Positions 1-64,000 of a stretch of DNA of 64,000 nt are shown piece after piece (within the stretch, counting starts at the first letter, position 1; each line of letters begins with the position of its first letter). Origin of the DNA: a virus; the IMG/VR virus record IMGVR_UViG_3300009103_000003, positions 62,001-126,000 of that record. One strand, 5' to 3'. Made by a program: the position numbers and the translations under genes. The notes under the pieces were generated by a model that was given only the letters and a program-made list of their open reading frames with translations, did not search any database and was not told the origin of the DNA.

Positions 1-518
1 GCGTAGTTTGTTACAATTTCCTCGTTTTCTGGGTCTAGCAAGAGATCCTGTAGGGACCGCTTTCTCATTTGTGTCCCGAAAACATTTTTGAATGGGACCA
101 TATTGATATCTAGGTAATCCCTTGAGAGGGATTTGAGGTCATGCCCTTTTGTGTCGTCCACGAGGGCGTGCATAACCATTGTGTCGTAGACACGGTAGTG
201 CTCTCGTATGCAGTGCCTGTTTAGGTCAATGCCCACGTTTAGCAGCATCCACTGGTCAAAGTTTGCGTTGTGCGCAATGAGCTTCAACTCTGGATTTTCT
301 AGCATATCCTTAAAGTAGGGGAACACTTCTGGGTAGATTGCATAGCGACTTTCCCCATTACTTAGAGCTAAAATAACGGCGCAGTCTCTTGAGCGAGACA
401 ACCCAGTTGTCTCTGTATCAAACGCGAGTATTACCGCGTCCTCATATTCTTCAATAACTTGTTGTGCTTGCTCCGGTGTCCGGACAGACACTGGGGTCGG
501 TAATACGCGAAACATCAT
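1..518 (-). CDS. 3'-5' exonuclease domain of Pol I/DnaQ type (C-terminus outside window)
   Basis: About 172 N-terminal residues are visible; the gene runs off the left edge. The Exo I motif FDTETTGL, the Exo II-like motif HNANFDQWML and a following YDTMVMHALVDD stretch are those of the proofreading domain of family A DNA polymerases. The product could therefore be a whole phage DNA polymerase or a stand-alone exonuclease; the visible part cannot decide. Two adjacent ATG codons (518 and 515) follow a strong AAGGAGG; the second has the better spacing, so the true start may be 515. It is the last visible gene of the minus-strand replication operon and follows the SSB-like gene after an 88-nt gap that holds a stem-loop. 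DxE acidic residues are intact, so activity is expected. Confidence 0.85.
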   Translation of the reverse strand, partial: MMFRVLPTPVSVRTPEQAQQVIEEYEDAVILAFDTETTGLSRSRDCAVILALSNGESRYAIYPEVFPYFKDMLENPELKLIAHNANFDQWMLLNVGIDLNRHCIREHYRVYDTMVMHALVDDTKGHDLKSLSRDYLDINMVPFKNVFGTQMRKRSLQDLLLDPENEEIVTNY

Positions 519-539
519 ACCCTCCTTGTATGAAGTAGA

Positions 540-591
540 CTGGGAAAGGCGCACCGGCCCCCCGAAAGAGACCGGTGAGCGCCTCGCCCAG
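540..591 (-). terminator. Stem-loop between SSB-like and exonuclease genes
   Basis: An imperfect nested inverted repeat: outer arms CTGGG/CCCAG (540-544 and 587-591), an inner G+C-rich arm GGCGCACCGG (548-557) pairing with 572-583 across a small bulge, and a 14-nt loop. No T-run follows on the minus strand, so it is not a classical intrinsic terminator. It could be an attenuator or an mRNA-stabilising or processing hairpin that sets the ratio of SSB to exonuclease/polymerase. Confidence 0.45.
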
Positions 592-606
592 TAACTGTTA
601 ATTCAT

Positions 607-1758
607 TTAGAAGGGGATACTGTCGTCATCCTCTTCATCGTGCTTTGTAAGAAAGAACTCTTCCAAAGTTGCCTGAGCGGCATCATCGAATGGATTTTCT
701 ACGCCCATGATTTTCGCTTGTTCTTCGAGGTCCATTTTCCCCAGGAACTTGTCGAAATCAAATCGTTTGAGCATCCAGTCTTTGACTTCAACGGAGTTGT
801 CGGCAGGACCGAACTTCAGCACTTCGATAGCCTGACCCTTTCCTGCGGGAACCGCACGAATAACTAGGTCAAGTGGCGCAGAGGCATCAATACGCTGCGC
901 TTTACCGCAACCATCAACCCAATCACCTTTATAACCGTCCTGCTTTACGCACTCATACATTTGTACTGCTCGAACATTGCTGTCGCAATGAGGGCAGGCC
1001 ACGTTCTGGTTTCTTAGGGTATGCTCACTATCACGATCAATAGTATCTTCACGGTGGTCCGCGATGACCTCATTGCATTCAGGGCATGCATATGCATACA
1101 CGCTGATCTCACCTTCGTTACAGTTTGCACACTTGTCGGAAAGCCCCATGAGTGTGTTCATGAAGTTCTTATGTGCCCACGGGCTGAGCGACCAGTGCAG
1201 CTTCCTACCAAAAACCTTGTCGTACTTTTGGTACTCAACAGGATCTAGGCTTCGGCCATGCTTGTCTGCTCCAAGAGAGCGCTCATATACGTGGTACTCC
1301 CGGTTGGCTCGTGACATCTTGGGAACCTTATAGTGGTCCTCAAGTACACACACGGTTGTGGCCAATTTCTCATCAAGAGACAACCAATCCCCGTTACCGT
1401 TTTCGAGAGCAAAATGGTTCAAGCAACAAGGCAGATCACGTTCAGTGAAATCCCCATGCCCGTCACCCCAATAGTTGGCAATAATCTGCCGCTTACCCTT
1501 CGGGGTAGTAATCCACTTGTATCGGTAAGAATACCAACCACCGTTTGTGGGCTCTGGAATTAGGCGGATTCTGGTAGGCGTGGACGTAGGATTGAAATAC
1601 TCCATCCGTTGTTTCCATGCTGGGGGCTCGTAAGAATCCCCACCACCGCCACCACCAAAATTACTTCCCTGGCTAGGCTTAGTTTGCTTTAGAAGACGTT
1701 GCCGCTGCTCGGCCTGCATCTTCTTGTACTCATCATTGTAGTTGATTTTATCACTCAT
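607..1758 (-). CDS. Single-stranded DNA-binding protein with zinc ribbons and SSB-type C-terminal tip
   Basis: 383 residues. The protein ends in an acidic tail finishing DDDSIPF, very close to the DDDIPF tip with which bacterial SSB recruits replication partners. It has a Gly-rich linker near residues 35-41 and paired Cys motifs in the middle: CANC and CPEC near residues 213-230, and CPHC followed by later single Cys near 255-290. These suggest one or two zinc ribbons, as in phage SSBs such as T4 gp32 (one zinc site). The fold itself was not recognised, so SSB is inferred from tail, zinc sites and position next to primase and helicase. ATG at 1758 has GGAGGAG about 12 nt upstream, and the start overlaps the end of the primase gene by 8 nt, indicating translational coupling. 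Confidence 0.72.
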   Translation of the reverse strand: MSDKINYNDEYKKMQAEQRQRLLKQTKPSQGSNFGGGGGGDSYEPPAWKQRMEYFNPTSTPTRIRLIPEPTNGGWYSYRYKWITTPKGKRQIIANYWGDGHGDFTERDLPCCLNHFALENGNGDWLSLDEKLATTVCVLEDHYKVPKMSRANREYHVYERSLGADKHGRSLDPVEYQKYDKVFGRKLHWSLSPWAHKNFMNTLMGLSDKCANCNEGEISVYAYACPECNEVIADHREDTIDRDSEHTLRNQNVACPHCDSNVRAVQMYECVKQDGYKGDWVDGCGKAQRIDASAPLDLVIRAVPAGKGQAIEVLKFGPADNSVEVKDWMLKRFDFDKFLGKMDLEEQAKIMGVENPFDDAAQATLEEFFLTKHDEEDDDSIPF

Positions 1759-2746
1759 AATAAAAGGATCTCCTCCAGTTAATCGGTGTTAATGCTGTCT
1801 CTATCGCAGCGTGCACCTGTTGCATTGTTAAGTCGTCGGGTGACTTGTCATTGTGGTCCCTATAATTAGCTACACATGTCTCTACTCCCGCCAACTGCTC
1901 ACTAGTTATCCGGTGCGTTGCCTTTCGTCCAGCCGCATCGTTGTCAAGAAACAACACAACACTATTTGCTATTCGAGATAGTAGTGCTTCCTGTTCCCTG
2001 CTTAGATACGAACCTATCAAAGCCACCGTGTACGGATACCCGCTTTGGACCACCCAAAGCGCGGCTTTGAAACCCTCGCATACGACAACAGGCATGTCAA
2101 TGTCTGTATTTGTATACATTCGAGTTTCGTAAAACTTCTCCAGTCCCCAAAGAACAGACTTCTTATCGAAGCTGTAGTCGGCAACTACATCAGCAAGTTC
2201 CTTCTTGTAAATTTTATATCTCGGCCAACCACCAGTCACGGATCTCCCACTCAGAGCAACCAAGTCTCCTAAGTGATTTCTGATTGGGTAGATCACCCGT
2301 TTCCTGGTTCGGTCAAAACCAATCTCATATTCTCTAATAATATCCTCATTAAAACCAGATTCTAATAAGGATTTTGGGAGGTACGAGAACATTCCTAAAG
2401 TTGCTTCTGGAAGAACCTTCCAAGAGAACTTCGGGGAAAGCGTCTTCTTTTGAGGGAACGCGCTCTCTATATGTGTTTTGACAGTGTCTATTAGGGAGTT
2501 GGGGACAGCCAGCTTCTTGAGAAGCCCTGTTAAACTCCACCCCTCATTACACGTATGACAAAAAGAAGCCCCCGGAAACTTATTGTTTGTCGGAGGACCG
2601 CAGTATACGTAGAAGGAGGGTTTAGACTCTTTACCGGATTTATGAAACGGACAGTAAGCAGCTATATTTTTCTGTGTTGACTGCTGGTGGTCCGCAAACC
2701 TGATATGGCTTTGTAAGATCGAGACGATCTCATCCCGGTACTCCAT
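1751..2746 (-). CDS. DnaG-like DNA primase (CHC2-type zinc finger + TOPRIM)
   Basis: 331 residues, about half the length of bacterial DnaG. The N-terminal zinc-binding domain shows C32-x2-H35 and C63-x2-C66. The central part has a primase-core-like stretch (IYPIRNHLGDLVALSGR, residues 152-168). A TOPRIM domain follows with the catalytic glutamate in VVVCEGFKAAL (E224) and the DND metal site (D268, D270). It lacks a C-terminal helicase-binding domain, as is common in phage primases. It makes RNA primers for lagging-strand synthesis together with the helicase encoded just upstream, from which it is separated by only 3 nt. The SD is weak, so translation is probably coupled. Confidence 0.9.
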   Translation of the reverse strand: MEYRDEIVSILQSHIRFADHQQSTQKNIAAYCPFHKSGKESKPSFYVYCGPPTNNKFPGASFCHTCNEGWSLTGLLKKLAVPNSLIDTVKTHIESAFPQKKTLSPKFSWKVLPEATLGMFSYLPKSLLESGFNEDIIREYEIGFDRTRKRVIYPIRNHLGDLVALSGRSVTGGWPRYKIYKKELADVVADYSFDKKSVLWGLEKFYETRMYTNTDIDMPVVVCEGFKAALWVVQSGYPYTVALIGSYLSREQEALLSRIANSVVLFLDNDAAGRKATHRITSEQLAGVETCVANYRDHNDKSPDDLTMQQVHAAIETALTPINWRRSFYYE

Positions 2747-2749
2747 AGA

Positions 2750-4165
2750 TTATATTCCGAGATCATCGTCAAGTTCATCACGTTCCCTACTGATTTCCAT
2801 TAAAGGACTAGCGACCGAGGAGTCCTCACCATTACCAGAGATAGAGTCTGGTATATTTGGAGTGTTCTCGGCCTCATCTTCCCAAACATCGTGCAATTGG
2901 TGCAGTGTGTCATGGGCGTAGGAAAAGTTTTCCGCCGCGATTGCGTTGATTGTGAAACCTTCACAGGTTGTTTCTCTTGCAGCCGCTAGGTGAAGGGAAA
3001 GCTCCTCTCGGCGCTTGTGATAAACCAATTTAATTCCTACGTCACAATCCATCCCAGCTTGGCTGTTCATTGATAATGATGCAGTGCCGCGTGACTTTTG
3101 GTACTTCAATCCGGCTCGCTCGTTCTCCTGCAAAATAGACAGGATTGGAATGCCGGTTTGTTTAGCGATTTGCTTGAGCCGCCTATTCACAATGGACAAG
3201 TTCTTCCAGTCCAGCGCGTTAGCGCCTGACCCTGGAAGCTCCAGCATGTACGATGAGTCCAACATGACAAAGTGCGGGCGAAACATTTCAACCTTTCGCC
3301 TAATATCATCTGGACCACCAACAGAGCCGTCTGGTCGGTCTGCTTGAGTGAACCAAACCTCACCTGGGAAGCTTGGGTCGCAAATCTGTTCTAGCTTGTC
3401 TAAGAATTGTGTTGTCTCAGCAGAGGAAAGTTCATTGGCTTTTAATTTTGTGTAATTGACCTTGGCCAAGATGCATGACAATCGTCGTCGCACCACCGGC
3501 CATGTCATCTCTTTCGAGTAGATTAGGACTTTTCTTCCGGTCTCTAGGACATGCGCCGCAACATACAAGCCGAACCATGTTTTCATGCTTTTAGGGATTG
3601 CCCAAACCATGATGTAATCACCGGGTTGTATTCCCTGTGTGGCCATGTTCATTTGTGCCCAGGGCCATGGGATACCGGTCATCCCGGAGGTGTTCGAGAT
3701 CCTATGCAGTTCATCTAGGGTTTCTTGGAAGGCCACCTTGGAAAAACAAACATCGTTCTCCGCAGAGCTTTGCTCAAGAAGTTGCCCAAGCTGATAGTGC
3801 AGATCAGAGACGGTGGTAATACCATTTCCAGGCTCAGTATCCGATAGATACCGTTGGACCGCGTTCTCTGTGTCTCTTCGAAGATGGGAGTCTCTAACTT
3901 TTCCACATAGGTCTAGAAAGTTCTCCACTGGTTTAGGAAGATCCAAAGATGGGAAAGATTCCCGTAAAGATTCTTCGCTTGGTACGTGCCCGAAATTTTT
4001 GGGTCTTTTATAGTGCGCATCAATGGTGGCCCACAGATTCTTGGCCTCCATTCCGCCAAAGGTGCGGAAATCTACGCCTTCTTTTTGTGCTGATTCAAAA
4101 AGATCTGATGGGCTTTCACCGCGCACAATTGACGATATTAGCTGTAATTCCCAATTCGATGCCAT
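2750..4165 (-). CDS. DnaB-like replicative helicase (RecA fold) with an altered Walker A
   Basis: 471 residues. The C-terminal half is a RecA-type ATPase: PGDYIMVWAIPKSMKT (residues 181-196) aligns with the DnaB Walker A region, LIYSKEM follows as motif H1a, FVMLDSS is Walker B, and ILSILQENE plus the following RGTASLSM stretch correspond to motif H3. The P-loop reads AIPKSMKT and lacks the usual Gly-x-Gly before the Lys-Thr, although K195 and T196 are kept. The N-terminal 160 residues are helical and lack an obvious DnaB N-domain signature. ATG at 4165 is preceded by AGGGGG. Helicase, primase and SSB being consecutive supports a replisome role. Confidence 0.85.
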   Translation of the reverse strand: MASNWELQLISSIVRGESPSDLFESAQKEGVDFRTFGGMEAKNLWATIDAHYKRPKNFGHVPSEESLRESFPSLDLPKPVENFLDLCGKVRDSHLRRDTENAVQRYLSDTEPGNGITTVSDLHYQLGQLLEQSSAENDVCFSKVAFQETLDELHRISNTSGMTGIPWPWAQMNMATQGIQPGDYIMVWAIPKSMKTWFGLYVAAHVLETGRKVLIYSKEMTWPVVRRRLSCILAKVNYTKLKANELSSAETTQFLDKLEQICDPSFPGEVWFTQADRPDGSVGGPDDIRRKVEMFRPHFVMLDSSYMLELPGSGANALDWKNLSIVNRRLKQIAKQTGIPILSILQENERAGLKYQKSRGTASLSMNSQAGMDCDVGIKLVYHKRREELSLHLAAARETTCEGFTINAIAAENFSYAHDTLHQLHDVWEDEAENTPNIPDSISGNGEDSSVASPLMEISRERDELDDDLGI

Positions 4166-4180
4166 GAGACCCCCTGTGTC

Positions 4181-4477
4181 CTAGAAATCAATAATTCCAG
4201 CAGGGGGCTCCCCACTAGATGGTTTTTCTTTATCTACCACGGTTCCCACCGTAGGGGCATAAGCCTTTTCCACAGCGAGGATTAATGCAACCGCAGCTTC
4301 CGCGACAGCTTCATCATCTTCAAGTCCTTCTACGGAGACTTCTCCCGCAGGTTTCCCTGACACGCCATAACCGATCTTCGCAGAAACAAGCACTGCATCG
4401 CTTTGCATACTTGTGTTTGTGATTTGGATGGTATGGGCGTGCAGGGAATTTATCGAACATGTAATTAAGTCTGCCAT
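4181..4477 (-). CDS. Unknown 98-residue protein
   Basis: Not recognised. A short, mildly acidic protein with a beta-rich N-terminal half and an Ala/Val-rich central helix (about residues 55-70). ATG at 4477 has a clear GAGGAG seven nt upstream; the frame lies 15 nt upstream of the helicase gene and 3 nt after the previous gene, so it belongs to the replication operon. No Cys cluster, signal peptide or membrane segment is seen. A small replisome accessory factor is possible from context alone. Confidence 0.7.
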   Translation of the reverse strand: MADLITCSINSLHAHTIQITNTSMQSDAVLVSAKIGYGVSGKPAGEVSVEGLEDDEAVAEAAVALILAVEKAYAPTVGTVVDKEKPSSGEPPAGIIDF

Positions 4478-4480
4478 AGA

Positions 4481-4951
4481 TTACTCCTCTTCTGGGAAGT
4501 ACCCTGCGCAGAGTCTTGTTTTAATATCGACCGCATGTCCAGCGACAGCCTTCATAATGTGCTCTCGGGAGGAATCCCAAGCCAAATCGTAAGCCATGCT
4601 ATGTGCGGTGCGAATGCTTTCCTCATTCTGGTCACACTTAAGCGTGACGCTTGAGAAGATCTCTACACTAAAGGGGATTTTGTCCCATGTACCTTTTGGT
4701 GGATAGTACACGGCGTCGGACATTTTTGTAGCCACGCTTGCGGTTACTGAAGCAACCGTCGCGTCCGTGTCTGTTGACACAAGAGATGTTACTGGGATTT
4801 GTTCTTCCATTCGTTCGTCCTCGCTTTGAAGGTTCTCTTTCGAACCCCAACTTTTTACTGTTGTTCTTCTAAGGGTGGCGAACCCCTCCACCAAACTAGG
4901 TAGAGGGGCTGCACTATCAGGTAGGGACTTCTTTTTCTTGTACCCAGCCAT
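4481..4951 (-). CDS. Unknown 156-residue replication-operon protein
   Basis: Not recognised. The first 75 residues are Lys/Ser/Thr-rich and probably disordered. The C-terminal 75 residues look folded (VEIFSSVTLKC, then a helical AHSMAYDLAWDSS segment). The start codon overlaps the stop of the preceding gene by one base (4951), which implies translational coupling. It sits between two other unknown small genes upstream of the DnaB-like helicase. Confidence 0.7.
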   Translation of the reverse strand: MAGYKKKKSLPDSAAPLPSLVEGFATLRRTTVKSWGSKENLQSEDERMEEQIPVTSLVSTDTDATVASVTASVATKMSDAVYYPPKGTWDKIPFSVEIFSSVTLKCDQNEESIRTAHSMAYDLAWDSSREHIMKAVAGHAVDIKTRLCAGYFPEEE

Positions 4952-5379
4952 CAGACCACTTTCAGTACAATTTCTTTTGGCCCCAGAACTCGCGCTGAGC
5001 CGAATTCCTCTTTTTGCCCGCCCTCTACGTCTGCATGGGCGATCTTACCGGCAACAAGGAGTTGCTCAATAACCTTCGGGTCTATCTTCTTCACCACCCC
5101 TGGCATTGCCAGAACCTCTGGATTTACCTTTGTGGCGTCATAAGTCTTTGTTTTGGGACGAGCCGTTCTGGTGAATGGCCCAATGGATAGCTTGCTGGAC
5201 CCCTCAATATTTCGAACCAGTTGCTTTGCCTCTACAAGATGCGCATTGTACTGATCCATCAATGGGATAAAGATGTCCACGAATTGTGGGTTCTCTTTGA
5301 AAAATTCGTGAACTGCGTCACGGGCTTTTTCAAACTCTGCTACCACCCTACGTACTTCCTTTTGTTCTGTGAAATTCAT
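4951..5379 (-). CDS. Unknown 142-residue protein, helical N-terminal half
   Basis: Not recognised. Residues 1-60 are strongly helical and charged; a basic TRTARPKTKTY stretch follows, then a short beta/turn-rich C-terminus. The ATG overlaps the stop of the UDG-like gene by one base (TAATG arrangement), so the two are translated together. DNA-repair or replication accessory function is only suggested by the neighbours. Confidence 0.7.
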   Translation of the reverse strand: MNFTEQKEVRRVVAEFEKARDAVHEFFKENPQFVDIFIPLMDQYNAHLVEAKQLVRNIEGSSKLSIGPFTRTARPKTKTYDATKVNPEVLAMPGVVKKIDPKVIEQLLVAGKIAHADVEGGQKEEFGSARVLGPKEIVLKVV

Positions 5380-6050
5380 TATTCGATGCTCCTTTTTTCT
5401 GCTAAAATTTTAGATATCTTGACGGCCTGTTTTGCGTGACCAACTGTCTTATTCCACATACCCCCGACATTCTGCGCGGGGTTTCGGTACAATTGGTTCA
5501 TTGAGTAAGTCACCATGGCAGGGACTCGATATTCTCTCGTGTCGCCGTGTATGGTTGCCTCAACAACCCTACCCAAAGACTCGTCGTAAGACCCGTCGAT
5601 GCGCAGAGCTTTATGTGCCGCAGACCCGCAGCACAAAATTATTTCTGGTTGTATTTTATGTATTTCCCCGGACAACCTAGGCGAGCAAGCAACCTGCTCT
5701 TTTGCTGTTGGGGCGGGTAACATTTCGACAGCCCTACCACCCAGTCTTTGGGTTGGACAGGCTACAACGGAGGTTACCCATAGATACTTTGTTCTTATTA
5801 TCGGATAATCTTCTGCCACAAAACGCAGCACTTGCTGAAGGACCTTGCCTTCCCCGCCGCTCATAATGTCACCACTGCAAGCTGCGGCAAAACTCACTCT
5901 GTCTAAGAGGATAACCACTGATGCATCTATACTCCCCTTTCCGGTTATTAGATGTTTTCTGTTTTTATGTAGTCTGCACTCTTCGCAGTTATTGAATTTA
6001 TGAAGATACGATTTAAGATCATCCTTCGACGGTTTTGAATGATAGTCCAT
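5379..6050 (-). CDS. Family-4-like Fe-S uracil-DNA glycosylase homologue with altered active site
   Basis: 223 residues from the ATG at 6050, which overlaps the helicase gene end by 32 nt and has GAGGAA upstream; a longer frame extends further upstream but would lie inside the helicase gene. The four Cys expected for the 4Fe-4S cluster of family 4 UDGs are present: C22-x2-C25, C98 (VVACPT) and C122 (ACSPRL). The Rossmann-like core PEIILCCGSAAHKAL matches the family. The catalytic loop, usually GEAPG followed by an acidic stretch, is replaced by LLDRVSF, and the C-terminal HPS-type loop reads TYSMNQLYRNP. The cluster and fold seem kept but glycosylase activity may be changed or lost. It resembles the SPO1 DNA-polymerase-associated UDG-like domain. 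Confidence 0.72.
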   Translation of the reverse strand: MDYHSKPSKDDLKSYLHKFNNCEECRLHKNRKHLITGKGSIDASVVILLDRVSFAAACSGDIMSGGEGKVLQQVLRFVAEDYPIIRTKYLWVTSVVACPTQRLGGRAVEMLPAPTAKEQVACSPRLSGEIHKIQPEIILCCGSAAHKALRIDGSYDESLGRVVEATIHGDTREYRVPAMVTYSMNQLYRNPAQNVGGMWNKTVGHAKQAVKISKILAEKRSIE

Positions 6051-7416
6051 GACTAACGATTCCTCGCTTAAGTGCGCGGCACATGTTAGTGGCTGGTCCG
6101 AAATAACGATCATCCACCACGAGAACAATGGGGTCCTTCTTGCCGTTGAACTGGCGCTCCACTCGTCCCTTCCCTTGCTGGAAAGCTCCCCACGCCTTGA
6201 ACGGTGTGGTGAATATGAGGGTATCCAATTCGGCAACATCCAGGCCCTCCTTAGCAATCTGGAACGTGGCGAAAGTTACATCTGACTCTCGAATAACACT
6301 AGTGCGTTCTTCACCGGAGGTGTCCCCAGTTACGACGCCGCACGTATACCTTTTCATACGCGTATTGTCGAGGAATTTTGTTTGTAGAATTTCAGGATGC
6401 GCTTTGCTGTGCGCCAACACTAAAATTTTTCGTCCTTTGCTTAACGCATTTTCGACAAGGGCAATGATTCCTCGATTTCGATCATCGTCTTTTGCCAAAT
6501 AGGTATACATTTTCGGCGCTGAAAATTCGCCTGTTCGATCCCGCACCAAGCCCTCATTTACTGGTTGCCGGGTGTCGAACTGCACAAAGTAGATCTTTGC
6601 CTCTAGGTCTCCCGTTAAATCTGTGTGGAAGATCTTGCCTATATGTGAGTAGTACACGTCCTCTAGCCCGTCCTCCCTGTTAGGGGTGGCGGTGAGTCCG
6701 AACCTATTACCTATGAACAAGTTAGCTGTTTGACTAAATGTGCTGGCACTAAGGTGGTGGACCTCATCAAAGATGACTGTGCCAAATCGCTTACGGACCT
6801 CTATGTCGATAGAGTTACTTCTTGCCGCCAAAGTTTGTATCATCGCTAATACAAGCGGTTTATCCCAATCTTCTTTAGGGCCCTGGACAATGCCAATATC
6901 ATCTTCGTCCATGTCAAGAAATTGACAAGCACGGTCCTTCCACTGCTCCAGAAGACCTTTATTGTTTACGATTACTATCGCAGGGTAGCCCCTCTCTGCT
7001 ATCTTTTTGAGAGCTAGAACGGTCTTCCCTTTACCACAGGCAAGGTTCAAGACCCCGTGCTCCGCTTCGGAAAATGCCGCCCACGCCTCCTTTTGTGCGG
7101 CATCCCTGGGCACGATATCACCCTTAAAGGTGACAGGTTCCCACTCCAACTCAATAGCGGGGACCGACCAGTTACCCAGCCGCTCAACCCACTCCTCCTC
7201 AGAGAAGAGGTGCCTAGCAACGACAACATGGTATTGCTCCTGATGAGCTAAAAAGATAGTTTTGACTTCTCCGGTGCGGGCGTTCTCTGTCTTTACCGTT
7301 GCTGCTCGAATAAAGGCGTCCCGATTACCAATCATGGATTTAGGGACCCACATGCTTGCTGAGCAGAACGCCTCATCTCTGACCAGTCGCCCTCCATCAA
7401 TTTCGGGGAGATACAT
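6019..7416 (-). CDS. SF2 helicase, XPB/UvsW-like
   Basis: 465 residues. Motif I is CGKGKT (127-132), motif II is DEVH (217-220), motif III region is LTATPNRED (241-249), and motif VI-like GKGRVER occurs near residue 430. The TATPNRED form and the short length resemble RAD25/XPB and T4 UvsW, enzymes that remodel branched DNA or R-loops. Residues 1-90 form an extra N-terminal domain. In the phage it probably helps the switch from origin-dependent to recombination-dependent replication, by analogy with UvsW. ATG at 7416 is preceded by GGAG, and the gene starts 4 nt after the XRE regulator gene. Confidence 0.85.
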   Translation of the reverse strand: MYLPEIDGGRLVRDEAFCSASMWVPKSMIGNRDAFIRAATVKTENARTGEVKTIFLAHQEQYHVVVARHLFSEEEWVERLGNWSVPAIELEWEPVTFKGDIVPRDAAQKEAWAAFSEAEHGVLNLACGKGKTVLALKKIAERGYPAIVIVNNKGLLEQWKDRACQFLDMDEDDIGIVQGPKEDWDKPLVLAMIQTLAARSNSIDIEVRKRFGTVIFDEVHHLSASTFSQTANLFIGNRFGLTATPNREDGLEDVYYSHIGKIFHTDLTGDLEAKIYFVQFDTRQPVNEGLVRDRTGEFSAPKMYTYLAKDDDRNRGIIALVENALSKGRKILVLAHSKAHPEILQTKFLDNTRMKRYTCGVVTGDTSGEERTSVIRESDVTFATFQIAKEGLDVAELDTLIFTTPFKAWGAFQQGKGRVERQFNGKKDPIVLVVDDRYFGPATNMCRALKRGIVSHGLSFKTVEG

Positions 7417-7420
7417 ATTA

Positions 7421-7843
7421 CTACTCCAATATCTGCGTTATCCGATTCCTCAGAAAGTGAATAAAACTATCTGACTGTCTATCAGGATTGATATACTCAG
7501 AAAAGAGGGTAATCAATTGTTCTATCTTTTCATCTGATACATCGGAGTCACTAAGGTATTTACTAAGTTCGCTGTTGGCTGCTGCCGAGCCTGAAGATAG
7601 ACTGCGCCTATCTTCATATAACGAGGCAATAACCTCTCTTCCCTCATCTGAATCTAGTGATACCCCTATAACCTTTAATATATGAAACAAGGAGTCATTA
7701 GTCGGTAATACGCTACCGTTCTCTATATTTCTTAAAGTTTCTCGACTTAGGGAGCAATCCCTAGCAAGGGCTCTGCTGGAGCCATAACCAGCAGAAACCC
7801 TCAAGCTTTTGATGACGCTCCCAGTCCTATAAGACTGGTTCAT
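7421..7843 (-). CDS. XRE-family helix-turn-helix regulator
   Basis: 140 residues. Residues about 10-60 form a lambda-repressor/Cro-type HTH (SRALARDCSLSRETLRNIENG, with the typical IENG end). The C-terminal 80 residues are acidic and helical and may dimerise. The ATG at 7843 overlaps the end of the preceding gene by 4 nt and follows GAGGAG. As the second gene of the leftward operon, next to the divergent control region at 8122-8218, it is a good candidate for an early transcription regulator. It may bind there or at the operators at 57.2-58.5 kb, but no site was proven. Confidence 0.82.
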   Translation of the reverse strand: MNQSYRTGSVIKSLRVSAGYGSSRALARDCSLSRETLRNIENGSVLPTNDSLFHILKVIGVSLDSDEGREVIASLYEDRRSLSSGSAAANSELSKYLSDSDVSDEKIEQLITLFSEYINPDRQSDSFIHFLRNRITQILE

Positions 7844-8121
7844 GCATTCTCCTCTTTATCTTCTTCATCAGATGCTTCTTGTGATACATCACTTACTGAT
7901 GTATCTGCTTGTTCATCAGATGAGGAACTAACATTGATTTTTGGAACGCTGATTGTCAACGTAGTGCTAGGTCGGTTATCATCATTAGGGGATAAACTGC
8001 GAGCCAGGGCACTGGCCGCTTCTCTAAGGCCATCAATGCCCGCATCAATTAAGACATCTTTGAGTTCTTGGCGCTTACGTGGTACTTCCACTTTGAGTGT
8101 ACATCTTTTATTATTGTCCAT
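7840..8121 (-). CDS. Small acidic protein, first gene of the leftward operon
   Basis: 93 residues, not recognised. An N-terminal basic/helical part (residues 1-45) precedes a Ser-rich, very acidic tail ending EEDKEENA. ATG at 8121 follows GGAGG. Being first in the operon and co-translated with the XRE regulator, it could be an early regulatory or anti-host protein; nothing in the sequence proves this. Confidence 0.65.
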   Translation of the reverse strand: MDNNKRCTLKVEVPRKRQELKDVLIDAGIDGLREAASALARSLSPNDDNRPSTTLTISVPKINVSSSSDEQADTSVSDVSQEASDEEDKEENA

Positions 8122-8180
8122 GTCTACGACCTCCGGGTCAGGGTTATTGTGTTAGAAAAACTTTGGGGCTTCTCGATTTG

Positions 8181-8188
8181 CTTATACC
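8181..8188 (-). promoter_or_regulatory. Candidate extended -10 promoter (TTGGTATAAG) for the leftward operon
   Basis: On the minus strand the intergenic region 8122-8218 holds TTGGTATAAGC, an extended -10 like sequence 60 nt upstream of the ATG at 8121. The same GGTATAAG octamer lies upstream of two other minus-strand transcription units (12289-12296 and 58446-58453). No TTGACA-like -35 is seen. The rest of this short divergent gap must also carry the control of the rightward late genes, but no convincing plus-strand promoter was identified. Confidence 0.45.
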
Positions 8189-8218
8189 AAAAACAGCCGA
8201 GTCCTTGTGGGAGAGAAA

Positions 8219-9217
8219 ATGAAAGAATTACCAGCAGTTCTGGACCATTACGATGATGGAGGCTTGCTTCTTCGGAAAGAATTTAGTGAGCGTGGTGTCC
8301 CGAATATCATAAAAGTTGCCGCCGATATGTCTAACGCGCACTCTCGCCAAGAGAGTGATTACGCCCTTGTTGTAGACACTCCTCGCGGTAAAGCGCATAA
8401 ATTACCGATTATTGATGCTGGAAATGCATTGGCTTCTGCGATGTATTTCTCGGAGCATGGCAACACTTTGCCGCATGACCTTCAAAAGGAGGCCGCCCAA
8501 AAACTAAGCGACGCTTTAGTTTCTTTTGGGTTCACTCCCCCTGAAGATCTGACCAAGACTGCCGCTATGGAGCTTGGTTATAGCGGGGAGGCCGAGGACC
8601 AGAGCCTTGAGTCTCTTTTTGGGGTATCTAAGGACAATCAGTGGGAGGTCGTCAAAGACGCTTTTGACTCCTGCTCTCCTCGCGGGAAGCGCCGACTAAT
8701 GCTTCAGGTCAAAGAGGCCGGGGTGTTCAATGGTCTGTTCTCCGATGAGATGGAAGATTACGGTCGCGCCGAACTGGGTTCTGACTTTAGGGTTGGGATC
8801 GACACTAGGAGACTGGCAGTCATGGAGGGCGATGGTATCGCTGAATTAGAAGCTATTTTGGTGAAGTCTGCTTCCGCAGATCCCGAACAATTGGCTGTAG
8901 ATTTAGCTGACTTCGATATCCGGCATAGTATTACGCATATGTATAACGGGGTAATACTAGACCCCTATCAAACGGTTTACGGTACAACCGTAGAAAAAAC
9001 CGCATCTAGTGTACAACCGCTTGAAATTGGTGGTCGTGAGTATGCACCAAGTGATATTGTCTCTTGGGCAGAAGACGGCGGGTCTGATCGACTGGTCGAT
9101 TCTTTTGGTGAGACATTCGCACAGGAGTTTACTTCTGACCCCGTAGCAGTGTTAGATAGTCTACCTGTTACCCATAAACAAGCGATTGCACGGATGATTG
9201 ATGAGCCTAACCGCTGA
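8219..9217 (+). CDS. Unknown virion-block protein, first gene of the rightward operon
   Basis: 332 residues from ATG 8219 (GGGAGAG just upstream; an in-frame GTG lies at 8207). Not recognised. It is acidic and carries several copies of the x-K-x-A motif that recurs in this block: IIKVAA near residue 22, LTKTAA near 115, LVKSAS near 218 and VEKTAS near 259. This pattern suggests a protein processed during head maturation, if the motif is a cleavage site. It lies directly upstream of the gene preceding portal, overlapping the next start by 17 nt, and probably is a head-assembly or internal protein. Confidence 0.65.
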   Translation: MKELPAVLDHYDDGGLLLRKEFSERGVPNIIKVAADMSNAHSRQESDYALVVDTPRGKAHKLPIIDAGNALASAMYFSEHGNTLPHDLQKEAAQKLSDALVSFGFTPPEDLTKTAAMELGYSGEAEDQSLESLFGVSKDNQWEVVKDAFDSCSPRGKRRLMLQVKEAGVFNGLFSDEMEDYGRAELGSDFRVGIDTRRLAVMEGDGIAELEAILVKSASADPEQLAVDLADFDIRHSITHMYNGVILDPYQTVYGTTVEKTASSVQPLEIGGREYAPSDIVSWAEDGGSDRLVDSFGETFAQEFTSDPVAVLDSLPVTHKQAIARMIDEPNR

Positions 9218-9869
9218 ACAGCCGATACCAGATAATGGTCCACAGACACCTAGGCAGGCGTTCACGAATCGTCAAACGCACCCCCTTGTTCTCAATCTTA
9301 TGCTCCTCAAGGAGTTTGGTAGTGACTACCTAGGGTGGGAGCCGGAAACTTGCTGGCTTGAGATTAGTAGGACCTGGGGGACTACGATCTCCGAGATCAA
9401 TAAGAATAAAATCCAGGCCATCCGGACTTGCCATGTCACAGATGACCCATACGAAAGGTGGGAAGTGTTTGAGTTGGTTTCCACGGGGCTCATGGGGCTT
9501 CCTCCCAAGTTTGACTTGGTCCAGCGACCCACCCCTCATAGGGCGGCGTTTGCGTTAGATGTCTTAGGACAGGTTCGAGAGAGTAAGCTACCAAACGCAG
9601 AGGTGTATAAGTATGTTGCCGCAGTGTTAATGGATAATGGGGTTATGTATGGGCCGGGACCACTAGAGCCCTGCAATCAATACCTTACAAAGTTCGTTGA
9701 CTCTGGTAAGCAGGCCAATATTAAGCGGGCGGTATCTTTGCGTAAGAGGCCGACATTTAACGGCAAGAATGAGGATGATACACAAATTATGAAATCAACA
9801 TCTATAAAAGATTTCTTGGAATCAACCTCAAGAACATTATTAGTGCAGCTAAAGAAGCTGTTGCCGTAG
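9201..9869 (+). CDS. Unknown protein upstream of portal
   Basis: 222 residues from ATG 9201, which overlaps the previous gene's end; a TTG three bases upstream is also possible. Not recognised. The central region (about residues 25-160) is mixed alpha/beta and Trp-containing; the C-terminus is basic. No strong SD is present, so coupling to the previous frame is likely. Its place before portal would fit a small terminase or head-completion protein, but no HTH was seen. Confidence 0.6.
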   Translation: MSLTAEQPIPDNGPQTPRQAFTNRQTHPLVLNLMLLKEFGSDYLGWEPETCWLEISRTWGTTISEINKNKIQAIRTCHVTDDPYERWEVFELVSTGLMGLPPKFDLVQRPTPHRAAFALDVLGQVRESKLPNAEVYKYVAAVLMDNGVMYGPGPLEPCNQYLTKFVDSGKQANIKRAVSLRKRPTFNGKNEDDTQIMKSTSIKDFLESTSRTLLVQLKKLLP

Positions 9870-9879
9870 GGGTGGATAA

Positions 9880-11892
9880 ATGGATTATGGTTCTCAACGA
9901 TACGGTCTAAGTTCTTCAGGCGCACGCGCTAAATCGGTTGGGCGACCTGAGTCATTTTACCCCAGCCCCTTTTTTGATGTTGCCAAAAACTACATCCCCA
10001 AAACCATTAAAGAGTGTTTTGACTGGTGTCATTACTATCAATTAACAAACCCTCTTGTTAATGCAGTAACTCAGAAGTTGGCCACCTATCCAATCACGGA
10101 CTTGGTGTACGAGGATGACAATGAGGGTGTTACCAAGATCTATAAAGACTTGTTTGAGAAGCAGTTTCTCATGCGGTCTTTTCTTATCGAAATCAATTTA
10201 GATAGGTACACATACGGGAACTCGTTTATCTCTGTAGCGTTCCCGTTCACCAAGCTCCTCAAATGCTCTAACTGTGGCCATGAATCCCCAGCAAGAAGTT
10301 CTGGATACAAATGGAAAGGATTCAAGTTCCATTTGGATTGCAAAGAGTGCGCCCATTACGGACCAGCCAAGGCCACTGACGAGCCCCTTAAGTCACCAAG
10401 GCAGATTAGACTTATTCGGTGGAACCCAAAGCATATTACCATAAAATATAATGAGATCACTGGGCGGTATCTCTACTACTACACCATGCCTAGAACGCTC
10501 AGGAATGACATCACCTTGGGTAAGCCGGATGTCTTAGAGACAATCCCGCAGGCGTTCATTGACGCCATTAGGAAAAAGAAGTCCATACTCTTGGACAACG
10601 ATAAAATTTTCCACACCAGAAGACCCTCTATTTCGAGAGAGCCCTCAGATAGTGGGTGGGGCGCACCGCTGATACTTCCCGTCCTGAAGGACATCTTCTT
10701 TCTTCAGGTGCTCAGAAAAGCCCAGGAAGCTGTGGCGATGGAGCACGTTGTTCCTATGCGAGTGATGTTCCCCCAAATCACTACGGATGGGAACAACCCT
10801 TATGCCCAAATTAATATGAAGGACTGGCAGAAAGAGGTGCAGGTCCAAATTAAACGCTGGCGGCAAGACAACAACCATATTCCGGTTATGCCTCTACCAA
10901 TTGGGTACCAGATGATTGGGGGGCAGGGCAGGTCCCTGCTGCTACACCAAGAGTTACGAATTTACTCCGATCAAATCATCGCTGGTATGGGCGTCCCAAC
11001 TGGGTTCTTTTATGGCGAAGCCCAGTACTCTGGGGCCTCGGTAAATCTAAGAGCCTTAGAAAACGAATTTCTCGGTAACCGACAAGACATGCTCAGATGC
11101 GTGGAGTTTGTCCGTGACCGCGTTGCGCATTTCTTAAACCTCCCCCAGATTGAGCTTAAGTTCAAGCCCTTCAAGATGGCGGATGATATTCAGAGGGCCA
11201 GCTTTGATATGAACTTGGCTAACGCTGGGATGATTAGCCGAAGAACCTTCTTACAGTCTCGTGATTTCAATTTTGATAATGAGCAAGAACTCATGTCCAA
11301 AGAAAATGAAATGATGGGACGTTCGCAAAGGGAGCAGCAGATTAGGCAGACCGAATCTCAGGGAGAAGCCATGCTTATTCAGACTCGATACCAAATAGAG
11401 TCTCAGAATATGCAGCAGGAAAATCAGGCGCAAATGCAGCAGCAGTATGGGCCCCCTCCCGGTGAAGAAGGGCAACAGCAGGGGCAGGGACAGCCGCAAC
11501 AGCAGGGGCAACCACAAGAGCAACAGGGTGGTGAGCAACAACCCCAAGGCGCTGAGGCACAGCAACAGGGCGCTGCCCCGGAGCAACAGGGTGAACAACC
11601 GCCACCGGAGCAACAGGGTGCTGGTGAAGTGGTTCAAGGTGCAGCACAAAGCCCTCTACAGGCAAACCAAAGCCCGATGGTGGACTTGTTTGCGCAAGCC
11701 AAGCGCCTCACCTCTGAGTTAAAAAAGATGAATGAGGTAGATAGGTACCGGGCGCTGGCACAGATTCGTGCCAGCAACCCGGATTTGTATATGTTGGTGA
11801 ACAACGCTCTGTCAGGTCAAGGCGTTCAGCCTATGCGACCATTACCAGAGAAATTACCACCAAGATCAGGACCGGGCAGTGCACAGATTTAA
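9880..11892 (+). CDS. Portal protein with zinc-ribbon insert and Gln/Pro-rich tail
   Basis: 670 residues. The central part reads like a myovirus portal: a conserved RLIRWNPKHI stretch, KSILLDNDKIFHTRRPS, VAMEHVVPMRVMFP, and a GMGVPTGFFYG region followed by an NLRALENEFL helix. Two CxxC pairs (CSNC and CKEC, about residues 128-157) form a putative zinc ribbon inserted in the N-terminal third. From about residue 525 to 590 the chain is a Gln/Gly/Pro low-complexity stretch with repeated QQG units, then a helical C-terminus. The portal forms the dodecameric vertex for DNA entry and tail attachment. ATG 9880 follows AGGGGTGG. TerL lies about 17 kb downstream, an unusual separation. Confidence 0.85.
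   Translation: MDYGSQRYGLSSSGARAKSVGRPESFYPSPFFDVAKNYIPKTIKECFDWCHYYQLTNPLVNAVTQKLATYPITDLVYEDDNEGVTKIYKDLFEKQFLMRSFLIEINLDRYTYGNSFISVAFPFTKLLKCSNCGHESPARSSGYKWKGFKFHLDCKECAHYGPAKATDEPLKSPRQIRLIRWNPKHITIKYNEITGRYLYYYTMPRTLRNDITLGKPDVLETIPQAFIDAIRKKKSILLDNDKIFHTRRPSISREPSDSGWGAPLILPVLKDIFFLQVLRKAQEAVAMEHVVPMRVMFPQITTDGNNPYAQINMKDWQKEVQVQIKRWRQDNNHIPVMPLPIGYQMIGGQGRSLLLHQELRIYSDQIIAGMGVPTGFFYGEAQYSGASVNLRALENEFLGNRQDMLRCVEFVRDRVAHFLNLPQIELKFKPFKMADDIQRASFDMNLANAGMISRRTFLQSRDFNFDNEQELMSKENEMMGRSQREQQIRQTESQGEAMLIQTRYQIESQNMQQENQAQMQQQYGPPPGEEGQQQGQGQPQQQGQPQEQQGGEQQPQGAEAQQQGAAPEQQGEQPPPEQQGAGEVVQGAAQSPLQANQSPMVDLFAQAKRLTSELKKMNEVDRYRALAQIRASNPDLYMLVNNALSGQGVQPMRPLPEKLPPRSGPGSAQI
11470..11640 (+). 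repeat. Low-complexity Gln/Gly/Pro-coding repeat inside portal
   Basis: Degenerate tandem units of the type CAACAGGG encode QQG/QGQ/PEQQG repeats in the portal C-terminal region. It is a coding microsatellite-like stretch, likely a flexible spacer facing the capsid interior, and prone to length variation. Confidence 0.75.
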
Positions 11893-12107
11893 CTTACACT
11901 TACCAATACGGCAGATCGCTCATCACATCGGTCGCACCGCCCCTTTTGGAAAAACGAGGAGGTACTATCGTTGTGCTTGAGGCATTTGGAGCATACCCAA
12001 AGATTTGCGTTCTCCCAATCAAGGAAGTAATTGCACGTGCCACAGTTCCGTGGTTCCCGGCAGAACCCTTGCTTGAGAAAGCATTTTATGGGTCGCTTGA
12101 TTTTCAC
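11889..12107 (-). CDS. Small Cys-rich protein with RanBP2-type zinc-finger pattern
   Basis: 72 residues, GTG start at 12107, on the strand opposite to the surrounding virion genes. Eight Cys occur, three CxxC pairs among them. The segment LWVCSKCLKHN followed by CDRC matches the W-x-C-x2-C-x3-N ... C-x2-C pattern of RanBP2-type zinc fingers, with a slightly longer loop. Such fingers bind RNA or ubiquitin-like proteins; either would be interesting next to a phage RNA polymerase and in a genome with a Ubl cassette. The SD is weak, and the start lies 3 nt after the stop of the 45-residue gene, so coupling is likely. Its end overlaps the portal stop by 4 nt. The opposite-strand frame at 11946-12299 looks random. 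Confidence 0.55.
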   Translation of the reverse strand: MKIKRPIKCFLKQGFCREPRNCGTCNYFLDWENANLWVCSKCLKHNDSTSSFFQKGRCDRCDERSAVLVSVS

Positions 12108-12110
12108 AAG

Positions 12111-12248
12111 CTAATCTTTACTACCGGAAAGAGCATCCTCAACCGCGTTAGCGAAGTCCTCACAGGAACTGGCGCTACATGTAGTAATCGGCTCAGGAGA
12201 TTTAATAGAAGAACTATGGTTATACAACGGCTTCCAGAATTGGTTCAT
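12111..12248 (-). CDS. 45-residue protein upstream of the zinc-finger gene
   Basis: ATG at 12248 has an excellent AAAGGAG six nt upstream. The product begins MNQFWKPLYNHSSS and ends in an acidic helix. Not recognised, and too short for family assignment. With the following zinc-finger gene it forms a two-gene leftward cassette placed between portal and RNA polymerase, with its own candidate promoter at 12289-12296. Confidence 0.6.
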   Translation of the reverse strand: MNQFWKPLYNHSSSIKSPEPITTCSASSCEDFANAVEDALSGSKD

Positions 12249-12288
12249 AATGAACTCCTTTTGTTATGGGGCCCTATTGCCCAATGTT

Positions 12289-12296
12289 CTTATACC
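12289..12296 (-). promoter_or_regulatory. Candidate promoter (GGTATAAG) of the 12111-12248 cassette
   Basis: Minus-strand TTAGGTATAAGAAC lies 41 nt upstream of the ATG at 12248. The octamer GGTATAAG is shared with sites at 8181-8188 and 58446-58453, each upstream of a minus-strand unit. Confidence 0.45.
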
Positions 12297-12307
12297 TAAC
12301 TAATACA

Positions 12308-12321
12308 CCGTGTTAGCACGG
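12308..12321 (+). promoter_or_regulatory. Hairpin overlapping the ribosome-binding site of the RNA polymerase gene
   Basis: A perfect CCGTG-TTAG-CACGG stem-loop ends within the first bases of the GGAGGG SD (12320-12325) of the polymerase gene. Folding would partly mask the SD, so translation of the 2,091-residue polymerase may be damped or regulated. Confidence 0.4.
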
Positions 12322-12329
12322 AGGGACTA

Positions 12330-15300
12330 ATGTCGAATGTTTTAGATCCCCAGAGGGTGATGAAGACCCTCGAAGACGGGACGATAAACGAAATCAAAAA
12401 GTTTTTTCCTTTGGTTGGGAAGAAACATACGCTGATCGCCAAGGATGTCTATATTGGCGACCCAGTAGACATTGATGACGTTTCTAGTCAGAAAAAAGCA
12501 AGGCTTCGTGGGAGAACCTGGGCGCAGGGTGTCTTCGCAGACTTTAGTTTAGTCAACAACGAAACCGGCAAAGTAATTAGCACTGCTAATAAGCTAAAGG
12601 TTCTTAACCTACCAAAAATAACGCGAAGGTACAGCTACATTGTAGATGGTACCGAATACCAAGCAGACAACCAGTGGCGACTCAAGTCGGGCGTATATGC
12701 TCGTCGCAAAGCCAATGGCGATCTAGAATCCCAATTCAACCTAGCCCAAGGGCGCGGATTTAGACTAGGATTTGACCCCAAAAAGCGGCGATTCCTTATG
12801 TCCTACGGGACCTCCAACATCCAGCTTCTTCCGGTATTGCAAGCGCTCGGCGTCAAAGACGAAGACATACAAGCTGCCTGGGGTAACGAGCTATATACCG
12901 CTTCACTGGCCTCAAAAAAGCGGGGAGAGCTTGTGAAGCTTTCCAAGGCATTGGATAAGAAAGCTGGAGCAACGAACGACTCAGAGGCTGTGCCGGTAAT
13001 ACAAGCAGCCCTTAAAGAAACAAAACTTCTACCAGAAACAACTGCGATAACTCTCGGAGCCCCCCATACAACAGTTTCTGGTGATGCTCTGTTGGCGTCC
13101 TCCACAAAACTCCTAAACATAAACAAGGGAACCGAACAAGTCGATAACCGAGACGCGCTCCAGTTTAAGGAGCTTTGGGCCATTAACGACCATATCCCGG
13201 AACGAATCGAGAACTCAAAGCGTCGCATCACTTACAAGATGATGAACAATCTCGACCGTAAGGATAATGTGAGGGGGATTGTTACTGGGGACATTTTCAA
13301 TGTACCTATCAAGGCATTTTTTACCTCCACTTCCCTGTCCCAGCAGTCCTCCCAGGTTAACCCTGTAGATATGGTTGGGGGCTTCCTGAGAACCACAATT
13401 ATGGGGACCGGAGGCATTCAAAGCGACTCTGCTATCTCTGAGGAAGCTAAGCTGATTGATTCCAGCTTTCTCGGGTTTATTGATCCGGTGCACACCCCAG
13501 AAGGAAAGCGCTCCGGGATTAGTGGCCATCTTTCGCTAGGCGTACGTAAAAAGGGTACCGTCCCGCTTATCAAGGTATTCGACGTAAAGGCCGGTAAGTA
13601 CGCAGATAAATCACCATCAGAACTAACTTTGGGTAACGTAGCTTTCCCGGACCAATACGAGTTTACCAAAGGTAAATCTCCGAGGCCTATTGGGGACACC
13701 GCCACCGTTATCCCTTCCGGGGGAGGGGACCCGAGCAGGGTTGCATCATCTGACGTGGACTACATTCTTCAGTCTCCGAAACAGATGTTTTCCATCACAG
13801 CTAACCTTGTTCCCTTCCTCCCTTCGGATCAGGCAAACCGGGCAGGTATGGCAACCCGCCATATCGAACAGGCAATCTCCCTAACCAAAGCCGAAGAACC
13901 GCTGGTACAGGTTATCTCAGGCAACCCCAGTGAAAGATATGCTACCTGGGAAAAGATTGTGGGTGAGTTCTTCTCCCACCCCGCACCAGTAAGTGGTTTT
14001 GTTGACTCTGTCTCCAGTTCAAAGATTGTCGTAAAAAACAAGGACGGCAAGAAGCACGAAGTGCAGCTATATGACAACTTCCCGCTAAACGACAAGAAGG
14101 CGTATATTAGCAGTAATGCCTTAGTTAAGAAGGGGGACAAGGTATCTGAGGGGCAGATCATTGCGGACACGAACTTCACCAAGGGCGGAACGCTATCCCT
14201 AGGAACCAACCTGCTTATTGGCTATCTGCCTTACAAGGGGCTGGTTTTTGAGGACGGTATCGTCATCAGTGAGTCTGCGTCAAAAAAACTAACAAGCTCC
14301 CACTTACATAAAGAACGTTCATATGTAGATAAGAATATGGTGGTTGGGCTCAAGAAGTTTAGGGCTAATTACCCAGGCTCCATCTCCGAAGAAAACGCCA
14401 GCAAGCTTGACGCAGATGGGGTTATCAAAAAGGGGCAGACAGTTGACCCTGGGGACACCATCACCACGGTCCTTCAAAAAACAGAACCCTCAAAAGAACA
14501 GCTTCTTCTGAAGGGAATCCATAAGTCCCTTGTTAGGCCGTATAAAAACAAGTCCCTTGTTTGGGACAAACCTTACAGGGGCGAAGTCACCGACGTGGTT
14601 CGCAACGGGCGTGAGATTGTGGTCTATGTCAAGACCGAGGAGCCCGCAGACATTGGGGATAAGCTATCCGGAAGGCACGGCAATAAAGGGGTTATTACCG
14701 CAGTAATACCGGACGAAGAAATGCCGAAAGACTCGGAGGGTAACGCTCTACAGATAATCGTGAACCCGTCAGGGGTTCCGGGAAGAATCAATCCGGGGCA
14801 GGTCCTTGAGACTGCTTTGGGGAATGTTGCCCATAAAAACGGCGAGCCCTACGCAGTGGAGAACTTCCAATCAGATGACCGTAAGAAGGTTGTTCGCGTA
14901 AAGGCTCACACACGGACTATCCAAACAAAGTCTGGGCCTAAGACCGTAGAGGTTAAGGAACATGAACGAGAACTTGGTTACCGGGATGTTGTTGACGCTG
15001 CCCTAAAAAGCGCGAAGGTATCTGAGACAAGAGAATTGTTCGACCCACAGACAGGGAAAAGCCTCGGCTCCGTGCTCGTGGGACATCAGTATGTCCTCAA
15101 GCTAATGCACCAAGTAGACAAAAAGCTGAGTGCTCGTTCCCACGGATATGGGCATGATTACGACGCCAACCTAGTCCCAAAAAGCGGGGGGAAGTCTGGC
15201 GGTGCCCAAAGATTCGGTGAGCTTGGGCTCTACGCAATGTTGGCACACGGAGCCACGGCAAACATCCGAGACGCGTTAACATATAAAGGGGATAAGCAGC

Positions 15301-18300
15301 AGGACGAGGTTTGGACAGCAGTCCAGACTGGGGCTATTTTACCAACCCCTAAACCATCCTTTGCGTACGAAAAGTTTCTCGCCTACATGAATGCGTTAGG
15401 GCTAAATGTTGAAAAAGACGGCAATGGCCTAATCGTCTCACCACTTACAGACAAACAGATCAAGAGTATGTCTAACGGTGAAATAAAAGACGGAAGCCGA
15501 GTCATTCGTGGGAAGGACCTCAAGCCTGAGAAAGGTGGCCTATTTGATGAAACGATCACGGGCGGTCCCGGAGGCAAGAACTGGGCACATATCGCTCTCG
15601 CAGAGTCGCTCCCAAACCCTGTTTTCGAGAAAGGAATCCGCTCAGTTTTAGGGATAACCGGTAAAGAATATGATGCTGTAATAGCAGGTAAGTCCGGGTT
15701 CAATGCTGAGGGAGAGTTGGTGCCAGCCGGGGACGGCGTACTTACTGGGCCCGCTGCAATGGCCGCTCGACTAAAAAGTATCGACGTAGAGAGCGAACTA
15801 GCCTCAGCAAAAGAGGCGATAAAGACAGTCAGGCGAAATGACCTGGATAAGGTCAACAAGAAGATCAAGTATTGCCTGATGCTTCAAAAGAACAAAATCA
15901 GCCCACAAGAGGCATACGTTATTGATAACGTCCCGCTTCTTCCTCCGCTATTTCGACCCATCACAGCTATGGAGGGGGGAGACCTAAATATTGATGGTGT
16001 GAATATGCTCTATAGAGACATCGCACTGCTCAATAAGAAGCTGAAGGAGGCCCAAGGAGTCTTGCCAGAAGAAGCAATAATGAAACTTCGGGAAGATCTA
16101 TACTCCGCAACAGAAGCACTGATGGGCGTTCAGACCATGACTCAGGGAGGGCTGACGACAGACGGTCAACCCAGACCTCCTGGGATTCTGCATATCCTAG
16201 CTGGTAGATCCTCACCTAAGCAGAGCTACTTTCTACAAAGACTGGTAGACCGGAGACAAGACATAAGTATGCGTTCGGTCATTGTCCCTGACATGAACCT
16301 GCACTTAGATGAACTGGGTCTGCCTAGAAAAGGGGCGATGAAGATCTTCCGACCATTTGTGGTTCGGGAACTTGTTAAGATGGGGTACACACCCCTAAAA
16401 GCCAGGACTGAAGTAGAGAAGAACACAAGCCTAGCAAACAAGGCGCTGGACATTGCGGTTGAGAAGCGGCCCGTTATGTTCAAGCGAGATCCCGTTCTGC
16501 ACAAGTTTGGGATTATGGCGTTCAAGGCACGCCTTCATGACGAGTCAGCAATCCATATTCACCCACTTGTTGTTGGTGGGTTCAATGCTGATTTTGATGG
16601 AGACACGATGGCAGTGTTTGTCCCTGTATCGCAAGAAGCAGTGGATGAGTCATATAAGATGATGCCATCAAAGAACCTGTTTAACCCGGCTACCGGGCAC
16701 GTGATGTACCAACCAACTCTTGAGGGACAGTTGGGACTTTACCTCCTCTCTCGATGGGGGAAGAAGTCATCTAAGGCATTCAAGAACTCGAAAGAGGCCA
16801 TTGCTGACGCCAAAGAAGGAAACATCAGCATGACTGATGTCATCCAGGTAGGTGACATTAAAACAACTGCGGGAAGATTATTATTCAATAATATGCTCCC
16901 AAAGAAAGTCCAATCCGATAAATTCCTCACAGACCCGAAAGCTATCGTTGATAAGAAAACCCTTCAGGGGGTTCTTAGGGATGTGGCCACCAAAACCCCG
17001 CAAGAATTCGCGCAAACAGCGGATAGGGTCAAAGACCTTGGTTTTGGCCACGCATACAACATCGGGTTCTCGTTCGCTCTTTCAGACTTCGCACCTTTGC
17101 GGGACATTCGCGAAAAGCACATGACCCTCGCAAAAAAGAAAGAGGCGGTTATTCGAAAGCAGTTATCGATGAAGATGTTGTCCAAAGAAGCTGCCAACGA
17201 TAAAATTGTAAAACTATATGAATCCGCAGATTCGGCCATGACCGCTGATGCTACTGCTTTACTAGATAAGGGCGGGAACAAGCTTAAGCTTATGGAGGCT
17301 GCGGGGGTTAAGCCCTCATGGTCACAGCTTAAACAAATGATCATGGCACCGATGCTAGTTGAAAACGCGCAGGGAAGGGTCATACCTGTTCCCGTGACTA
17401 GCTCCTATTCAGAGGGGCTGAAGTCCTCGGACTACTGGGTAACTACATCGGGCGCTCGTGCGGGCCTTATCAAAAAGGTCCAGTCCGTTCAGAAGCCTGG
17501 GGCGCTTAATAAGCAGATCGCTAATACAACAATATCATACGTAATAAACAATGATGACTGTGGGACTGGGAAGGGGATATCCTTACCGGTATTTGATTCA
17601 GATTTAGTTGACCGGTTTACCGCGAAATCGATTTCAACCGCAGGATTGAAGGTATCTTCCGGGACTCTTATCACCCCTAATCTTCTCTCTAAAATGAAGG
17701 CGTCCAAGGTGGACAGGGTGGTTGTCAGGTCCCCTCTTAAGTGTGAGCAGTCCAAGGGGCTGTGTTCCAAGTGTTACGGTATTACCGATAATGGGGCTCC
17801 CATAGCTAAGGGAACCAATATCGGATTAATTGCCGGGACGTCAATTGGTGAACGTGGGACACAACTTTCTATGAAGGCTTTCCATACTGGCGGTGTAGCT
17901 GGGGGAGGAAGCTCGGTTGTTGGTGGTATTGACCGGGTCTCACAATTGCTGAAGATGCCTGCACTATTGGCTGGCTCTGCGACACTGTCTCCGGTTTCTG
18001 GAGAGGTGACCTCCGTAACAAAGAGTGAGATTGGTGGCCACGATGTGGTTATCGGCAACCAAGAGGCGTACATCCCCGGCAATCTATCGGTTTCCGTAAA
18101 GAAGGGCGAGAAGGTACGCAGAGGTCAACAAATTTCTAGTGGGGTCATTAACCCGCACGATCTTCTTGAGAAGACAAACATTGAGACAGTTCAGCGGTAT
18201 CTTGCGGATGAGATTCACAAGGTCTACGCGAAAGAGGGCATCAAGAAGAGAAACGTTGAGGTGGTAACAAAGGCTTTAACGAATCTGGGCAGGGTAATGG

Positions 18301-18605
18301 ACCCCGGCGACTCCTCTAAGTTTATTCGGGGTGACTACATTTCGCTTTCTCATGCAAGCGCTGTGAACAAAACTTTGAAAAACCCCATAAAAACATTACC
18401 TGTACTGCGTGGTGTAGAGACCCTGCCGCTAGATCAGACCACAGACTGGTTGGCGAGACTACAATACAGAAAACTAAAAGAGACGTTTATTAGGGCCGCA
18501 AATGAGGGGTGGGAGAGTGATATTCACGGCCTCCACCCAGCGCCTGGACTAGCCTATTCTGCTGAGTTTGGTAGGAAGGGTAAAACTACAGGGGGGCCCT
18601 ACTAA
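12330..18605 (+). CDS. Single-chain RNA polymerase: beta and beta-prime subunits fused
   Basis: 2,091 residues. The first ~1,000 residues follow bacterial beta: the IVDGTEYQADNQWRLKSGVY segment near 105-124, the KLSGRHGNKGV motif with K778 and K786, and the beta C-terminus (KLMHQVDKK, GAQRFGELGLYAM). The rest follows beta-prime: KPEKGGLF, VPLLPPLFRP, DISMRSVIVPD, the catalytic NADFDGD (D1421, D1423, D1425), zinc site 2 (C1744, C1805, C1812, C1815) and the bridge/trigger segment starting GERGTQLSMKAFHTGG at 1840. Both double-psi barrels and the Mg-binding triad are present, so activity is expected. The beta-prime N-terminal zinc finger is missing. Length is about 660 less than E. coli beta plus beta-prime. 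No alpha, omega or sigma is seen nearby. Position in the virion block suggests packaging and injection, as for phiKZ and N4 virion RNAPs; this is inference. Confidence 0.93.
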   Translation: MSNVLDPQRVMKTLEDGTINEIKKFFPLVGKKHTLIAKDVYIGDPVDIDDVSSQKKARLRGRTWAQGVFADFSLVNNETGKVISTANKLKVLNLPKITRRYSYIVDGTEYQADNQWRLKSGVYARRKANGDLESQFNLAQGRGFRLGFDPKKRRFLMSYGTSNIQLLPVLQALGVKDEDIQAAWGNELYTASLASKKRGELVKLSKALDKKAGATNDSEAVPVIQAALKETKLLPETTAITLGAPHTTVSGDALLASSTKLLNINKGTEQVDNRDALQFKELWAINDHIPERIENSKRRITYKMMNNLDRKDNVRGIVTGDIFNVPIKAFFTSTSLSQQSSQVNPVDMVGGFLRTTIMGTGGIQSDSAISEEAKLIDSSFLGFIDPVHTPEGKRSGISGHLSLGVRKKGTVPLIKVFDVKAGKYADKSPSELTLGNVAFPDQYEFTKGKSPRPIGDTATVIPSGGGDPSRVASSDVDYILQSPKQMFSITANLVPFLPSDQANRAGMATRHIEQAISLTKAEEPLVQVISGNPSERYATWEKIVGEFFSHPAPVSGFVDSVSSSKIVVKNKDGKKHEVQLYDNFPLNDKKAYISSNALVKKGDKVSEGQIIADTNFTKGGTLSLGTNLLIGYLPYKGLVFEDGIVISESASKKLTSSHLHKERSYVDKNMVVGLKKFRANYPGSISEENASKLDADGVIKKGQTVDPGDTITTVLQKTEPSKEQLLLKGIHKSLVRPYKNKSLVWDKPYRGEVTDVVRNGREIVVYVKTEEPADIGDKLSGRHGNKGVITAVIPDEEMPKDSEGNALQIIVNPSGVPGRINPGQVLETALGNVAHKNGEPYAVENFQSDDRKKVVRVKAHTRTIQTKSGPKTVEVKEHERELGYRDVVDAALKSAKVSETRELFDPQTGKSLGSVLVGHQYVLKLMHQVDKKLSARSHGYGHDYDANLVPKSGGKSGGAQRFGELGLYAMLAHGATANIRDALTYKGDKQQDEVWTAVQTGAILPTPKPSFAYEKFLAYMNALGLNVEKDGNGLIVSPLTDKQIKSMSNGEIKDGSRVIRGKDLKPEKGGLFDETITGGPGGKNWAHIALAESLPNPVFEKGIRSVLGITGKEYDAVIAGKSGFNAEGELVPAGDGVLTGPAAMAARLKSIDVESELASAKEAIKTVRRNDLDKVNKKIKYCLMLQKNKISPQEAYVIDNVPLLPPLFRPITAMEGGDLNIDGVNMLYRDIALLNKKLKEAQGVLPEEAIMKLREDLYSATEALMGVQTMTQGGLTTDGQPRPPGILHILAGRSSPKQSYFLQRLVDRRQDISMRSVIVPDMNLHLDELGLPRKGAMKIFRPFVVRELVKMGYTPLKARTEVEKNTSLANKALDIAVEKRPVMFKRDPVLHKFGIMAFKARLHDESAIHIHPLVVGGFNADFDGDTMAVFVPVSQEAVDESYKMMPSKNLFNPATGHVMYQPTLEGQLGLYLLSRWGKKSSKAFKNSKEAIADAKEGNISMTDVIQVGDIKTTAGRLLFNNMLPKKVQSDKFLTDPKAIVDKKTLQGVLRDVATKTPQEFAQTADRVKDLGFGHAYNIGFSFALSDFAPLRDIREKHMTLAKKKEAVIRKQLSMKMLSKEAANDKIVKLYESADSAMTADATALLDKGGNKLKLMEAAGVKPSWSQLKQMIMAPMLVENAQGRVIPVPVTSSYSEGLKSSDYWVTTSGARAGLIKKVQSVQKPGALNKQIANTTISYVINNDDCGTGKGISLPVFDSDLVDRFTAKSISTAGLKVSSGTLITPNLLSKMKASKVDRVVVRSPLKCEQSKGLCSKCYGITDNGAPIAKGTNIGLIAGTSIGERGTQLSMKAFHTGGVAGGGSSVVGGIDRVSQLLKMPALLAGSATLSPVSGEVTSVTKSEIGGHDVVIGNQEAYIPGNLSVSVKKGEKVRRGQQISSGVINPHDLLEKTNIETVQRYLADEIHKVYAKEGIKKRNVEVVTKALTNLGRVMDPGDSSKFIRGDYISLSHASAVNKTLKNPIKTLPVLRGVETLPLDQTTDWLARLQYRKLKETFIRAANEGWESDIHGLHPAPGLAYSAEFGRKGKTTGGPY

Positions 18606-19963
18606 TGCAGGACGCTTACGGTAAATCAGCAGAAGCCTCACTTGGCCCAGCTAACATATGGCTAGCCAAAGTAACTAATGTCAACATGCGGGAGTGGACC
18701 ATCGATGTGGAGGGGGTGTACACCCTCAAGCCCCTGCCAGGGGTTCCTTTTGCGTCCCCCTACTGTCATCGAGACCATGCCGGGGGTGTTAACTATATCC
18801 CCGAGGTCGATTCACTTTGTTATATAGCCGAGTGCATGGATGGGACCACCTTTGCCTTTGCCTTTGTTCTAAACTCAGTGACAACTGCACCTGCTGAGTT
18901 TGACGAGGAAGAGGAGAAGTATGACGAGACCTCTGCCACTGTAGACCCCAGCTTTCGCGGTAACCGGATGCCATTAGAGCCCGGTGATATTATGTTGGGC
19001 ACTGTAGACGAAAATCAGATCGTTGTTCGGAGAGGGGGCATGATCCAGATTGGATCAACCGGGCTAGCACAAAGACTCTATATCCCTGTAGAGAATACGA
19101 TTCGGGATTACTTTCAGCGCTACCAAGGCATTAGCCCTGTGGGGGAGATTGAGTGGGGACACGCTGTTCTAGTGAACGGGGAAGATCCATCAGGGGGAAC
19201 AGGGAGTATCCCCACATCTAATTATTTTTTAGATGATGGGCAGAAGAACGCCTTGAAGACAGCAGAAGAAACCCCTGTCCTTGTCCGCTATAACATTAAA
19301 GACCTTTGCCAAGAGGATGTCAGCAAAGGGAAGTACACCATTGAGTTGCGGGCAGGGCGACTAACCGACGAGACTTTAGATACCGAGGTGGACGCCGAGC
19401 ACATATTTGCCAACGCAGATCTCCACAAAACCAAAAAAATCTTAGGTACCGGTATCGCACCGGAAGATAAAGGTATTGTAAGTATTACTATTTATAGTCA
19501 CGATGATGGTGATAATAAAGATAAAGTTACTTACGCCTTCCAACTAAACAGAGATGGCGATAATTTTGTATTTACAAAGGGCAGCATTCATTACGAAGTA
19601 GAGAAAGATTTTAATGCTGTTATTCAAGGGGACACCCAGGTTTCTTGGGGTGAGGGCTCCGAAGAAGGCGAGGGAGACTCCTATTTACAGCTTTTGAATT
19701 CGAATGAATTTAAGATGGCCTGTAAGAAGGTTGTTATGGAAGTTGTGAATGGTGTGGAGTTCTCCTGCAAAGACATGAACATAAAAGCCAGTAATAATGT
19801 TGATATTGGGGACGGTGCCGATAATATGGTTTGTCGCACTGAGTCCCTTGAGACTTTTATGAAGTCTGCTTTCCAGTGTGTGACTGCCTGGGGACCTAGC
19901 GGCCCCATGATTCCGTCATTCACCCCGGATGTTGGCTCCAAGAAAGTAAAGGTGAAGCCATAA
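18605..19963 (+). CDS. Baseplate spike-like protein with N-terminal OB-type domain
   Basis: 452 residues; ATG overlaps the polymerase stop by one base. The N-terminal 100 residues (IWLAKVTNVNMREWTIDVEG, then a Pro-rich loop and VDSLCYIAECMDG) resemble the OB-fold of gpV/gp5-type baseplate spike proteins. A following GDIMLGTVDENQIVVRRGGMIQIGSTG stretch is typical of the hinge to the beta-helix. A ~180-residue insertion of unknown fold precedes a C-terminal repeat-like end (EFKMACKKVVMEV, DMNIKASNNVDIGDGAD). It probably caps or pierces at the tail tip of the contractile machine. Assignment rests on pattern resemblance only. Confidence 0.55.
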   Translation: MQDAYGKSAEASLGPANIWLAKVTNVNMREWTIDVEGVYTLKPLPGVPFASPYCHRDHAGGVNYIPEVDSLCYIAECMDGTTFAFAFVLNSVTTAPAEFDEEEEKYDETSATVDPSFRGNRMPLEPGDIMLGTVDENQIVVRRGGMIQIGSTGLAQRLYIPVENTIRDYFQRYQGISPVGEIEWGHAVLVNGEDPSGGTGSIPTSNYFLDDGQKNALKTAEETPVLVRYNIKDLCQEDVSKGKYTIELRAGRLTDETLDTEVDAEHIFANADLHKTKKILGTGIAPEDKGIVSITIYSHDDGDNKDKVTYAFQLNRDGDNFVFTKGSIHYEVEKDFNAVIQGDTQVSWGEGSEEGEGDSYLQLLNSNEFKMACKKVVMEVVNGVEFSCKDMNIKASNNVDIGDGADNMVCRTESLETFMKSAFQCVTAWGPSGPMIPSFTPDVGSKKVKVKP

Positions 19964-20448
19964 TGCCTTTAGCCACAACAGCCATAACAATGGACTCAAA
20001 GGTCCAAGACATAGTTAATGGGCTTCCCCAATCAGAAGAGGAACTCCAAAGCTGGAATGCCGCAGAGGAATGGGGCGAGGTAGCTGAGGCGTTTTTTGCT
20101 GGTGGGGTGTCCCCTGCGTGGACACCTGCGGGCCTTGCTCTAGGAAAGGCGGCTTGGATCGCCACCGCCTTAGGGGTTATGGCCTCCCCACAAGAAATGT
20201 CTGCGGCGGCGATGGAGGCCGCTTTTCCTGTGTTTGCGGCACTAGCTGCTGTTCCCGGTAATGTGCTTCCACCCATTCCCGCAATACAAGCGCCACCGGC
20301 AGCGCCACTGAGCTTGGCACCTTTGGCAGCATTACCACCATCAGAATCTACACTGCCTTCAACAACTGCTCTTCACGGTATATTATTAGCTTGGGCCATA
20401 ACTGGCACACAAACAATTCCACCGGCATCACCAGTGCCTTGGTCTTAA
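19963..20448 (+). CDS. Ala/Pro-rich hydrophobic virion-block protein
   Basis: 161 residues, TAATG-coupled to the previous gene. Not recognised. Residues 40-105 form hydrophobic Ala-rich helices; the rest is Pro/Ala-rich. Such composition occurs in baseplate or tail-tip small proteins and in membrane-active proteins. Its place directly after the spike-like gene suggests a baseplate partner. Confidence 0.6.
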   Translation: MPLATTAITMDSKVQDIVNGLPQSEEELQSWNAAEEWGEVAEAFFAGGVSPAWTPAGLALGKAAWIATALGVMASPQEMSAAAMEAAFPVFAALAAVPGNVLPPIPAIQAPPAAPLSLAPLAALPPSESTLPSTTALHGILLAWAITGTQTIPPASPVPWS

Positions 20449-20459
20449 GGGGTAAAAAA

Positions 20460-22463
20460 ATGGAACTCGTAAGAAAATTGCAACGACCGACGTTTGAAAA
20501 AACAGCGTCTAAATTTATTTTGGGTGATAACCCAAACACTCACCCAAGTGAGCTACTCGCCCATTTGTATAAGCAGCACTCATACCTGGGCCAGTATAAG
20601 GTCAATATGTCTATTGAGGGGCAAGATCAGAGCCTCGGATATATGTATGGTGTGTTCACGGTATCACACTCCCCCGAAGTCCCCGCAGGCCCTGGGACAC
20701 AGAGAATGGGTGAGGTGGTCAGGGAAGGTGAGCAAGAACCGACTTCTGAAGAAAAAAAGACCGCCCTCCGCATCCCAATTATTGTGGAAAATAAAAAGGC
20801 GTATTCTTTTGATGTATTCATCTCCCCGGACGGACGCTTCTTGCCTCTGAATGAGCAGCGGGTGTCTGCTGCACTGTTTGATATGAACCCATACTTGCCC
20901 GCACCCAGCCCTTCCGCAGTTGGTGGTGGCGGCAGTGGTGCAAACTTCAGCCCTACTGAGCCTGCGGGCGCATTAGGGGGTTCTGCCTCAGCGGTAAATC
21001 AAACCGTAAAGCAGGCCTCGGTGTTGGATTCAATCCTCCCAAATATTCACTCACAAGAAGTAGCAGCATTTCTGGAGAAGCTGGCTGGTGACCAGTCTTT
21101 ACGGGACGCTGTTCAATTAAACCCCGCGTTTAGCAAGGCTGTTGTTAAACTCGCAGAAAGCGCTGATAAGCCTCAGGTCACCCCTTCTGAGGAAGTCAAA
21201 GAGCTTGATGAGTTTGACGCAACCGTTATCGCGAAAACAGACGGTGGTTACACCATTAAGATGGCCTCTGCTGACGGGTCTGCGCAGGACGTATTTATTT
21301 CAAATGTGGATGGTCAGAGCATCCCAATTGAGGTTCGGCAGAGCGTAATCAATGATGGTTACACGCTTGTGGTGCCTGAAGACAATCGTGAACTGGTCTC
21401 TGTGGAAAAGACCGCAAGCCTCAAAACCGTGGATTCCAACGGTATTTACTCCGTGATGACTAAGACCGGTAAGGCACAAAGAGCCGCAGTGGTTAACGAT
21501 ATCGTTTCTCTTGATGGTCGCAAGATGGACCTGTGTCTGGTGGTTGGTGACTCCGGTGCTGCCTTTCAAGACAAGGTGGCGGGCGTTCATTGTGGCGATT
21601 TAGACCTCGGAGCCCTACGTGGCTCGGAGCCATCGGGCGGGGGCGTCTTCGTTCTCAAAGAAGCAGGTGTCGTAACGGAACCTGTTACCGTACTAAATAA
21701 AGTTGTTACGGATGATGCTACGTCATATCTGTACGAGCACCCACTTCATGGGAAGGGAACGCTCAAGATTGCGAGCGTCTTAAAGCCGCTAAACACAAGC
21801 GGTAACGATTATCTAATCCCCGACACAGCAACTTTTGTCCCGCTCACTTTTGGCGGCAGATACGCTACCGACGCAGTGTCGATGGACAAAATTGCCTCCA
21901 GACAAGACCGGATGATGGAAGTTTGTCTCCGCTCAGACGGGTCTGAGTTCTCATTTAGCGGTAGACCTGTAGACGGCCTGATTAAAAGTGCTGGGCTGAA
22001 TGCTGTTGAGTCTCTTTTGTTGTTAGGCGTCCTTGGTGATACCCCCTCAGGGGCAATGCGGAAGCTTGCGTCTGCGGCTCAAAAATTCGAGACTTCTTTT
22101 GTTGCGGCCCGTGTATTGGGGCCTAACACGAAAGAAAAGGTTGCGGCTGATGGAGAAGCCGAGAGACTTGCAGAGGTTATCAATATTGACCTTATAAAAG
22201 AGTCCTCTGCTTTAACAGGCTCGGAGACCGTTGACTCTGTTTTATCCCTGAACTTCGTTACCCCGGAGAATATCCAGGGGTATGTTGACGCGATCCCGGT
22301 TCTAGAAGAGGCGGGCTCCAAGTTGGCTGAGATGCTTGTTGGGGTTCGGTTGGGGCTGTCAGATGTACCAGAGGCGGCGGTATCGACTTCTTTGCGTGGT
22401 ATCGAGCGGGCAGTGCAGGGTCTGAAGAAACTTCAGATTCGAGCAAGCGTCTCAATGGCGTAA
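20460..22463 (+). CDS. Large virion-block protein with about a dozen K-x-A motifs
   Basis: 667 residues from ATG 20460, with AAGGGG about 10 nt upstream; an in-frame start at 20391 would overlap the previous gene by 58 nt and is less likely. Not recognised. The N-terminus MELVRKLQRPTFEKTAS carries EKTA at residues 13-16. Further copies include TVKQAS, LEKLAG, VVKLAE, TIKMAS, VEKTAS, VLKEAG, TLKIAS, MDKIAS, LIKSAG and MRKLAS. A Gly/Ser-rich linker lies near residues 150-175. The middle contains repeated beta-rich segments. It may be a large internal or baseplate-associated protein that is cut many times during maturation, if the motif is a cleavage site. Confidence 0.6.
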   Translation: MELVRKLQRPTFEKTASKFILGDNPNTHPSELLAHLYKQHSYLGQYKVNMSIEGQDQSLGYMYGVFTVSHSPEVPAGPGTQRMGEVVREGEQEPTSEEKKTALRIPIIVENKKAYSFDVFISPDGRFLPLNEQRVSAALFDMNPYLPAPSPSAVGGGGSGANFSPTEPAGALGGSASAVNQTVKQASVLDSILPNIHSQEVAAFLEKLAGDQSLRDAVQLNPAFSKAVVKLAESADKPQVTPSEEVKELDEFDATVIAKTDGGYTIKMASADGSAQDVFISNVDGQSIPIEVRQSVINDGYTLVVPEDNRELVSVEKTASLKTVDSNGIYSVMTKTGKAQRAAVVNDIVSLDGRKMDLCLVVGDSGAAFQDKVAGVHCGDLDLGALRGSEPSGGGVFVLKEAGVVTEPVTVLNKVVTDDATSYLYEHPLHGKGTLKIASVLKPLNTSGNDYLIPDTATFVPLTFGGRYATDAVSMDKIASRQDRMMEVCLRSDGSEFSFSGRPVDGLIKSAGLNAVESLLLLGVLGDTPSGAMRKLASAAQKFETSFVAARVLGPNTKEKVAADGEAERLAEVINIDLIKESSALTGSETVDSVLSLNFVTPENIQGYVDAIPVLEEAGSKLAEMLVGVRLGLSDVPEAAVSTSLRGIERAVQGLKKLQIRASVSMA

Positions 22464-22466
22464 CAC

Positions 22467-23243
22467 ATGAAGCAACCGAATGAATACTGGTTAAAGTACA
22501 TGCTTCTGTTCTCTGGGTTATCCCAAGAACAGATTGCCGAGTCGGCGTGCATGTTCGGGATGCCAGATCCTTCGGTTTCTTACTTGGGCTCGTTAGCTGA
22601 CAAGCTTCAGGAGACGAAGCCTCCTAGGTTCGATATAGCTAACAGCGCAAGTAAGGCCTGGGTAAGACGCCAACGGATTATGTCTATGGCTGTGGGGCAG
22701 AAGTACGCCTTACAGGCTAGGGAGATTCTAGGTGATACGAAAATTAGGCCGATAGTTGAGACCTTAATTATTAGCGACGCCTCCCTAGAGGATATTAGTA
22801 AGTATACTCAGGAGTTAACCGGAACCAAGTTACCAAAGAAGTCGATAGATATGTATCGACACTATTTTTGGAACAGGCAGCTTCTCTCCTCTAAGGAATG
22901 GTTAGATTTTTTAGACACCTACCCTAATGGGGACATCCTTAAGAAATGCTACAAGCAGGGGCTTGAATACGCATTATGGCGCATAGGGTATCGGGTAGAG
23001 TTATCTCAACAGGATGTTCTCCGTGGAGTTTTCCATGAATCGGCTATGCGATTTTTTGAGACATCCTCATCCCCAAATAATCGTGATACGGCAATGACAG
23101 CCAAGATGTGGGCTGAGAATATCTTTAAGGCAACCGAGGAGCTAAACAGAACCGGTGATGAGGTTAGGCAGGTTCTGGATGAATTGAAGAATGTGGCTAT
23201 AAAGCTCGGGAAAAGAGATATTAGCAGTATTGAGGATCTATAA
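22467..23243 (+). CDS. Unknown helical protein with possible HTH
   Basis: 258 residues, mostly alpha-helical. A segment around residues 105-130 (DASLEDISKYTQ, LPKKSIDMYRHYFW) could be a helix-turn-helix, and the C-terminal 40 residues form a long amphipathic helix. A small terminase or DNA-binding adaptor is conceivable but not supported by a clear match. No SD is obvious; the start lies 3 nt after the previous stop, so coupling is likely. Confidence 0.6.
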   Translation: MKQPNEYWLKYMLLFSGLSQEQIAESACMFGMPDPSVSYLGSLADKLQETKPPRFDIANSASKAWVRRQRIMSMAVGQKYALQAREILGDTKIRPIVETLIISDASLEDISKYTQELTGTKLPKKSIDMYRHYFWNRQLLSSKEWLDFLDTYPNGDILKKCYKQGLEYALWRIGYRVELSQQDVLRGVFHESAMRFFETSSSPNNRDTAMTAKMWAENIFKATEELNRTGDEVRQVLDELKNVAIKLGKRDISSIEDL

Positions 23244-23590
23244 TGACGGGTGGTAATGTTTTTAATGGCGGTATGCCGATATCTGGCTTTGAGCTTGTCA
23301 CGTTCACGGAAGCGAAAACGCCAGTCATGGGTGTTCGTGCCGAATATTACCAATATGAAAATGGGGTCAAGTTCCATTTTTGGGGTGACCCTGAGTTTCC
23401 CGAAACATTTGAGACCAGCCTCATGGAGGCCTTCGCCGCTTTTCCTAAAGAAAACATTATCGTTGAATACGTGCCCGAGGTGGATAGCTGGTATGGCGAA
23501 GTAAAAAATGTAAACACACTAACTTCGTCGCTCATTGAGCGAATTGTTAGCAAAATAGCGACGGCGGTAGAGAACAATGGCAAAGAATGA
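23243..23590 (+). CDS. Unknown 115-residue protein
   Basis: Not recognised. Alpha/beta composition with aromatic residues in the middle; the ATG overlaps the previous stop by one base and the end overlaps the next gene by 14 nt. The tight packing in the virion block makes it a real gene; function unknown. Confidence 0.65.
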   Translation: MTGGNVFNGGMPISGFELVTFTEAKTPVMGVRAEYYQYENGVKFHFWGDPEFPETFETSLMEAFAAFPKENIIVEYVPEVDSWYGEVKNVNTLTSSLIERIVSKIATAVENNGKE

Positions 23591-25391
23591 AAAACAATCT
23601 TATACGGGCACCCTTGCCAAAGTAGCTCCCGCCTTCGGTCTGAAGGCCATTCTTGGTGATTTACCCAAAGCATCTCTTGAGCACGCTACAGAAGCGAAGC
23701 TTCGCGGAAATAAGGCCAAACTAAAAGACCTCTTGGTTCAGGGCATGAAGGGTCGTGGCGTGGGCAGGGCCACCGGCGCAGCAGTTGGGATTGCAACAGC
23801 CCCTCTTTTCTTGAAGGGCCTGGATTTCGTTAGCTCTAAAGACAAGAAAAAACAGCGACTCGGACTCGCCCTACTGGGCTCTACCGCTGCTGCTTACCAA
23901 GGGCAGAAAGGCTTCATTGAAGGTTACAGGTCTGCCAAGGCAGGCGGAACACCTAGCAAGCTACTGGCAGCAAGACAGGGTGCTATTATTGGGGGGACAC
24001 GCATTGCGTATAAAACCCCCTCAGCGATCCTGCTTGGCCTAAGCATTGCGCAGGGAAGGAAGAAGAGTAAGAGTGGTGGCGGGCCGTTAGCTAAGTATAT
24101 CACCCCAGCCCTATCCGGTGCTGCCATCGGCGCTTTGTCCCGTGGCGCAGAAAACATCGCTGTTCAGAAAGGCATGGGTGGAGCAAAACTCACCTCACAA
24201 GTATTTAAGAAAGCATTACCAGCGGCTGGTGGTGGAGCAGTAGGCGGTCTTGTTGGAGGGGTCGTCTTATCCGCAGCAGTCGATGGTGCTATGAAAGCCT
24301 TGAAAAGCGGGAAAGAGAAGAAGGCCGCAGCGGTTACGGGAACAGCGCTTGGTGTAAAGGGCTTGGCCAGCTTGCTCGGTATTCATGGAGCCACAAAGGG
24401 GGCTATGGGGTACGGCGGCGCTGGGCGTTTGACTGCGAAAATTCCTTGGCTTGGTAAGCGGGTGCAGGGGGGTATGCAAAACCTCAAGACTCGCCAGCTT
24501 GCCATTGGGATCAGAGAAGGACTCGCAGGGAGAACAAACGCAGGGTTCCGCGCAAATGTCGGCCTGGGGATGACTATTCCGGAGCTTAAGTTCAACCGAG
24601 AGGTTGGGATAAAGCTTGGACAACTTCTTCGAGGTGTTCCTCCAGAGTTTAGGCCGAAGGCGTTAGCATTTGTTCAAAAGCAAATTACCCCAATAATGAA
24701 GAAAACCAAGGGCGGGGACCCTGTCCCAGTATTCAACCAATTGGGAAAAGCAATTGAGCAGGCAACGGGTAAGGACCCGCTCTTCAAGAGGACTGGCTTG
24801 GCTGGGGCATGGAATTCCGTGATGCACGGGGGACGTGGGGCGTACACCCAAAAGGGTCACGCAGTCCGCAGATTACCTAAAGCGTTAGCACAAGATCCAA
24901 AAAGCAAGGGTCTCGCTGGAGACTTAGTTCTGAGTGGTGGCGGTGTTGGGGGGATGGCCGCTTTACTGTCTGGCGCTGTTCCAGGGGCAGCGGTTATACC
25001 TGCAACAGTCATGGCGTCTCATGCAGCAATGAGCGGATTAAAAGGGTTGGCTGTCCGCACTAAAGCAATTCAGAACAAGGCTGGCGAGTCTGCTGCCCAA
25101 GGTATTCGAGAAGCATTCTTGCCTGGGATGAGGAAGGGCCTCGGGACGAAAACTATGGAGAAGGTGCTAGATTACGGGGTCTCGCCTGCGTCCCGCGATT
25201 TCGGGAAAATGATTGGTGCCCTCGCCAGAAGAGGCGCGGAGACAGGACGCCAAGCTTTCTACGGCGGTGCGCAAGGAAAACTCAACAGAGTGTTTTCTCC
25301 GAAGAGACTATCATTTTCTGACGCTGCAACTATGCCGATGCTGGCTGGTGCAGGGGCGGCAGGCCTATACAAAGCTAATAGAGAGCGCTAA
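23577..25391 (+). CDS. Gly/Ala/Lys-rich putative internal (ejection) protein
   Basis: 604 residues, very rich in Gly, Ala and Lys, with many short glycine-zipper-like hydrophobic segments (for example AAGGGAVGGLVGGVVLSAAVD near residue 215) alternating with basic stretches. LAKVAP near residue 15 resembles the recurrent K-x-A motif. Composition is like phage internal or pore-forming ejection proteins, and less like a tape measure, which would be more helical and longer. Probably packaged with DNA and able to interact with membrane. No family was recognised. Confidence 0.6.
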   Translation: MAKNEKQSYTGTLAKVAPAFGLKAILGDLPKASLEHATEAKLRGNKAKLKDLLVQGMKGRGVGRATGAAVGIATAPLFLKGLDFVSSKDKKKQRLGLALLGSTAAAYQGQKGFIEGYRSAKAGGTPSKLLAARQGAIIGGTRIAYKTPSAILLGLSIAQGRKKSKSGGGPLAKYITPALSGAAIGALSRGAENIAVQKGMGGAKLTSQVFKKALPAAGGGAVGGLVGGVVLSAAVDGAMKALKSGKEKKAAAVTGTALGVKGLASLLGIHGATKGAMGYGGAGRLTAKIPWLGKRVQGGMQNLKTRQLAIGIREGLAGRTNAGFRANVGLGMTIPELKFNREVGIKLGQLLRGVPPEFRPKALAFVQKQITPIMKKTKGGDPVPVFNQLGKAIEQATGKDPLFKRTGLAGAWNSVMHGGRGAYTQKGHAVRRLPKALAQDPKSKGLAGDLVLSGGGVGGMAALLSGAVPGAAVIPATVMASHAAMSGLKGLAVRTKAIQNKAGESAAQGIREAFLPGMRKGLGTKTMEKVLDYGVSPASRDFGKMIGALARRGAETGRQAFYGGAQGKLNRVFSPKRLSFSDAATMPMLAGAGAAGLYKANRER

Positions 25392-25393
25392 TC

Positions 25394-27163
25394 ATGAGTC
25401 TGGGCGATTACTTAACCAAATCTGCGGAAGAAGCTCCCCCCAAGCATGGGACAGGGATTCCTTCGCTCAAAGAATGGTTCAAGCCCTACGATCATCAAGC
25501 AAGCGCAATTGACCGCCTGTTCGCTAACAAAGGGAAGATGATTCTCGCCCATGAGATGGGTACCGGTAAAACCGTTACCAGTATCTATGGGTTTGAGAAA
25601 ATGAAGCATGAAGGTAAGGCGAAAAAAGCTCTTGTCATTGTGCCTTCCGGTCTTCGAGACAACTTCGCCAAAAACGGTATTGAGAAGTTCACCAATAGTA
25701 CTTGGCAGGCGATTGGTTCTTCCTCTGAGAAGTCTAAGAAGGCTGGGTATATCAGGCCTGGGGAAGAGTCCGACAAAGATTACACAGTAATAAGCTATGC
25801 GATGTTTCGGCGTGATCCAATTGGGTACATGAAGCGAACAGGCGCAGATACGATTATCGCGGACGAGTTCCACAAGACTAGGAATGAACGGGCTAGCACA
25901 TACCAAGCCCTGGCCTCTGCTCGTGTGTTGGCTACAAACTTCATGGGGCTGACCGCCTCGATGATTAATAATAATCCTTCGGAGTTGGCGACCCTGCTTA
26001 CCTTATCGGAGGGGAGGCGGGACCTAACACCAAGGCAATTTAAGCGCCGATATACCCAAACGATTGGATTCACCAAAGGATTTAATGACGGTCGTAAAAA
26101 GATCGTTGGGATGAAAAATGTTGATGAGCTACGGGAGCGGACAGGGACAAAAGTAGACTACGTCGAAACCAAGGACTTGAAAGGCAAGACGATGCCTAAA
26201 AAAGATATTGAGACAGTCCCTGTCCCAATGTCTAAGGAACAGTATCGACTGTATCAACTGTCACTAAACAAGCTCGGCCCAGTTAAGAAGTATATAACCA
26301 AGAAAGACCCAAACATCACTGTGCGAGAAGCCAAGATGATTTTTGGGCAGATTTCACAAGCCCGACAAGTCGCTAACTCTCTCCAAACTGGGCGAAGTGA
26401 TGTGACCCTTGCCGAGTCATCCAGAAGAACTCCGAAGGTGAACAGGCTCCTAAACGACACAGAAAAACACTTGGCAGATAAGTCAGACAACAAGGTTGTT
26501 TTATATTCGAACCTTGTTCGTGGTGGGGTGGATGTTCTATCTGCCGGGTTAAAAGAACGAGGAATCCCCCACTCTGTATTCGTTGGTAAAGGCACAGAGG
26601 TGGGTGGTAATAAGGTTACAGCCGTCTCCAGACAGGCTGGAGTTCAGGAGTATAAGGCCGGGAAAAAGCGGGTAATCGTCATCAGTGGTGCTGGGGCTGA
26701 GGGGCTCGATCTTAAGAACTCAACGGCATTTTTCTCTTTAGATGGGCACTTCAATCCACAACGCGTTTTACAAGCAGAGGGTAGGGCTAGAAGACTTGGT
26801 GGGCAAAAACATCGCGCATTAGAGGACCGCATTGTGAATGTAAGGCGCTACCAGAGTGTCGCGCCAGACAGTGCAAAGCCTGGGTTTATTGGTCGAGTGT
26901 TTGGGAAGACCACCCCAAGAACAACAGATCAATGGATGGATAGCGTTGCTAGCCGGAAGTACCAGCAGCAAGAGCAATTCTATAAAGCCTATAAGCAGAA
27001 AAAGCATCTGTATAAATACACAGACCAAAGCGGGAAAACTAGATATGTCTACGCCAAAAAAACCAAACAAAAATCCCCTGGACTCTTTTCTCGGATCTTC
27101 TCTAGAAAGCGAACTCCTGAAGCTAGCCCAATCCAAGCCCCCAAACCTACGACTGTCGGATAG
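25394..27163 (+). CDS. SNF2-like SF2 helicase/translocase encoded among virion genes
   Basis: 589 residues. Motif I is GTGKT (56-60) after a PYDHQASAIDRL Q-type motif; motif Ia is VIVPSGL; motif II is DEFH near 156; motif III is GLTAS; the second RecA lobe holds VLYSNLVRGGVDVL, IVISGAGAEGLDLKN and ends with QAEGRARRLGG (motif VI with its arginines). The form is that of Snf2-type translocases. The first 11 residues are MSLGDYLTKSA, the short K-x-A tag seen on other proteins of this block. The C-terminal 90 residues are basic. A virion helicase injected with the DNA could protect or remodel incoming DNA (compare P1 DarB); this is inference. Confidence 0.85.
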   Translation: MSLGDYLTKSAEEAPPKHGTGIPSLKEWFKPYDHQASAIDRLFANKGKMILAHEMGTGKTVTSIYGFEKMKHEGKAKKALVIVPSGLRDNFAKNGIEKFTNSTWQAIGSSSEKSKKAGYIRPGEESDKDYTVISYAMFRRDPIGYMKRTGADTIIADEFHKTRNERASTYQALASARVLATNFMGLTASMINNNPSELATLLTLSEGRRDLTPRQFKRRYTQTIGFTKGFNDGRKKIVGMKNVDELRERTGTKVDYVETKDLKGKTMPKKDIETVPVPMSKEQYRLYQLSLNKLGPVKKYITKKDPNITVREAKMIFGQISQARQVANSLQTGRSDVTLAESSRRTPKVNRLLNDTEKHLADKSDNKVVLYSNLVRGGVDVLSAGLKERGIPHSVFVGKGTEVGGNKVTAVSRQAGVQEYKAGKKRVIVISGAGAEGLDLKNSTAFFSLDGHFNPQRVLQAEGRARRLGGQKHRALEDRIVNVRRYQSVAPDSAKPGFIGRVFGKTTPRTTDQWMDSVASRKYQQQEQFYKAYKQKKHLYKYTDQSGKTRYVYAKKTKQKSPGLFSRIFSRKRTPEASPIQAPKPTTVG

Positions 27164-27305
27164 CAACGTAAAATGTGACGGGTGCAGTAGCTTTGCTTAC
27201 AAATCTGGGAGAAGCTGGCGGGGTGATGGTGATTGCTCTAAATACGGCGGCTCTCCTGTCCGGGCAGACTTCGTATGCGATGACTTTGAACCGGTGCAGG
27301 AGTAG
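27045..27305 (+). CDS. Small Cys4 protein overlapping the helicase gene
   Basis: 86 residues from ATG 27045, out of frame within the last 119 nt of the helicase gene. The N-terminus is Lys/Pro-rich with LLKLAQ (the K-x-A motif) near residue 27. The C-terminal half has C-x2-C, then two spaced Cys in GDCSKYGG and FVCDDFEP. This four-Cys pattern resembles small HiPIP- or rubredoxin-like metal-binding proteins found near head genes of other phages. The first Cys lies after the overlap, so the folded part is unconstrained. A longer in-frame start (26856) would lie deep inside the helicase gene and is unlikely. Confidence 0.6.
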   Translation: MSTPKKPNKNPLDSFLGSSLESELLKLAQSKPPNLRLSDSNVKCDGCSSFAYKSGRSWRGDGDCSKYGGSPVRADFVCDDFEPVQE

Positions 27306-27307
27306 TT

Positions 27308-28570
27308 ATGGATTTGCCTCTCATATTAACCAACTATAGAGCGGAGCTAGAAAAGACCGCCGCCACAGCAGCCCTCAAAGCTATTCGTGCGCTGGTTAAT
27401 GCGGGGAAGATAGGTAAGGCTGAAGCTTTGGCGACAAACCTCATCTCCAAGGGGGCGCTCAAAACATCGAAACAGGGCTCACAACTTAGATTCCTAGGGT
27501 CTGGTAGCGAGGGACCTGCGCACCTAGTCATTGGCGCTAAAGACGCACCAAGCAAGGTACTTGTACGAAAAATGCTAGACCCGAGAGGGGCCATCTTCAG
27601 TAAAGAACAGGCTGCTACCAAGTTCAACACCCTACGCCGCTTGAGAGCTAATCCGGCTGCTGATGGCGGACATAAACTATCCAAAGGCAGCGACTCCTTT
27701 GCGAAGCTGGTGAGTAATAAGCTCCACAAAACCCCAACAGGGGGGAGGTACTATCATTCAGAGTATGTGCCTGGGAAAGACCTTTACCAGACTGCGATGC
27801 AAGCGCGGGGGCTACCAAAAGCCACAAAGGCTGGGCTTCCAGGGCTTCATGATGCCTCTGTTTTGGCCGGTAAATCTCATCTAGGAAAGCGCCCCGGCTC
27901 TACGATCAAAGACGCGCTTAAAGGAAGAGCGTCTAGAACTAACCGAGCCCTAGAACAATCCAACGCAACAAACATCATGGTGACCCCTTCCGGGAAACCC
28001 AAGATTGTGGATTTTTATGTCTCCCCCAAAGACAGTTTTCATGCCCAATCTGCCGTTAGAGCCTCGACCAGTACTCGCACAGTTAAGGGAGGGGGGAAAG
28101 CGCCCTCCCCAGCCCTGGTTAAAAAACCGAGCCCCGGAATTCTTGCTCGTCACAGAGCAGCGGCGTGGCGTGACCGCGTCCCAGGCGCAAACACGACCGT
28201 GGCAGATGTCCCCGCAGCAGGAGGCCTCCGCAGTGCTGATACAGTCAACACCTTGAGAGGGCTTGGTCCCGGCTCCCCCAGAGCAGGAGCCACAACCAAG
28301 GGCCGGTGGACAGGAAAGCAACCTCAGGGGTCAGGACCACCAAGGTCAGCAGAATATGAAAAGATGATGCTTGACGAGGTTGGTTCTCGCAACCAAAGGA
28401 TGCTTAGGGCCATGCATAACAGGGTCGCAACAGGGGCCACCAACCCTGCGAGCCCTAAAGCCCTGTCTGGAGTCGCCTTCCCCCCGATAAATCCCTTCGG
28501 GGCGACAGTTCCGAAGGGGCTTCCATTTGCCAAGACACAACCCGCACGTACCCCCCTAAGGAGTCGTTAG
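27308..28570 (+). CDS. Kinase-fold-like protein (probable pseudokinase), virion block
   Basis: 420 residues. Residues 62-90 look like a nucleotide loop and beta-3 lysine (LGSGSEG then VLVRK, K88), and residues 222-236 (NIMVTPSGKPKIVDF) match the N-lobe/C-lobe catalytic segment with Asn222 and Asp235 of protein kinase/APH folds. The catalytic Asp expected five residues before Asn222 is Gln217, so phosphotransfer may be lost or rewired. The N-terminus carries LEKTA at 14-18. From residue 245 on the chain is Pro/Gly/Arg-rich and probably disordered. It follows the Cys4 gene by 2 nt with CAGGAG as SD. Possibly an injected effector. Confidence 0.55.
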   Translation: MDLPLILTNYRAELEKTAATAALKAIRALVNAGKIGKAEALATNLISKGALKTSKQGSQLRFLGSGSEGPAHLVIGAKDAPSKVLVRKMLDPRGAIFSKEQAATKFNTLRRLRANPAADGGHKLSKGSDSFAKLVSNKLHKTPTGGRYYHSEYVPGKDLYQTAMQARGLPKATKAGLPGLHDASVLAGKSHLGKRPGSTIKDALKGRASRTNRALEQSNATNIMVTPSGKPKIVDFYVSPKDSFHAQSAVRASTSTRTVKGGGKAPSPALVKKPSPGILARHRAAAWRDRVPGANTTVADVPAAGGLRSADTVNTLRGLGPGSPRAGATTKGRWTGKQPQGSGPPRSAEYEKMMLDEVGSRNQRMLRAMHNRVATGATNPASPKALSGVAFPPINPFGATVPKGLPFAKTQPARTPLRSR

Positions 28571-28590
28571 ATGAAGACACGACTTGTGGC

Positions 28591-28617
28591 TAAGAAAAAT
28601 GGGAGGCTAAAAGCCTC
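28591..28617 (-). terminator. Intrinsic terminator of the leftward two-gene cassette
   Basis: On the minus strand GAGGCT-TTT-AGCCTC (28603-28617) is followed, after CC, by ATTTTTCTT. It abuts the stop codon of the 28618-28854 gene, so it closes the leftward cassette inside the rightward block. Confidence 0.65.
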
Positions 28618-28854
28618 TCACTCTTCCAGGCCCGCAGCTTCACGGACCTTGGCAGGGATTCTGCATGTGACGTCTTTGGGATATCTTTCTATAAAAGCTA
28701 GGGCCTCTGGCTTCGTTGGGGTGCCCATGAAACAGCGAATACTGAGCCATTCATTGAGCTTATCATCTACGGGCAAGCCATCATCGAATAGAGCCAAAAG
28801 CTTCTCAGGTATCGGGGTAATTTCCATCCCTTCTTTTGAGTTTGGAATATACAT
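28618..28854 (-). CDS. Unknown 78-residue protein in leftward cassette
   Basis: Start ATG 28854 has a perfect AGGAGG seven nt upstream. The product (begins MYIPNSKEGMEITPIPEKLL) is compact and mixed alpha/beta; not recognised. It is the distal gene of a two-gene cassette opposite to TerL transcription and ends at an intrinsic terminator. The opposite-strand frame (28571-29038) has biased Ser/Arg-rich composition and looks like a shadow. Confidence 0.65.
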   Translation of the reverse strand: MYIPNSKEGMEITPIPEKLLALFDDGLPVDDKLNEWLSIRCFMGTPTKPEALAFIERYPKDVTCRIPAKVREAAGLEE

Positions 28855-28887
28855 AGTTAGCCTCCTATCATCCTTCTTATGCCAGAT

Positions 28888-29127
28888 TCAGTCCCGTCTC
28901 TTGCCATACCAGATTGTTATTTTCCCGTATTTCGCGTTAATACGTACTCGGCCCTTGGGGCCTAAGGCATCTCTAAGGAAGGCGTCTAGTAATTTTTTAG
29001 CTTGTGGGTCTAGTGGGGCCCACACGGTAAGCGTGTAGGTTTTCCCATGACTCTCGTACGACAACAGATCGTTACCGATAGCTCTGGAAAGTGAGGCAAT
29101 AACTCTTTTGAAGGCTACGTCATCCAT
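28888..29127 (-). CDS. Unknown 79-residue protein, divergent from TerL
   Basis: Product begins MDDVAFKRVIASLSRAIG and ends in basic residues; a helix-strand-helix-strand pattern with TYTLTVWAPLD and VRINAKYGKITIWYG. Not recognised. Its ATG (29127) shares the CATG tetranucleotide with the TerL ATG on the other strand. No SD is visible upstream, so either leaderless translation or an undetected start is possible. Confidence 0.5.
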   Translation of the reverse strand: MDDVAFKRVIASLSRAIGNDLLSYESHGKTYTLTVWAPLDPQAKKLLDAFLRDALGPKGRVRINAKYGKITIWYGKRRD

Positions 29128-30763
29128 GATTAAAGTTCACGATAGTGACAACCCAGAATGGACACCGTTATCGATGTTCCCGTCTGAGTTCGTTAGCTCA
29201 TTTGTGAATATTGCCTCAGGCGGGCACCTGAGCAAATTCAGTTTTAAAGGACGGCAGTACCTTCTACCCATTTACGACACTCCTGCTCGTAGGGTTTTGC
29301 TCTTGTGCGGTCGTCAGGTAGAGAAAAGTACGACCCTTGGGAATACTATGCTGACGCACACAATGCTTCAACACCATTTCCGAGCTTTGTTTGTGAGCCC
29401 TACCCAGCAGCAAACTGAAACGTTCTCTAGGGATAGGATTGCAACCCCAATTGAGGTGTCGCCCCACTTGCAAGTTTTCACTAGGGGTGACCACACAAAA
29501 AATAACGTTTTATATAAGAAATTTATTACCGGGTCCGATCTGACCATGCGGTATGCATTTCTGCACGCTGACCGCGTTCGCGGTATTTCCGCTGACATGT
29601 TATTGCTGGATGAGATTCAGGACATCCTCACAGAGGTTATCCCAGTAATCGAAGAAGCCCTGTCTCACTCCCCTATCAAGCTTCTTAGGTATTCTGGGAC
29701 ACCCAAGAGTGTTGATAACACGATTAGTTATTACTGGAACCAGTTCTCTACAATGAATGAGTGGGTCATCCCTTGTGATAGCTGCAATAAGTGGAACGTT
29801 ATAGGGATAGACAACGTCGGCCCAGAGTTCCTTATGTGCTCGAAATGTCACTCAAAAATACATCCGGACCACCCTAAGGCTCAATGGGCTTCGATGCGTT
29901 CTCCCCAGTGGTTGAGCAACCCCCCAATTGCTGAGCCATTCGAGGGATACAGAATCCCGCAAGTTATTACCCCCTGGGTGAGTTGGGATGAAATTTCGGA
30001 TAAGAGAAAGAGGTATTCTAAGGCGCAATTCTACAATGAGTGCCTGGGGTTACCATACGATTCCGGTTCCAAGCCTCTTACGAAAGAGAGCCTTATGGCT
30101 TGCTGTGACCCAGGAAGGTCTATGAAGCAAGTGGAGCAGTTTGCCCTAAGAAATAAAGTGTTCATGGGCATTGACTGGGGAACGGCTGAAAATTCCTACA
30201 CGGTCATGACTGTGGGTGCGTATATAAAAGATCGGTTCCACGTCCTTTTATTCAAACGTTTTGAGGGTGAGGAAGCTGAGCCAGAAAAGATGATGAGCAC
30301 TATTAGTAGTTATATTGATCGTTTTAAGGTAGACACAGTTGGTGTAGACTACGGTGGTGGGTTTGACAGAAATGACAAACTTATTAGAACATTTGGGATT
30401 CGCCGGATAGCAAGGTATCAGTACGTAAACACAAAAAAGATTTATTTTGATAAGAGCCTTCACCGATTTATGGTGAACAGGACAGAGGCCTTAATGGCTA
30501 TTATTAACGCTATAAACAGAGGTGACGAATTTGTCTTCCCCAAGTGGGAAGAGATTGAGTTTCCTTTTGGAAGCGATATGTTATCTGTGTTCACAGAGTA
30601 TAATGAGGCTAGGCGCACAACGGTGATCCAGAGAACGCCGGGAACAACTGATGATACATTGCACTCATTGGCGTATTGTTTTTTGGCATCTATGATAAAG
30701 CACCCAAGACCTGATATTATCACCCCAATAGGGGATCGGGAAGAAGGGGCTAGAAGAGGTTAA
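29126..30763 (+). CDS. Terminase large subunit (ATPase + nuclease)
   Basis: 545 residues from ATG 29126 (GAAGG upstream; an in-frame TTG at 29108 is possible). The ATPase has Walker A-like GRQVEKST (62-69), in which the usual Gly of RQxGKST is Glu, and Walker B MLLLDE (158-163). A zinc-ribbon insert with two CxxC pairs (CDSC and CSKC) lies near residues 213-240, as in GpA-type terminases. The nuclease has GIDWGTAE near 345, VGVDYGG near 400 and DDTLHSLAY near the C-terminus, giving the RNase H-like acidic triad. It packages DNA through the portal. No small terminase was clearly identified. Confidence 0.9.
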   Translation: MIKVHDSDNPEWTPLSMFPSEFVSSFVNIASGGHLSKFSFKGRQYLLPIYDTPARRVLLLCGRQVEKSTTLGNTMLTHTMLQHHFRALFVSPTQQQTETFSRDRIATPIEVSPHLQVFTRGDHTKNNVLYKKFITGSDLTMRYAFLHADRVRGISADMLLLDEIQDILTEVIPVIEEALSHSPIKLLRYSGTPKSVDNTISYYWNQFSTMNEWVIPCDSCNKWNVIGIDNVGPEFLMCSKCHSKIHPDHPKAQWASMRSPQWLSNPPIAEPFEGYRIPQVITPWVSWDEISDKRKRYSKAQFYNECLGLPYDSGSKPLTKESLMACCDPGRSMKQVEQFALRNKVFMGIDWGTAENSYTVMTVGAYIKDRFHVLLFKRFEGEEAEPEKMMSTISSYIDRFKVDTVGVDYGGGFDRNDKLIRTFGIRRIARYQYVNTKKIYFDKSLHRFMVNRTEALMAIINAINRGDEFVFPKWEEIEFPFGSDMLSVFTEYNEARRTTVIQRTPGTTDDTLHSLAYCFLASMIKHPRPDIITPIGDREEGARRG

Positions 30764-30765
30764 AC

Positions 30766-31851
30766 ATGGAAGACTTAGAATCGTATTTGCTAAACAAGGA
30801 TGATACAGGGGTGACTCGCTCAGAGTTACGTCACTTTGGGAAGCAGGCAGCAGTCCGCTACATTCAGAACGAAACCCCCTTGAATGACTCAATCAGTGAG
30901 TTTGCGAAGGAGGCTGGTCTTAGTCTTGAACAAATTAAGCGCGTGGCGGAATACGCAAATAATGATACCTTCGCGACCATGTTTAAGCTTGGGTTTGCCA
31001 AGAACATCACTTTTCCTATGGCCGATGCAATCGCTGTTTCACAAACAATCAATGCGCCGAAGGTGAAGACCGCGTCTGTGAATAAGCCCCACATCCCCCA
31101 AAGAATGAAGTACGTCCCTGGTCAAGAGGGCGTTGATTTAGAGAATATTTTTGGTTCGGGCGAAGAACTAGAGAAGACCGCCCAGTACGCGGACCCTGAC
31201 ATTAGTGAGGCCACAAGAAATTTTTTGGATGCTCATACAACCAATAAGAATGCTGAGGCCACCAAAGAAGCGCTAGGGGACGTTTTTGAAATCAGAATGT
31301 CTGCGTTAGGCGACTTGTGTAAAGAAGCCTCCCGCGCAGGGAACAGTGCTGGCATTATTGGTTATGCCATTGAGGCGGCGTCTCCGTCTGAGGGGCTACT
31401 ATCAGTAATCTCCGAGTCGCTCGGTGACTTAGTTGAATTTGGTCACGGCCCAGAACTAGAAAAGCTTGGGATGAGCATGATGATGCCAAACCCAATAAGC
31501 GGTCTGACTCAAGAGCTTGAGGGGACTGCACAAAAACTAACAATGACCCAACAAGCTGTTGTGAAAACACAGATGGCCATGCAGGAATTGCTAACAATTC
31601 TTCGGGGCCCGGATATGTCTGGCGGGGCCGCGCAGGTATTCGGAGGCGGAACGCCTTCCCCTGAGCCGCCCATGGGACCACCTCCTATGGGTGCCCCTAG
31701 GCCAGAGATGGCTCCAGTTGGCAGTCCTCAGGCGGCACCCCCACCAATGGGAGCAGCCCCTGAGACCGCTCCACCAACGGGCGGGCCTTCTCCGCAGCCG
31801 GGACCTCCCGGTATGCCTCCGCAAGGACCCCAAGGCCCAGGATTGGTGTAA
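30766..31851 (+). CDS. Virion-block protein with Pro/Gly-rich tail
   Basis: 361 residues, 2 nt after TerL. Not recognised. The N-terminal 110 residues are helical (SEFAKEAGLSLEQIKRVAEYAN). The recurrent motif occurs as FGKQAA, KVKTAS, LEKTAQ and LCKEAS. The last 75 residues are Pro/Gly/Met-rich low complexity. Probably a head-associated protein processed in maturation, if the K-x-A proposal is right. Confidence 0.65.
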   Translation: MEDLESYLLNKDDTGVTRSELRHFGKQAAVRYIQNETPLNDSISEFAKEAGLSLEQIKRVAEYANNDTFATMFKLGFAKNITFPMADAIAVSQTINAPKVKTASVNKPHIPQRMKYVPGQEGVDLENIFGSGEELEKTAQYADPDISEATRNFLDAHTTNKNAEATKEALGDVFEIRMSALGDLCKEASRAGNSAGIIGYAIEAASPSEGLLSVISESLGDLVEFGHGPELEKLGMSMMMPNPISGLTQELEGTAQKLTMTQQAVVKTQMAMQELLTILRGPDMSGGAAQVFGGGTPSPEPPMGPPPMGAPRPEMAPVGSPQAAPPPMGAAPETAPPTGGPSPQPGPPGMPPQGPQGPGLV

Positions 31852-32459
31852 TGAATAGGTTTGAGAAACAAGCTGCCAAAGACCGACTAGGCGCGGCATT
31901 CAACAAACATTTTGTTGAGGGTCACCCGGACAACTTGGTTCTTGGTCGCCAATCCAAACTTAGTCGAGGAGTGGGGAACGTTCTCTATGGGCCCGCGTCT
32001 TTTTTAGCTGCTAGCCCAGGCCGTATGGCGCATAATACTTTGGGTGGGCTTCTCTTTGGGGCAAAAGAGGGGAACCCGTTGAGCCCTATGTATGGGAAAC
32101 GACTAAAGGCTGTTGGTGGGCTCGACGGTCTACAGAATATTTCAAAAGCAGAGTACGATGAAATTAAGCAGGGCCTCCAAAAAGGTAAGGCGTATAAAGG
32201 TCGTATCTCCGGTCATGCCCTACCACAGTTTTACAAGAGGAAATATACTCCTGGTGGACTTGTAGGGTTTGCGCAGAAGCACCCACTTCTTGCTGGTGGT
32301 GGCGCTCTTCTTGCGTATTACTTAGCGAAGAGCCCGGAAAACCGGCAAATGGCCAGTGCAATGATGCCCAAAATGAACTCAGATATTTCACCAGAAACTA
32401 TCCGACAATGGAAAGAGCCTGACGTGGTTAGCCCATTCCAAAGACGGGCATGGGGTTGA
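31851..32459 (+). CDS. Putative internal head protein with N-terminal FEKQA tag
   Basis: 202 residues, TAATG-coupled to the previous gene. Begins MNRFEKQAAKDRLGAAF, with the tag at residues 4-8. The rest is basic and Gly-rich with one hydrophobic stretch (LLAGGGALLAYYLAK, about 145-160). Not recognised; composition suits an internal protein or membrane-interacting ejection protein. Confidence 0.62.
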   Translation: MNRFEKQAAKDRLGAAFNKHFVEGHPDNLVLGRQSKLSRGVGNVLYGPASFLAASPGRMAHNTLGGLLFGAKEGNPLSPMYGKRLKAVGGLDGLQNISKAEYDEIKQGLQKGKAYKGRISGHALPQFYKRKYTPGGLVGFAQKHPLLAGGGALLAYYLAKSPENRQMASAMMPKMNSDISPETIRQWKEPDVVSPFQRRAWG

Positions 32460-32461
32460 TA

Positions 32462-33124
32462 ATGGAACAAGATAAAAAAGATCGGCTTATTCAAAAACTT
32501 GCTGCACAGCAGTCGCTTCCAGGCATGAAGCCCAAGGCAAAGGACGTCCTCAAGAATTGGGGGAAAAGTGTCGGTAAAGAAGTAGCAGATCCAAAAGCTC
32601 TGGGCTCAGCGTTAAGAAAGGCCCTTTCCCAAGGCGCTGTTTTGGGTGGTGGGGTTCTTGCGGCTAAGTACTTTAAGAAGAAGCCAACCCTGATGAAAAA
32701 GCTTCTTGGTGAAGGCACTCCTGGCCGGAAGGCTCTGGCGTTTGGTGCGGGAGCCGCTGGTATCGCTGGTGGCTTAAAAGCTGTTGAGGGACTTGGGGAT
32801 GCTGTGTCTAATCCATTGAAGAAAAAGAAGTATTTCAATAATATGATGGACGAAAACCCCTCTCTGAAGAAAGAGCCAAAAAGGGACGTAGAGCGCATTT
32901 TTAGAACGCTCTATAAGTTCAATCCGACAATGGCCAGCGACCCACTAGTCGCAGGGTCTTTCATGAGAAGATCCTTACAGTTCAAGGACGAGGGAATCCA
33001 GCCTGTAGATGTTAAGACGTTGGCGGAAATCTCGAAGTCACTGAAGGACTCCAAGCGAGGCGATGGGCTTCTTAGCGGAGCTTTTGCTGGAACCGGTGCG
33101 GAACTTCTGAGCTACGCAGGATAG
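32462..33124 (+). CDS. Putative internal head protein with N-terminal IQKLA tag
   Basis: 220 residues from ATG 32462; an in-frame TTG at 32450 overlaps the previous stop. Begins MEQDKKDRLIQKLAAQQS (tag at 10-14). Gly/Ala/Lys-rich, with hydrophobic segments GAVLGGGVLAAKYF and FGAGAAGIAGGLKAVEGLG. Like its two neighbours it looks like a packaged, basic, glycine-zipper protein; no family recognised. Confidence 0.62.
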   Translation: MEQDKKDRLIQKLAAQQSLPGMKPKAKDVLKNWGKSVGKEVADPKALGSALRKALSQGAVLGGGVLAAKYFKKKPTLMKKLLGEGTPGRKALAFGAGAAGIAGGLKAVEGLGDAVSNPLKKKKYFNNMMDENPSLKKEPKRDVERIFRTLYKFNPTMASDPLVAGSFMRRSLQFKDEGIQPVDVKTLAEISKSLKDSKRGDGLLSGAFAGTGAELLSYAG

Positions 33125-33130
33125 GTAGAG

Positions 33131-33751
33131 ATGGCGCAAGTTGAAACCTCACAAGATTACCCAGTTTCGAGATTCTTAACGAGTCCCGCTGGGAAAGCTT
33201 TGGGTTCTGCGGCAGCAACCGGTGGCCTCATGCTTGCCCTTAGAAAGGGGATGCGGTCCAAGGCTGCTAAGAAAATTCTTGAGAATAAGACTCTACAAAG
33301 CCTTGGGGTCAGGAACACTGCTGGTCCAAGCAATAAGGCAATCGCAACAACGGCTGCTTTGTCTGGGGGCCTAAGTGGTATCTTCGCCAATATGGAAAGA
33401 GACATCTATGCAAAAGCCCTCAAGAGTAAGCTTGAGTCAGGGCGAGGCGGGTTCACAAGACAAGAAAAAAACCTGCTTGTTGGTAAGGCGGCTGATGAGG
33501 GGAGCCTGGGTGGTCAAAAAGGTTTCTCCGAGTACTACATAACCCCAAAAACTCACGCTGTGGGTCGCGCCGCTATGGGCTTGCTGTTTGGTGGCCCAAC
33601 GGGGGCTGTCACGGAAGGCCTGTCCGGAGGCGTTGGAACAACGGCCAGCAGACATATGTGGGCCAGGGCATTATCAGCCAGAGCCAAGCGCGGAGACAAG
33701 CTAACCAAGGGAGAAGAGAGCCTCCTCAGAACTTTGGGAGGGAGGCAGTAA
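33131..33751 (+). CDS. Gly/Ala-rich putative internal virion protein
   Basis: 206 residues. Glycine-zipper-like stretches (AAATGGLMLALRKGM; AMGLLFGGPTGAVTEGLSGG) and basic segments, as in the preceding three proteins. No clear N-terminal K-x-A tag (FLTSPAGKALG instead). Probably a virion protein of the same set; not recognised. Confidence 0.6.
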   Translation: MAQVETSQDYPVSRFLTSPAGKALGSAAATGGLMLALRKGMRSKAAKKILENKTLQSLGVRNTAGPSNKAIATTAALSGGLSGIFANMERDIYAKALKSKLESGRGGFTRQEKNLLVGKAADEGSLGGQKGFSEYYITPKTHAVGRAAMGLLFGGPTGAVTEGLSGGVGTTASRHMWARALSARAKRGDKLTKGEESLLRTLGGRQ

Positions 33752-33752
33752 G

Positions 33753-35438
33753 ATGCTGAAGCTACTTACATTTCCTGGGTCAGATGACGAAGGAAATATC
33801 TTTGTTCAGGCGATTAACCCGTCTGACAGTTTGGTTAAGGTTGCGTCTCATGACGCGCTCCACCCAGAAATTCAATCTTACATAGGTGGGCTTAAGTCCA
33901 TGGACACTCACCTATATGTTTTGGTTAATGCCCTAGGGGCTGGTGAGTATTACGGCAGTAATATTAATGGGGATTTCTTCGAAGAGAAGGAGCTGAACCC
34001 AACAGAGAGCAATACTGGCTTCGGACACCAAACTTTTTTAAATGCTGGGATCTACAGACACCATAAAAACAAGGACATTAACCGGTCTTTAGGGCAAATT
34101 TGTCACGCGGTGTATAACCCTGTGATGCATAGGGTGGAATTGATCTTAAAGATTTGCCGCGAAAAAGCAGAGTTAGAGGGGTCCGGAGATCTCGTAAGAA
34201 GGCTGGACGCCGGTGAGAACCCAGCCGTGAGCATGGGATGTAGAGTCAAGTATGATGTCTGCTCCATTTGTGGTCACAAGTCTAAAACTAGGGCTGACTA
34301 CTGCCACCATACGAAAACAATGATGGGGAAAGTGTTCCCAGATGGCAGAAAGGTTTTCGTGTATAACCCAAACCCCAAGTTCTTTGACTTGAGCTTTGTT
34401 GTTATTGGTGCTGATAGAACTAGTTATGCGATGGCTAAGGTTGCCTCTATCCACGGTTCTTCATCTGCCTTGGCAGCAGAGGAAGCAGGCATTCGGGATG
34501 GGAGCGCGGTCAATTTGCTAAAAGAGAAAATGGCCGCTAAGAATAAAATCTCTAATATGTTAAAAGAGGTTCCGGCCATGTCTGCTAGGGTTATGCCCCG
34601 CGTCACTCAAAGCGAGCCAGACCTTTCTCGAAATGTTTTATCTAGGATGGCATGTTGCCCTGTGGCCAATGCGCTAACAACTTCCGCTTCCGCAGGTATT
34701 GTGCTAAAGCCCCGCGAGTACCAGAGAATTATTCTGATTCGGATAGGGAAAAAACCGTTGGCAGACAGACTGGATAATGCTGGCTGCACATTTTCACCCT
34801 CTAATGATGTAGACAGGAGTGTTAGGATAGGCGCACCTAACCAGTTTTCGTCATCTATTAGAGATATGCTTATGGACATTATTCCCAAGCGTAGTATGTT
34901 CGATCCAGTTATTACGAAGAGGATCACGATTATTAGACGCCCAAGTACTTCCACAGACCAACTAAGTCCTAGTATTCTAGGTCTGCGTAAAGAAGGTAGT
35001 ATTGGAAGTATTGATATTAGTCCTGACGAAATGGAGCTTCTTAATAGAATCTCCGCAGGATACAATGGTTATCGCGAGCAGCTAATGGAGAAAATAGGAA
35101 CCATTGTTGCTCATATTACAAGTAATGATATAGGATTGCTCTCGACCATTAATGGTCAAAGACTGGAAGATGAATTCATGTTGGAACCACAACTAACAAA
35201 AACAGCTAAGCTGCCTTTAGCGTTGGTTGGTGTTCTTCCCATGGCTTATCTTTACGGTGCGCACGTAAAATCTAAAAGACGGCGTACCCATCAGTCCACA
35301 GGCCCACTTGATCGGTTTATCGAGAAACATCCAATCTTAGCCACTTCGGTGTTTGTAGGCCTTACCCGTTTGGGTATGAACCTAAAAACGTCTGGGGCGT
35401 TCAACAAGTCGTTGAACAACCTAGCGGCTAAGTTTTAG
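33753..35438 (+). CDS. Prohead serine protease with zinc-binding insert and C-terminal domain
   Basis: 561 residues. The first ~230 look like a head-maturation protease: NGDFFEEKEL, then GIYRHHKNKD (candidate catalytic His103/104), and PAVSMGCRV with candidate nucleophile Ser160, in the order His...Ser of herpes/T4-type prohead proteases. C170-x2-C173 with C184 and His185/186 suggests a zinc site just after the Ser. K-x-A motifs flank the units: LVKVA-S (27-32), MAKVA-S (227-232) and LTKTA-K (481-486). The last two bracket a second ~250-residue domain of unknown function. The pattern suggests autoprocessing into a mature 200-residue protease plus a second product. It sits directly before scaffold-like genes, as expected. 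Confidence 0.75.
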   Translation: MLKLLTFPGSDDEGNIFVQAINPSDSLVKVASHDALHPEIQSYIGGLKSMDTHLYVLVNALGAGEYYGSNINGDFFEEKELNPTESNTGFGHQTFLNAGIYRHHKNKDINRSLGQICHAVYNPVMHRVELILKICREKAELEGSGDLVRRLDAGENPAVSMGCRVKYDVCSICGHKSKTRADYCHHTKTMMGKVFPDGRKVFVYNPNPKFFDLSFVVIGADRTSYAMAKVASIHGSSSALAAEEAGIRDGSAVNLLKEKMAAKNKISNMLKEVPAMSARVMPRVTQSEPDLSRNVLSRMACCPVANALTTSASAGIVLKPREYQRIILIRIGKKPLADRLDNAGCTFSPSNDVDRSVRIGAPNQFSSSIRDMLMDIIPKRSMFDPVITKRITIIRRPSTSTDQLSPSILGLRKEGSIGSIDISPDEMELLNRISAGYNGYREQLMEKIGTIVAHITSNDIGLLSTINGQRLEDEFMLEPQLTKTAKLPLALVGVLPMAYLYGAHVKSKRRRTHQSTGPLDRFIEKHPILATSVFVGLTRLGMNLKTSGAFNKSLNNLAAKF

Positions 35439-35530
35439 TAGTCCGTGGGTATCTAGATGAATACATTTATCAAAGATGATGCTGGGACGCAGTTAAACCA
35501 AGAAACCGTTCTAATTCTAAGGAGAACAAA

Positions 35531-36139
35531 ATGAACGAACTGCTAGCACAAGCGTACGGTACCCAGGGAAACATTGACACCAATTCAGGCGTCGAGAAGA
35601 CCGCTGAGGCCGCTTTAATTGACGAACTCGAAAAGGTTGCACAGGCCGAAGGCATCGACCTTAATGAGTTCAGTGACGATGATATCCTCGAAATCCTTGG
35701 CGAAGCCATGGGTGGTGAGGGTGTCGAGAAAACCGCAGGCGTAGAAGCTGCGGGCGAAGATGAGGACACCCAGGTTAAGCTTGCAGAAGCTGACTTCCTT
35801 GGTCGAACCATGGCGCACGCTTTCTACGACGAACTTACCGGCATTCAGCATGGTGGCACCGAGAAGACCGCAAGTGGTCGTCCCAGTGACGCTTTCCTGA
35901 AGACCGCTTCTGACGAAGAAGCTGGAACCGTTGATCCTGAGTTTGCCCAAGCTTTCGAAGAAACCGCTATTGAGCGTGCCAACGAAATTCTTGAGTTCTT
36001 GGACACCGGCTCCGTTAAGCAGTCTTCGGCAGCAATTGATGACGAGCAGCTTGACGCTGACGTGACTGAGCGTGCGGGACAGCTTCTCGCTGAGGCTGGT
36101 TACGATGTTGATGCAATTGCCCAAGCGTTGCAGGGGTAA
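35531..36139 (+). CDS. Acidic scaffold-like protein with six K-x-A sites
   Basis: 202 residues, strongly acidic and helical. VEKTA occurs at 21-25 and 65-69 and TEKTA at 110-114; LEKVA (33-37), QVKLA (81-85) and FLKTA (122-126) are close variants. SD AAGGAG is well placed. Its position between protease and capsid, its acidity and the regular spacing of the motif fit a scaffold or core protein that is chopped into small peptides by the protease, as T4 gp22 is. This is inference; no sequence family recognised. Confidence 0.65.
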   Translation: MNELLAQAYGTQGNIDTNSGVEKTAEAALIDELEKVAQAEGIDLNEFSDDDILEILGEAMGGEGVEKTAGVEAAGEDEDTQVKLAEADFLGRTMAHAFYDELTGIQHGGTEKTASGRPSDAFLKTASDEEAGTVDPEFAQAFEETAIERANEILEFLDTGSVKQSSAAIDDEQLDADVTERAGQLLAEAGYDVDAIAQALQG

Positions 36140-36142
36140 TTA

Positions 36143-36325
36143 ATGCAGGCCGATGCAGTCAAAAAACTAAAGAAGCATTTCCAGCTTAGTAATAAGGTTG
36201 GGAGATCGTCTTTAGAAAAAAGCTGGTCTTTCTTGAAAAAGAGACCTGCGGAGGCTGCACTCTTTACGATATTAGCTGCTAATATTATAAAGAGGCGTAA
36301 CGGTAAGGCCACTAAGCAAGTTTGA
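36143..36325 (+). CDS. Small basic protein between scaffold-like genes
   Basis: 60 residues: basic N-terminal helix, then a short hydrophobic stretch (AALFTILAANII) and a basic end. Starts 3 nt after the previous stop. Not recognised; possibly a prohead core component comparable in size to T4 gp67/gp68-type core proteins. Confidence 0.6.
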   Translation: MQADAVKKLKKHFQLSNKVGRSSLEKSWSFLKKRPAEAALFTILAANIIKRRNGKATKQV

Positions 36326-36330
36326 GTACA

Positions 36331-36358
36331 GGTCCCGTCCGGGCAACCGGGCGGGGCC
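36331..36358 (+). terminator. Strong hairpin with GCAA tetraloop before the second scaffold-like gene
   Basis: GGTCCCGTCCGG pairs with CCGGGCGGGGCC (12 bp with two G-T pairs) around the GNRA loop GCAA. No T-run follows, so rather than a full terminator it may be an mRNA-stability or processing element that sets expression of the scaffold and capsid messages. Confidence 0.5.
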
Positions 36359-36380
36359 AGTCTCTCAACAGGAGGATTGG

Positions 36381-37232
36381 ATGTCTTCACTAAATAAACT
36401 GATTGAAAAACTTGCTGGGTCTAACTCATCTACCGTGGCCGAGACCGATGAATCTGCACCTATCGCGCAGAATGCTACTGATCCGGTGTATGTAGAGAAG
36501 TTAGCTTCAGCAGTAGATTTTATTGTTGATAATATTGATACAACTTTTACTGAAGAACTCAGTCAGAAAGACAAAGTATCAATTATTAAAGAGGCTATTG
36601 CCCGTGACCCGGTAACAGGGCGTTTTGTTTCTGATGGAAACCCGACTTTAACTGTTCCCGAGCAGGTGGCCGAAGAGGCCCCGCCAGAGGAGCCCGAAAG
36701 TAATGTCACAGACATTACTGGTAAGCTACGAGATCGACTAAGAGCACGAATTACCGCAAAACAAGAGGCGGTAGCTGAGGAAGATCAAAAAATGGAGGAC
36801 TCTAAGGAGGAGAAACAAGAACTCCTACAGAGTGTTCTAGGAAAACTTAAAGAGCTTAAATCTGATAAGTCCGATCAATCTGATGCGGATACCCCAGAGG
36901 ACAGCGAGAACTTCTATAGCGGTTCTTCTGACGACCCTGTGTCTGAGGAAGAAATTTTTAACGTCGGTTCAACCGCGACTGACGACACGGAGAATTCAAC
37001 GGACGATAATAGTGACGTTGACGGCGAGATGGCGGTAAAGGCAGCTTCGGCTGGCCAAAGTCTTGCTGAGGTGCTGAATGCAGCACTTAGCTCTGATGGA
37101 CAATTTGACGAGAGTGCCTCAACAGGTGCAGAGACCGGCGATGTTCACGGTAGCGAAGGGCCCATGGCTCGTAAACAAGCCACCGACAGCCTGAAAAGGA
37201 AGTTGTTGGCTAAGATTGGTAAGGAGGCATAA
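36381..37232 (+). CDS. Acidic scaffold/core-like protein
   Basis: 283 residues, low in aromatic residues, rich in Asp, Glu and Ser. Begins MSSLNKLIEKLAGSNSS (tag at 8-12), with VEKLAS and AVKAAS further on. The central part is coiled-coil-like (RLRARITAKQEAVAEEDQ) followed by an acidic disordered stretch. AGGAGG precedes the ATG. Together with the 35531-36139 product and the capsid gene nearby, it fits a scaffold that is removed by proteolysis; not proven. Confidence 0.62.
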   Translation: MSSLNKLIEKLAGSNSSTVAETDESAPIAQNATDPVYVEKLASAVDFIVDNIDTTFTEELSQKDKVSIIKEAIARDPVTGRFVSDGNPTLTVPEQVAEEAPPEEPESNVTDITGKLRDRLRARITAKQEAVAEEDQKMEDSKEEKQELLQSVLGKLKELKSDKSDQSDADTPEDSENFYSGSSDDPVSEEEIFNVGSTATDDTENSTDDNSDVDGEMAVKAASAGQSLAEVLNAALSSDGQFDESASTGAETGDVHGSEGPMARKQATDSLKRKLLAKIGKEA

Positions 37233-37234
37233 TC

Positions 37235-37585
37235 ATGAGTTCAATTGATAAAAACTCAGCCCAGGAAGTCCTGAAGCAGGTCCCGCAAACTTTGCGGAAG
37301 CTTGTGGAGGAAAATACCAAACTTGCGTCTGCTCTTGAGGAGTACCGTAAGCGGGAAGAGGCGGAAGAAGTTGTGGCCATGATGGATGCTCGTGGTTTCT
37401 CGGATCGCACAGTTCCTTTAAAGACGAAGGTGGCAGCATTGCTGGCTTCTAAGAAGGATTTGAACGTGGTCAAGGAAGCTCTTGCTCTTTCCCCACCCGA
37501 TCTGTCGTTTGCATCTGTTTCCGATTTGCCCGGTGATGGTGCAGTGAGCGCTTTCGAGAACTTTCTTCTCGGAAGTAATGAGTAA
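37235..37585 (+). CDS. Short coiled-coil protein upstream of capsid genes
   Basis: 116 residues. Residues 20-60 form a leucine-zipper-like coiled coil (LRKLVEENTKLASALEEY). The remainder is helical. NTKLAS is a variant of the K-x-A motif. Starts 2 nt after the previous stop. Probably an assembly chaperone or scaffold component. Confidence 0.6.
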   Translation: MSSIDKNSAQEVLKQVPQTLRKLVEENTKLASALEEYRKREEAEEVVAMMDARGFSDRTVPLKTKVAALLASKKDLNVVKEALALSPPDLSFASVSDLPGDGAVSAFENFLLGSNE

Positions 37586-37611
37586 ACGTTAACTAACTAA
37601 GGAGAACTAAA

Positions 37612-38196
37612 ATGGCTGCTGGAGCTTTTAGTGCCACCCGACGTAGGAACGTGAGCCCAATTTCGTCTACTTTAAGTGTTCAAACACGTGATGTGGATTG
37701 TTCTGGACTCGCGGCTGCTCCCGAGGATGGTGAATTTGTAACCCAGGACGGTGATAGTCCGACCGGCGTAGCGTTTCATGGCGCTAACAATGCTGCGATT
37801 ACCGCCGCCGATACTCAGGGATCTTCCCTGGCTATGGTGTGGGGTTCCGCACAACGGTCTGATCGTCAGGCCCTGGGTGATACTCGCGTAGCTGTGCTCG
37901 CGCATGGTGGAATCGATATCGATTGTATGCTTTACATCGCACCCGATAACACTCAGGCGTTGAACAACGCTGCTAACTACCCACTTGGCACGTTAGTGTC
38001 TGTCGCAGAAAATACCGCAATGGCTGTCGAAGGCAACGCCTCTCGACTGCTTCTTACCCCGATTGCCGATGGCACGTCTGGGTGGGCGGTAGGTTATGTG
38101 ACTCGTACTTCTGCCCAACTACCCGCTGCTGATCGAGCTATCGGTGTCTATCTTTATGATAAGCCCCGCAAGGTCGATGGCGCTGGTGCACCCTAG
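37612..38196 (+). CDS. Probable capsid decoration/head-stabilising protein
   Basis: 194 residues, beta-rich, Ala/Gly/Thr-rich, few Lys; typical of decoration proteins encoded just upstream of the major capsid gene. AAGGAG is placed well upstream of ATG. Segments like VSVAENTAMAVEG and VGYVTRTSAQL fit a beta-barrel of the gpD/SHP type, but homology was not shown. High expression is expected from the strong SD and the capsid neighbour. Confidence 0.6.
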   Translation: MAAGAFSATRRRNVSPISSTLSVQTRDVDCSGLAAAPEDGEFVTQDGDSPTGVAFHGANNAAITAADTQGSSLAMVWGSAQRSDRQALGDTRVAVLAHGGIDIDCMLYIAPDNTQALNNAANYPLGTLVSVAENTAMAVEGNASRLLLTPIADGTSGWAVGYVTRTSAQLPAADRAIGVYLYDKPRKVDGAGAP

Positions 38197-38214
38197 CCTT
38201 AAAGGAGGATAATC

Positions 38215-39420
38215 ATGTCTAGCGTACCTAGCGAAGTCCTCAACGAGCTTTTTGTCTCTAAGCTCGATACTGAGGCCGGAAAAGAAAAGATTGCTGCTCT
38301 TGGCGGTGATTTTATTAGAGACCGTCTGCGTGAGGAGAGCTTTGCTCGCAAGGTCCTCCCCCCGAAGACCGTCAGTCGTTCGGACCTCCAGGTCAGCGTC
38401 AATCACGATACCCTCGTGAAGGTCGTTGAAGTGGAGCCACAAAGCCGAGCCATGAGTATGTCATTCCGGGCACAGCCCACGGTGAGATACTACACTGGTC
38501 CGCGCTTTGAGGTACCGTTTCATACGGTTGGTTCGCAGCGTTATGAGCAAACTGAGCAGGAGCTTATGGCCTACGTGATGCCAATCACGGAGATCATCAA
38601 GCGTAACATTGTTAACGATATCCAAGAGATTGAGGACCGCGTGTTCTTGACTCACATGGAATCGGCCTGCCAGTCGTTACAGCAAGATGCACAGGGCCTC
38701 GCGTTCGGTGCTGCATACAACAACAGTGGTGCAACTGTTTTCTCGGCACGTAATGTGCTCGTGAACGGCATCCCTGAAGTTGGTAAGGTCAAAGGCGTAG
38801 ATGCCGCTGCCCTTACGGTTGCTGCAAACGATGTTGCTGGCGCTGACGAAGCCCTCGTCTTCCCTGTTCAGAAGGATGACTTTATTAAGTTGTTCCAGAC
38901 GTTCACAGGCGGCGGTGCTCGTGGCTCTCGACTGCGGTGTGATCAGTTCCTCATGACTGACACTGACTTCGAGGACCTGAATGCTTGGGCACATGCGGAT
39001 ATGGGAGATAAGATTGTTGGCGAGACTACTGTCGATGGATACAAGTACAAAACGGTTATTGGCCGTAAGTTCATTCGTACCCTGAAGACGGACATTCTTC
39101 GTCCTGGCAATATTTATGCTTTCACCGCACCCGAGTATTTGGGTGGCTTCCTTGTTCTCAACAAGACTAAGTTCTACGCCGATAAGGAACGGAACCGAAT
39201 CTCGTTTGAGGCTTGGGAAGACATTGGTATGTATGTCGGAAACGTGGCTGGTGTTCGTAAGCTTGAGCTTTACACTGGTTCCGTCGAGACTATTGCCGGT
39301 GGTGGTGCAACTAACGCGGTGACGCGTGCTGCACGTCTTCCTGTTGCGGAAGCTGACATGGGCGGGCGTAACCACCTCGTTAACGAGGGGCAAACGTTCC
39401 CTGCTGTAGCGCAGTTCTAG
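38215..39420 (+). CDS. Major capsid protein, HK97-type
   Basis: 401 residues. The pattern of an N-terminal helical arm, VRYYTGPRFEVPFHTV, a spine-helix region, FLMTDTDFEDLNAWAHADMGDK and the C-terminal KFYADKERNRISFEAWEDIG with a P-domain-like end is that of large HK97-fold capsid proteins. KEKIA-A at residues 23-28 is a K-x-A motif at a place where an N-terminal delta-like segment could be cut. SD AGGAGG; a strong hairpin terminator follows. Order decoration, capsid, terminator is typical. Confidence 0.85.
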   Translation: MSSVPSEVLNELFVSKLDTEAGKEKIAALGGDFIRDRLREESFARKVLPPKTVSRSDLQVSVNHDTLVKVVEVEPQSRAMSMSFRAQPTVRYYTGPRFEVPFHTVGSQRYEQTEQELMAYVMPITEIIKRNIVNDIQEIEDRVFLTHMESACQSLQQDAQGLAFGAAYNNSGATVFSARNVLVNGIPEVGKVKGVDAAALTVAANDVAGADEALVFPVQKDDFIKLFQTFTGGGARGSRLRCDQFLMTDTDFEDLNAWAHADMGDKIVGETTVDGYKYKTVIGRKFIRTLKTDILRPGNIYAFTAPEYLGGFLVLNKTKFYADKERNRISFEAWEDIGMYVGNVAGVRKLELYTGSVETIAGGGATNAVTRAARLPVAEADMGGRNHLVNEGQTFPAVAQF

Positions 39421-39433
39421 GCTACTTTGGTGG

Positions 39434-39461
39434 GTGCCCCCTGGCTTCGGCTGGGGGGCAC
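39434..39461 (+). terminator. Terminator/attenuator after the major capsid gene
   Basis: A 12-bp stem (GTGCCCCCTGGC with GCTGGGGGGCAC, two G-T pairs) closes on a TTCG tetraloop; a T-run (39473-39479) follows 11 nt later. It is a strong stem directly after the capsid stop codon and probably lowers readthrough into the neck genes. Confidence 0.7.
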
Positions 39462-39496
39462 TTCACCTCATATTTTTTTATTATTGGAGATAGGCG

Positions 39497-40027
39497 ATGC
39501 CATACAAAGTTACAAATCTGGTTAATTCCCGTAGAGACCCCAATAAGCGGAATCGGGGAAGAAGAGGCCCGGATATTAGACGAGCAGCAGTTCGGTTTAA
39601 GATCGGGGGGCGACGCCTACAAATCGGCAAGTCCATTATTATTAATGATAGCTTCTACGCCGCACACAAAAGTGTCATCGACACCTACGCCCTAGAGGGC
39701 CTTATCGCATTGCAGGCAACGGGGGGGACTGCTGAAGTCGAGTCTCAGATTCCTTTACATGCCCCTTCCCCAGAGCCGCCCGTGCCTACATCCCCACCCG
39801 AGGACTCCAAGGACACCGGAGGCCCCATCGTAATTGAGATGGCCCCGGAAAGTGACGAGTCGGATGAAGGCGCGGTTATATTGGAAGCGGCTCCCGAAGA
39901 GGCCCCAGAAGAGGCCCCGGAAAAGCCAGCCAAGAAGAAAGCTAGCTCTAAGAAGACTGAGGAAAAGAAGGAGGAGCCCAAGAAGCGCTCTTCCCGACGA
40001 AGCCGCAGAAAGTCTGAGGATGAATAA
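39497..40027 (+). CDS. Head-proximal protein with basic N-terminus and charged tail
   Basis: 176 residues. An N-terminal ~75-residue domain is Arg-rich (RRGPDIRRAAVRFKIGGRR). A Pro/acidic linker and a Lys/Glu/Ser-rich tail (KKKASSKKTEEKKEEPKK) follow, of histone-tail-like composition. Overlaps the next start by one base. Probably a head-completion protein or DNA-contacting protein; not recognised. Confidence 0.6.
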   Translation: MPYKVTNLVNSRRDPNKRNRGRRGPDIRRAAVRFKIGGRRLQIGKSIIINDSFYAAHKSVIDTYALEGLIALQATGGTAEVESQIPLHAPSPEPPVPTSPPEDSKDTGGPIVIEMAPESDESDEGAVILEAAPEEAPEEAPEKPAKKKASSKKTEEKKEEPKKRSSRRSRRKSEDE

Positions 40028-40446
40028 TGTATATCCGCTGCCTCACTAGATCTTTTAGGCTAGGAGATAAACGTCTTCGCGTTGGGGATTCTTGCGAGGT
40101 TTCAGAAGAAGTACTTGCTTCACTGAAAACCCTTGTGGACTTAGGGATTATCTCTGTCCACACAAAGGACCCTGAAGGAAACCGTAAGCGTCGAAAGGCG
40201 CATAAATCAGCATCAACAGTACCCGAGCCTGTGAGGGCGCGAACCGAAGATGGTCAATTTGTTCCAGATGACCCAGAGACGAAAGATGTTGATGAGGCAT
40301 GGGAAGGCGGAAAAGCTCCGGTCTCCACATCCGGGTTAAAGAAAAGTGAGCTTGTATCATTAGCTGATAATATGGGAATCTCTCTTACAGGTAGCGAGAC
40401 AAAGGCAGTTCTTATCGAGAAAATCGAAGAGGCCGGGGGAGAGTAA
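40027..40446 (+). CDS. Neck-block protein with C-terminal SAP/HeH-like motif
   Basis: 139 residues. The C-terminal 35 residues (LKKSELVSLADNMGISLTG, then KAVLIEKIEE) follow the SAP/HeH pattern of two helices that bind DNA ends or proteins, often present in phage head-tail connector proteins. The N-terminal half (FRLGDKRLRVGDSCEVSEEVL) is beta-rich. One-base overlap with the preceding gene. Confidence 0.6.
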   Translation: MYIRCLTRSFRLGDKRLRVGDSCEVSEEVLASLKTLVDLGIISVHTKDPEGNRKRRKAHKSASTVPEPVRARTEDGQFVPDDPETKDVDEAWEGGKAPVSTSGLKKSELVSLADNMGISLTGSETKAVLIEKIEEAGGE

Positions 40447-40449
40447 GAA

Positions 40450-40989
40450 GTGGCGAATGACCCAAAAGATCCAAACAGCAATATTACGGGTCCGGAAAAG
40501 ACGGTGTCCGAGGGTCTGCCTAAGGAGCTTCTTAATACTATCTCGCTTATCCGCGCCAAGATGCGCGACTTTCCTGAGCTTAATCGACTAATTGAGGGCC
40601 GAGAGACCTCCGACAGGGAGATCGCATTTGCGATAATGGAGTGCATAGACGACTTCAATATGACTCCCCCTCTTTTAGGTACTTTTACTGTGGCCAATTT
40701 TCCGTCAATATCATTGTTAATAAACGGCTCAATCATTAATATTATTACCTCCGTTGGGCTATTACAGACTAGGAATCATATGTCCTATTCAGACGGCCAA
40801 GGAGTGCAGGTAAGTGTTTCCGATAAGGGGCCCCAATTAATGAACTGGATGAATCTCTTCACACAAACTTATGAGCAAAAGAAGTTTCGTCTGAAGCAGG
40901 CTATTAACCTTGGCGAGGCTTTGAATGGCTCCGCTGTTTCCTCTGAATACGCGCTCGTCAACGGGTACTTTTCTCAGTTGGATTCTTAG
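40450..40989 (+). CDS. Unknown neck/connector-block protein
   Basis: 179 residues with a GTG start at 40450 placed after GGGGGAGAG. Helical N-terminal half, hydrophobic central segment (FPSISLLINGSIINIITSVGLL), and helical C-terminus. The position between capsid and sheath, and the size, suit a connector component. Not recognised. Confidence 0.6.
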   Translation: MANDPKDPNSNITGPEKTVSEGLPKELLNTISLIRAKMRDFPELNRLIEGRETSDREIAFAIMECIDDFNMTPPLLGTFTVANFPSISLLINGSIINIITSVGLLQTRNHMSYSDGQGVQVSVSDKGPQLMNWMNLFTQTYEQKKFRLKQAINLGEALNGSAVSSEYALVNGYFSQLDS

Positions 40990-40998
40990 GAGATAACG

Positions 40999-41418
40999 AT
41001 GCCAACTATTCCTAACAAACAAAGAGTATCGGTCACTGTTACCGCTCCGGGTAACGACACGACTGATGTTGTAGTCCCCAACTCACAGCATTATACGAAG
41101 TTTGCTATTTCTATCCCGTCTGTAGCCCCCAACTGTACTATCTCAGTTGTTGCAGCAATTCCTGGGACAAACGCAGACATTAACAACGGGGCGGTAGTGG
41201 ACGAAACGGCTCTCCCAATAGTGCGCCAGGGAATTAGCTCCGGGAACGCCTCGGAGATTTTGTTTGATCTTGCGGAATCCCAGACAAACATTTTCGATAC
41301 ACTGGTCCCGTTTCCGGGAGGGATTGCGCTCCGATTTGTAAATCCAAATGGTGGCGCAACCGCATCAATGTCTATTGGCGTCATGATGTATGACTCCGCA
41401 TTTAGTGCGAGACTGTAG
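40999..41418 (+). CDS. Unknown beta-rich virion-block protein
   Basis: 139 residues, almost all beta-prone, with alternating hydrophobic and Thr/Asn/Gly residues; low charge. Probably a small structural protein (head or neck decoration). Start has AGGAGATAACG just upstream. Not recognised. Confidence 0.6.
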   Translation: MPTIPNKQRVSVTVTAPGNDTTDVVVPNSQHYTKFAISIPSVAPNCTISVVAAIPGTNADINNGAVVDETALPIVRQGISSGNASEILFDLAESQTNIFDTLVPFPGGIALRFVNPNGGATASMSIGVMMYDSAFSARL

Positions 41419-41427
41419 GAGGCTTTG

Positions 41428-42630
41428 ATGGACCCGTTTGAAAAGTTACTACAGCAAGAAACAGACACGGATGAAAAGTTCGCTGCTGCCGCAGACTTCT
41501 TCACTGAGTTGAAGACGGCTGGCGTGAAGGTCCGACACAACGCCCAAAACAAGCAGCAGTCGAAGAAGGTTCGCTCGGAGTCCCGAGATAAAATTAGGCA
41601 GCTACTAGCGAGCCAGAAAGCTACTTCGGTAAAACTTCCCGTTCAGAAAGCACCTGCTTCCGCTAAGGCCGTAAAGCCTGTATCCCTCTCTGGTCAGGCA
41701 AGAACACCAGTTCGGGCTCCCTCAAAGAGCAAGGGCTACAAAGAAGTTTCTGTAAAAGACCAAAAGGTTCCGGACAAGAAGATTGCGGTACTCCCCGCTC
41801 TGAAGAAGAAGGTGAAGACCTCCTCCGTAACAAAGTCTGATCAAGCCGCTATTCTCACCAATGCCCTACTAGAAAAACAGGCGTTCTACCCATTCAGCGC
41901 AGCCGCTAGAGCCGCTAAGGGTGCTGTTGGTGCGGGGACCAAGGCACACGCTGTTGGCTCTGCTGCCGCAGAGGGAGCAAAGCTCGGACTCAAGCCCCAG
42001 GCATCTCGGTGGAGTCAAATAGGCGAAGCATTGAAAGGCGCGGGAAGCAAGATTGTCCCACAGCCCGTAAAAGACGTTGGTGGGGCTATTGCTAGGAAAT
42101 ACCGATCTGGCGCTACTAAATGGCAAAACTTTTGGGACCCAGGTTTAGCGGGAGCCCGGAAGCAGGGCCAAGGATATATTGACGATTTTATTGCTCAGCA
42201 GGGTTCTAGGGCCGCAGCAGCCAAGAAAAGTCCTGAAGCGCTCAAGGCTTGGGATGATGCTATGGCGGTGGCTGAGGGCAAACGGAACACTCTTGTTAAG
42301 GCCTTTGAAAAATCAAGAAGTATGAATCGAACTACAGGTCTTGGAAGCACGGCTTCTGAGATCATGACCGCAGTAAAAGGCGCAGACGGAAAGATCTCCC
42401 CCTCTAGCATATATAAGGGTCTGGAGAATCTCGGGCTTACTAGCCCGGAACAACTATTGGGTATGGGCATGGGTGCTGCTGGAGCCATTAAGGCTACACG
42501 CGCTTCTCGTGCCGCAGCAAAAGCACACAATCGGAATATGCTTATCGGTGGTGGTGCCGCTGGCCTTGGTGCATTAGCACTACTTAAGGGAAGAAAAAAC
42601 AGCGGTGACGCACAAGTCGTTATCCGGTAA
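41428..42630 (+). CDS. Putative internal virion protein, Lys/Ala-rich, with K-x-A tags
   Basis: 400 residues from ATG 41428 (AGGAGG upstream; TTG at 41425 is a poor alternative). DEKFAA at 15-20, ELKTAG near 32, and LEKQAF near 150 are variants of the recurrent motif. The chain is Lys/Ala/Ser-rich, with a C-terminal glycine-rich hydrophobic hairpin (IGGGAAGLGALALLKG). It resembles the block of basic proteins at 31.8-33.7 kb and may also be packaged. Confidence 0.6.
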   Translation: MDPFEKLLQQETDTDEKFAAAADFFTELKTAGVKVRHNAQNKQQSKKVRSESRDKIRQLLASQKATSVKLPVQKAPASAKAVKPVSLSGQARTPVRAPSKSKGYKEVSVKDQKVPDKKIAVLPALKKKVKTSSVTKSDQAAILTNALLEKQAFYPFSAAARAAKGAVGAGTKAHAVGSAAAEGAKLGLKPQASRWSQIGEALKGAGSKIVPQPVKDVGGAIARKYRSGATKWQNFWDPGLAGARKQGQGYIDDFIAQQGSRAAAAKKSPEALKAWDDAMAVAEGKRNTLVKAFEKSRSMNRTTGLGSTASEIMTAVKGADGKISPSSIYKGLENLGLTSPEQLLGMGMGAAGAIKATRASRAAAKAHNRNMLIGGGAAGLGALALLKGRKNSGDAQVVIR

Positions 42631-42641
42631 TAGGGGTTATA

Positions 42642-43151
42642 ATGAACGCACTAGAAAAATATGCAGCCAAGAAAAAGCTTACCGAAAAGCTTGTTGAATT
42701 CATCGGAAAGGTTGGACCAAAACATAAGTCCGATGCCGCTGAACGTTTAGCGAAAGCTCAGAAGGCTGCGAAGAATCGACCTAAGGCCAACAAAGGCACT
42801 ACTTCGCAGAAGAAAAGAAAGAAGAAGATTATCGCTGGCCAGAACGAACGCGTAGAAAGCGCCAAGGCTGGTGTGAGTCAAGCAGCCAAAGATTCGTCTC
42901 GCGCACGTAAGCAGGTAGCTGGCGGGTTTGCTGGCTTGGCTGGTTTAGCTGGGCTAGGACTCGGAGCAAAAGCTCTCGGTAAGCGTTCTGCTGGAAAGAC
43001 AGCCATCAAAGGAACTCAGTCCGCTGCTAAGCGACTTGGGGACATGGCGCGTAAACACAAGAAGCCCCTCGCAGTTGGGGGTGGAGTCACAGGCGGTGCT
43101 GTAGCACTTAATCAAATTCTTAAGGATAAGAAGAGCAAGAAGGCGGCTTAA
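42642..43151 (+). CDS. Very basic putative internal protein with LEKYA tag
   Basis: 169 residues, Lys/Ala/Gly-rich, begins MNALEKYAAKKKL (tag at 4-8), has a glycine-zipper stretch (GGFAGLAGLAGLGLGAKALG) and a basic end. Composition suits a DNA-binding internal head protein. The stop TAA is followed at once, in the same frame, by the TTG start of the next gene. Confidence 0.62.
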   Translation: MNALEKYAAKKKLTEKLVEFIGKVGPKHKSDAAERLAKAQKAAKNRPKANKGTTSQKKRKKKIIAGQNERVESAKAGVSQAAKDSSRARKQVAGGFAGLAGLAGLGLGAKALGKRSAGKTAIKGTQSAAKRLGDMARKHKKPLAVGGGVTGGAVALNQILKDKKSKKAA

Positions 43152-44057
43152 TTGTTAGAGGTCACAAACATACGTATTCGCAGCTTTGACCTAGGTCATC
43201 TAGATGTCTATTGGGACATCGAGCCTAGTTTCGAAGATATTAGCGATTATGAATTTGTTGTCGAGAGATCCGACAATGAGTTTGGGCCGTACTATGATCT
43301 GACCGTCCCAATTATTGACCGGTACCACGTAAGAGACACATCAGTTCGCGGACACAAAAACTACTATAATAAAGTTTACTACCGTGTCCGGGTTCAAAAG
43401 CGTGGCAGCACAGAGCAGGCCGTCTACCCAGAAGTGGGTGGGGTAAAATTAGCGGCTATGCCGGATCTCGCTGCTTTGGAAATGGCAAGATTAAATAACC
43501 TAAAATTGAAAGAATTTTCAGGAAGAAAAATCTGGGTTTTTCCAAAAAAACAGTCCGGAGGGCGCTGTGCGCTATGTTGGGACCGTGTTGCGCAAAGACG
43601 AACTAGATCAGGTTGCGCTACGTGCTACGACACAAGCTGGGTTGGGGGTTATCATGCTCCTGTACAAACTTATGGAATGATTGTTTCTCCAAATGAACAA
43701 ACAATCCATGCGAACTTTGGAGAGGTCCAAACAGAGAATACAACTCTCATGTTGGGCAACTACCCGGAAATCTCAGAGGGCGATTTGATTATTGAGGCCG
43801 AAAACATTAGATGGAGAGTCGCTTCAACACTTGCAAAGGTGAAGAAGTCTCGCGCACTAATTCGGCAGCAAGTGGCTATCCATCGTGTACCTACCTCAGA
43901 TATAGAATATCGAATTCCGCTAAACTTGACTGACGAAGAAATAAAAGATTTGGTAGCCTCGCCCGAAAGAAATTATACAAACCCACAGACAATGGAGAGC
44001 ACGAAGCTTTCTAATGTTCTTGATAATGTGTTCGGTAAGGGGCAGGTAGCGCTATGA
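43152..44057 (+). CDS. Neck protein with FN3-like N-terminus and zinc site
   Basis: 301 residues. TTG start at 43152 directly after the previous stop codon, in the same frame, with AAGAAGG upstream. Residues 1-95 look like a fibronectin-III or Ig-like sandwich (LDVYWDIEPSFEDISDYEFVV; YYRVRVQKRG). Two CxxC pairs (CALC and CATC, near residues 140-160) make a zinc site; a beta-rich domain follows. The location before the tail-completion and sheath genes suggests a neck or head-closure role. Not identified with a known family. Confidence 0.6.
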   Translation: MLEVTNIRIRSFDLGHLDVYWDIEPSFEDISDYEFVVERSDNEFGPYYDLTVPIIDRYHVRDTSVRGHKNYYNKVYYRVRVQKRGSTEQAVYPEVGGVKLAAMPDLAALEMARLNNLKLKEFSGRKIWVFPKKQSGGRCALCWDRVAQRRTRSGCATCYDTSWVGGYHAPVQTYGMIVSPNEQTIHANFGEVQTENTTLMLGNYPEISEGDLIIEAENIRWRVASTLAKVKKSRALIRQQVAIHRVPTSDIEYRIPLNLTDEEIKDLVASPERNYTNPQTMESTKLSNVLDNVFGKGQVAL

Positions 44058-44689
44058 CTTCGTCTGTCACAAAAATAAATACCGATCCGACCCCATTCTC
44101 AGTGCCAGATGATTGTCTTCATGTGGCAACTAGAGCGTGGCTTATTTGGTTGCAGGGACTGTTTCGCACTCGACCTAGTGGTCATTACCGCTGGAGTGCT
44201 AATATGGATGAAACAGAGATTGTTATAACCGACCAAAACCCTGATAAGATCGAGAAGACGAATGTTCGTCCAGTTATTGCCACAGCCCGAGGACCGGCTA
44301 CTTGGGCAGGCACATCAATGGGGCAATCAATCCAACATAGTTTGGACTCCCCAGCGAAGACTTATACAGATATTATTGGTACCTCAATGACACTAAGTAT
44401 TGTAGCCAGAGAGGGTTTAGAGGCCCAAAACCTCGCTTATTTTATTTTTCGTATGATCCCTGTGTTTAAGGCCTCCATTCAGAGGCTTGGAAGAATACAC
44501 GCAATTAGTAACAGCATAACTTTGACACAAGAAAGTCAGCAGGGAGCCCTAGTTCCAGGATCATCGTCCCCAGAATGGAAGATGATTCAAGTAATTATAC
44601 CTTTCTATATTCAGGATGTAGTAACTGCTGATGAGAAGGACTTCTACTCATTAATGAGATCGGTTAATCTACATATGGGTTTGGAATAG
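44054..44689 (+). CDS. Tail-terminator/completion-like protein
   Basis: 211 residues, ATGA overlap with previous gene. Alpha/beta composition with an amphipathic AQNLAYFIFRMIPVF helix and beta strands around VTADEKDFYSLM. Position immediately before the sheath gene is where myoviruses encode the tail terminator or head-tail joining protein. Assignment is by position. Confidence 0.5.
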   Translation: MTSSVTKINTDPTPFSVPDDCLHVATRAWLIWLQGLFRTRPSGHYRWSANMDETEIVITDQNPDKIEKTNVRPVIATARGPATWAGTSMGQSIQHSLDSPAKTYTDIIGTSMTLSIVAREGLEAQNLAYFIFRMIPVFKASIQRLGRIHAISNSITLTQESQQGALVPGSSSPEWKMIQVIIPFYIQDVVTADEKDFYSLMRSVNLHMGLE

Positions 44690-44711
44690 AGCCCCAACAG
44701 GAGTGATAAAT

Positions 44712-47700
44712 ATGGCAACGCTTCCACGACCCGGCGTAGAGATTTCCCAGGAAATCATCGTAGAATCGCCCACCGTCTTGACACCAGCACTGGTGCCTTG
44801 CATCGTTGGGCCCTGCTTTCAGATTGTTGACCCAATCGATGAAGACGGGGCTCTTAACCCACAGGCATCAGTATCAACTGCTGCCCGTGCAGTCAGCACT
44901 GCTGATCTGAACGAACCGCTGAATCTTCGCGGTCGTGAGTTCATTATTTCCGTTAATAATGGCGCAGATCAGATCATTAGCATGCCTGCGGCAGTTAATG
45001 GTGACTTCTCCATGAGCTTTGCCTTGGTCGTCAACACGATCAATAAGCAACTTACTGGTGCTATCGCTGAAATCACTCCCGGCGTAGTAGACGGTGTTGC
45101 TCAACCAAGCAGGCTTGTGTTCAGAACGAACGCTAAGGGACCAACCGCTGCTGTACTGCTAAAGGCGCACCCTGCTGGCGCAGCGTCTTCCGCTTATGGC
45201 GCAGGACCCGATGATATCGTTCAGATGAACGCTCTTGAGGGGATTAATATTACGGGACAGACGAACTACACGAACGTCGCCTACAATATCCCTTACACGA
45301 GCATGCCCTCCCCCATGACTAGCGCTGATGAGTGCGTCTGGGCAGGCGACGATATTACTGTTTATAGATTCTTTGCTAATAGTCTGTCCGAGCTATCGAC
45401 CGATAGTGCAACCAATTGGAATGCATTTACTCTTGGCGAGTCCACGGATGGCGGCGGTAACGCCACCTCCAGTGCTCACCAGCCTGTGATTGCTAATGGT
45501 AAGACTGTCCTTTGGGGCAAGCCTGGAACTGGCTCTAAGACAAACACATTGTGCAACCCAGGAACCCCTGCCAGCATCACTATTCCTTTGGCGCACAGCC
45601 TGAGCGCACAATACCCGTCCAGTCTTGTTGCTTGGCCTGATGTGAGTGGTGAAAACTTCTTGCATGTTGAAGCTCTTGGGCTCCAAACATACCTTGCCAC
45701 CCAAACCCCCGCAGATATCGGGAACTGGGTTGGTGCGGCTGGTAATGCCATTAACGTTGTCTTCGCTGAGAACGCGAATTTGACCGTTGCTTGGAACCCT
45801 GCTGGCACATTGACAATCAATTGTGATGAGACACATACGTTTGCTCAATTGGGCGCTGCGTTAGAGGACCCGGCATTTACGGCCTCGATTGCCTCTGACC
45901 TTATTATCACTTATGCGCCCGGACCAGATGCAGAATCCTTTAGAGGCTTCGCTGCTGGTCAGGCTCCCGCTCCGTGGGTTGGCGGTGCTCACACCTTGAA
46001 CCTTCACGGTGGAGCCGACCCAATCAACTTTGGGGTAGACGGCAACAATGCCGGTGGGCCTGCTAGTGGCGACGACGACCGGATGGCTTGGGTTTGTGGC
46101 GCTGTCGAGGTAGGAAACCTTACCGCAGATGCTTTGGGCCTAGGCGGTGAAATCCTCAATGTATCTATTGATGGTGCAGTCCCCTTGGCAATCACTCTTA
46201 CGGGTGGCGCACAGGTAAACACCACTATCAATAACGCTCTAGCCGGTATCGGTGGATGCACTAATGAAAACGTCGTTAACGCCTTGGGCGAGACGATTAG
46301 TGCTTTGCGGATTAACACTGTGTCTCAAAATGGTCACGACTCCACAATCGAGCTTTCCTCTCCGAATGCAGCAGTCATTGAAAGACTGTGGAGTGGGTTT
46401 GCTAGTGGGTCTGACACCATTGCGCAGGTGGCACTCGCAAATGCGGCTACGCCCCCACAGGCTCACGCCTCTCGTAGATTCTTGGTATCGGGTGGTATCG
46501 GAAACGACTACAACCTTCTTGCCCAATCACTTGGTGAGACAGCCATCCAGAATGGCTCCTTGACCATGATGGTCGATGGGCTTGCATTGGCGTCTCTCCG
46601 CTCTGGCCAAGTTAGTGACGCAGATGTTCTTGCAGCTTCTGCCGGTATGACTTGGGGAGCCGCAGTACCTTGTACGATTACAACCCAAACGGGTAACGAT
46701 GTAATCAACCTAGACCTTGCTGGAAATGTCTCCGGTGGGAGCGCAACCGTTGCTGACTTGATCGTAGAGATTGACACCCAGCTTCAGGCGGCAGGAAACA
46801 CTGGTGGCGAAGTTATTTGTCACGAAGCAAACGGTAGGATCTGTATTACCAGAACCTCTACTACCCACGCTGCTGGAGAAGATTGTTCATTTGAAACAGC
46901 CAACGCTGAATTGTCTGCCCTGTTGGGTGCAGGCATGACCACGGGAACGGCTGTCACGGCAGTGACTGAAGCAACCACCCTTATTATTAAGGATGATGGC
47001 GCAGGCAACTCCTTCCAGGTGAAGTCTTCAACCAGTGACCTAACTGGTCCTTGCCCAGCGAACACTCCTGACACAACTTCCGCTGGAGTCATGTCTGAGT
47101 ACTTCCTTGGTGGTGCACAGCTTGGAACGCCGCTTAACCGTGGTTTTGATCTAAGTCTGGCTGAATACTCTACGGGGGACGTGGCTGTTACGTTTGCTGG
47201 TGAGAACCAAAACGGCGCTCCTGCAAACGCTCTCCCATGCTCTTTTGCTCTTACGCCCGCTTCTGCGCTAACGATTTCTTACACAAGAAGTTGGCCCTGT
47301 GCATTCGGAGAGTCTTCTCCTTCGTATACCTCGCGTCTTTTCCACGGTCGAAGCAATCGGGTTATGACGAGTGATATGCTCTGGAATAAGGGCTCCGTCC
47401 TAGGTCGAGTTGTTCAAGTTAACAACTGGGCAATTGCTGGCGGATTCCCTGGAGCGGAATTGGTCATCTCTGAATTCGCCGCTGAAAAGGGCGTACATCT
47501 TGATGGTTGGTATGTTGTTGCAGAGAACCTTATTGGTGGAACCACCGATGACGCTGGTAACAACATTAGACCTGAACCAGAAGCAGAGTTTAATGATCTA
47601 ACCCAGGTCTACTCAATCAAGCCCGGTGTTAACCGAAATGCTCAAGGCATCGCGGCAGCGGGGTCGAGTGCTCCTGTTTATGCTCAGGTAAAGGCTCTCC

Positions 47701-49166
47701 GTAAGGATGTTACAGCCGATACTGCTAACCCAGGTCTTTTGGTGTTCTCTAGTGCCTCCGAGGTTGAAAGCCTCATTGGTCCTATTGATCCTTCTAACCC
47801 GTTGGCTTTCGGTCTCTACCTCGCATTCTTGAATACCTCTAACATTAACGTTAGCGCGTTCGGTGTTAGTAACGTGACTCCAGACGCTCCAAACGGAACG
47901 CTAGAGGCATACGCGGAGGCCCTTGATTTCTTGGCCCTCAACGAAGTCTATGCTCTTGCTCCGATGACGGACGACATGGAAGTCTTCAAGAAGTTTAGTC
48001 TTCACGTATCGGATTCGTCTGAGCCTCTGGCCAAGCATGAGCGAATGTTCTTATGCTGTCCTTCCCTCCCAACCGAAGAAGGATCTTCCTTGGTTGGTTC
48101 GGCAGACTTCAAGCTCTCTGACATTGGTGGCGGTAAGTTTGAACTCACCATCGCTGACGAGGCTGCTGCGGCTGCATTCAATATCCCGATGGCTATTGAT
48201 GGAAAGACAAATGCTGGCGGTAGTGTCCTTGGTGGCGGGAATGGTTCCTCATACCTCCCCTCGGACGGTATCTACGTAGACCGCGAAGGTGATGCATTTA
48301 GGTACTTGATTACCGGGACGCCCTCAGCGGACACGGTAGTTATTGAAACTGGCGATGTTTACGTTCCTGGCCTCTTTGGTCCAGCTACTTCCGGTAATGA
48401 TGATAGTTATTACCGAACGGGTACTGACGCTCTTGCGAATCTGTCTACTTTTGAATCCGATGGGGAGCTTTGCACCCTTAAGATTCGTCAGGCGGCAATT
48501 GACATGAGCGGAACCGCTGGGAAGCTCAAGGCTTGTGAGACTCTTGCAGAGATTGCTGGTGGACCTACCGGGTTTCAGAATCGAAGAATGGTTATGGTTC
48601 AACCCGAGCAGGTTGGGACCACCGTAAATGGTCTAGAGGTATTGGTTCCGGGGCACTTCTTGTGTGCTGGTATTGCTGGCATGATTGGCCAGCAGAACCC
48701 ATCTCAACCGTTTACCAATTTGCCGATGGTTGGCTTCACAAGACCTGTTGGTTCAAGCGATATTTTCAGCGAGAATCAAATGGCAACTGCTGCGGCTGGC
48801 GGTATCTACTGGGTCATTCAGGATACCCCTGGAGCCCCAATGGCTTCACGCCATCAGCTTACAACGGACGTGTCTTCTCTGAAGTCGCGTGAGTTGTCTA
48901 TTCTTAAAGCGGTTGATTTCGTGGCCAAGCTCATCCGAGCCCAGCTTCGTCGTTACATCGGAAGAAACAACATCACACAACAATTGCTAGAGACTGTTTC
49001 GCTCACAGCGCAAGCGGCTTTGGCTAGTGTGGCAGGCTCCGTGGTGGCGAGAGCTACTCTAGATTCTCTAGAGCAGTCCGCTAATAGCCCGGATGAAATT
49101 TTAGCAACGATTTCTATTACGCCATTTTACCCGGCCAATAGAATCAAGATTACAATCGTCGTATAA
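44712..49166 (+). CDS. Giant contractile tail sheath protein
   Basis: 1,484 residues from ATG 44712 with AGGAG upstream (a GTG nine bases before is less likely). The N-terminus LPRPGVEISQEIIVESP and the C-terminus (REL near a DFVAKLIRAQLRRYIGRNN segment, then NRIKITIVV) are those of phage sheath proteins, whose C-terminal strand joins subunits. Usual sheaths are 350-700 residues. The extra length comes from several inserted, surface-type domains sharing a pattern (beta strands, LVVNTINKQLTG-like helix, then strand), seen near residues 80-160, 330-420, 440-560 and 620-740. These may decorate the tail outside. Confidence 0.82.
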   Translation: MATLPRPGVEISQEIIVESPTVLTPALVPCIVGPCFQIVDPIDEDGALNPQASVSTAARAVSTADLNEPLNLRGREFIISVNNGADQIISMPAAVNGDFSMSFALVVNTINKQLTGAIAEITPGVVDGVAQPSRLVFRTNAKGPTAAVLLKAHPAGAASSAYGAGPDDIVQMNALEGINITGQTNYTNVAYNIPYTSMPSPMTSADECVWAGDDITVYRFFANSLSELSTDSATNWNAFTLGESTDGGGNATSSAHQPVIANGKTVLWGKPGTGSKTNTLCNPGTPASITIPLAHSLSAQYPSSLVAWPDVSGENFLHVEALGLQTYLATQTPADIGNWVGAAGNAINVVFAENANLTVAWNPAGTLTINCDETHTFAQLGAALEDPAFTASIASDLIITYAPGPDAESFRGFAAGQAPAPWVGGAHTLNLHGGADPINFGVDGNNAGGPASGDDDRMAWVCGAVEVGNLTADALGLGGEILNVSIDGAVPLAITLTGGAQVNTTINNALAGIGGCTNENVVNALGETISALRINTVSQNGHDSTIELSSPNAAVIERLWSGFASGSDTIAQVALANAATPPQAHASRRFLVSGGIGNDYNLLAQSLGETAIQNGSLTMMVDGLALASLRSGQVSDADVLAASAGMTWGAAVPCTITTQTGNDVINLDLAGNVSGGSATVADLIVEIDTQLQAAGNTGGEVICHEANGRICITRTSTTHAAGEDCSFETANAELSALLGAGMTTGTAVTAVTEATTLIIKDDGAGNSFQVKSSTSDLTGPCPANTPDTTSAGVMSEYFLGGAQLGTPLNRGFDLSLAEYSTGDVAVTFAGENQNGAPANALPCSFALTPASALTISYTRSWPCAFGESSPSYTSRLFHGRSNRVMTSDMLWNKGSVLGRVVQVNNWAIAGGFPGAELVISEFAAEKGVHLDGWYVVAENLIGGTTDDAGNNIRPEPEAEFNDLTQVYSIKPGVNRNAQGIAAAGSSAPVYAQVKALRKDVTADTANPGLLVFSSASEVESLIGPIDPSNPLAFGLYLAFLNTSNINVSAFGVSNVTPDAPNGTLEAYAEALDFLALNEVYALAPMTDDMEVFKKFSLHVSDSSEPLAKHERMFLCCPSLPTEEGSSLVGSADFKLSDIGGGKFELTIADEAAAAAFNIPMAIDGKTNAGGSVLGGGNGSSYLPSDGIYVDREGDAFRYLITGTPSADTVVIETGDVYVPGLFGPATSGNDDSYYRTGTDALANLSTFESDGELCTLKIRQAAIDMSGTAGKLKACETLAEIAGGPTGFQNRRMVMVQPEQVGTTVNGLEVLVPGHFLCAGIAGMIGQQNPSQPFTNLPMVGFTRPVGSSDIFSENQMATAAAGGIYWVIQDTPGAPMASRHQLTTDVSSLKSRELSILKAVDFVAKLIRAQLRRYIGRNNITQQLLETVSLTAQAALASVAGSVVARATLDSLEQSANSPDEILATISITPFYPANRIKITIVV

Positions 49167-49183
49167 GTCGAAGGAGTGTTACA

Positions 49184-50032
49184 ATGGGAAGCAGCAGTTT
49201 TGGGTCAGCAAGAAGACCGTCAGGAAAGAAGTTTCGTGATGGGACTATCGCGGAAGCGTTAGATGACCTTTATAGTGATATTGATGGAGCTTTTTCGGTA
49301 GCGGAAACTACCGGGGCTGCTCTTAGAGCAAACCTCCATATGGACGTGGTTCCTACGGCTGGTGACACTGTAAGCATTGGCGCGGACACCTATGAATTTC
49401 GTGGCGCGGCTGGACAGATGAGCAACGATGCTTTCATCGGTGTTCTTATTGGCGGCGATGCTCAGACAAGCTTGGCCAACCTGGGGAACGCTATTAATGG
49501 CGCTGGAACCGGAGCAACTGATGGCATTTTAGATAATGCTGGAACCGCTCCTTGCGCTCTTGTGAATGGTACTGAGCCCATTGGGGCGCTCGCTCCTGGT
49601 GCTAATGACATGCCCATTACATGTCTCGGCCCAGATGGGACAGAGACCGCTGGGTTTCCCGCTGCCAATATTGTCCTGGCGGACAACCTTAGTGACGGGG
49701 GCGACCAGTTTAATCTCCCTGCTCTTCCCGCAGCCAGTACGACGCAAACAGGTTCAAGATCTTGTGTTGTTGGCCCAGTGACTTATGACGCTGTGACTGT
49801 TGTTGCAGGTTCGCCTAGAACTATTGAGGGGGTCTTACCCTTTCTGCCTAGGACTCATACTATCGCTGTGTCCGGTGCTGCTGGCGTGGATGTTGCCACT
49901 GCGGGCGTCGCCGTTACTTACGCAGGCGGCGGCGGTGGTGCGGCTTATATAATCGATATTGGCGCTGGCGTAGACGCAGGTAGCCTTACCGCTGATGGTA
50001 CAGAATCCGTCACGGTAGTTTTCTTTGAATAG
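49184..50032 (+). CDS. Tail-associated protein sharing a sheath-type insert domain
   Basis: 282 residues. Contains the phage-common pattern GDTVSIGADTYEFRG followed by TSLANLGNAINGAG, close in form to the insert domains of the sheath. C-terminal half is Gly/Ala/Val beta-rich. N-terminus is basic. Possibly a sheath-decorating or tail-fibre-like protein. Starts 17 nt after sheath with AAGGAG. Confidence 0.6.
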   Translation: MGSSSFGSARRPSGKKFRDGTIAEALDDLYSDIDGAFSVAETTGAALRANLHMDVVPTAGDTVSIGADTYEFRGAAGQMSNDAFIGVLIGGDAQTSLANLGNAINGAGTGATDGILDNAGTAPCALVNGTEPIGALAPGANDMPITCLGPDGTETAGFPAANIVLADNLSDGGDQFNLPALPAASTTQTGSRSCVVGPVTYDAVTVVAGSPRTIEGVLPFLPRTHTIAVSGAAGVDVATAGVAVTYAGGGGGAAYIIDIGAGVDAGSLTADGTESVTVVFFE

Positions 50033-50064
50033 TTAGGGAATAAACCCGTTTAGGAGGATTTGAA

Positions 50065-50823
50065 ATGCCCGGATTAAGTGATTGGTCACCGTACAAAACT
50101 CATGTGCAGGGTGGCTTGCGAGAAGGTAACTTCCTAAACGGGCAGTTTATCCTTGTATGTGCAGGACCCCCATTTTTCTCTCAATTGGCGTCTGTAGAAG
50201 ATGCGGCAGTTTTCCCAATCGGGTTAACGCAGAATGTCGCTCTCTCGCAGAACAAGGCCATCAGCCGTATCTTTGAAATTGGTTCTGATCGAAGCTATTT
50301 CATCTCCGGTCGAAGTGTTGGTCAGTTGTCTCTAGGTCGCGTTGTGTACCACGGACCCTCCCTTCTCAGGGCTCTGTACGCTTACTACAACACAGCCGAT
50401 GATAACTCCCCCGGTGGTTATGCTATCGATAGTCTTTCAGGCTCTCCGACTAGCGCGGGTATTGCCCCGTTTACTACCACGGGCTCTGGTGTCAGTAGCT
50501 CCCTTCACTCTGTGAAAGTTCCTCCTGGCTACGGGAACATGTTCCTGAACTTGGCCTCGGACCTATTCAGTCAGCCGCTCGGTCTCATGCTTATCTTTAA
50601 GGATAACGCAGAGAACAACGTTGCTTCTGTGTACCTTGATCAGTGTTATGTGCCTCAGCACTCTATCGCTGTTGACGCGCAGGGTCTCATTGTTCAGGAG
50701 TCCGTAGGCATTCAATACGAAAGAATGCAGCCGATTAAGCAGACTCAAATTTCGTTACTCCATCCTATTCTAGAAGACGCAACAGGTGGGTTCGCGCCTC
50801 CTGCTGGCGGAACACTAGACTAA
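50065..50823 (+). CDS. Tail tube-like protein
   Basis: 252 residues. Encoded two genes after the sheath, as in most myoviruses; begins with GLSDWSPYKTHV and contains SRIFEIGSDRSYFISGRSVGQLSLGRV, resembling the strands of tube proteins of large phages. AGGAGG precedes the ATG. No tape-measure gene follows, so tail genes must continue elsewhere. Confidence 0.65.
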   Translation: MPGLSDWSPYKTHVQGGLREGNFLNGQFILVCAGPPFFSQLASVEDAAVFPIGLTQNVALSQNKAISRIFEIGSDRSYFISGRSVGQLSLGRVVYHGPSLLRALYAYYNTADDNSPGGYAIDSLSGSPTSAGIAPFTTTGSGVSSSLHSVKVPPGYGNMFLNLASDLFSQPLGLMLIFKDNAENNVASVYLDQCYVPQHSIAVDAQGLIVQESVGIQYERMQPIKQTQISLLHPILEDATGGFAPPAGGTLD

Positions 50824-50835
50824 CTCGGAGTACAT

Positions 50836-51168
50836 ATGGACAAGGCCCTCGAAACAGCAAGCACTATACCGGAGTACTCTACCCTTCTTATTGTGTTGTT
50901 TCTTTGTGGTGTTATTTCCTATGGGATCACACAAGTTGTGAAAATCCCGTGCAGGAAGTACATCGGACCAGATATCAACTCAAAAGACCCGTGGTATTGG
51001 CAACTAATATTCCGGTTGATCCCATTAGCTGTTGGGGCCGGTACGGGGATGTTATTTATTCACTGGCCGTGGGGCGCTTCTGTTGGGTTAGTAGGGGCCA
51101 TTCTAAATGTGGCTCTGTATAAGCAGACATCAACAATCATAAGCAGCTTTAATCCGACTAAGAGGTAA
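50836..51168 (+). CDS. Small multi-pass membrane protein, holin candidate
   Basis: 110 residues. Three hydrophobic segments: about 18-36 (LLIVLFLCGVISYGITQVV), 57-75 (LIFRLIPLAVGAGTGMLF) and 78-95 (WGASVGLVGAILNVALY). Size and topology fit a class I holin. The next small gene also has a membrane segment, supporting a lysis pair. No muralytic enzyme is adjacent; the transglycosylase is at the far right. Confidence 0.55.
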   Translation: MDKALETASTIPEYSTLLIVLFLCGVISYGITQVVKIPCRKYIGPDINSKDPWYWQLIFRLIPLAVGAGTGMLFIHWPWGASVGLVGAILNVALYKQTSTIISSFNPTKR

Positions 51169-51171
51169 ATT

Positions 51172-51306
51172 ATGTTTGATACGATTATGTGGACCACCGC
51201 AGCGGTGGCCCCGATTTCTTATTTTCTAGGCAGCACACACGCTATCGGCAAACTCTTTGGTTACGCTAAAGATAAGTTTAGTGGGCTACTAGGGAAGCTG
51301 AAGTAA
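51172..51306 (+). CDS. 44-residue membrane peptide
   Basis: ATG 51172 follows GAGG. The product begins MFDTIMWTTAAVAPISYFLG, i.e. one hydrophobic segment, then a basic amphipathic tail ending GLLGKLK. It could be an antiholin, a small tail protein or a membrane-active peptide. The gene lies 3 nt after the holin candidate, so it is probably co-translated. Confidence 0.5.
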   Translation: MFDTIMWTTAAVAPISYFLGSTHAIGKLFGYAKDKFSGLLGKLK

Positions 51307-51322
51307 ACGCCGAAGAAAGTAG

Positions 51323-51493
51323 ATGACCCGACAGTGCAACCACTGCGAGTCTTACTTCTACCAATCGGACGGAAATATCTATTGTCCGTACTGCTGGTCA
51401 ATTCCTAGGCAGAGAATACGCTATACCAATTGTGGCACCTGCGCCTATAGCAACCCCAACGATGGTCCAAAATACCGGGCTTTCAAATACTGA
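51323..51493 (+). CDS. 56-residue zinc-ribbon protein
   Basis: ATG 51323 lies 16 nt after the previous stop with a weak GAAGAAAG SD. C5-x2-C8 and C21-x2-C24 form a zinc ribbon, with a further CGTC near residue 38. Its last 96 nt overlap the end of the leftward gene 51398-51817. The Cys pattern is mostly before or independent of the overlap, so a real gene is likely but not certain. Confidence 0.5.
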   Translation: MTRQCNHCESYFYQSDGNIYCPYCWSIPRQRIRYTNCGTCAYSNPNDGPKYRAFKY

Positions 51494-51817
51494 TGGTTTT
51501 GGTATCGGCTTAGCCATTAGAACGTCTATCTGATTTGACAAGTCTAGAGACCGCTGCCTCTCGCTTTTTAAGACAAGCTCATAGTAGTTTTTCTGACTTA
51601 AAAAGAGGTCTTGGTTGTATTTAAGCTCTAGCTTGAGTTTCGGAATATCCATGCGCAGACAGCGAAGACCTTCTTCTGCGGCTGACGTTGGGAGAAGTAC
51701 ACCCTTACATGGTGACGTAACAGCGGTAGGGGTTTCACACTCTTGTGCGAATGCCGTTGCAGGCATAGACAAGACGATCAACATTACAGACAAATAAACA
51801 CTAATCAGACTTCTCAT
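51398..51817 (-). CDS. Exported coiled-coil protein with C-terminal membrane anchor
   Basis: 139 residues; strong GGGGAGG SD. An N-terminal signal peptide (MRSLISVYLSVMLIVLSMPA, likely cut after AFA) precedes Cys-containing and coiled-coil parts (residues 55-100) and a C-terminal membrane helix (FWTIVGVAIGAGATIGIAY). It overlaps the end of the coiled-coil membrane gene upstream by 17 nt. The pair could form a spanin-like or envelope complex, but no lipobox is present, so canonical Rz1 is unlikely. Confidence 0.6.
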   Translation of the reverse strand: MRSLISVYLSVMLIVLSMPATAFAQECETPTAVTSPCKGVLLPTSAAEEGLRCLRMDIPKLKLELKYNQDLFLSQKNYYELVLKSERQRSLDLSNQIDVLMAKPIPKPSVFESPVFWTIVGVAIGAGATIGIAYSLPRN

Positions 51818-52193
51818 TTTTCCTCCCCTTTAGGTATTCTGCCCAAGCATTAGCAATCCCCACGGGGCCCTTCTTGGCAGCTTCATCGATTTCTTTATCG
51901 ACTTGTTCGAGTTTCTTCTTCTCGCTTTCGAAGTCCGCTCGAATCTTGGCTCGCTCAGACTCTCTTTTGTCAGATGCTTCCTCCATCGCTTCTGCAAATT
52001 TTTTCTCAATTTGTACCTGCTCTGTTCGGACTTTCAGCTTTCTCTGACTAGAAGCGTACTTCTGGATTAGCCAATAGGCTACCGCAATTAGGGTAAAAAA
52101 TGCCACCATGGCCCAATGAGGAAGTTTTTTAATCGCCTCCCACGATTTCTTTGCGGCGGACTTAGTACCACTCCACAGGTTCAACCAAAACAT
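51801..52193 (-). CDS. Membrane-anchored coiled-coil protein (spanin-like)
   Basis: 130 residues from ATG 52193, five nt after AGGAGG. A membrane segment (residues about 24-44, WAMVAFFTLIAVAYWLI) is followed by a long charged coiled coil (residues 50-110), the layout of an inner-membrane spanin (Rz). Its neighbour is exported. Not proven to be a lysis protein. Confidence 0.6.
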   Translation of the reverse strand: MFWLNLWSGTKSAAKKSWEAIKKLPHWAMVAFFTLIAVAYWLIQKYASSQRKLKVRTEQVQIEKKFAEAMEEASDKRESERAKIRADFESEKKKLEQVDKEIDEAAKKGPVGIANAWAEYLKGRKNEKSD

Positions 52194-52207
52194 ACACACC
52201 TCCTAGT

Positions 52208-52238
52208 TAAAAATGTGCGGGAGGAAATCCCCCCGCAC
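52208..52238 (-). terminator. Intrinsic terminator after the DUF1257 gene
   Basis: Minus strand: arm GTGCGGGGGG, loop ATTT, arm CCTCCCGCAC, then ATTTTT. A 10-bp stem with one mismatch and a T-run mark the end of the Ycf46/Ycf35-type operon. Confidence 0.8.
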
Positions 52239-52254
52239 TGTAGTTATTGCAAGG

Positions 52255-52668
52255 CTACCCTTTTGCAACAACTACGATCTTATTACCGTCTTTCTTTACT
52301 TTAGTCACGAGACCTTGTTTCTTCAAAGCCTTCTGAGCAACAACGGCTGCATACCACTGGTTGACACCGGATGAGAATTTAGTCCCAACCTTAGCGCCTA
52401 ATCGACCACCATCATCTAGATCATCAACGTAGACTTGGTAACTCCCGTTCTCGCCTTTAGCGAACCCAACGTCACCGTAACCACCGTGATATGACTTCTT
52501 AATTAGAATTTCTACTTTTGCGGACTGTCGTCCGTACCCCACAAGATCAAGTAGCTCACCAGGGCTAGCGACCTGAATTTCTTCACGGGGGACACCCAGC
52601 TTTTCAAGGGCTGTGATAACTGCATTCTGATCTTTCATGCAGGTCTCACAAGTAATTAGAGCACTCAT
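52255..52668 (-). CDS. DUF1257 (Ycf35-like) protein
   Basis: 137 residues. N-terminal NAVITALEKLGVPREEI, the VEILIKK strand, DVGFAKGENGSYQVYVDD and the ALKKQGLVTKVKKDGNKIVVV end follow the DUF1257/Ycf35 pattern. Members occur in plastids, cyanobacteria and large phages, usually beside DUF2997 and a Ycf46-type AAA+ ATPase; all three are found here within 4 kb. Biochemical role unknown. ATG 52668 follows AAGGAGG; overlaps the upstream radical-SAM gene by 4 nt. Confidence 0.78.
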   Translation of the reverse strand: MSALITCETCMKDQNAVITALEKLGVPREEIQVASPGELLDLVGYGRQSAKVEILIKKSYHGGYGDVGFAKGENGSYQVYVDDLDDGGRLGAKVGTKFSSGVNQWYAAVVAQKALKKQGLVTKVKKDGNKIVVVAKG

Positions 52669-53279
52669 TGCACCCTCCTTAATTCGTCCAAGGTACTCTT
52701 GTCTGGGAGCCCTGTTATCTTAACAAGGCCGTCTTCCCCACACGAGACTTCTACTCTTGGCAGATTGGTTAAATCAGTCTGCTCATAAGCAGGATTTATG
52801 TATATAATCTCTTGGTTGGATGAGGAAATTAGAGGCTTGTTGCACGCCAACTTTTCTACGTATGGCCCAGAAATGACCATCGAAACAAGGGTTTCATTCA
52901 TAAAGTACGGCATCCGCATGTCTTCCAGATAGCCAGATTTCTCTAGCCGTTCCTTTGTCCACCCAGTAAATATTACTACTGATAGTTCCTTGAACTCATC
53001 TGAAGGACCCCGGTTTAAAGTCAACATGCTTTTAATCATCAGCTTGATGTCCAACCACTGCTCCATAGGCTCTCCACCAGAGATCGTGACCCCGTCTGGG
53101 TTACCGGCTAGGAGCGCACTGGCGGCGTCTAGACGAGAGATCTCCTCACCCCCGGACTCTGGCCATGTGTGTTTGTTGAAGCACCCAGGACAGCCTATGG
53201 TGCATCCCTGAACGTGTAATACATTACGACGCCCAGGACCGTTGACATAACTGTCTCTAGTTATCCCCGCTATCCTCAT
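52665..53279 (-). CDS. Radical-SAM activase, NrdG-like
   Basis: 204 residues from ATG 53279, which follows GAGGAGG; an upstream in-frame start (53297) is less likely. C26-x3-C30-x2-C33 (GCTIGCPGCFN) is the 4Fe-4S/SAM site; ISGGEPMEQW is the SAM-binding GGE motif. Size and sequence resemble anaerobic ribonucleotide-reductase activating proteins, but no NrdD partner is in the window. It sits between DUF1257 and a small acidic gene and may instead activate or modify another protein of this module. Confidence 0.8.
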   Translation of the reverse strand: MRIAGITRDSYVNGPGRRNVLHVQGCTIGCPGCFNKHTWPESGGEEISRLDAASALLAGNPDGVTISGGEPMEQWLDIKLMIKSMLTLNRGPSDEFKELSVVIFTGWTKERLEKSGYLEDMRMPYFMNETLVSMVISGPYVEKLACNKPLISSSNQEIIYINPAYEQTDLTNLPRVEVSCGEDGLVKITGLPDKSTLDELRRVQ

Positions 53280-53529
53280 CTTGGGCCTCCTCAACATCAG
53301 ACCACAGCAGCCAAGGGGCTATGATTGGTCCATCATCAGGGCTTGCGCACCCGTCACTATCTGGGGCCCAAACGTCAATAGAGATGCCCTCACTATTCGT
53401 GAGGATTCCTATGTCGGCTGATGTTTCACCGTCAGGACTCGTAACTCTTATCCAGACCCGTGCACCTTCGTGTGCTTTAGTACGTTCATACTCGGTGTCG
53501 CCCGTTTGTATCAGGGCGATGCCTTCCAT
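53257..53529 (-). CDS. Small acidic protein in the Ycf-type module
   Basis: 90 residues, rich in Asp/Glu, ends EAQDEDSGDN. Beta-strand-like N-terminal half (VWIRVTSPDG; SADIGILTNSEGISIDVWAPD). Not recognised. Overlaps the DUF2997 stop by one base and the radical-SAM start by 23 nt. Confidence 0.6.
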   Translation of the reverse strand: MEGIALIQTGDTEYERTKAHEGARVWIRVTSPDGETSADIGILTNSEGISIDVWAPDSDGCASPDDGPIIAPWLLWSDVEEAQDEDSGDN

Positions 53530-53714
53530 TATGACCCCGCCTTAACAGTGTCATCTGCTTGCTCATGGTATTCAGGTTTCTTCGTATCTGAAGTAACCTT
53601 TCCGCCTAGAGCTTTAACAACTGCATCGGTGTATTTGGTACACCCCGCGCCTTTGACCCCATCAACCTCTATCTCGGTTGACCCGTCAGGGTTCACTATC
53701 ACTTTGACTTCCAT
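53529..53714 (-). CDS. DUF2997 protein
   Basis: 61 residues. MEVKVIVNPDGSTEIEVDGV followed by KGAGCTKYTDAVVKALGGKV matches the DUF2997 pattern (short beta strands, conserved G-x-x-C, then a helix ending in LG-V). Known partners are DUF1257 and Ycf46-type ATPases, both close by. GGAGGAG is well placed. Function unknown. Confidence 0.75.
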   Translation of the reverse strand: MEVKVIVNPDGSTEIEVDGVKGAGCTKYTDAVVKALGGKVTSDTKKPEYHEQADDTVKAGS

Positions 53715-54552
53715 AGAGTCTCCTCCAGTAACTGTTAAAATTTTGGCCGACTTGCTCAGCGGCTTCGTAGTACCCTGGACCTAAGTTATTTCCCTCAGGA
53801 TCAACAAAGTAAGCCCCAGATTGACGCAGTGTGTCACTAGCAATCAGAGCCCTCAGAAGCTCAAAGTTCCGGTCAAAACCTTTCTGGTTAAATATGAATC
53901 CATATGCGTTGCTTCCTGGCGGTGCGCTCAACGATCTAAACACAGAAAATTCTATCTTTGCGTAAGCCAATTCCCCATATTCTGTTCTTATCTGGTCCCT
54001 CCGATTACGAACCCTGGTGTCACATATATTATTAAGTACACCCTCAAAGGATGAGACAGGTGTCGGCACCAGAGCACCAATTGGAACCCGAAGCTGGCTT
54101 GTAACAAGCACGAGCGCTTCCTTCGCAATAGCTTCTTCACGTAGGGTGGAGAGGCCATGAAAAACAAGCTTTTTCTGTGCATAAGGCTCTCTTGAGCCTA
54201 CAGCGTAATTCAATTCAGTAAATGTTTCTAGGTTGGAAATGCTGTCGATAACGACAACTTTAGCGCCGTGCACCAAGGCAGAGAAAGCAGCTTCAATAGC
54301 TGCCTCCCCAAACCTTGGTGACACGACTACGCAGTCCGTAGGACCAGCGTCACTAAAATATACTTTGTCGGGCAAGCCTTCTGTGTAGACAAGAGCAGTC
54401 GGGTGACCATCAATTGAAGCTTCACGCATCACACTAAGGCATAGGGAGGTTTTGCCGCAAGCATCACCACCCACAATCTCAGACACACCAATCGGGAACC
54501 CCCCAAACAGTGCCTCATCTAACTGGCATACCCCAGTGCGAAACTTCTTCAA
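53686..54552 (-). CDS. RecA/UvsX-like ATPase
   Basis: 288 residues. Walker A GGDACGKT (28-35), Walker B KVVVIDSISN, and a VLVTSQLRV motif 3 stretch of RecA/UvsX recombinases, near residues 100-155. It is short, with no clear N-terminal oligomerisation domain, so a RadB- or phage UvsX-like protein is likely. Its ends overlap the neighbours (ATGA with the AAA+ gene). A DNA-recombination or -repair role is expected; link to the Ycf module is unclear. Confidence 0.75.
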   Translation of the reverse strand: MKKFRTGVCQLDEALFGGFPIGVSEIVGGDACGKTSLCLSVMREASIDGHPTALVYTEGLPDKVYFSDAGPTDCVVVSPRFGEAAIEAAFSALVHGAKVVVIDSISNLETFTELNYAVGSREPYAQKKLVFHGLSTLREEAIAKEALVLVTSQLRVPIGALVPTPVSSFEGVLNNICDTRVRNRRDQIRTEYGELAYAKIEFSVFRSLSAPPGSNAYGFIFNQKGFDRNFELLRALIASDTLRQSGAYFVDPEGNNLGPGYYEAAEQVGQNFNSYWRRLYGSQSDSEP

Positions 54553-56126
54553 CTCATGATTCTCCTTCTGGTCTTTTTACTCGATGGTTTACGAATCTCC
54601 TTTTGGGAGTTGTCGTTTGCCATTATAGCTCGACCAGCCGCCCATTTACGCAGGCCCTCAATTTGAGTCTCCATAGTGGCGGAAAGTGGAACTGTGTTAA
54701 CAGCGGCTGATAGGTAGTCGTCTGCTGTAGGATCTCTTCCTTCAGGAAAAGCTTTATACATACCATCAATAATAATTTGCTCTAGCTCAGCGCCAGAGAA
54801 ACCATCTGTGGCATCGACTAGTGCGGCCATTCCAGTGTCATGTCCGGGGTAATCCCCAGTTAAAACGGAAGGGTCTCTACCGTATCTACCAAGATGGATA
54901 TTGATAATAGACTCCCGGTCTTCTTCCCCCGGAAGATCTACGAAAAACAGCTCATCAAAGCGACCTTTACGCAACATCTCTGGTGGAAGTGCCGATACAT
55001 CATTTGCTGTTGCAACGACGAACACCGGAGATGTCTTTTCTTGCATCCAACTCAGGAAGGAACCGAAGACCCTTGCGGTCGTCCCACTATCGGAGACTCC
55101 TGTAGAACTTCCTAGGCTTTTCTCAAGCTCGTCAATCCACAAGACACAAGGCGCTAAGGCCTCAGCAGTTTTAAGGGCTTTTCGCATGTTCGCTTCTGAT
55201 TGACCAACTAGCGAGCCAAATAGCGAGCCTACATCCATCCTTAAGACGGGCATACCCCAATCATGTCCGATGCACTTTGAGACAAGGCTTTTACCTGTTC
55301 CTGGGATTCCTACAATAAGAACTCCGCGTGGGTTAGGTAGTCCGTACTCTCGTGCTTCTTCACTGAACGAGCCGCCCCGTTGGTGCAGCCACTTCTTCAG
55401 ATTCTCAAGCCCCCCAACAGAGTTCATGTCTCTGTCAACATCGTAGAACTGGAGCACCCCACTCTTTCGGATGATGTGCTTTTTCTCCTCAATGATTATT
55501 TGGGGGTCGAGCATGCTCGCATGGGCTAGAGACTTCGCAAAGACGTTTTCGGCTTCAGCCAATGTTAGTCCGAGTGCTGCGTTTGACCCAATGTCCACCA
55601 TGTTGTTTCTAGCGTCCTCTTGCAAGGTTGCCGTGGCTGCACAGTCGGCCATCAAAAGATGTGCTGTCCCGTTTAGCTCTTGAATACTTGGTAGATCAAA
55701 ATCAACTACTGCAATAAGCTTCTCTAACCGAGGCGGGATCTCAAGCTCAGAGTCAACAATAACGATGTTGATTCCTGGGCCTAGATTAGAAAGGGTATCT
55801 CTCAGCTTACGCTGAACCAAATACTCTGGTCCGGTGTTAAGAAAATTAGCAAAGTCTCGTAATAGGAATACGCCGGATTCTCTATACCCCTGGATATAAT
55901 CCAGAACATCTAGAGGTCCGTCGAGTTCTGAAAGAACATTTTCACCGCAACGGCAACCTTCAGTGATTGACCAAACATGTAATTTGGAATTCAACCCCTG
56001 CTTGTTGTTCCGTCTCTCGATTATTCCTGATAAGCACTGCTCTACCCGACCTTCTTCGTAGGAAACTACAAAGATGGCCGGGTAGGCAGCACGAATCAGA
56101 AGGTCGAGTTCTTCGACCGACCTCAT
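54549..56126 (-). CDS. Ycf46-like AAA+ ATPase
   Basis: 525 residues. N-terminal half (ELDLLIRAAYPAIFVVSYEEGR) has the typical Ycf46 start; the AAA+ domain has Walker A GIPGTGKS (273-280), Walker B CVLWIDELEK (327-336), a pore-loop-like region, sensor ATAND and an RKGRFDELFF arginine-finger stretch (386-395). C-terminal lid and a basic tail follow. Ycf46-type ATPases co-occur with DUF1257 and DUF2997. Substrate unknown. The gene follows ParB-like immediately (1 nt). Confidence 0.85.
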   Translation of the reverse strand: MRSVEELDLLIRAAYPAIFVVSYEEGRVEQCLSGIIERRNNKQGLNSKLHVWSITEGCRCGENVLSELDGPLDVLDYIQGYRESGVFLLRDFANFLNTGPEYLVQRKLRDTLSNLGPGINIVIVDSELEIPPRLEKLIAVVDFDLPSIQELNGTAHLLMADCAATATLQEDARNNMVDIGSNAALGLTLAEAENVFAKSLAHASMLDPQIIIEEKKHIIRKSGVLQFYDVDRDMNSVGGLENLKKWLHQRGGSFSEEAREYGLPNPRGVLIVGIPGTGKSLVSKCIGHDWGMPVLRMDVGSLFGSLVGQSEANMRKALKTAEALAPCVLWIDELEKSLGSSTGVSDSGTTARVFGSFLSWMQEKTSPVFVVATANDVSALPPEMLRKGRFDELFFVDLPGEEDRESIINIHLGRYGRDPSVLTGDYPGHDTGMAALVDATDGFSGAELEQIIIDGMYKAFPEGRDPTADDYLSAAVNTVPLSATMETQIEGLRKWAAGRAIMANDNSQKEIRKPSSKKTRRRIMS

Positions 56127-57047
56127 TTATTCGCCTACTCGAATCTTCTTTCGACGCTTTTTCTTCACGGGTGCTGGGGCTTCTTCCTCAACGACCACAC
56201 CATCGGCCTCGTCAACTCGATACAACATATCTTCCGTATCTAGCTCACAAAAGTACCAACGGATTACTTGGGCCAAGGAACGACGATGTTCTTCATCAAC
56301 ACCGTCAGCATCAGCGGTCGCCAAGAGAGTACGAAGTTCTTCAACTTCTCGCTTAGACCTGTAGGTCTTTGCTCGCTTCCGCTGCTCGGTTGCAGGGATT
56401 CCCTTGTCTTCCGTAGTCAAGATCTGCTCAAGAATCTCTGTCTGCTTAGCAACATCAGGAGTTCCATCTTCCTTCAATACCCGTGACAGCTTCTTAGCCT
56501 GGGTAAGTCGGATGTTCCCGTGTCGCAGAGCTTCAAAAGCCTCCTTGCACAAACCTCGGTAGGTCGAGGTCATGACACTTACCTGAGGCTGTGAAACAGA
56601 TAGCATAGCTGCCACCTCTTCCTGATGCCCAACTCGATCAACGAGCTTGGCAATCGCCTCACACTGGTCTGCGTGATTCAGCGAACTTCGCTGCATATTT
56701 TCACTCAGGTTTAGCGCGAGAGCCTCTTCCAAGGACCCGGTAAATACCGAGCACTGGATTTGGTCATAGAATTTACTTGTATCCTCGTTCGCCTCCTTTA
56801 GAGCAGCACGCTCCTCAGAAATAGCTTGATAACGACGATAACCTGCGAGCAGAACCAGCCTCTCAGCCCCATCCTCGTCCTTATATACTCGGACGATGGG
56901 CGGGTTCAGAAGGCCGTCCCGCTTAATAGAGTCGCGTAGCTCTGCGACCTCGAATGCATTAGCCTTCCGACAATTCTGGAAGCCGTCTGCGTTTCTCTCA
57001 ATGTCGTCAAAATTAAACTTCTTCAGACGTAGTTGACGCTGCGTCAT
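56127..57047 (-). CDS. ParB/Spo0J-like DNA-binding protein
   Basis: 306 residues. The N-terminal ParB-type domain shows LRDSIKRDGLLNPPIVR and LLAGYRRYQA (ParB box I and II-like, normally with the GxxR CTPase motif, here GYRR). SENMQRSSLNHADQCEAI and the following EEVAAMLSVSQPQVSVM give the HTH. The C-terminus is acidic, then basic (KKKRRKKIRVGE). SD AAGGAG. ParB relatives occur next to ThiF-type genes in PRTRC cassettes. The repeated operators upstream are good candidates for its binding sites. Confidence 0.82.
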   Translation of the reverse strand: MTQRQLRLKKFNFDDIERNADGFQNCRKANAFEVAELRDSIKRDGLLNPPIVRVYKDEDGAERLVLLAGYRRYQAISEERAALKEANEDTSKFYDQIQCSVFTGSLEEALALNLSENMQRSSLNHADQCEAIAKLVDRVGHQEEVAAMLSVSQPQVSVMTSTYRGLCKEAFEALRHGNIRLTQAKKLSRVLKEDGTPDVAKQTEILEQILTTEDKGIPATEQRKRAKTYRSKREVEELRTLLATADADGVDEEHRRSLAQVIRWYFCELDTEDMLYRVDEADGVVVEEEAPAPVKKKRRKKIRVGE

Positions 57048-57194
57048 TAGTTTCTCCTTACTTCGATCTCAGTGATTGTATTATTAAGTTGATATTACTA
57101 CGGGATAATACCGCAATAGCCGAGCAATAGTAATAATCCTCTAGTTTTACCTTTTGTAGCAATATCCACCCAAAGGTCTCAGCAAACATGCTTT

Positions 57195-57216
57195 TTGACA
57201 ACATACTTATTGTCAA
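57195..57216 (-). promoter_or_regulatory. Operator repeat copy 1 (TTGACAA-N8-TTGTCAA)
   Basis: A 7-bp inverted repeat with an 8-nt spacer in the 270-nt gap upstream of the ParB-like gene. A half-site cluster (TGACAA 217-222 and CTGTCA 230-235) follows immediately. Same architecture as the copies at 57290-57311 and 58420-58533. Confidence 0.7.
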
Positions 57217-57289
57217 TGACAAGTCCTGCCTGTCAACTGAAAACATAGTGTTTACCTATATTTAGAGGATGTTTTCCGCTCGGCGGTAG

Positions 57290-57311
57290 GTGACAACAGA
57301 GTTATTGTCAC
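57290..57311 (-). promoter_or_regulatory. Operator repeat copy 2 (GTGACAA-N8-TTGTCAC)
   Basis: Perfect 7-bp inverted repeat with 8-nt spacer, in the 270-nt gap between the 57318-58388 gene and ParB-like. The gap 57048-57317 contains no convincing gene; the 62-residue frame at 57058-57246 overlaps copy 1 and has a poor SD. Confidence 0.7.
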
Positions 57312-57317
57312 CCATCC

Positions 57318-58388
57318 TTACTCATCTCCTTTTGTATAGATTGCTCTTCTCCTCCTACCCTGCGCCTTTACTGATGTAGATCCATCAATGAAAGGTTTTA
57401 ATGCCGCAGGGTCCCCAACAACCGTTACAGAACCATCTGGTAGCAGTTGTATCTTAATCCCTGGTAGCTCTAACCAGATTTGGTCAGAGACTGCCGTCAA
57501 CTTTTGTAGACTGGGATAGTACTGCTTCAGGTTCTGAAGCTCTGTTCCCAGAGCCATTAAGGTTGAGGGTCTGGCAGTAGTAGCAATCTCTCCAGAGTCT
57601 CTTCTATGCTTGTGAATAGCTTCTCTCTCTAACCTGTCAAAGTCTGTCCTTCTTAGGGTGTCCATTTCAGTTGTTAGAGTCGTAAACCACTCATTCGCTT
57701 CTATATAGGCTGTCTTTCTACCAGCCTCTAACTTTAATCTTCCAAGCATCTTCCCTAGGATTACTCTTTCTTCTCCTATGGATACCAGCCTCTCCCTTGA
57801 ATTGGAGAATGCTGTTAGGGCTTCCTGTAGTTTTTCATTTGAGTCAACAGGGTCCCCTGATGCTGAACAATACTTTTCTCTTAGCAGTGCAATACCGTTG
57901 GATGTTTCCTGAACGGTTGCTCTAGCTTCTTGGATACCACCTATGAGTGAAGTTACATCTACTTCATCTTTCTCAAGTAACCCACCAAGACTGGCTATAC
58001 GACTTCTAAAGGTAGTCAGAAACTCTCTAGTAAACTTAAATGTATGTAAGCAGCTTTTAGGGTTTCTGGCTAACTTGTCTAGCGCATATTGTTTACCTGT
58101 TACGAAGGGTGGTGTACTTCGGTATGTTTTACATCCCTTCAGAAGGGTAGCTGTTTCAGCATCCATTATTCTAAAAGGCATATAGATATGTACCCAGGCT
58201 TCGTTGTCCTCTTTCCAAAGGTATACGTGCCCACGTTCAATTGGTGTTAAATCTTGCTCATCCCAGGGAGCACCATCTACAGGGTCTATGAAATCATTTC
58301 TAGACCAGCGACTGGTATTTGAGGTAGGATGGCAAACCACTTGGATGTGAGGTTCAGCCCGGATGTTCAAAAGCTCATGTGCTGCCAT
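57318..58388 (-). CDS. Unknown coiled-coil protein in the regulated right block
   Basis: 356 residues from ATG 58388, six nt after AAGGAGG; a longer in-frame start (58430) would overlap the operator at 58421. Not recognised. The N-terminal 110 residues are folded (IERGHVYLWKEDNEAWVHIYMP), the middle is a long coiled coil (about 140-270), the C-terminus is basic. Transcribed from the GGTATAAG promoter at 58446-58453, with an operator at its start. Confidence 0.65.
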   Translation of the reverse strand: MAAHELLNIRAEPHIQVVCHPTSNTSRWSRNDFIDPVDGAPWDEQDLTPIERGHVYLWKEDNEAWVHIYMPFRIMDAETATLLKGCKTYRSTPPFVTGKQYALDKLARNPKSCLHTFKFTREFLTTFRSRIASLGGLLEKDEVDVTSLIGGIQEARATVQETSNGIALLREKYCSASGDPVDSNEKLQEALTAFSNSRERLVSIGEERVILGKMLGRLKLEAGRKTAYIEANEWFTTLTTEMDTLRRTDFDRLEREAIHKHRRDSGEIATTARPSTLMALGTELQNLKQYYPSLQKLTAVSDQIWLELPGIKIQLLPDGSVTVVGDPAALKPFIDGSTSVKAQGRRRRAIYTKGDE

Positions 58389-58420
58389 TAAACCTCCTTC
58401 GGGGAATAAGTGTGTTAGGG

Positions 58421-58440
58421 TGACAGACATTTGGTTGTCA
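58421..58440 (-). promoter_or_regulatory. Operator repeat copy 3 at the expected transcription start
   Basis: TGACAG-N8-TTGTCA. On the minus strand it begins 5 nt after the GGTATAAG box, so it covers the expected +1 region, the usual place for a repressor site. Confidence 0.65.
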
Positions 58441-58445
58441 ACACA

Positions 58446-58453
58446 CTTATACC
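58446..58453 (-). promoter_or_regulatory. Candidate extended -10 promoter (CTGGTATAAGT) for the 57318-58388 gene
   Basis: Minus-strand TGGTATAAG lies 58 nt upstream of ATG 58388, and operators lie both downstream (58421) and upstream (58493, 58514). The octamer is shared with 8181-8188 and 12289-12296. Confidence 0.5.
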
Positions 58454-58492
58454 AGATATCTGCTGTAAGTAGCCGTTAAACCTGGATTTCTG

Positions 58493-58533
58493 TGACAGCT
58501 TTGGGGTTGTCACTGACAACCACCCACTTGTCA
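58493..58533 (-). promoter_or_regulatory. Operator repeat copies 4 and 5 in tandem
   Basis: TGACAG-N8-TTGTCA (58493-58512) and TGACAA-N8-TTGTCA (58514-58533) are one base apart. Their inner halves form a 17-nt palindrome GGTTGTCACTGACAACC (58505-58521). Two dimers could bind side by side upstream of the promoter. Confidence 0.7.
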
Positions 58534-58539
58534 TTAATG

Positions 58540-58587
58540 ATAAAAAACAGAGTAGGGTGGGGACGCGACAAAAGTCACGCCCCCACC
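58540..58587 (-). terminator. Intrinsic terminator after the Ubl-block gene at 58602
   Basis: A 14-bp stem (58556-58569 with 58574-58587, two G-T pairs) around a 4-nt loop is followed on the minus strand by a T6 run. It separates the E2/JAB/E1 transcription unit from the operator-controlled unit. Confidence 0.85.
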
Positions 58588-58601
58588 ACTAACATAGAAT
58601 A

Positions 58602-59423
58602 TTACTGACCTTCAACCACATTGTTGCTTGGGGTCTTGGAATGCTTCGGTGCAGCGGCCTTCACGGCATACTGACGAACCTTCTTAAACCTGAACCCATG
58701 CTCCCTCATCAAAGAGGTCTGTGCAGTTGACAGAGCAGATGTAATGGCTACCTGACTACTCTCGCTGTCCCAGGCACCCTCAACGCACTTGGCGTAGGTG
58801 GGCTGAACAAACTGAGCGATGTATTCAGGAACATCAACAACCAATTTCAGGCCCCGCTTTTCCGCGAGGTCGGAAAGATAGAATGGAACACCCATCAGGC
58901 CCAACGCCTTTGTGGTGGTCTCATCCATCACCCCCTCCTCCACAGAGAGGCCGGTGCCGCTTGCAACCAAGTCCTTCAGGGCTTCGAAGTTGTGAGGCTT
59001 CTCTTTGGCGTCTCGGTACTTGATAGCACACGAAAGAAACGCACAGATGAACTCCTCACGGGCTCGGGCCTTTTCAGCCTTGGTAGGCTTCTTGGAACCA
59101 CGCTTCCACCCACCCCTGGTGATGAAGTTCAACGCGGCAGAGCCGTCGAAGTAACCATCGCAGGACAGAGTGAACCCGAACTTGCATTGCCAAGTCCGCT
59201 TCCCATCGCTGTACTCTGGAACACCTGAGTAGTAAACCGCCTTGGTATCGGGGTCCACCACACGGAGCATCCGCGTGACAACGTTATTATAAGTAATAGT
59301 AATAACATCTGGTGCCCGCTCCGGGTCAATCAGATTCAGCATAGCTTGCCCCATACCGGGAAGCTTCCATTTGGACTTGTTTGGGCCAGTCTTCTGACCT
59401 TGGTTGTTATCGTTGGTAGCCAT
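58602..59423 (-). CDS. Unknown protein downstream of the E1-like gene
   Basis: 273 residues; GAGGAG SD. Not recognised. The N-terminus is disordered, then alpha/beta (VITITYNNVVTRMLRVV; RTWQCKFGFTLSCDGYFDG), with a helical middle and basic C-terminus (RFKKVRQYAVKAAAPKH). It is the last gene of the Ubl transcription unit, 31 nt after the E1-like gene and before a strong terminator, and so may be a target, adaptor or fused component of that pathway. Confidence 0.65.
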   Translation of the reverse strand: MATNDNNQGQKTGPNKSKWKLPGMGQAMLNLIDPERAPDVITITYNNVVTRMLRVVDPDTKAVYYSGVPEYSDGKRTWQCKFGFTLSCDGYFDGSAALNFITRGGWKRGSKKPTKAEKARAREEFICAFLSCAIKYRDAKEKPHNFEALKDLVASGTGLSVEEGVMDETTTKALGLMGVPFYLSDLAEKRGLKLVVDVPEYIAQFVQPTYAKCVEGAWDSESSQVAITSALSTAQTSLMREHGFRFKKVRQYAVKAAAPKHSKTPSNNVVEGQ

Positions 59424-59435
59424 AACACATCTCCT

Positions 59436-59454
59436 CTTATAAAATTTTTATAAG
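59436..59454 (-). promoter_or_regulatory. 19-nt perfect palindrome before the 58602 gene
   Basis: CTTATAAAA, one central base, TTTTATAAG, located between the E1-like stop codon and the SD of the next gene. It could be an operator, an AT-rich promoter element or an RNA hairpin modulating translation. Confidence 0.4.
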
Positions 59455-60120
59455 CTAGCTCGCAGAATTGCGATTTAAGTGGAAGTTGAGGAAGTCTACA
59501 TCCACTGAATAATTTATCTCATCACCGATAATACTTTTGGCAACGAGAGCACAAATAATACTTGAAATGCCATATGCGCAGAAAATTGTGCTTTTTTCTG
59601 TGCACGGTAGCTGCACCGCTTCTTCGTCAGGAAACAGACTTTGGTCGTAGTAGGAAACGCTGTTTGCATTTGATTTGTCTACATAGAAGACAGATCCTTC
59701 ACGCGCTCCCATACGACCGTCCAGGAAATACTTTGCTCCGCTGCTTACAAGAAAGCTTGACCAGATATCTGAGCGAGCAGACATATTGTCCACTGCTGAG
59801 ATTACATAGTCTTCTTGGAAGGTTTCACCCCCCTCGAACTTCCTGTCTTCAGCGATGATTTCCGCACCGGTTCCTTCCGATAGCCGTTGCTGCAAGGCTT
59901 CACATTTCTTATACCCAATTTCGGTCACGAAATAGCCTTGATTGGCTACGTTGTGAGACTCGACATCGTCAAAGTCATAGATGCGTATCTTTCGAATACC
60001 CATCTTGCACAAGGCTTCAGCAACATGGGACCCAATAGCCCCTGCGCCAACAATAGCTACAGAGCGGTTCTGTACGATTTCGTCTGGGATAATTCCGGAC
60101 TGGCGTGTGGTATCAATCAT
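59455..60120 (-). CDS. E1-like ThiF/MoeB-fold adenylating enzyme
   Basis: 221 residues. ATP-binding GAGAIG (25-30), DFDDVE (49-54) with N57 and N60 after it, AVDN-type strand end (109-112) and two Cys (C173 in LPCTEKS, C181) in the catalytic-Cys region of ThiF/E1 proteins. It should adenylate the C-terminal Gly of a Ubl and form a thioester. The ATG overlaps the JAB stop (ATGA), so it is coupled to the deconjugase gene. Shorter than UBA1-type E1, comparable to bacterial ThiF family members of PRTRC and Bil-type systems. Confidence 0.85.
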   Translation of the reverse strand: MIDTTRQSGIIPDEIVQNRSVAIVGAGAIGSHVAEALCKMGIRKIRIYDFDDVESHNVANQGYFVTEIGYKKCEALQQRLSEGTGAEIIAEDRKFEGGETFQEDYVISAVDNMSARSDIWSSFLVSSGAKYFLDGRMGAREGSVFYVDKSNANSVSYYDQSLFPDEEAVQLPCTEKSTIFCAYGISSIICALVAKSIIGDEINYSVDVDFLNFHLNRNSAS

Positions 60121-61136
60121 ACTGCCACCCCAACCGGCTCATCTTCATCCTCGTCGTCTTCTCCAAACTCTGCTGCTAGGATTTTCTGGACTTCATCGTC
60201 CTGTTCTTCGTCGTCCTTTTTGCTTCCGACGTCGTAGTACAGTCCAGACAACTCATCCAAAATTTCCTCTGTGCTCATTTCTTTTGCGTACCACTTAGAG
60301 TGATATTCAATGACCTCTGTAAGATCTACGATGTTTTCTTCGTAGAGTTCTGCCAGAAGCTCTAGTTCATCGGGCAACCGCAGAGACTCTTTTACGTACT
60401 CAACATTCGCGATCAAGTCATCTTCGTCCGAAGCGCTTTCGCTTTTGTCGTCTCCAGCTTCTTTGCTTTGATGACCGCCGTCCCAGCCGATGTAGTCGTC
60501 GTCCCAGTGGCCGAAGAAGCTCTGGTGGCCGTTTACTTTTCCCGTGTATGAACCGGTAGTGTACTTTCTTGTGTGTTTGACAACATTTAGTTGCGTAGGC
60601 GCGGGTCGAGAGACGTGGTCTTCAACCATCTCCTTTGCCCAGCCGTCCTCCAAGATGCTTACCTGATCAACAGACCATCCACACTTTTCAAAGGAAAACC
60701 TGAACGGGTTGTACATATCTACCCGGACATTGAGGTCTCTCTTTTTGTTGGAGATTACGCTAATACAGACCTTATCAAAATTGAATTCTTCAATTTGTTT
60801 CTCGTCTGTTCCGGAATGACCGGTATCCATATTTACATGGGAGTGCCACCATACACAGATTTGGTCTGAACTTATCCCCTGGTCCCTAAGCTCCAAAGAC
60901 ACATCTGCATAAGAGTCCATATCGAAGACAGTACTGCCCCCAGTGCACTCTTGGTCTGGAACATAGAATTCTAGAACATAGAAAGGCTCTTTAATGCCCC
61001 ACTCATTTCGTTGAGCATCTGTGGCAATAATACCAATTGCTGATATCTCAATTGGGCACTCATCAGTCAATGCTGTCATTTGTTGATATGCTTTTTGTGT
61101 AAATCGGACGGTTGGCTTTGTTAGAACTTTAGTCAT
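60117..61136 (-). CDS. JAB/JAMM metalloprotease (deconjugase/Ubl processing)
   Basis: 339 residues from ATG 61136 (AGGAGG SD; a longer frame starts at 61181). E30 and the complete JAMM signature H98-x-H100-x7-S108-x2-D111 (WWHSHVNMDTGHSGTDE) are present, so the zinc protease should be active. The C-terminal ~180 residues hold a helical, acidic region (ELELLAELYEENIVDL; DEEQDDEVQ). It likely trims the Ubl C-terminus and removes conjugates. It overlaps both E2 and E1 genes by a few bases. Confidence 0.9.
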   Translation of the reverse strand: MTKVLTKPTVRFTQKAYQQMTALTDECPIEISAIGIIATDAQRNEWGIKEPFYVLEFYVPDQECTGGSTVFDMDSYADVSLELRDQGISSDQICVWWHSHVNMDTGHSGTDEKQIEEFNFDKVCISVISNKKRDLNVRVDMYNPFRFSFEKCGWSVDQVSILEDGWAKEMVEDHVSRPAPTQLNVVKHTRKYTTGSYTGKVNGHQSFFGHWDDDYIGWDGGHQSKEAGDDKSESASDEDDLIANVEYVKESLRLPDELELLAELYEENIVDLTEVIEYHSKWYAKEMSTEEILDELSGLYYDVGSKKDDEEQDDEVQKILAAEFGEDDEDEDEPVGVAV

Positions 61137-62238
61137 TAGTTCCTCCTGGATTGGTTTGTTGTTGAGCGAAACGGGCTGCATACTCGTTTCTTGAGATGCA
61201 GGGTGTTCCGTTTATTCCTCTATATGATGCTGGCGGGTTTATCGGATGAACGTGATGAACCATGCAGCAGCTATGGCAGTGACCACAGCCGCTAAGGTCT
61301 TCTTGTTCTTGGATAGTTCCGCATTCGTTGCATCTAGGACACTCACAATCCGCCATGATGTGGTTCCCTGACTCACATACAGCGTTGTCCCATCTGTTTG
61401 GGCACCACGCAGATAAGTGTACGTACGGGTTCTCTCTATTATAATGTTGTAGAAAGTCCGTGAGCGTTTCGATTACTTTAGCGATATCCTTAACACCCAT
61501 ATCTTGTATTAGGGTGGGTTGGATATTGCCTAGGCATGCTGCACCATGCTCGTTTAGATGTGGGTGCGGATAGTTTCTCCTGTTACCCTCATCCGGGTTA
61601 ACGCTTTTGCAGTATACAGTGACTCGGTTTCCTCGAACGGGGTCACCGTTGTAAGTTACAGAGCAATCAAATTTACCAAAGTTGTGTGGGAGAACAGATC
61701 CGAAACCATCTTTTATGAAGATATCGTTAGTTCTCCAAGTTAGTTTTTGCTCATCTGCACTGATTGTGGAGAACTTGATTGGGACACGCGTATCGATGAG
61801 ACCCTCAATGAAACGAATCATCAACGCTCTTTTTTCGAAACCATCCTCTGTGTAGATTTCTCCGTTCAACTCCAAGCGCCTTTTTATCTGCGCAATAGCT
61901 CGCTCACACCTTTCCGCTCGGTCTCTTGCCTGAGAAGACTTTGAACTTCGGTCCATAAGCTTTTGTCTGGCAGCACGCGTTCTCGCTCTGGCACGGTCGT
62001 ACTCTGCCTCCTTGGCAGCAAGGCGTTGCTGGGCTCGGGTATAGATAGCCGACCTAGCAGAGACCTTATTGTTGTGCATTCGTTCTGCGGCACGCTCTCT
62101 TTCTAGCGCGGCAGACAATTTTATAAGCTCTTTTGAAGCAAGACTTTCTGAGTCGGTGATGATGGTCTGAAGTTGTTTGGCAATCAGAGCGTCGTCACCA
62201 TTAAAAGTTAGTTCGTAGTTTTTTGCTGTTGATGCCAT
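61129..62238 (-). CDS. E2-like Ubl-conjugating enzyme with coiled coil and Cys/His-rich tail
   Basis: 369 residues from ATG 62238 (GGAGAAACT before it; a longer frame to 62289 would run through the terminator). Residues 25-125 are a charged coiled coil. Residues about 155-275 form an E2/UBC-like fold with YPHPHLNEHGAACLGN, where HPH matches the HPN-type motif and C235 the catalytic Cys. VIETLTDFLQHYNRENP is the typical following helix. Residues 279-331 hold ten Cys and several His, in CxC, CxxC and CGHCHSCC patterns, possibly a RING- or treble-clef-like zinc domain fused to the E2. Coupled to JAB by an 8-nt overlap. Confidence 0.82.
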   Translation of the reverse strand: MASTAKNYELTFNGDDALIAKQLQTIITDSESLASKELIKLSAALERERAAERMHNNKVSARSAIYTRAQQRLAAKEAEYDRARARTRAARQKLMDRSSKSSQARDRAERCERAIAQIKRRLELNGEIYTEDGFEKRALMIRFIEGLIDTRVPIKFSTISADEQKLTWRTNDIFIKDGFGSVLPHNFGKFDCSVTYNGDPVRGNRVTVYCKSVNPDEGNRRNYPHPHLNEHGAACLGNIQPTLIQDMGVKDIAKVIETLTDFLQHYNRENPYVHLSAWCPNRWDNAVCESGNHIMADCECPRCNECGTIQEQEDLSGCGHCHSCCMVHHVHPINPPASYRGINGTPCISRNEYAARFAQQQTNPGGTND

Positions 62239-62248
62239 AGTTTCTCCA

Positions 62249-62286
62249 CAAAAAAATAGCGGATGCCCCCCGAAGGGGACACCCGC
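62249..62286 (-). terminator. Intrinsic terminator/attenuator between Ubl and E2 genes
   Basis: Minus strand: arm GCGGGTGTCCCC, loop TTCG, arm GGGGGCATCCGC, then TATTTTTTT. A 12-bp stem (two G-T pairs) with a UUCG loop. It lies right before the E2 SD, so the E2, JAB and E1 genes are read only by readthrough or from an unseen promoter. Confidence 0.85.
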
Positions 62287-62296
62287 CACTTTTATT

Positions 62297-62328
62297 ACTC
62301 GTTATATTATTGGTCAGGTATAACGAGT
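62297..62328 (-). promoter_or_regulatory. 10-bp perfect inverted repeat downstream of the Ubl gene
   Basis: ACTCGTTATA and TATAACGAGT separated by 12 nt. It is just downstream of the Ubl stop codon. It could be an operator for the E2 unit or an RNA stem that protects the Ubl message. Confidence 0.45.
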
Positions 62329-62351
62329 TTGGGTCAGGAGACTAGTAACGA

Positions 62352-62861
62352 CTACTGTCGTCCACCAGCAACCTTGTTACCAACCCAAATCTCATGCGGC
62401 CCTTCACCGAGAACGGTGCTGTTCGGGTCCGTAATGTCTGCGGTTTGGCCAGGGCCAACTCGTCGCTTGAAGGTGAGGCTGCGAATATCCCAGCCGCCCT
62501 CTTGCGTATTTAGCGTACTCACGATGTCTCCAAGAGTGGAGTCAGTGCGAACTTCAAGGCAACGGTCAGACTTACCATTTCGGATAAGCGTAACAACACA
62601 CATGTCAGCGGCGCTGACTGTGCTTGTGGACGGGGCGGCGAAGGAGATGTTTCCTCCTCCGTTAACACCACCAGAACCATTAGTTCCGTTGCTGTTCGTT
62701 GCTGATTCAAGTCGGCTTTGCGCCTCGTTTACAGCAGACTGGAGCGCCTGCAAGCGGTCGAGGTTGCTTCGACTGTAGTCTGTTCCCATGTTGGCAACGA
62801 AAGAATCTCGTGCTGAGGTTGCTGACCCCAACGTTTCGTTCAAGTAATCAATGTTTTGCAT
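62352..62861 (-). CDS. Ubiquitin-like protein with C-terminal Gly-Gly
   Basis: 169 residues. Residues 1-55 are helical, 56-82 a Gly/Ser/Asn-rich linker. Residues 86-168 look like a beta-grasp Ubl: VVTLIRNGKSDRCLEV (beta hairpin), TLGDIVSTLN (helix), SLTFKRRVGPGQTADI, and the end HEIWVGNKVAGGRQ. The GG (166-167) is followed by two residues, as in Ubls that need processing before activation; the JAB encoded downstream could remove RQ. SD AAGGAG. Not matched to a specific Ubl family by sequence. Confidence 0.78.
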   Translation of the reverse strand: MQNIDYLNETLGSATSARDSFVANMGTDYSRSNLDRLQALQSAVNEAQSRLESATNSNGTNGSGGVNGGGNISFAAPSTSTVSAADMCVVTLIRNGKSDRCLEVRTDSTLGDIVSTLNTQEGGWDIRSLTFKRRVGPGQTADITDPNSTVLGEGPHEIWVGNKVAGGRQ

Positions 62862-62876
62862 AACTAGTTAGTCTCC

Positions 62877-63236
62877 TTAGACTAGATCCCAACGGAAACC
62901 GTTGAAAATCTTTTGTAGCTTACCCGTTATTTCTTCCATGCTTTCTGCATTGAGGGTAACTACTGATGAATCATCAAAATCTACACGAATTGCTCGTGGT
63001 ACATTAGACATGTCTGGCGTTTGGCTTTTGCCGATATCGCCTGCTGTAGCGTAAACGCTATACTCTATAAATGTCACATTATCGTTCTCGAAGGATGGTC
63101 TCCGTCCCACATAGCAGGTCAAATCCCAGCCCTTGTGTGACGCTGTTTTAACCTTCTTTCGGTTCTCCAAAACTTTAGATATTAGCGCATAATAATCTTC
63201 ACGCCCAGTTTCCGGAGTGTCAGTTCTCTCAACCAT
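62877..63236 (-). CDS. Unknown 119-residue protein upstream of Ubl
   Basis: Alpha/beta protein, not recognised, with IEYSVYATAGDIG and AIRVDFDDSSVVTLN strands. ATG 63236 has AGAGGA nearby; it lies 15 nt before the Ubl ATG and may be part of the pathway. Contains one KVKTAS, which is why the K-x-A motif is not by itself specific. Confidence 0.62.
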   Translation of the reverse strand: MVERTDTPETGREDYYALISKVLENRKKVKTASHKGWDLTCYVGRRPSFENDNVTFIEYSVYATAGDIGKSQTPDMSNVPRAIRVDFDDSSVVTLNAESMEEITGKLQKIFNGFRWDLV

Positions 63237-63257
63237 TGATCCTCTTTTTCTGCTCGG

Positions 63258-63878
63258 CTATCGCTTCTGAGAGGGGTGGTCCTTAAATAAAACCGAATAT
63301 TTTCTTTTTAGGAATCGAATATGTTTTTTGACGCTATTTGAATACCTCGCCGGTCGAGTACATTTCCTACACTGGGAATCGGTACCACACTTGTCGAGGC
63401 ATTTATTTTGGACATACTTCCAGCCTTGCCCGCCGTTGTAGCAGGCAAACACTTTGGTACCACGACACTGCCTATAATTTTTCCGAAATAATGAGATTAA
63501 GAGAAGAGACGCTTTCATATTATTCTCTACGACAAGCATGTCCTTCTCACAGTCATTAAATCCGAAAACCTTTTTTAGTCGTTTTCTGTGGATGCGGCAG
63601 TTAACCTGCATCAGCCCATAATCACCGGTGTGGCTAATAGCCCGATCAGTGAGACCGGACTCAACCATCCCAATACCGATAATTTCGTATGCGTCATACT
63701 CGCCAGGAATAAGCGGGAGAACCCTCTTGATCTGAGAGATATGTCTTTCGCTCAGAGACTTTGGGGGATTCCTTCCGGAACCACTGTACTTGGCCTTTTT
63801 TACTTGGGCCATAGAAATACTTAAACAAGCAGCGCTCATAAAACCGAACGCAAAAAGTGTTAGTAAAGTTCTCCTCAT
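63258..63878 (-). CDS. Secreted lytic transglycosylase (SLT-type lysozyme fold)
   Basis: 206 residues. A signal-peptide-like N-terminus (MRRTLLTLFAFGFMSAACLS) precedes the goose-lysozyme/SLT domain: catalytic Glu73 in GMVESGL, GDYGLMQVN (85-93) and ACYNGGQGW near 145. The C-terminal part carries six Cys in 20 residues, likely disulfides or a zinc site. It degrades peptidoglycan, as an endolysin exported by Sec or as an entry enzyme. Its distance from the holin candidate and its place in the Ubl operon are unusual. CAGGAGAG precedes the ATG. Confidence 0.85.
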   Translation of the reverse strand: MRRTLLTLFAFGFMSAACLSISMAQVKKAKYSGSGRNPPKSLSERHISQIKRVLPLIPGEYDAYEIIGIGMVESGLTDRAISHTGDYGLMQVNCRIHRKRLKKVFGFNDCEKDMLVVENNMKASLLLISLFRKNYRQCRGTKVFACYNGGQGWKYVQNKCLDKCGTDSQCRKCTRPARYSNSVKKHIRFLKRKYSVLFKDHPSQKR

Positions 63879-63891
63879 TATACTCTCCTGG

Positions 63892-64000
63892 TTACGTTTC
63901 CGTTGCCCCCAGCAGTCCGCACAGACAAGCTATTGCTTCTTGCTGTATCCCAACAAGAAACTTTCCATTCGGTGCGAAGCTACAGGATTCAAGGCCCTGT
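63892..64000 (-). CDS. C-terminal end of a further leftward gene (partial)
   Basis: An open frame of about 35 codons enters from the right edge and ends with TAA at 63892-63894, 14 nt before the transglycosylase ATG. The visible end is FAPNGKFLVGIQQEAIACLC followed by a short Gly-rich end. Family not recognisable from this piece; spacing suggests the same operon. Confidence 0.5.
   Translation of the reverse strand, partial: QGLESCSFAPNGKFLVGIQQEAIACLCGLLGATET

What the first reader, a model, noticed from the sequence alone, without database searches (positions are those of the whole stretch)
12330..18605. Fused beta/beta-prime RNA polymerase in one 2,091-residue chain inside a phage virion block
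All hallmark elements of both bacterial subunits are present in order in one frame: GRHGNKG with both lysines, NADFDGD with three Asp, bridge/trigger GERGTQLSMKAFHTGG. Known phage multisubunit-type RNAPs (phiKZ, AR9) are split into several chains, and natural rpoB-rpoC fusions are known in Helicobacter and Wolbachia. I know of no described phage example with this full collinear fusion, but my knowledge is limited. Its position between portal and baseplate-type genes suggests virion packaging.
Basis: partly seen in the sequence, partly recalled or inferred. Interest (0 to 1): 0.92.

Follow-up and report, generated by a model that had tools for sequence, protein, structure and literature searches.

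The report
Single-chain bacterial-type RNA polymerase in phages
This phage carries, in one uninterrupted gene, a complete bacterial-style RNA polymerase whose two big subunits are fused end to end; a widespread phage lineage that branches outside the sampled bacteria shares it, which gives a natural system for studying how the transcription enzyme was joined and split in evolution.

Summary
Confirmed: ORF 12330-18605 (+) is one 2,091-codon frame matching bacterial beta (to residue ~1028) and beta-prime (from ~1040), collinear, catalytic residues intact. No alpha-type or sigma gene was recognised in the 181-kb phage record.

It is not unique. Roughly 120 IMG/VR contigs carry the same full fusion; in trees they form one clade apart from 18 bacteria (100% support). 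Two-piece (Salmonella phage Arash, Vibrio phage D69) and three-piece relatives nest inside it; all breaks lie within beta-prime and the beta/beta-prime junction stays fused. So the fusion is ancestral to the clade, and at least the ~1133 break is a later fission. Relatives carry inteins at active-site motifs, up to three mapped in one ORF.

The lineage very probably is, or overlaps with, the published mReC phages (Weinheimer & Aylward 2020), whose main text does not mention a fusion here. The gene lies in the late virion block beside a portal homologue and a spike-like gene; a packaged early polymerase is plausible but unproven. CTTATNCC, enriched upstream of the gene, is a candidate promoter element.

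Verdict: real; new variant of a known kind.

The parts
12330..18605 (+). Fused beta/beta-prime RNA polymerase, 2,091 aa, single ORF
12330..15413 (+). beta part, residues 1-1028 (matches E. coli RpoB up to residue 1338 of 1342)
   Evidence: BLASTP/hhalign; PDB fold match of the model of residues 330-1480 to RpoB chains, E 2e-47
13332..13406 (+). Rifampicin-pocket region: E. coli F514/D516/H526/S531 correspond to Q/S/G/T
   Evidence: S531 position is Thr in 142/142 fused loci
14652..14690 (+). beta catalytic motif IGDKLSGRHGNKG (K778, K786)
   Evidence: both lysines in 142/142 fused and 48/48 split loci
15414..15446 (+). Near-seamless beta/beta-prime junction (residues ~1029-1039)
   Evidence: beta match ends at 1028, beta-prime match starts at 1040; no gap against Arash/D69
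15447..18602 (+). beta-prime part, residues 1040-2091; N-terminal zinc ribbon apparently missing
15714..15749 (+). Site of the extra break in three-piece relatives (residues ~1129-1140)
16584..16604 (+). beta-prime catalytic motif NADFDGD (D1421, D1423, D1425); some relatives carry inteins right after it (~1427)
16848..16859 (+). Site of the break in two- and three-piece relatives (residues ~1507-1510)
17559..17774 (+). Four-Cys second zinc site of beta-prime (C1744, C1805, C1812, C1815)
17847..17894 (+). Trigger-loop motif GERGTQLSMKAFHTGG (H1852)
12289..12296 (+). CTTATACC, candidate promoter element 33 nt before the RNAP start
8181..8188 (+). CTTATACC before the first gene of the + strand late block
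12320..12325 (+). Ribosome-binding site GGAGGG of the RNAP gene
9880..11892 (+). Portal protein homologue (32% to Arash gp204; matches in 89 loci)
   Evidence: annotation of Arash
18605..19963 (+). gp5/VgrG-spike-like baseplate protein (weak match), start codon overlaps the RNAP stop (TAATG)
25394..27163 (+). SNF2-family helicase
   Evidence: Arash homologue gp217 directly follows its beta-prime C gene
29108..30763 (+). Terminase large subunit
38215..39420 (+). Major capsid protein (PHROG 2522; 27% to the Arash MCP)
44703..49166 (+). 1,487-aa tail protein with C-terminal sheath domain

Best explanation
The gene encodes an active DNA-dependent RNA polymerase of bacterial type in which beta and beta-prime are one chain. 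Shown: homology along the whole length, conserved catalytic residues, and conservation of the one-ORF architecture in a phage clade that stands apart from the sampled bacteria. Inferred: tethering the two large subunits lets the core fold without the alpha dimer (no alpha-type gene found in the phage record) and perhaps without omega. Inferred: because the gene sits in the late co-directional virion block between portal and a baseplate-spike-like gene, the enzyme is made late, packaged, and injected with the DNA to transcribe the phage's early genes in the next host, as crAss gp66, P23-45 gp96 or the phiKZ vRNAP do. Inferred: initiation uses a phage promoter element (candidate CTTATNCC) rather than host sigma-70. 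The fusion predates the known members of the clade; multi-chain forms such as those of Arash arose by gene fission inside beta-prime (direction clear for the ~1133 break, likely but not settled for the ~1508 break).
For: Enzyme; K778, K786, D1421, D1423 unchanged in 142 fused loci, D1425 in 141. Architecture: one frame of 2,056-2,517 codons in each of 13 IMG/VR records of 142-202 kb, one RNAP locus per record; 142 fused loci (some contigs fetched twice) against 48 split. Inteins with Cys1 and GN|S/T/C borders in active-site motifs keep the frame open over up to 3,259 codons, as expected of a needed single product. No RNA_pol_L (alpha-type) match in 15 records, with 13 of 14 controls ringing. 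Clade apart from 18 bacteria, 100%; the ~1133 break, inside beta-prime, makes sense only after fusion. Late-block position: portal homologue, spike-like gene, terminase; TAATG overlap with the next gene. Rifampicin-pocket and sigma-contact positions differ from E. coli. Precedent for virion-borne beta/beta-prime subunits in a distantly related phage RNAP: YerA41 LC-MS (PMC7354516).
Against: No biochemical or proteomic data for any member. Position in a late block alone does not prove packaging; YerA41 subunits are virion-associated although their genes lie outside its virion block, and a late polymerase could simply serve late genes. No sigma found in the window's record, but some relatives encode one, so initiation may differ between members. 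Omega was not searched. The AU test does not reject a clade of all fused members (p 0.148), so the direction of the ~1508 break is not settled by the tree.
Confidence: 0.6

Rival explanations
1. Non-virion role: the same single-chain polymerase is made during infection and transcribes middle or late phage genes, while host RNAP transcribes the early genes.
For: It is the only RNAP locus of its type found in each record, and the same CTTATACC element precedes both the first late gene and the RNAP gene, as for a late regulon. P23-45 gp64 and AR9 nvRNAP are precedents.
Against: The gene is itself in the late block with portal, terminase and tail genes; a polymerase made that late has little left to transcribe unless it is expressed earlier from its own promoter.
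Confidence: 0.3
2. Hybrid enzyme: the fused core still recruits host alpha, omega or sigma and works as a modified bacterial polymerase.
For: Overall fold and length are close to bacterial beta plus beta-prime; some relatives encode sigma-like proteins.
Against: E. coli beta-prime R275 and E295 (known sigma contacts, from general knowledge) align with Leu and Leu; rifampicin-pocket positions are altered throughout the family.
Confidence: 0.08
3. Decayed or inactive polymerase kept as a structural protein or host-RNAP decoy.
For: None beyond its location among structural genes.
Against: Catalytic Lys and Asp residues practically invariant in 142 fused loci; inteins maintained in frame.
Confidence: 0.02

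Closest known systems
mReC, multi-subunit-RNAP-encoding Caudovirales (Weinheimer & Aylward 2020, PMC7481178)
   Same: Metagenomic tailed phages from IMG/VR with alignable bacterial-type beta and beta-prime, NADxDGD, and an RNAP clade outside bacteria; genomes up to >200 kb. One of my loci (L286) is from metagenome 3300017989, which supplied their mReC1 and mReC3.
   Different: Their text speaks of beta and beta-prime subunits and mentions fusion only for crAss. Their eight detected capsids match PF07068, which the window capsid does not. I could not open their contig list.
Salmonella phage Arash gp206 + gp216 and Vibrio phage D69 RNAP
   Same: Homologous along the full length (32-33% for beta plus beta-prime N), same fused beta/beta-prime junction, same portal-small gene-RNAP order, homologous portal, protease and capsid.
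   Different: beta-prime is cut at ~1508, the C-terminal third being a separate gene; annotated only as RNAP subunits or hypothetical proteins.
crAss-like phage phi14:2 gp66 and other single-chain two-barrel phage RNAPs (YonO, P23-45 gp64/gp96)
   Same: Both catalytic barrels in one polypeptide; gp66 and gp96 are virion enzymes (PMC7886860, PMC10770324).
   Different: Those are highly divergent, RdRp/QDE-1-like or reduced enzymes; this one is a full-length bacterial-type pair joined end to end and alignable by sequence.
phiKZ/AR9-type jumbo phage vRNAP and nvRNAP
   Same: Bacterial-type beta/beta-prime relatives without alpha; SNF2-type helicase encoded by the same phages (PMC7824862).
   Different: Four to five separate chains instead of one; far more divergent sequence.
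Natural rpoB-rpoC fusions of Helicobacter and Wolbachia (from general knowledge)
   Same: Same order, beta then beta-prime, in one ORF.
   Different: Cellular enzymes with alpha, omega and sigma; not compared directly here.

Membership tests
Two-barrel (DPBB) DNA-dependent RNA polymerase, bacterial beta/beta-prime type | beta barrel with two catalytic Lys and beta-prime barrel with DxDxD | tested here: met
Two-barrel (DPBB) DNA-dependent RNA polymerase, bacterial beta/beta-prime type | Bridge helix/trigger loop and beta-prime C-terminal part align | tested here: met
mReC (PMC7481178) | Contig encodes both beta and beta-prime alignable to cellular homologues, with NADxDGD | tested here: met
   (Pfam and BLASTP, not their COG models)
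mReC (PMC7481178) | RNAP in a phage clade distinct from bacteria | tested here: met
   (18 and 10 bacteria; no archaea or eukaryotes included)
mReC (PMC7481178) | Major capsid protein of PF07068 | tested here: not met
   only 8 of their 97 contigs had a detected capsid, so this may be a property of a subset
mReC (PMC7481178) | Terminase of PF03237 / VOG01069 | tested here: inconclusive
   PF03237 E 0.022, below cut-off; best hit PF05876
mReC (PMC7481178) | Sequence among or near the 97 listed contigs | not testable with these tools
phiKZ/AR9-type multisubunit RNAP | beta and beta-prime each split into several chains, two paralogous sets (virion and non-virion) | tested here: not met
   one chain; one RNAP locus
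crAss/YonO/QDE-1 single-chain RNAPs | Two-barrel enzyme not alignable to cellular beta/beta-prime by sequence | tested here: not met
   strong full-length alignment
Virion RNA polymerase | Protein present in purified particles | not testable with these tools
   no proteomics for this lineage; position in late block only
Cellular rpoBC fusion (Helicobacter, Wolbachia) | Falls within its host's bacterial clade | tested here: inconclusive
   phage clade lies outside all sampled bacteria, but no Campylobacterota or Wolbachia were in the tree

The most novel reading that the evidence does not exclude
A whole phage lineage inherited from its common ancestor a complete bacterial-type RNA polymerase as a single chain, on a branch outside the sampled Bacteria, carries it into the host in the virion, and in some branches later cut the gene inside beta-prime into two and then three chains. 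Multi-chain phage polymerases would then be, at least here, products of fission and not relics of a pre-cellular many-piece enzyme.
Probability: 0.4. Interest if true: 0.82.

Novelty: new variant of a known kind. Interest (0 to 1): 0.68.

Why it matters
If active alone, this is a bacterial-type RNA polymerase core that can be made as one polypeptide, useful for asking what alpha and omega are really needed for. The three architectures within one alignable family give a direct test of fusion against fission in RNAP evolution, a question discussed for jumbo phages with the opposite default (many pieces first, PMC7824862). The family also holds a series of inteins at active-site positions, and two cultured relatives (Arash, D69) make virion proteomics immediately possible.

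Tried and rejected
Chance ORF or assembly chimera: rejected by independent contigs. Fusion as a peculiarity of one genome: rejected by scans of IMG/VR. CTTATNCC as coding sequence (it could read L-I/M-P): tested, no consistent open frame across relatives; it is absent upstream of the RNAP gene in the 15 tested split-form representatives, so it is not universal. Promoter k-mer search over the whole record gave no other clear motif. Portal: no hit to a solved portal with a profile; the assignment rests on the Arash annotation. RNA families: none in the window. T7-type RNAP search (PF00940): nothing, but the control rang nowhere either, so it says nothing. Paper searches found no text describing this fusion in phages; many journals are not held.
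Full report
Observation. The window is bases 62001-126000 of a 181,199-bp IMG/VR virus record. ORF 12330-18605 (+) is open for 2,091 codons, starts at ATG behind GGAGGG, and its stop overlaps the next start as TAATG. Pfam finds beta domains Rpb2_3, _6, _7 followed by beta-prime domains Rpb1_1, _2, _3, _5. Against E. coli, beta aligns collinearly up to residue 1338 of 1342 at query residue 1028, and beta-prime aligns from the clamp towards the C-terminus. With T. thermophilus beta-prime, alignment resumes at query 1040, so the junction is about eleven residues. The catalytic motifs are complete. Two overlapping AlphaFold models (residues 330-1480, mean pLDDT 74; 1000-2091, pLDDT 80) match solved RpoB and RpoC chains with E 2e-47 and 2e-69. 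TM-scores are only near 0.5, so the arrangement of domains in these isolated halves is not established, and I could not measure the distance between the two barrels.

What differs from a bacterial enzyme. From the alignments, the N-terminal zinc ribbon of beta-prime is not seen in the query, whereas the second four-Cys site is present. E. coli rifampicin-pocket residues F514, D516, H526, S531 correspond to Q, S, G, T; the Ser531 position is Thr in all 142 fused loci and His is not among the common residues at 526. Rifampicin resistance is therefore predicted, not shown. The sigma contacts beta-prime R275 and E295 align with Leu (role of these residues from general knowledge). No alpha-type RNA_pol_L domain was found in 15 phage records while 13 of 14 control genomes rang. 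No sigma-70 region 2 or 4 was found in the window's record, though several relatives have one. Omega was not tested.

Relatives. Tblastn to 50,697 phage records gives no close cultured relative; the best are Vibrio phages D181/D148/D69 and Salmonella phage Arash at about 30%. Some other hits there look like bacterial contamination in phage assemblies. Scans of IMG/VR gave many contigs with the same single ORF. In 13 records of 142-202 kb, each has one RNAP locus in one open frame of 2,056-2,517 codons. Sorting all loci with a profile gave 142 full fusions, 21 two-piece, 27 three-piece and 25 cut or other (about 20 contigs were fetched twice, so roughly 120 distinct fused contigs, my count from the lists).

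Architectures. In two-piece forms the break is always at ~1507-1510. In three-piece forms there is a second break at ~1129-1140, about a hundred residues inside beta-prime, so that the beta chain still carries the beginning of beta-prime. Such a break is hard to explain unless the genes had been fused first. In FastTree and IQ-TREE trees all phage sequences form one clade against 18 (10) bacteria with 100% support, the split forms nest in it as one group (97-98%), and the whole pattern needs only three changes. The data do not reject a tree in which all fused forms are one clade (p-AU 0.148), so the direction of the ~1508 break remains open; the fused beta/beta-prime junction itself is ancestral to the clade either way. 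The trees lack archaea, eukaryotes, Campylobacterota and jumbo phages.

Inteins. In several fused relatives the ORF is longer, with in-frame insertions of roughly 330-520 aa at ~391 (TPEG), ~780 (GDK|GRHGNKG), ~790, ~814, ~987, ~1427 (NADFDGD) and ~1850 (trigger helix). The borders that were read show Cys1 and, at the end, GN or HN followed by Ser, Thr or Cys; LAGLIDADG, Hom_end and weak Intein_splicing matches support the type. One ORF of 3,259 codons holds three.

Neighbourhood. Window gene 9880-11892 is a homologue of the annotated Arash portal (32%, 1e-94), with matches in 89 loci. The gene after RNAP has a weak profile match to Gp5/VgrG-type spikes. Further on the same strand come an SNF2 helicase, terminase, protease, capsid and sheath. 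Arash and D69 share portal, protease and capsid homologues and the portal-small gene-RNAP order. By contrast, YerA41, Carin-5 and Rhizobium phage TM30 keep their RNAP genes near DNA polymerase or topoisomerase genes; yet YerA41 RNAP subunits were found in its particles (PMC7354516). Location is thus suggestive only.

Candidate promoter. CTTATACC lies 33 nt before the RNAP start and again before the first late gene. From 150 nt upstream to 30 nt into the RNAP gene, CTTATNCC occurs in 30 of 62 fused representatives (under 66% identity to each other) against 1.5% of random windows of the same size, and in none of 15 split representatives. No frame is consistently open across it. The element came out of an open search on these same data, so it is a candidate, not a mapped promoter.

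Known or new. The lineage very probably is, or overlaps with, mReC (PMC7481178): same kind of contigs, same criteria, one shared source metagenome. That paper's text mentions fusion only for crAss. I found no paper text describing a collinear beta-beta-prime fusion in phages; the library lacks many journals. PMC10770324 mentions multisubunit derivatives 'with fused DPBB domains' without naming them in the text I read, so prior notice elsewhere is possible.

Verdict. The polymerase, its fusion and its conservation are established by sequence. Independence from alpha, virion packaging, own promoter and rifampicin resistance are inferences with named tests.

Noticed in passing
L086, L313, L089, L095, L091, L068, L066, L072, L077, L081, L100, L280, L319, L324, L330: Inteins at several distinct sites of the phage RNAP, mostly active-site motifs; L313 has an ORF of 3,596 codons.
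   Followed up: partly
L298 (8157-13928) and L328 (8109-14015): In-frame TGA codons in the RNAP gene, at least two at positions where relatives have Trp; suggests TGA is read as an amino acid in these phages or their hosts. L264 has one TGA and L018 one TAG.
   Followed up: partly
window 12289-12296 and 8181-8188: CTTATACC element before the RNAP gene and before the first late gene.
   Followed up: partly
L003 11902-17470: In Vibrio phage D181 the RNAP gene is further interrupted, with a homing endonuclease gene between the pieces.
   Followed up: no
window 44703-49166: Unusually long (1,487 aa) protein with a tail-sheath domain only at its C-terminus.
   Followed up: no
window 59455-61181 (-): ThiF/E1-like protein next to a 354-aa protein of unknown family.
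   Followed up: no
window 56127-57047 (-), 52665-53297 (-): ParB-like protein and a radical-SAM-type protein in the non-virion block.
   Followed up: no
phages collection: H4, H5, H7-H11: Bacterial rpoB/rpoC operons deposited under phage names, apparently host contamination.
   Followed up: no
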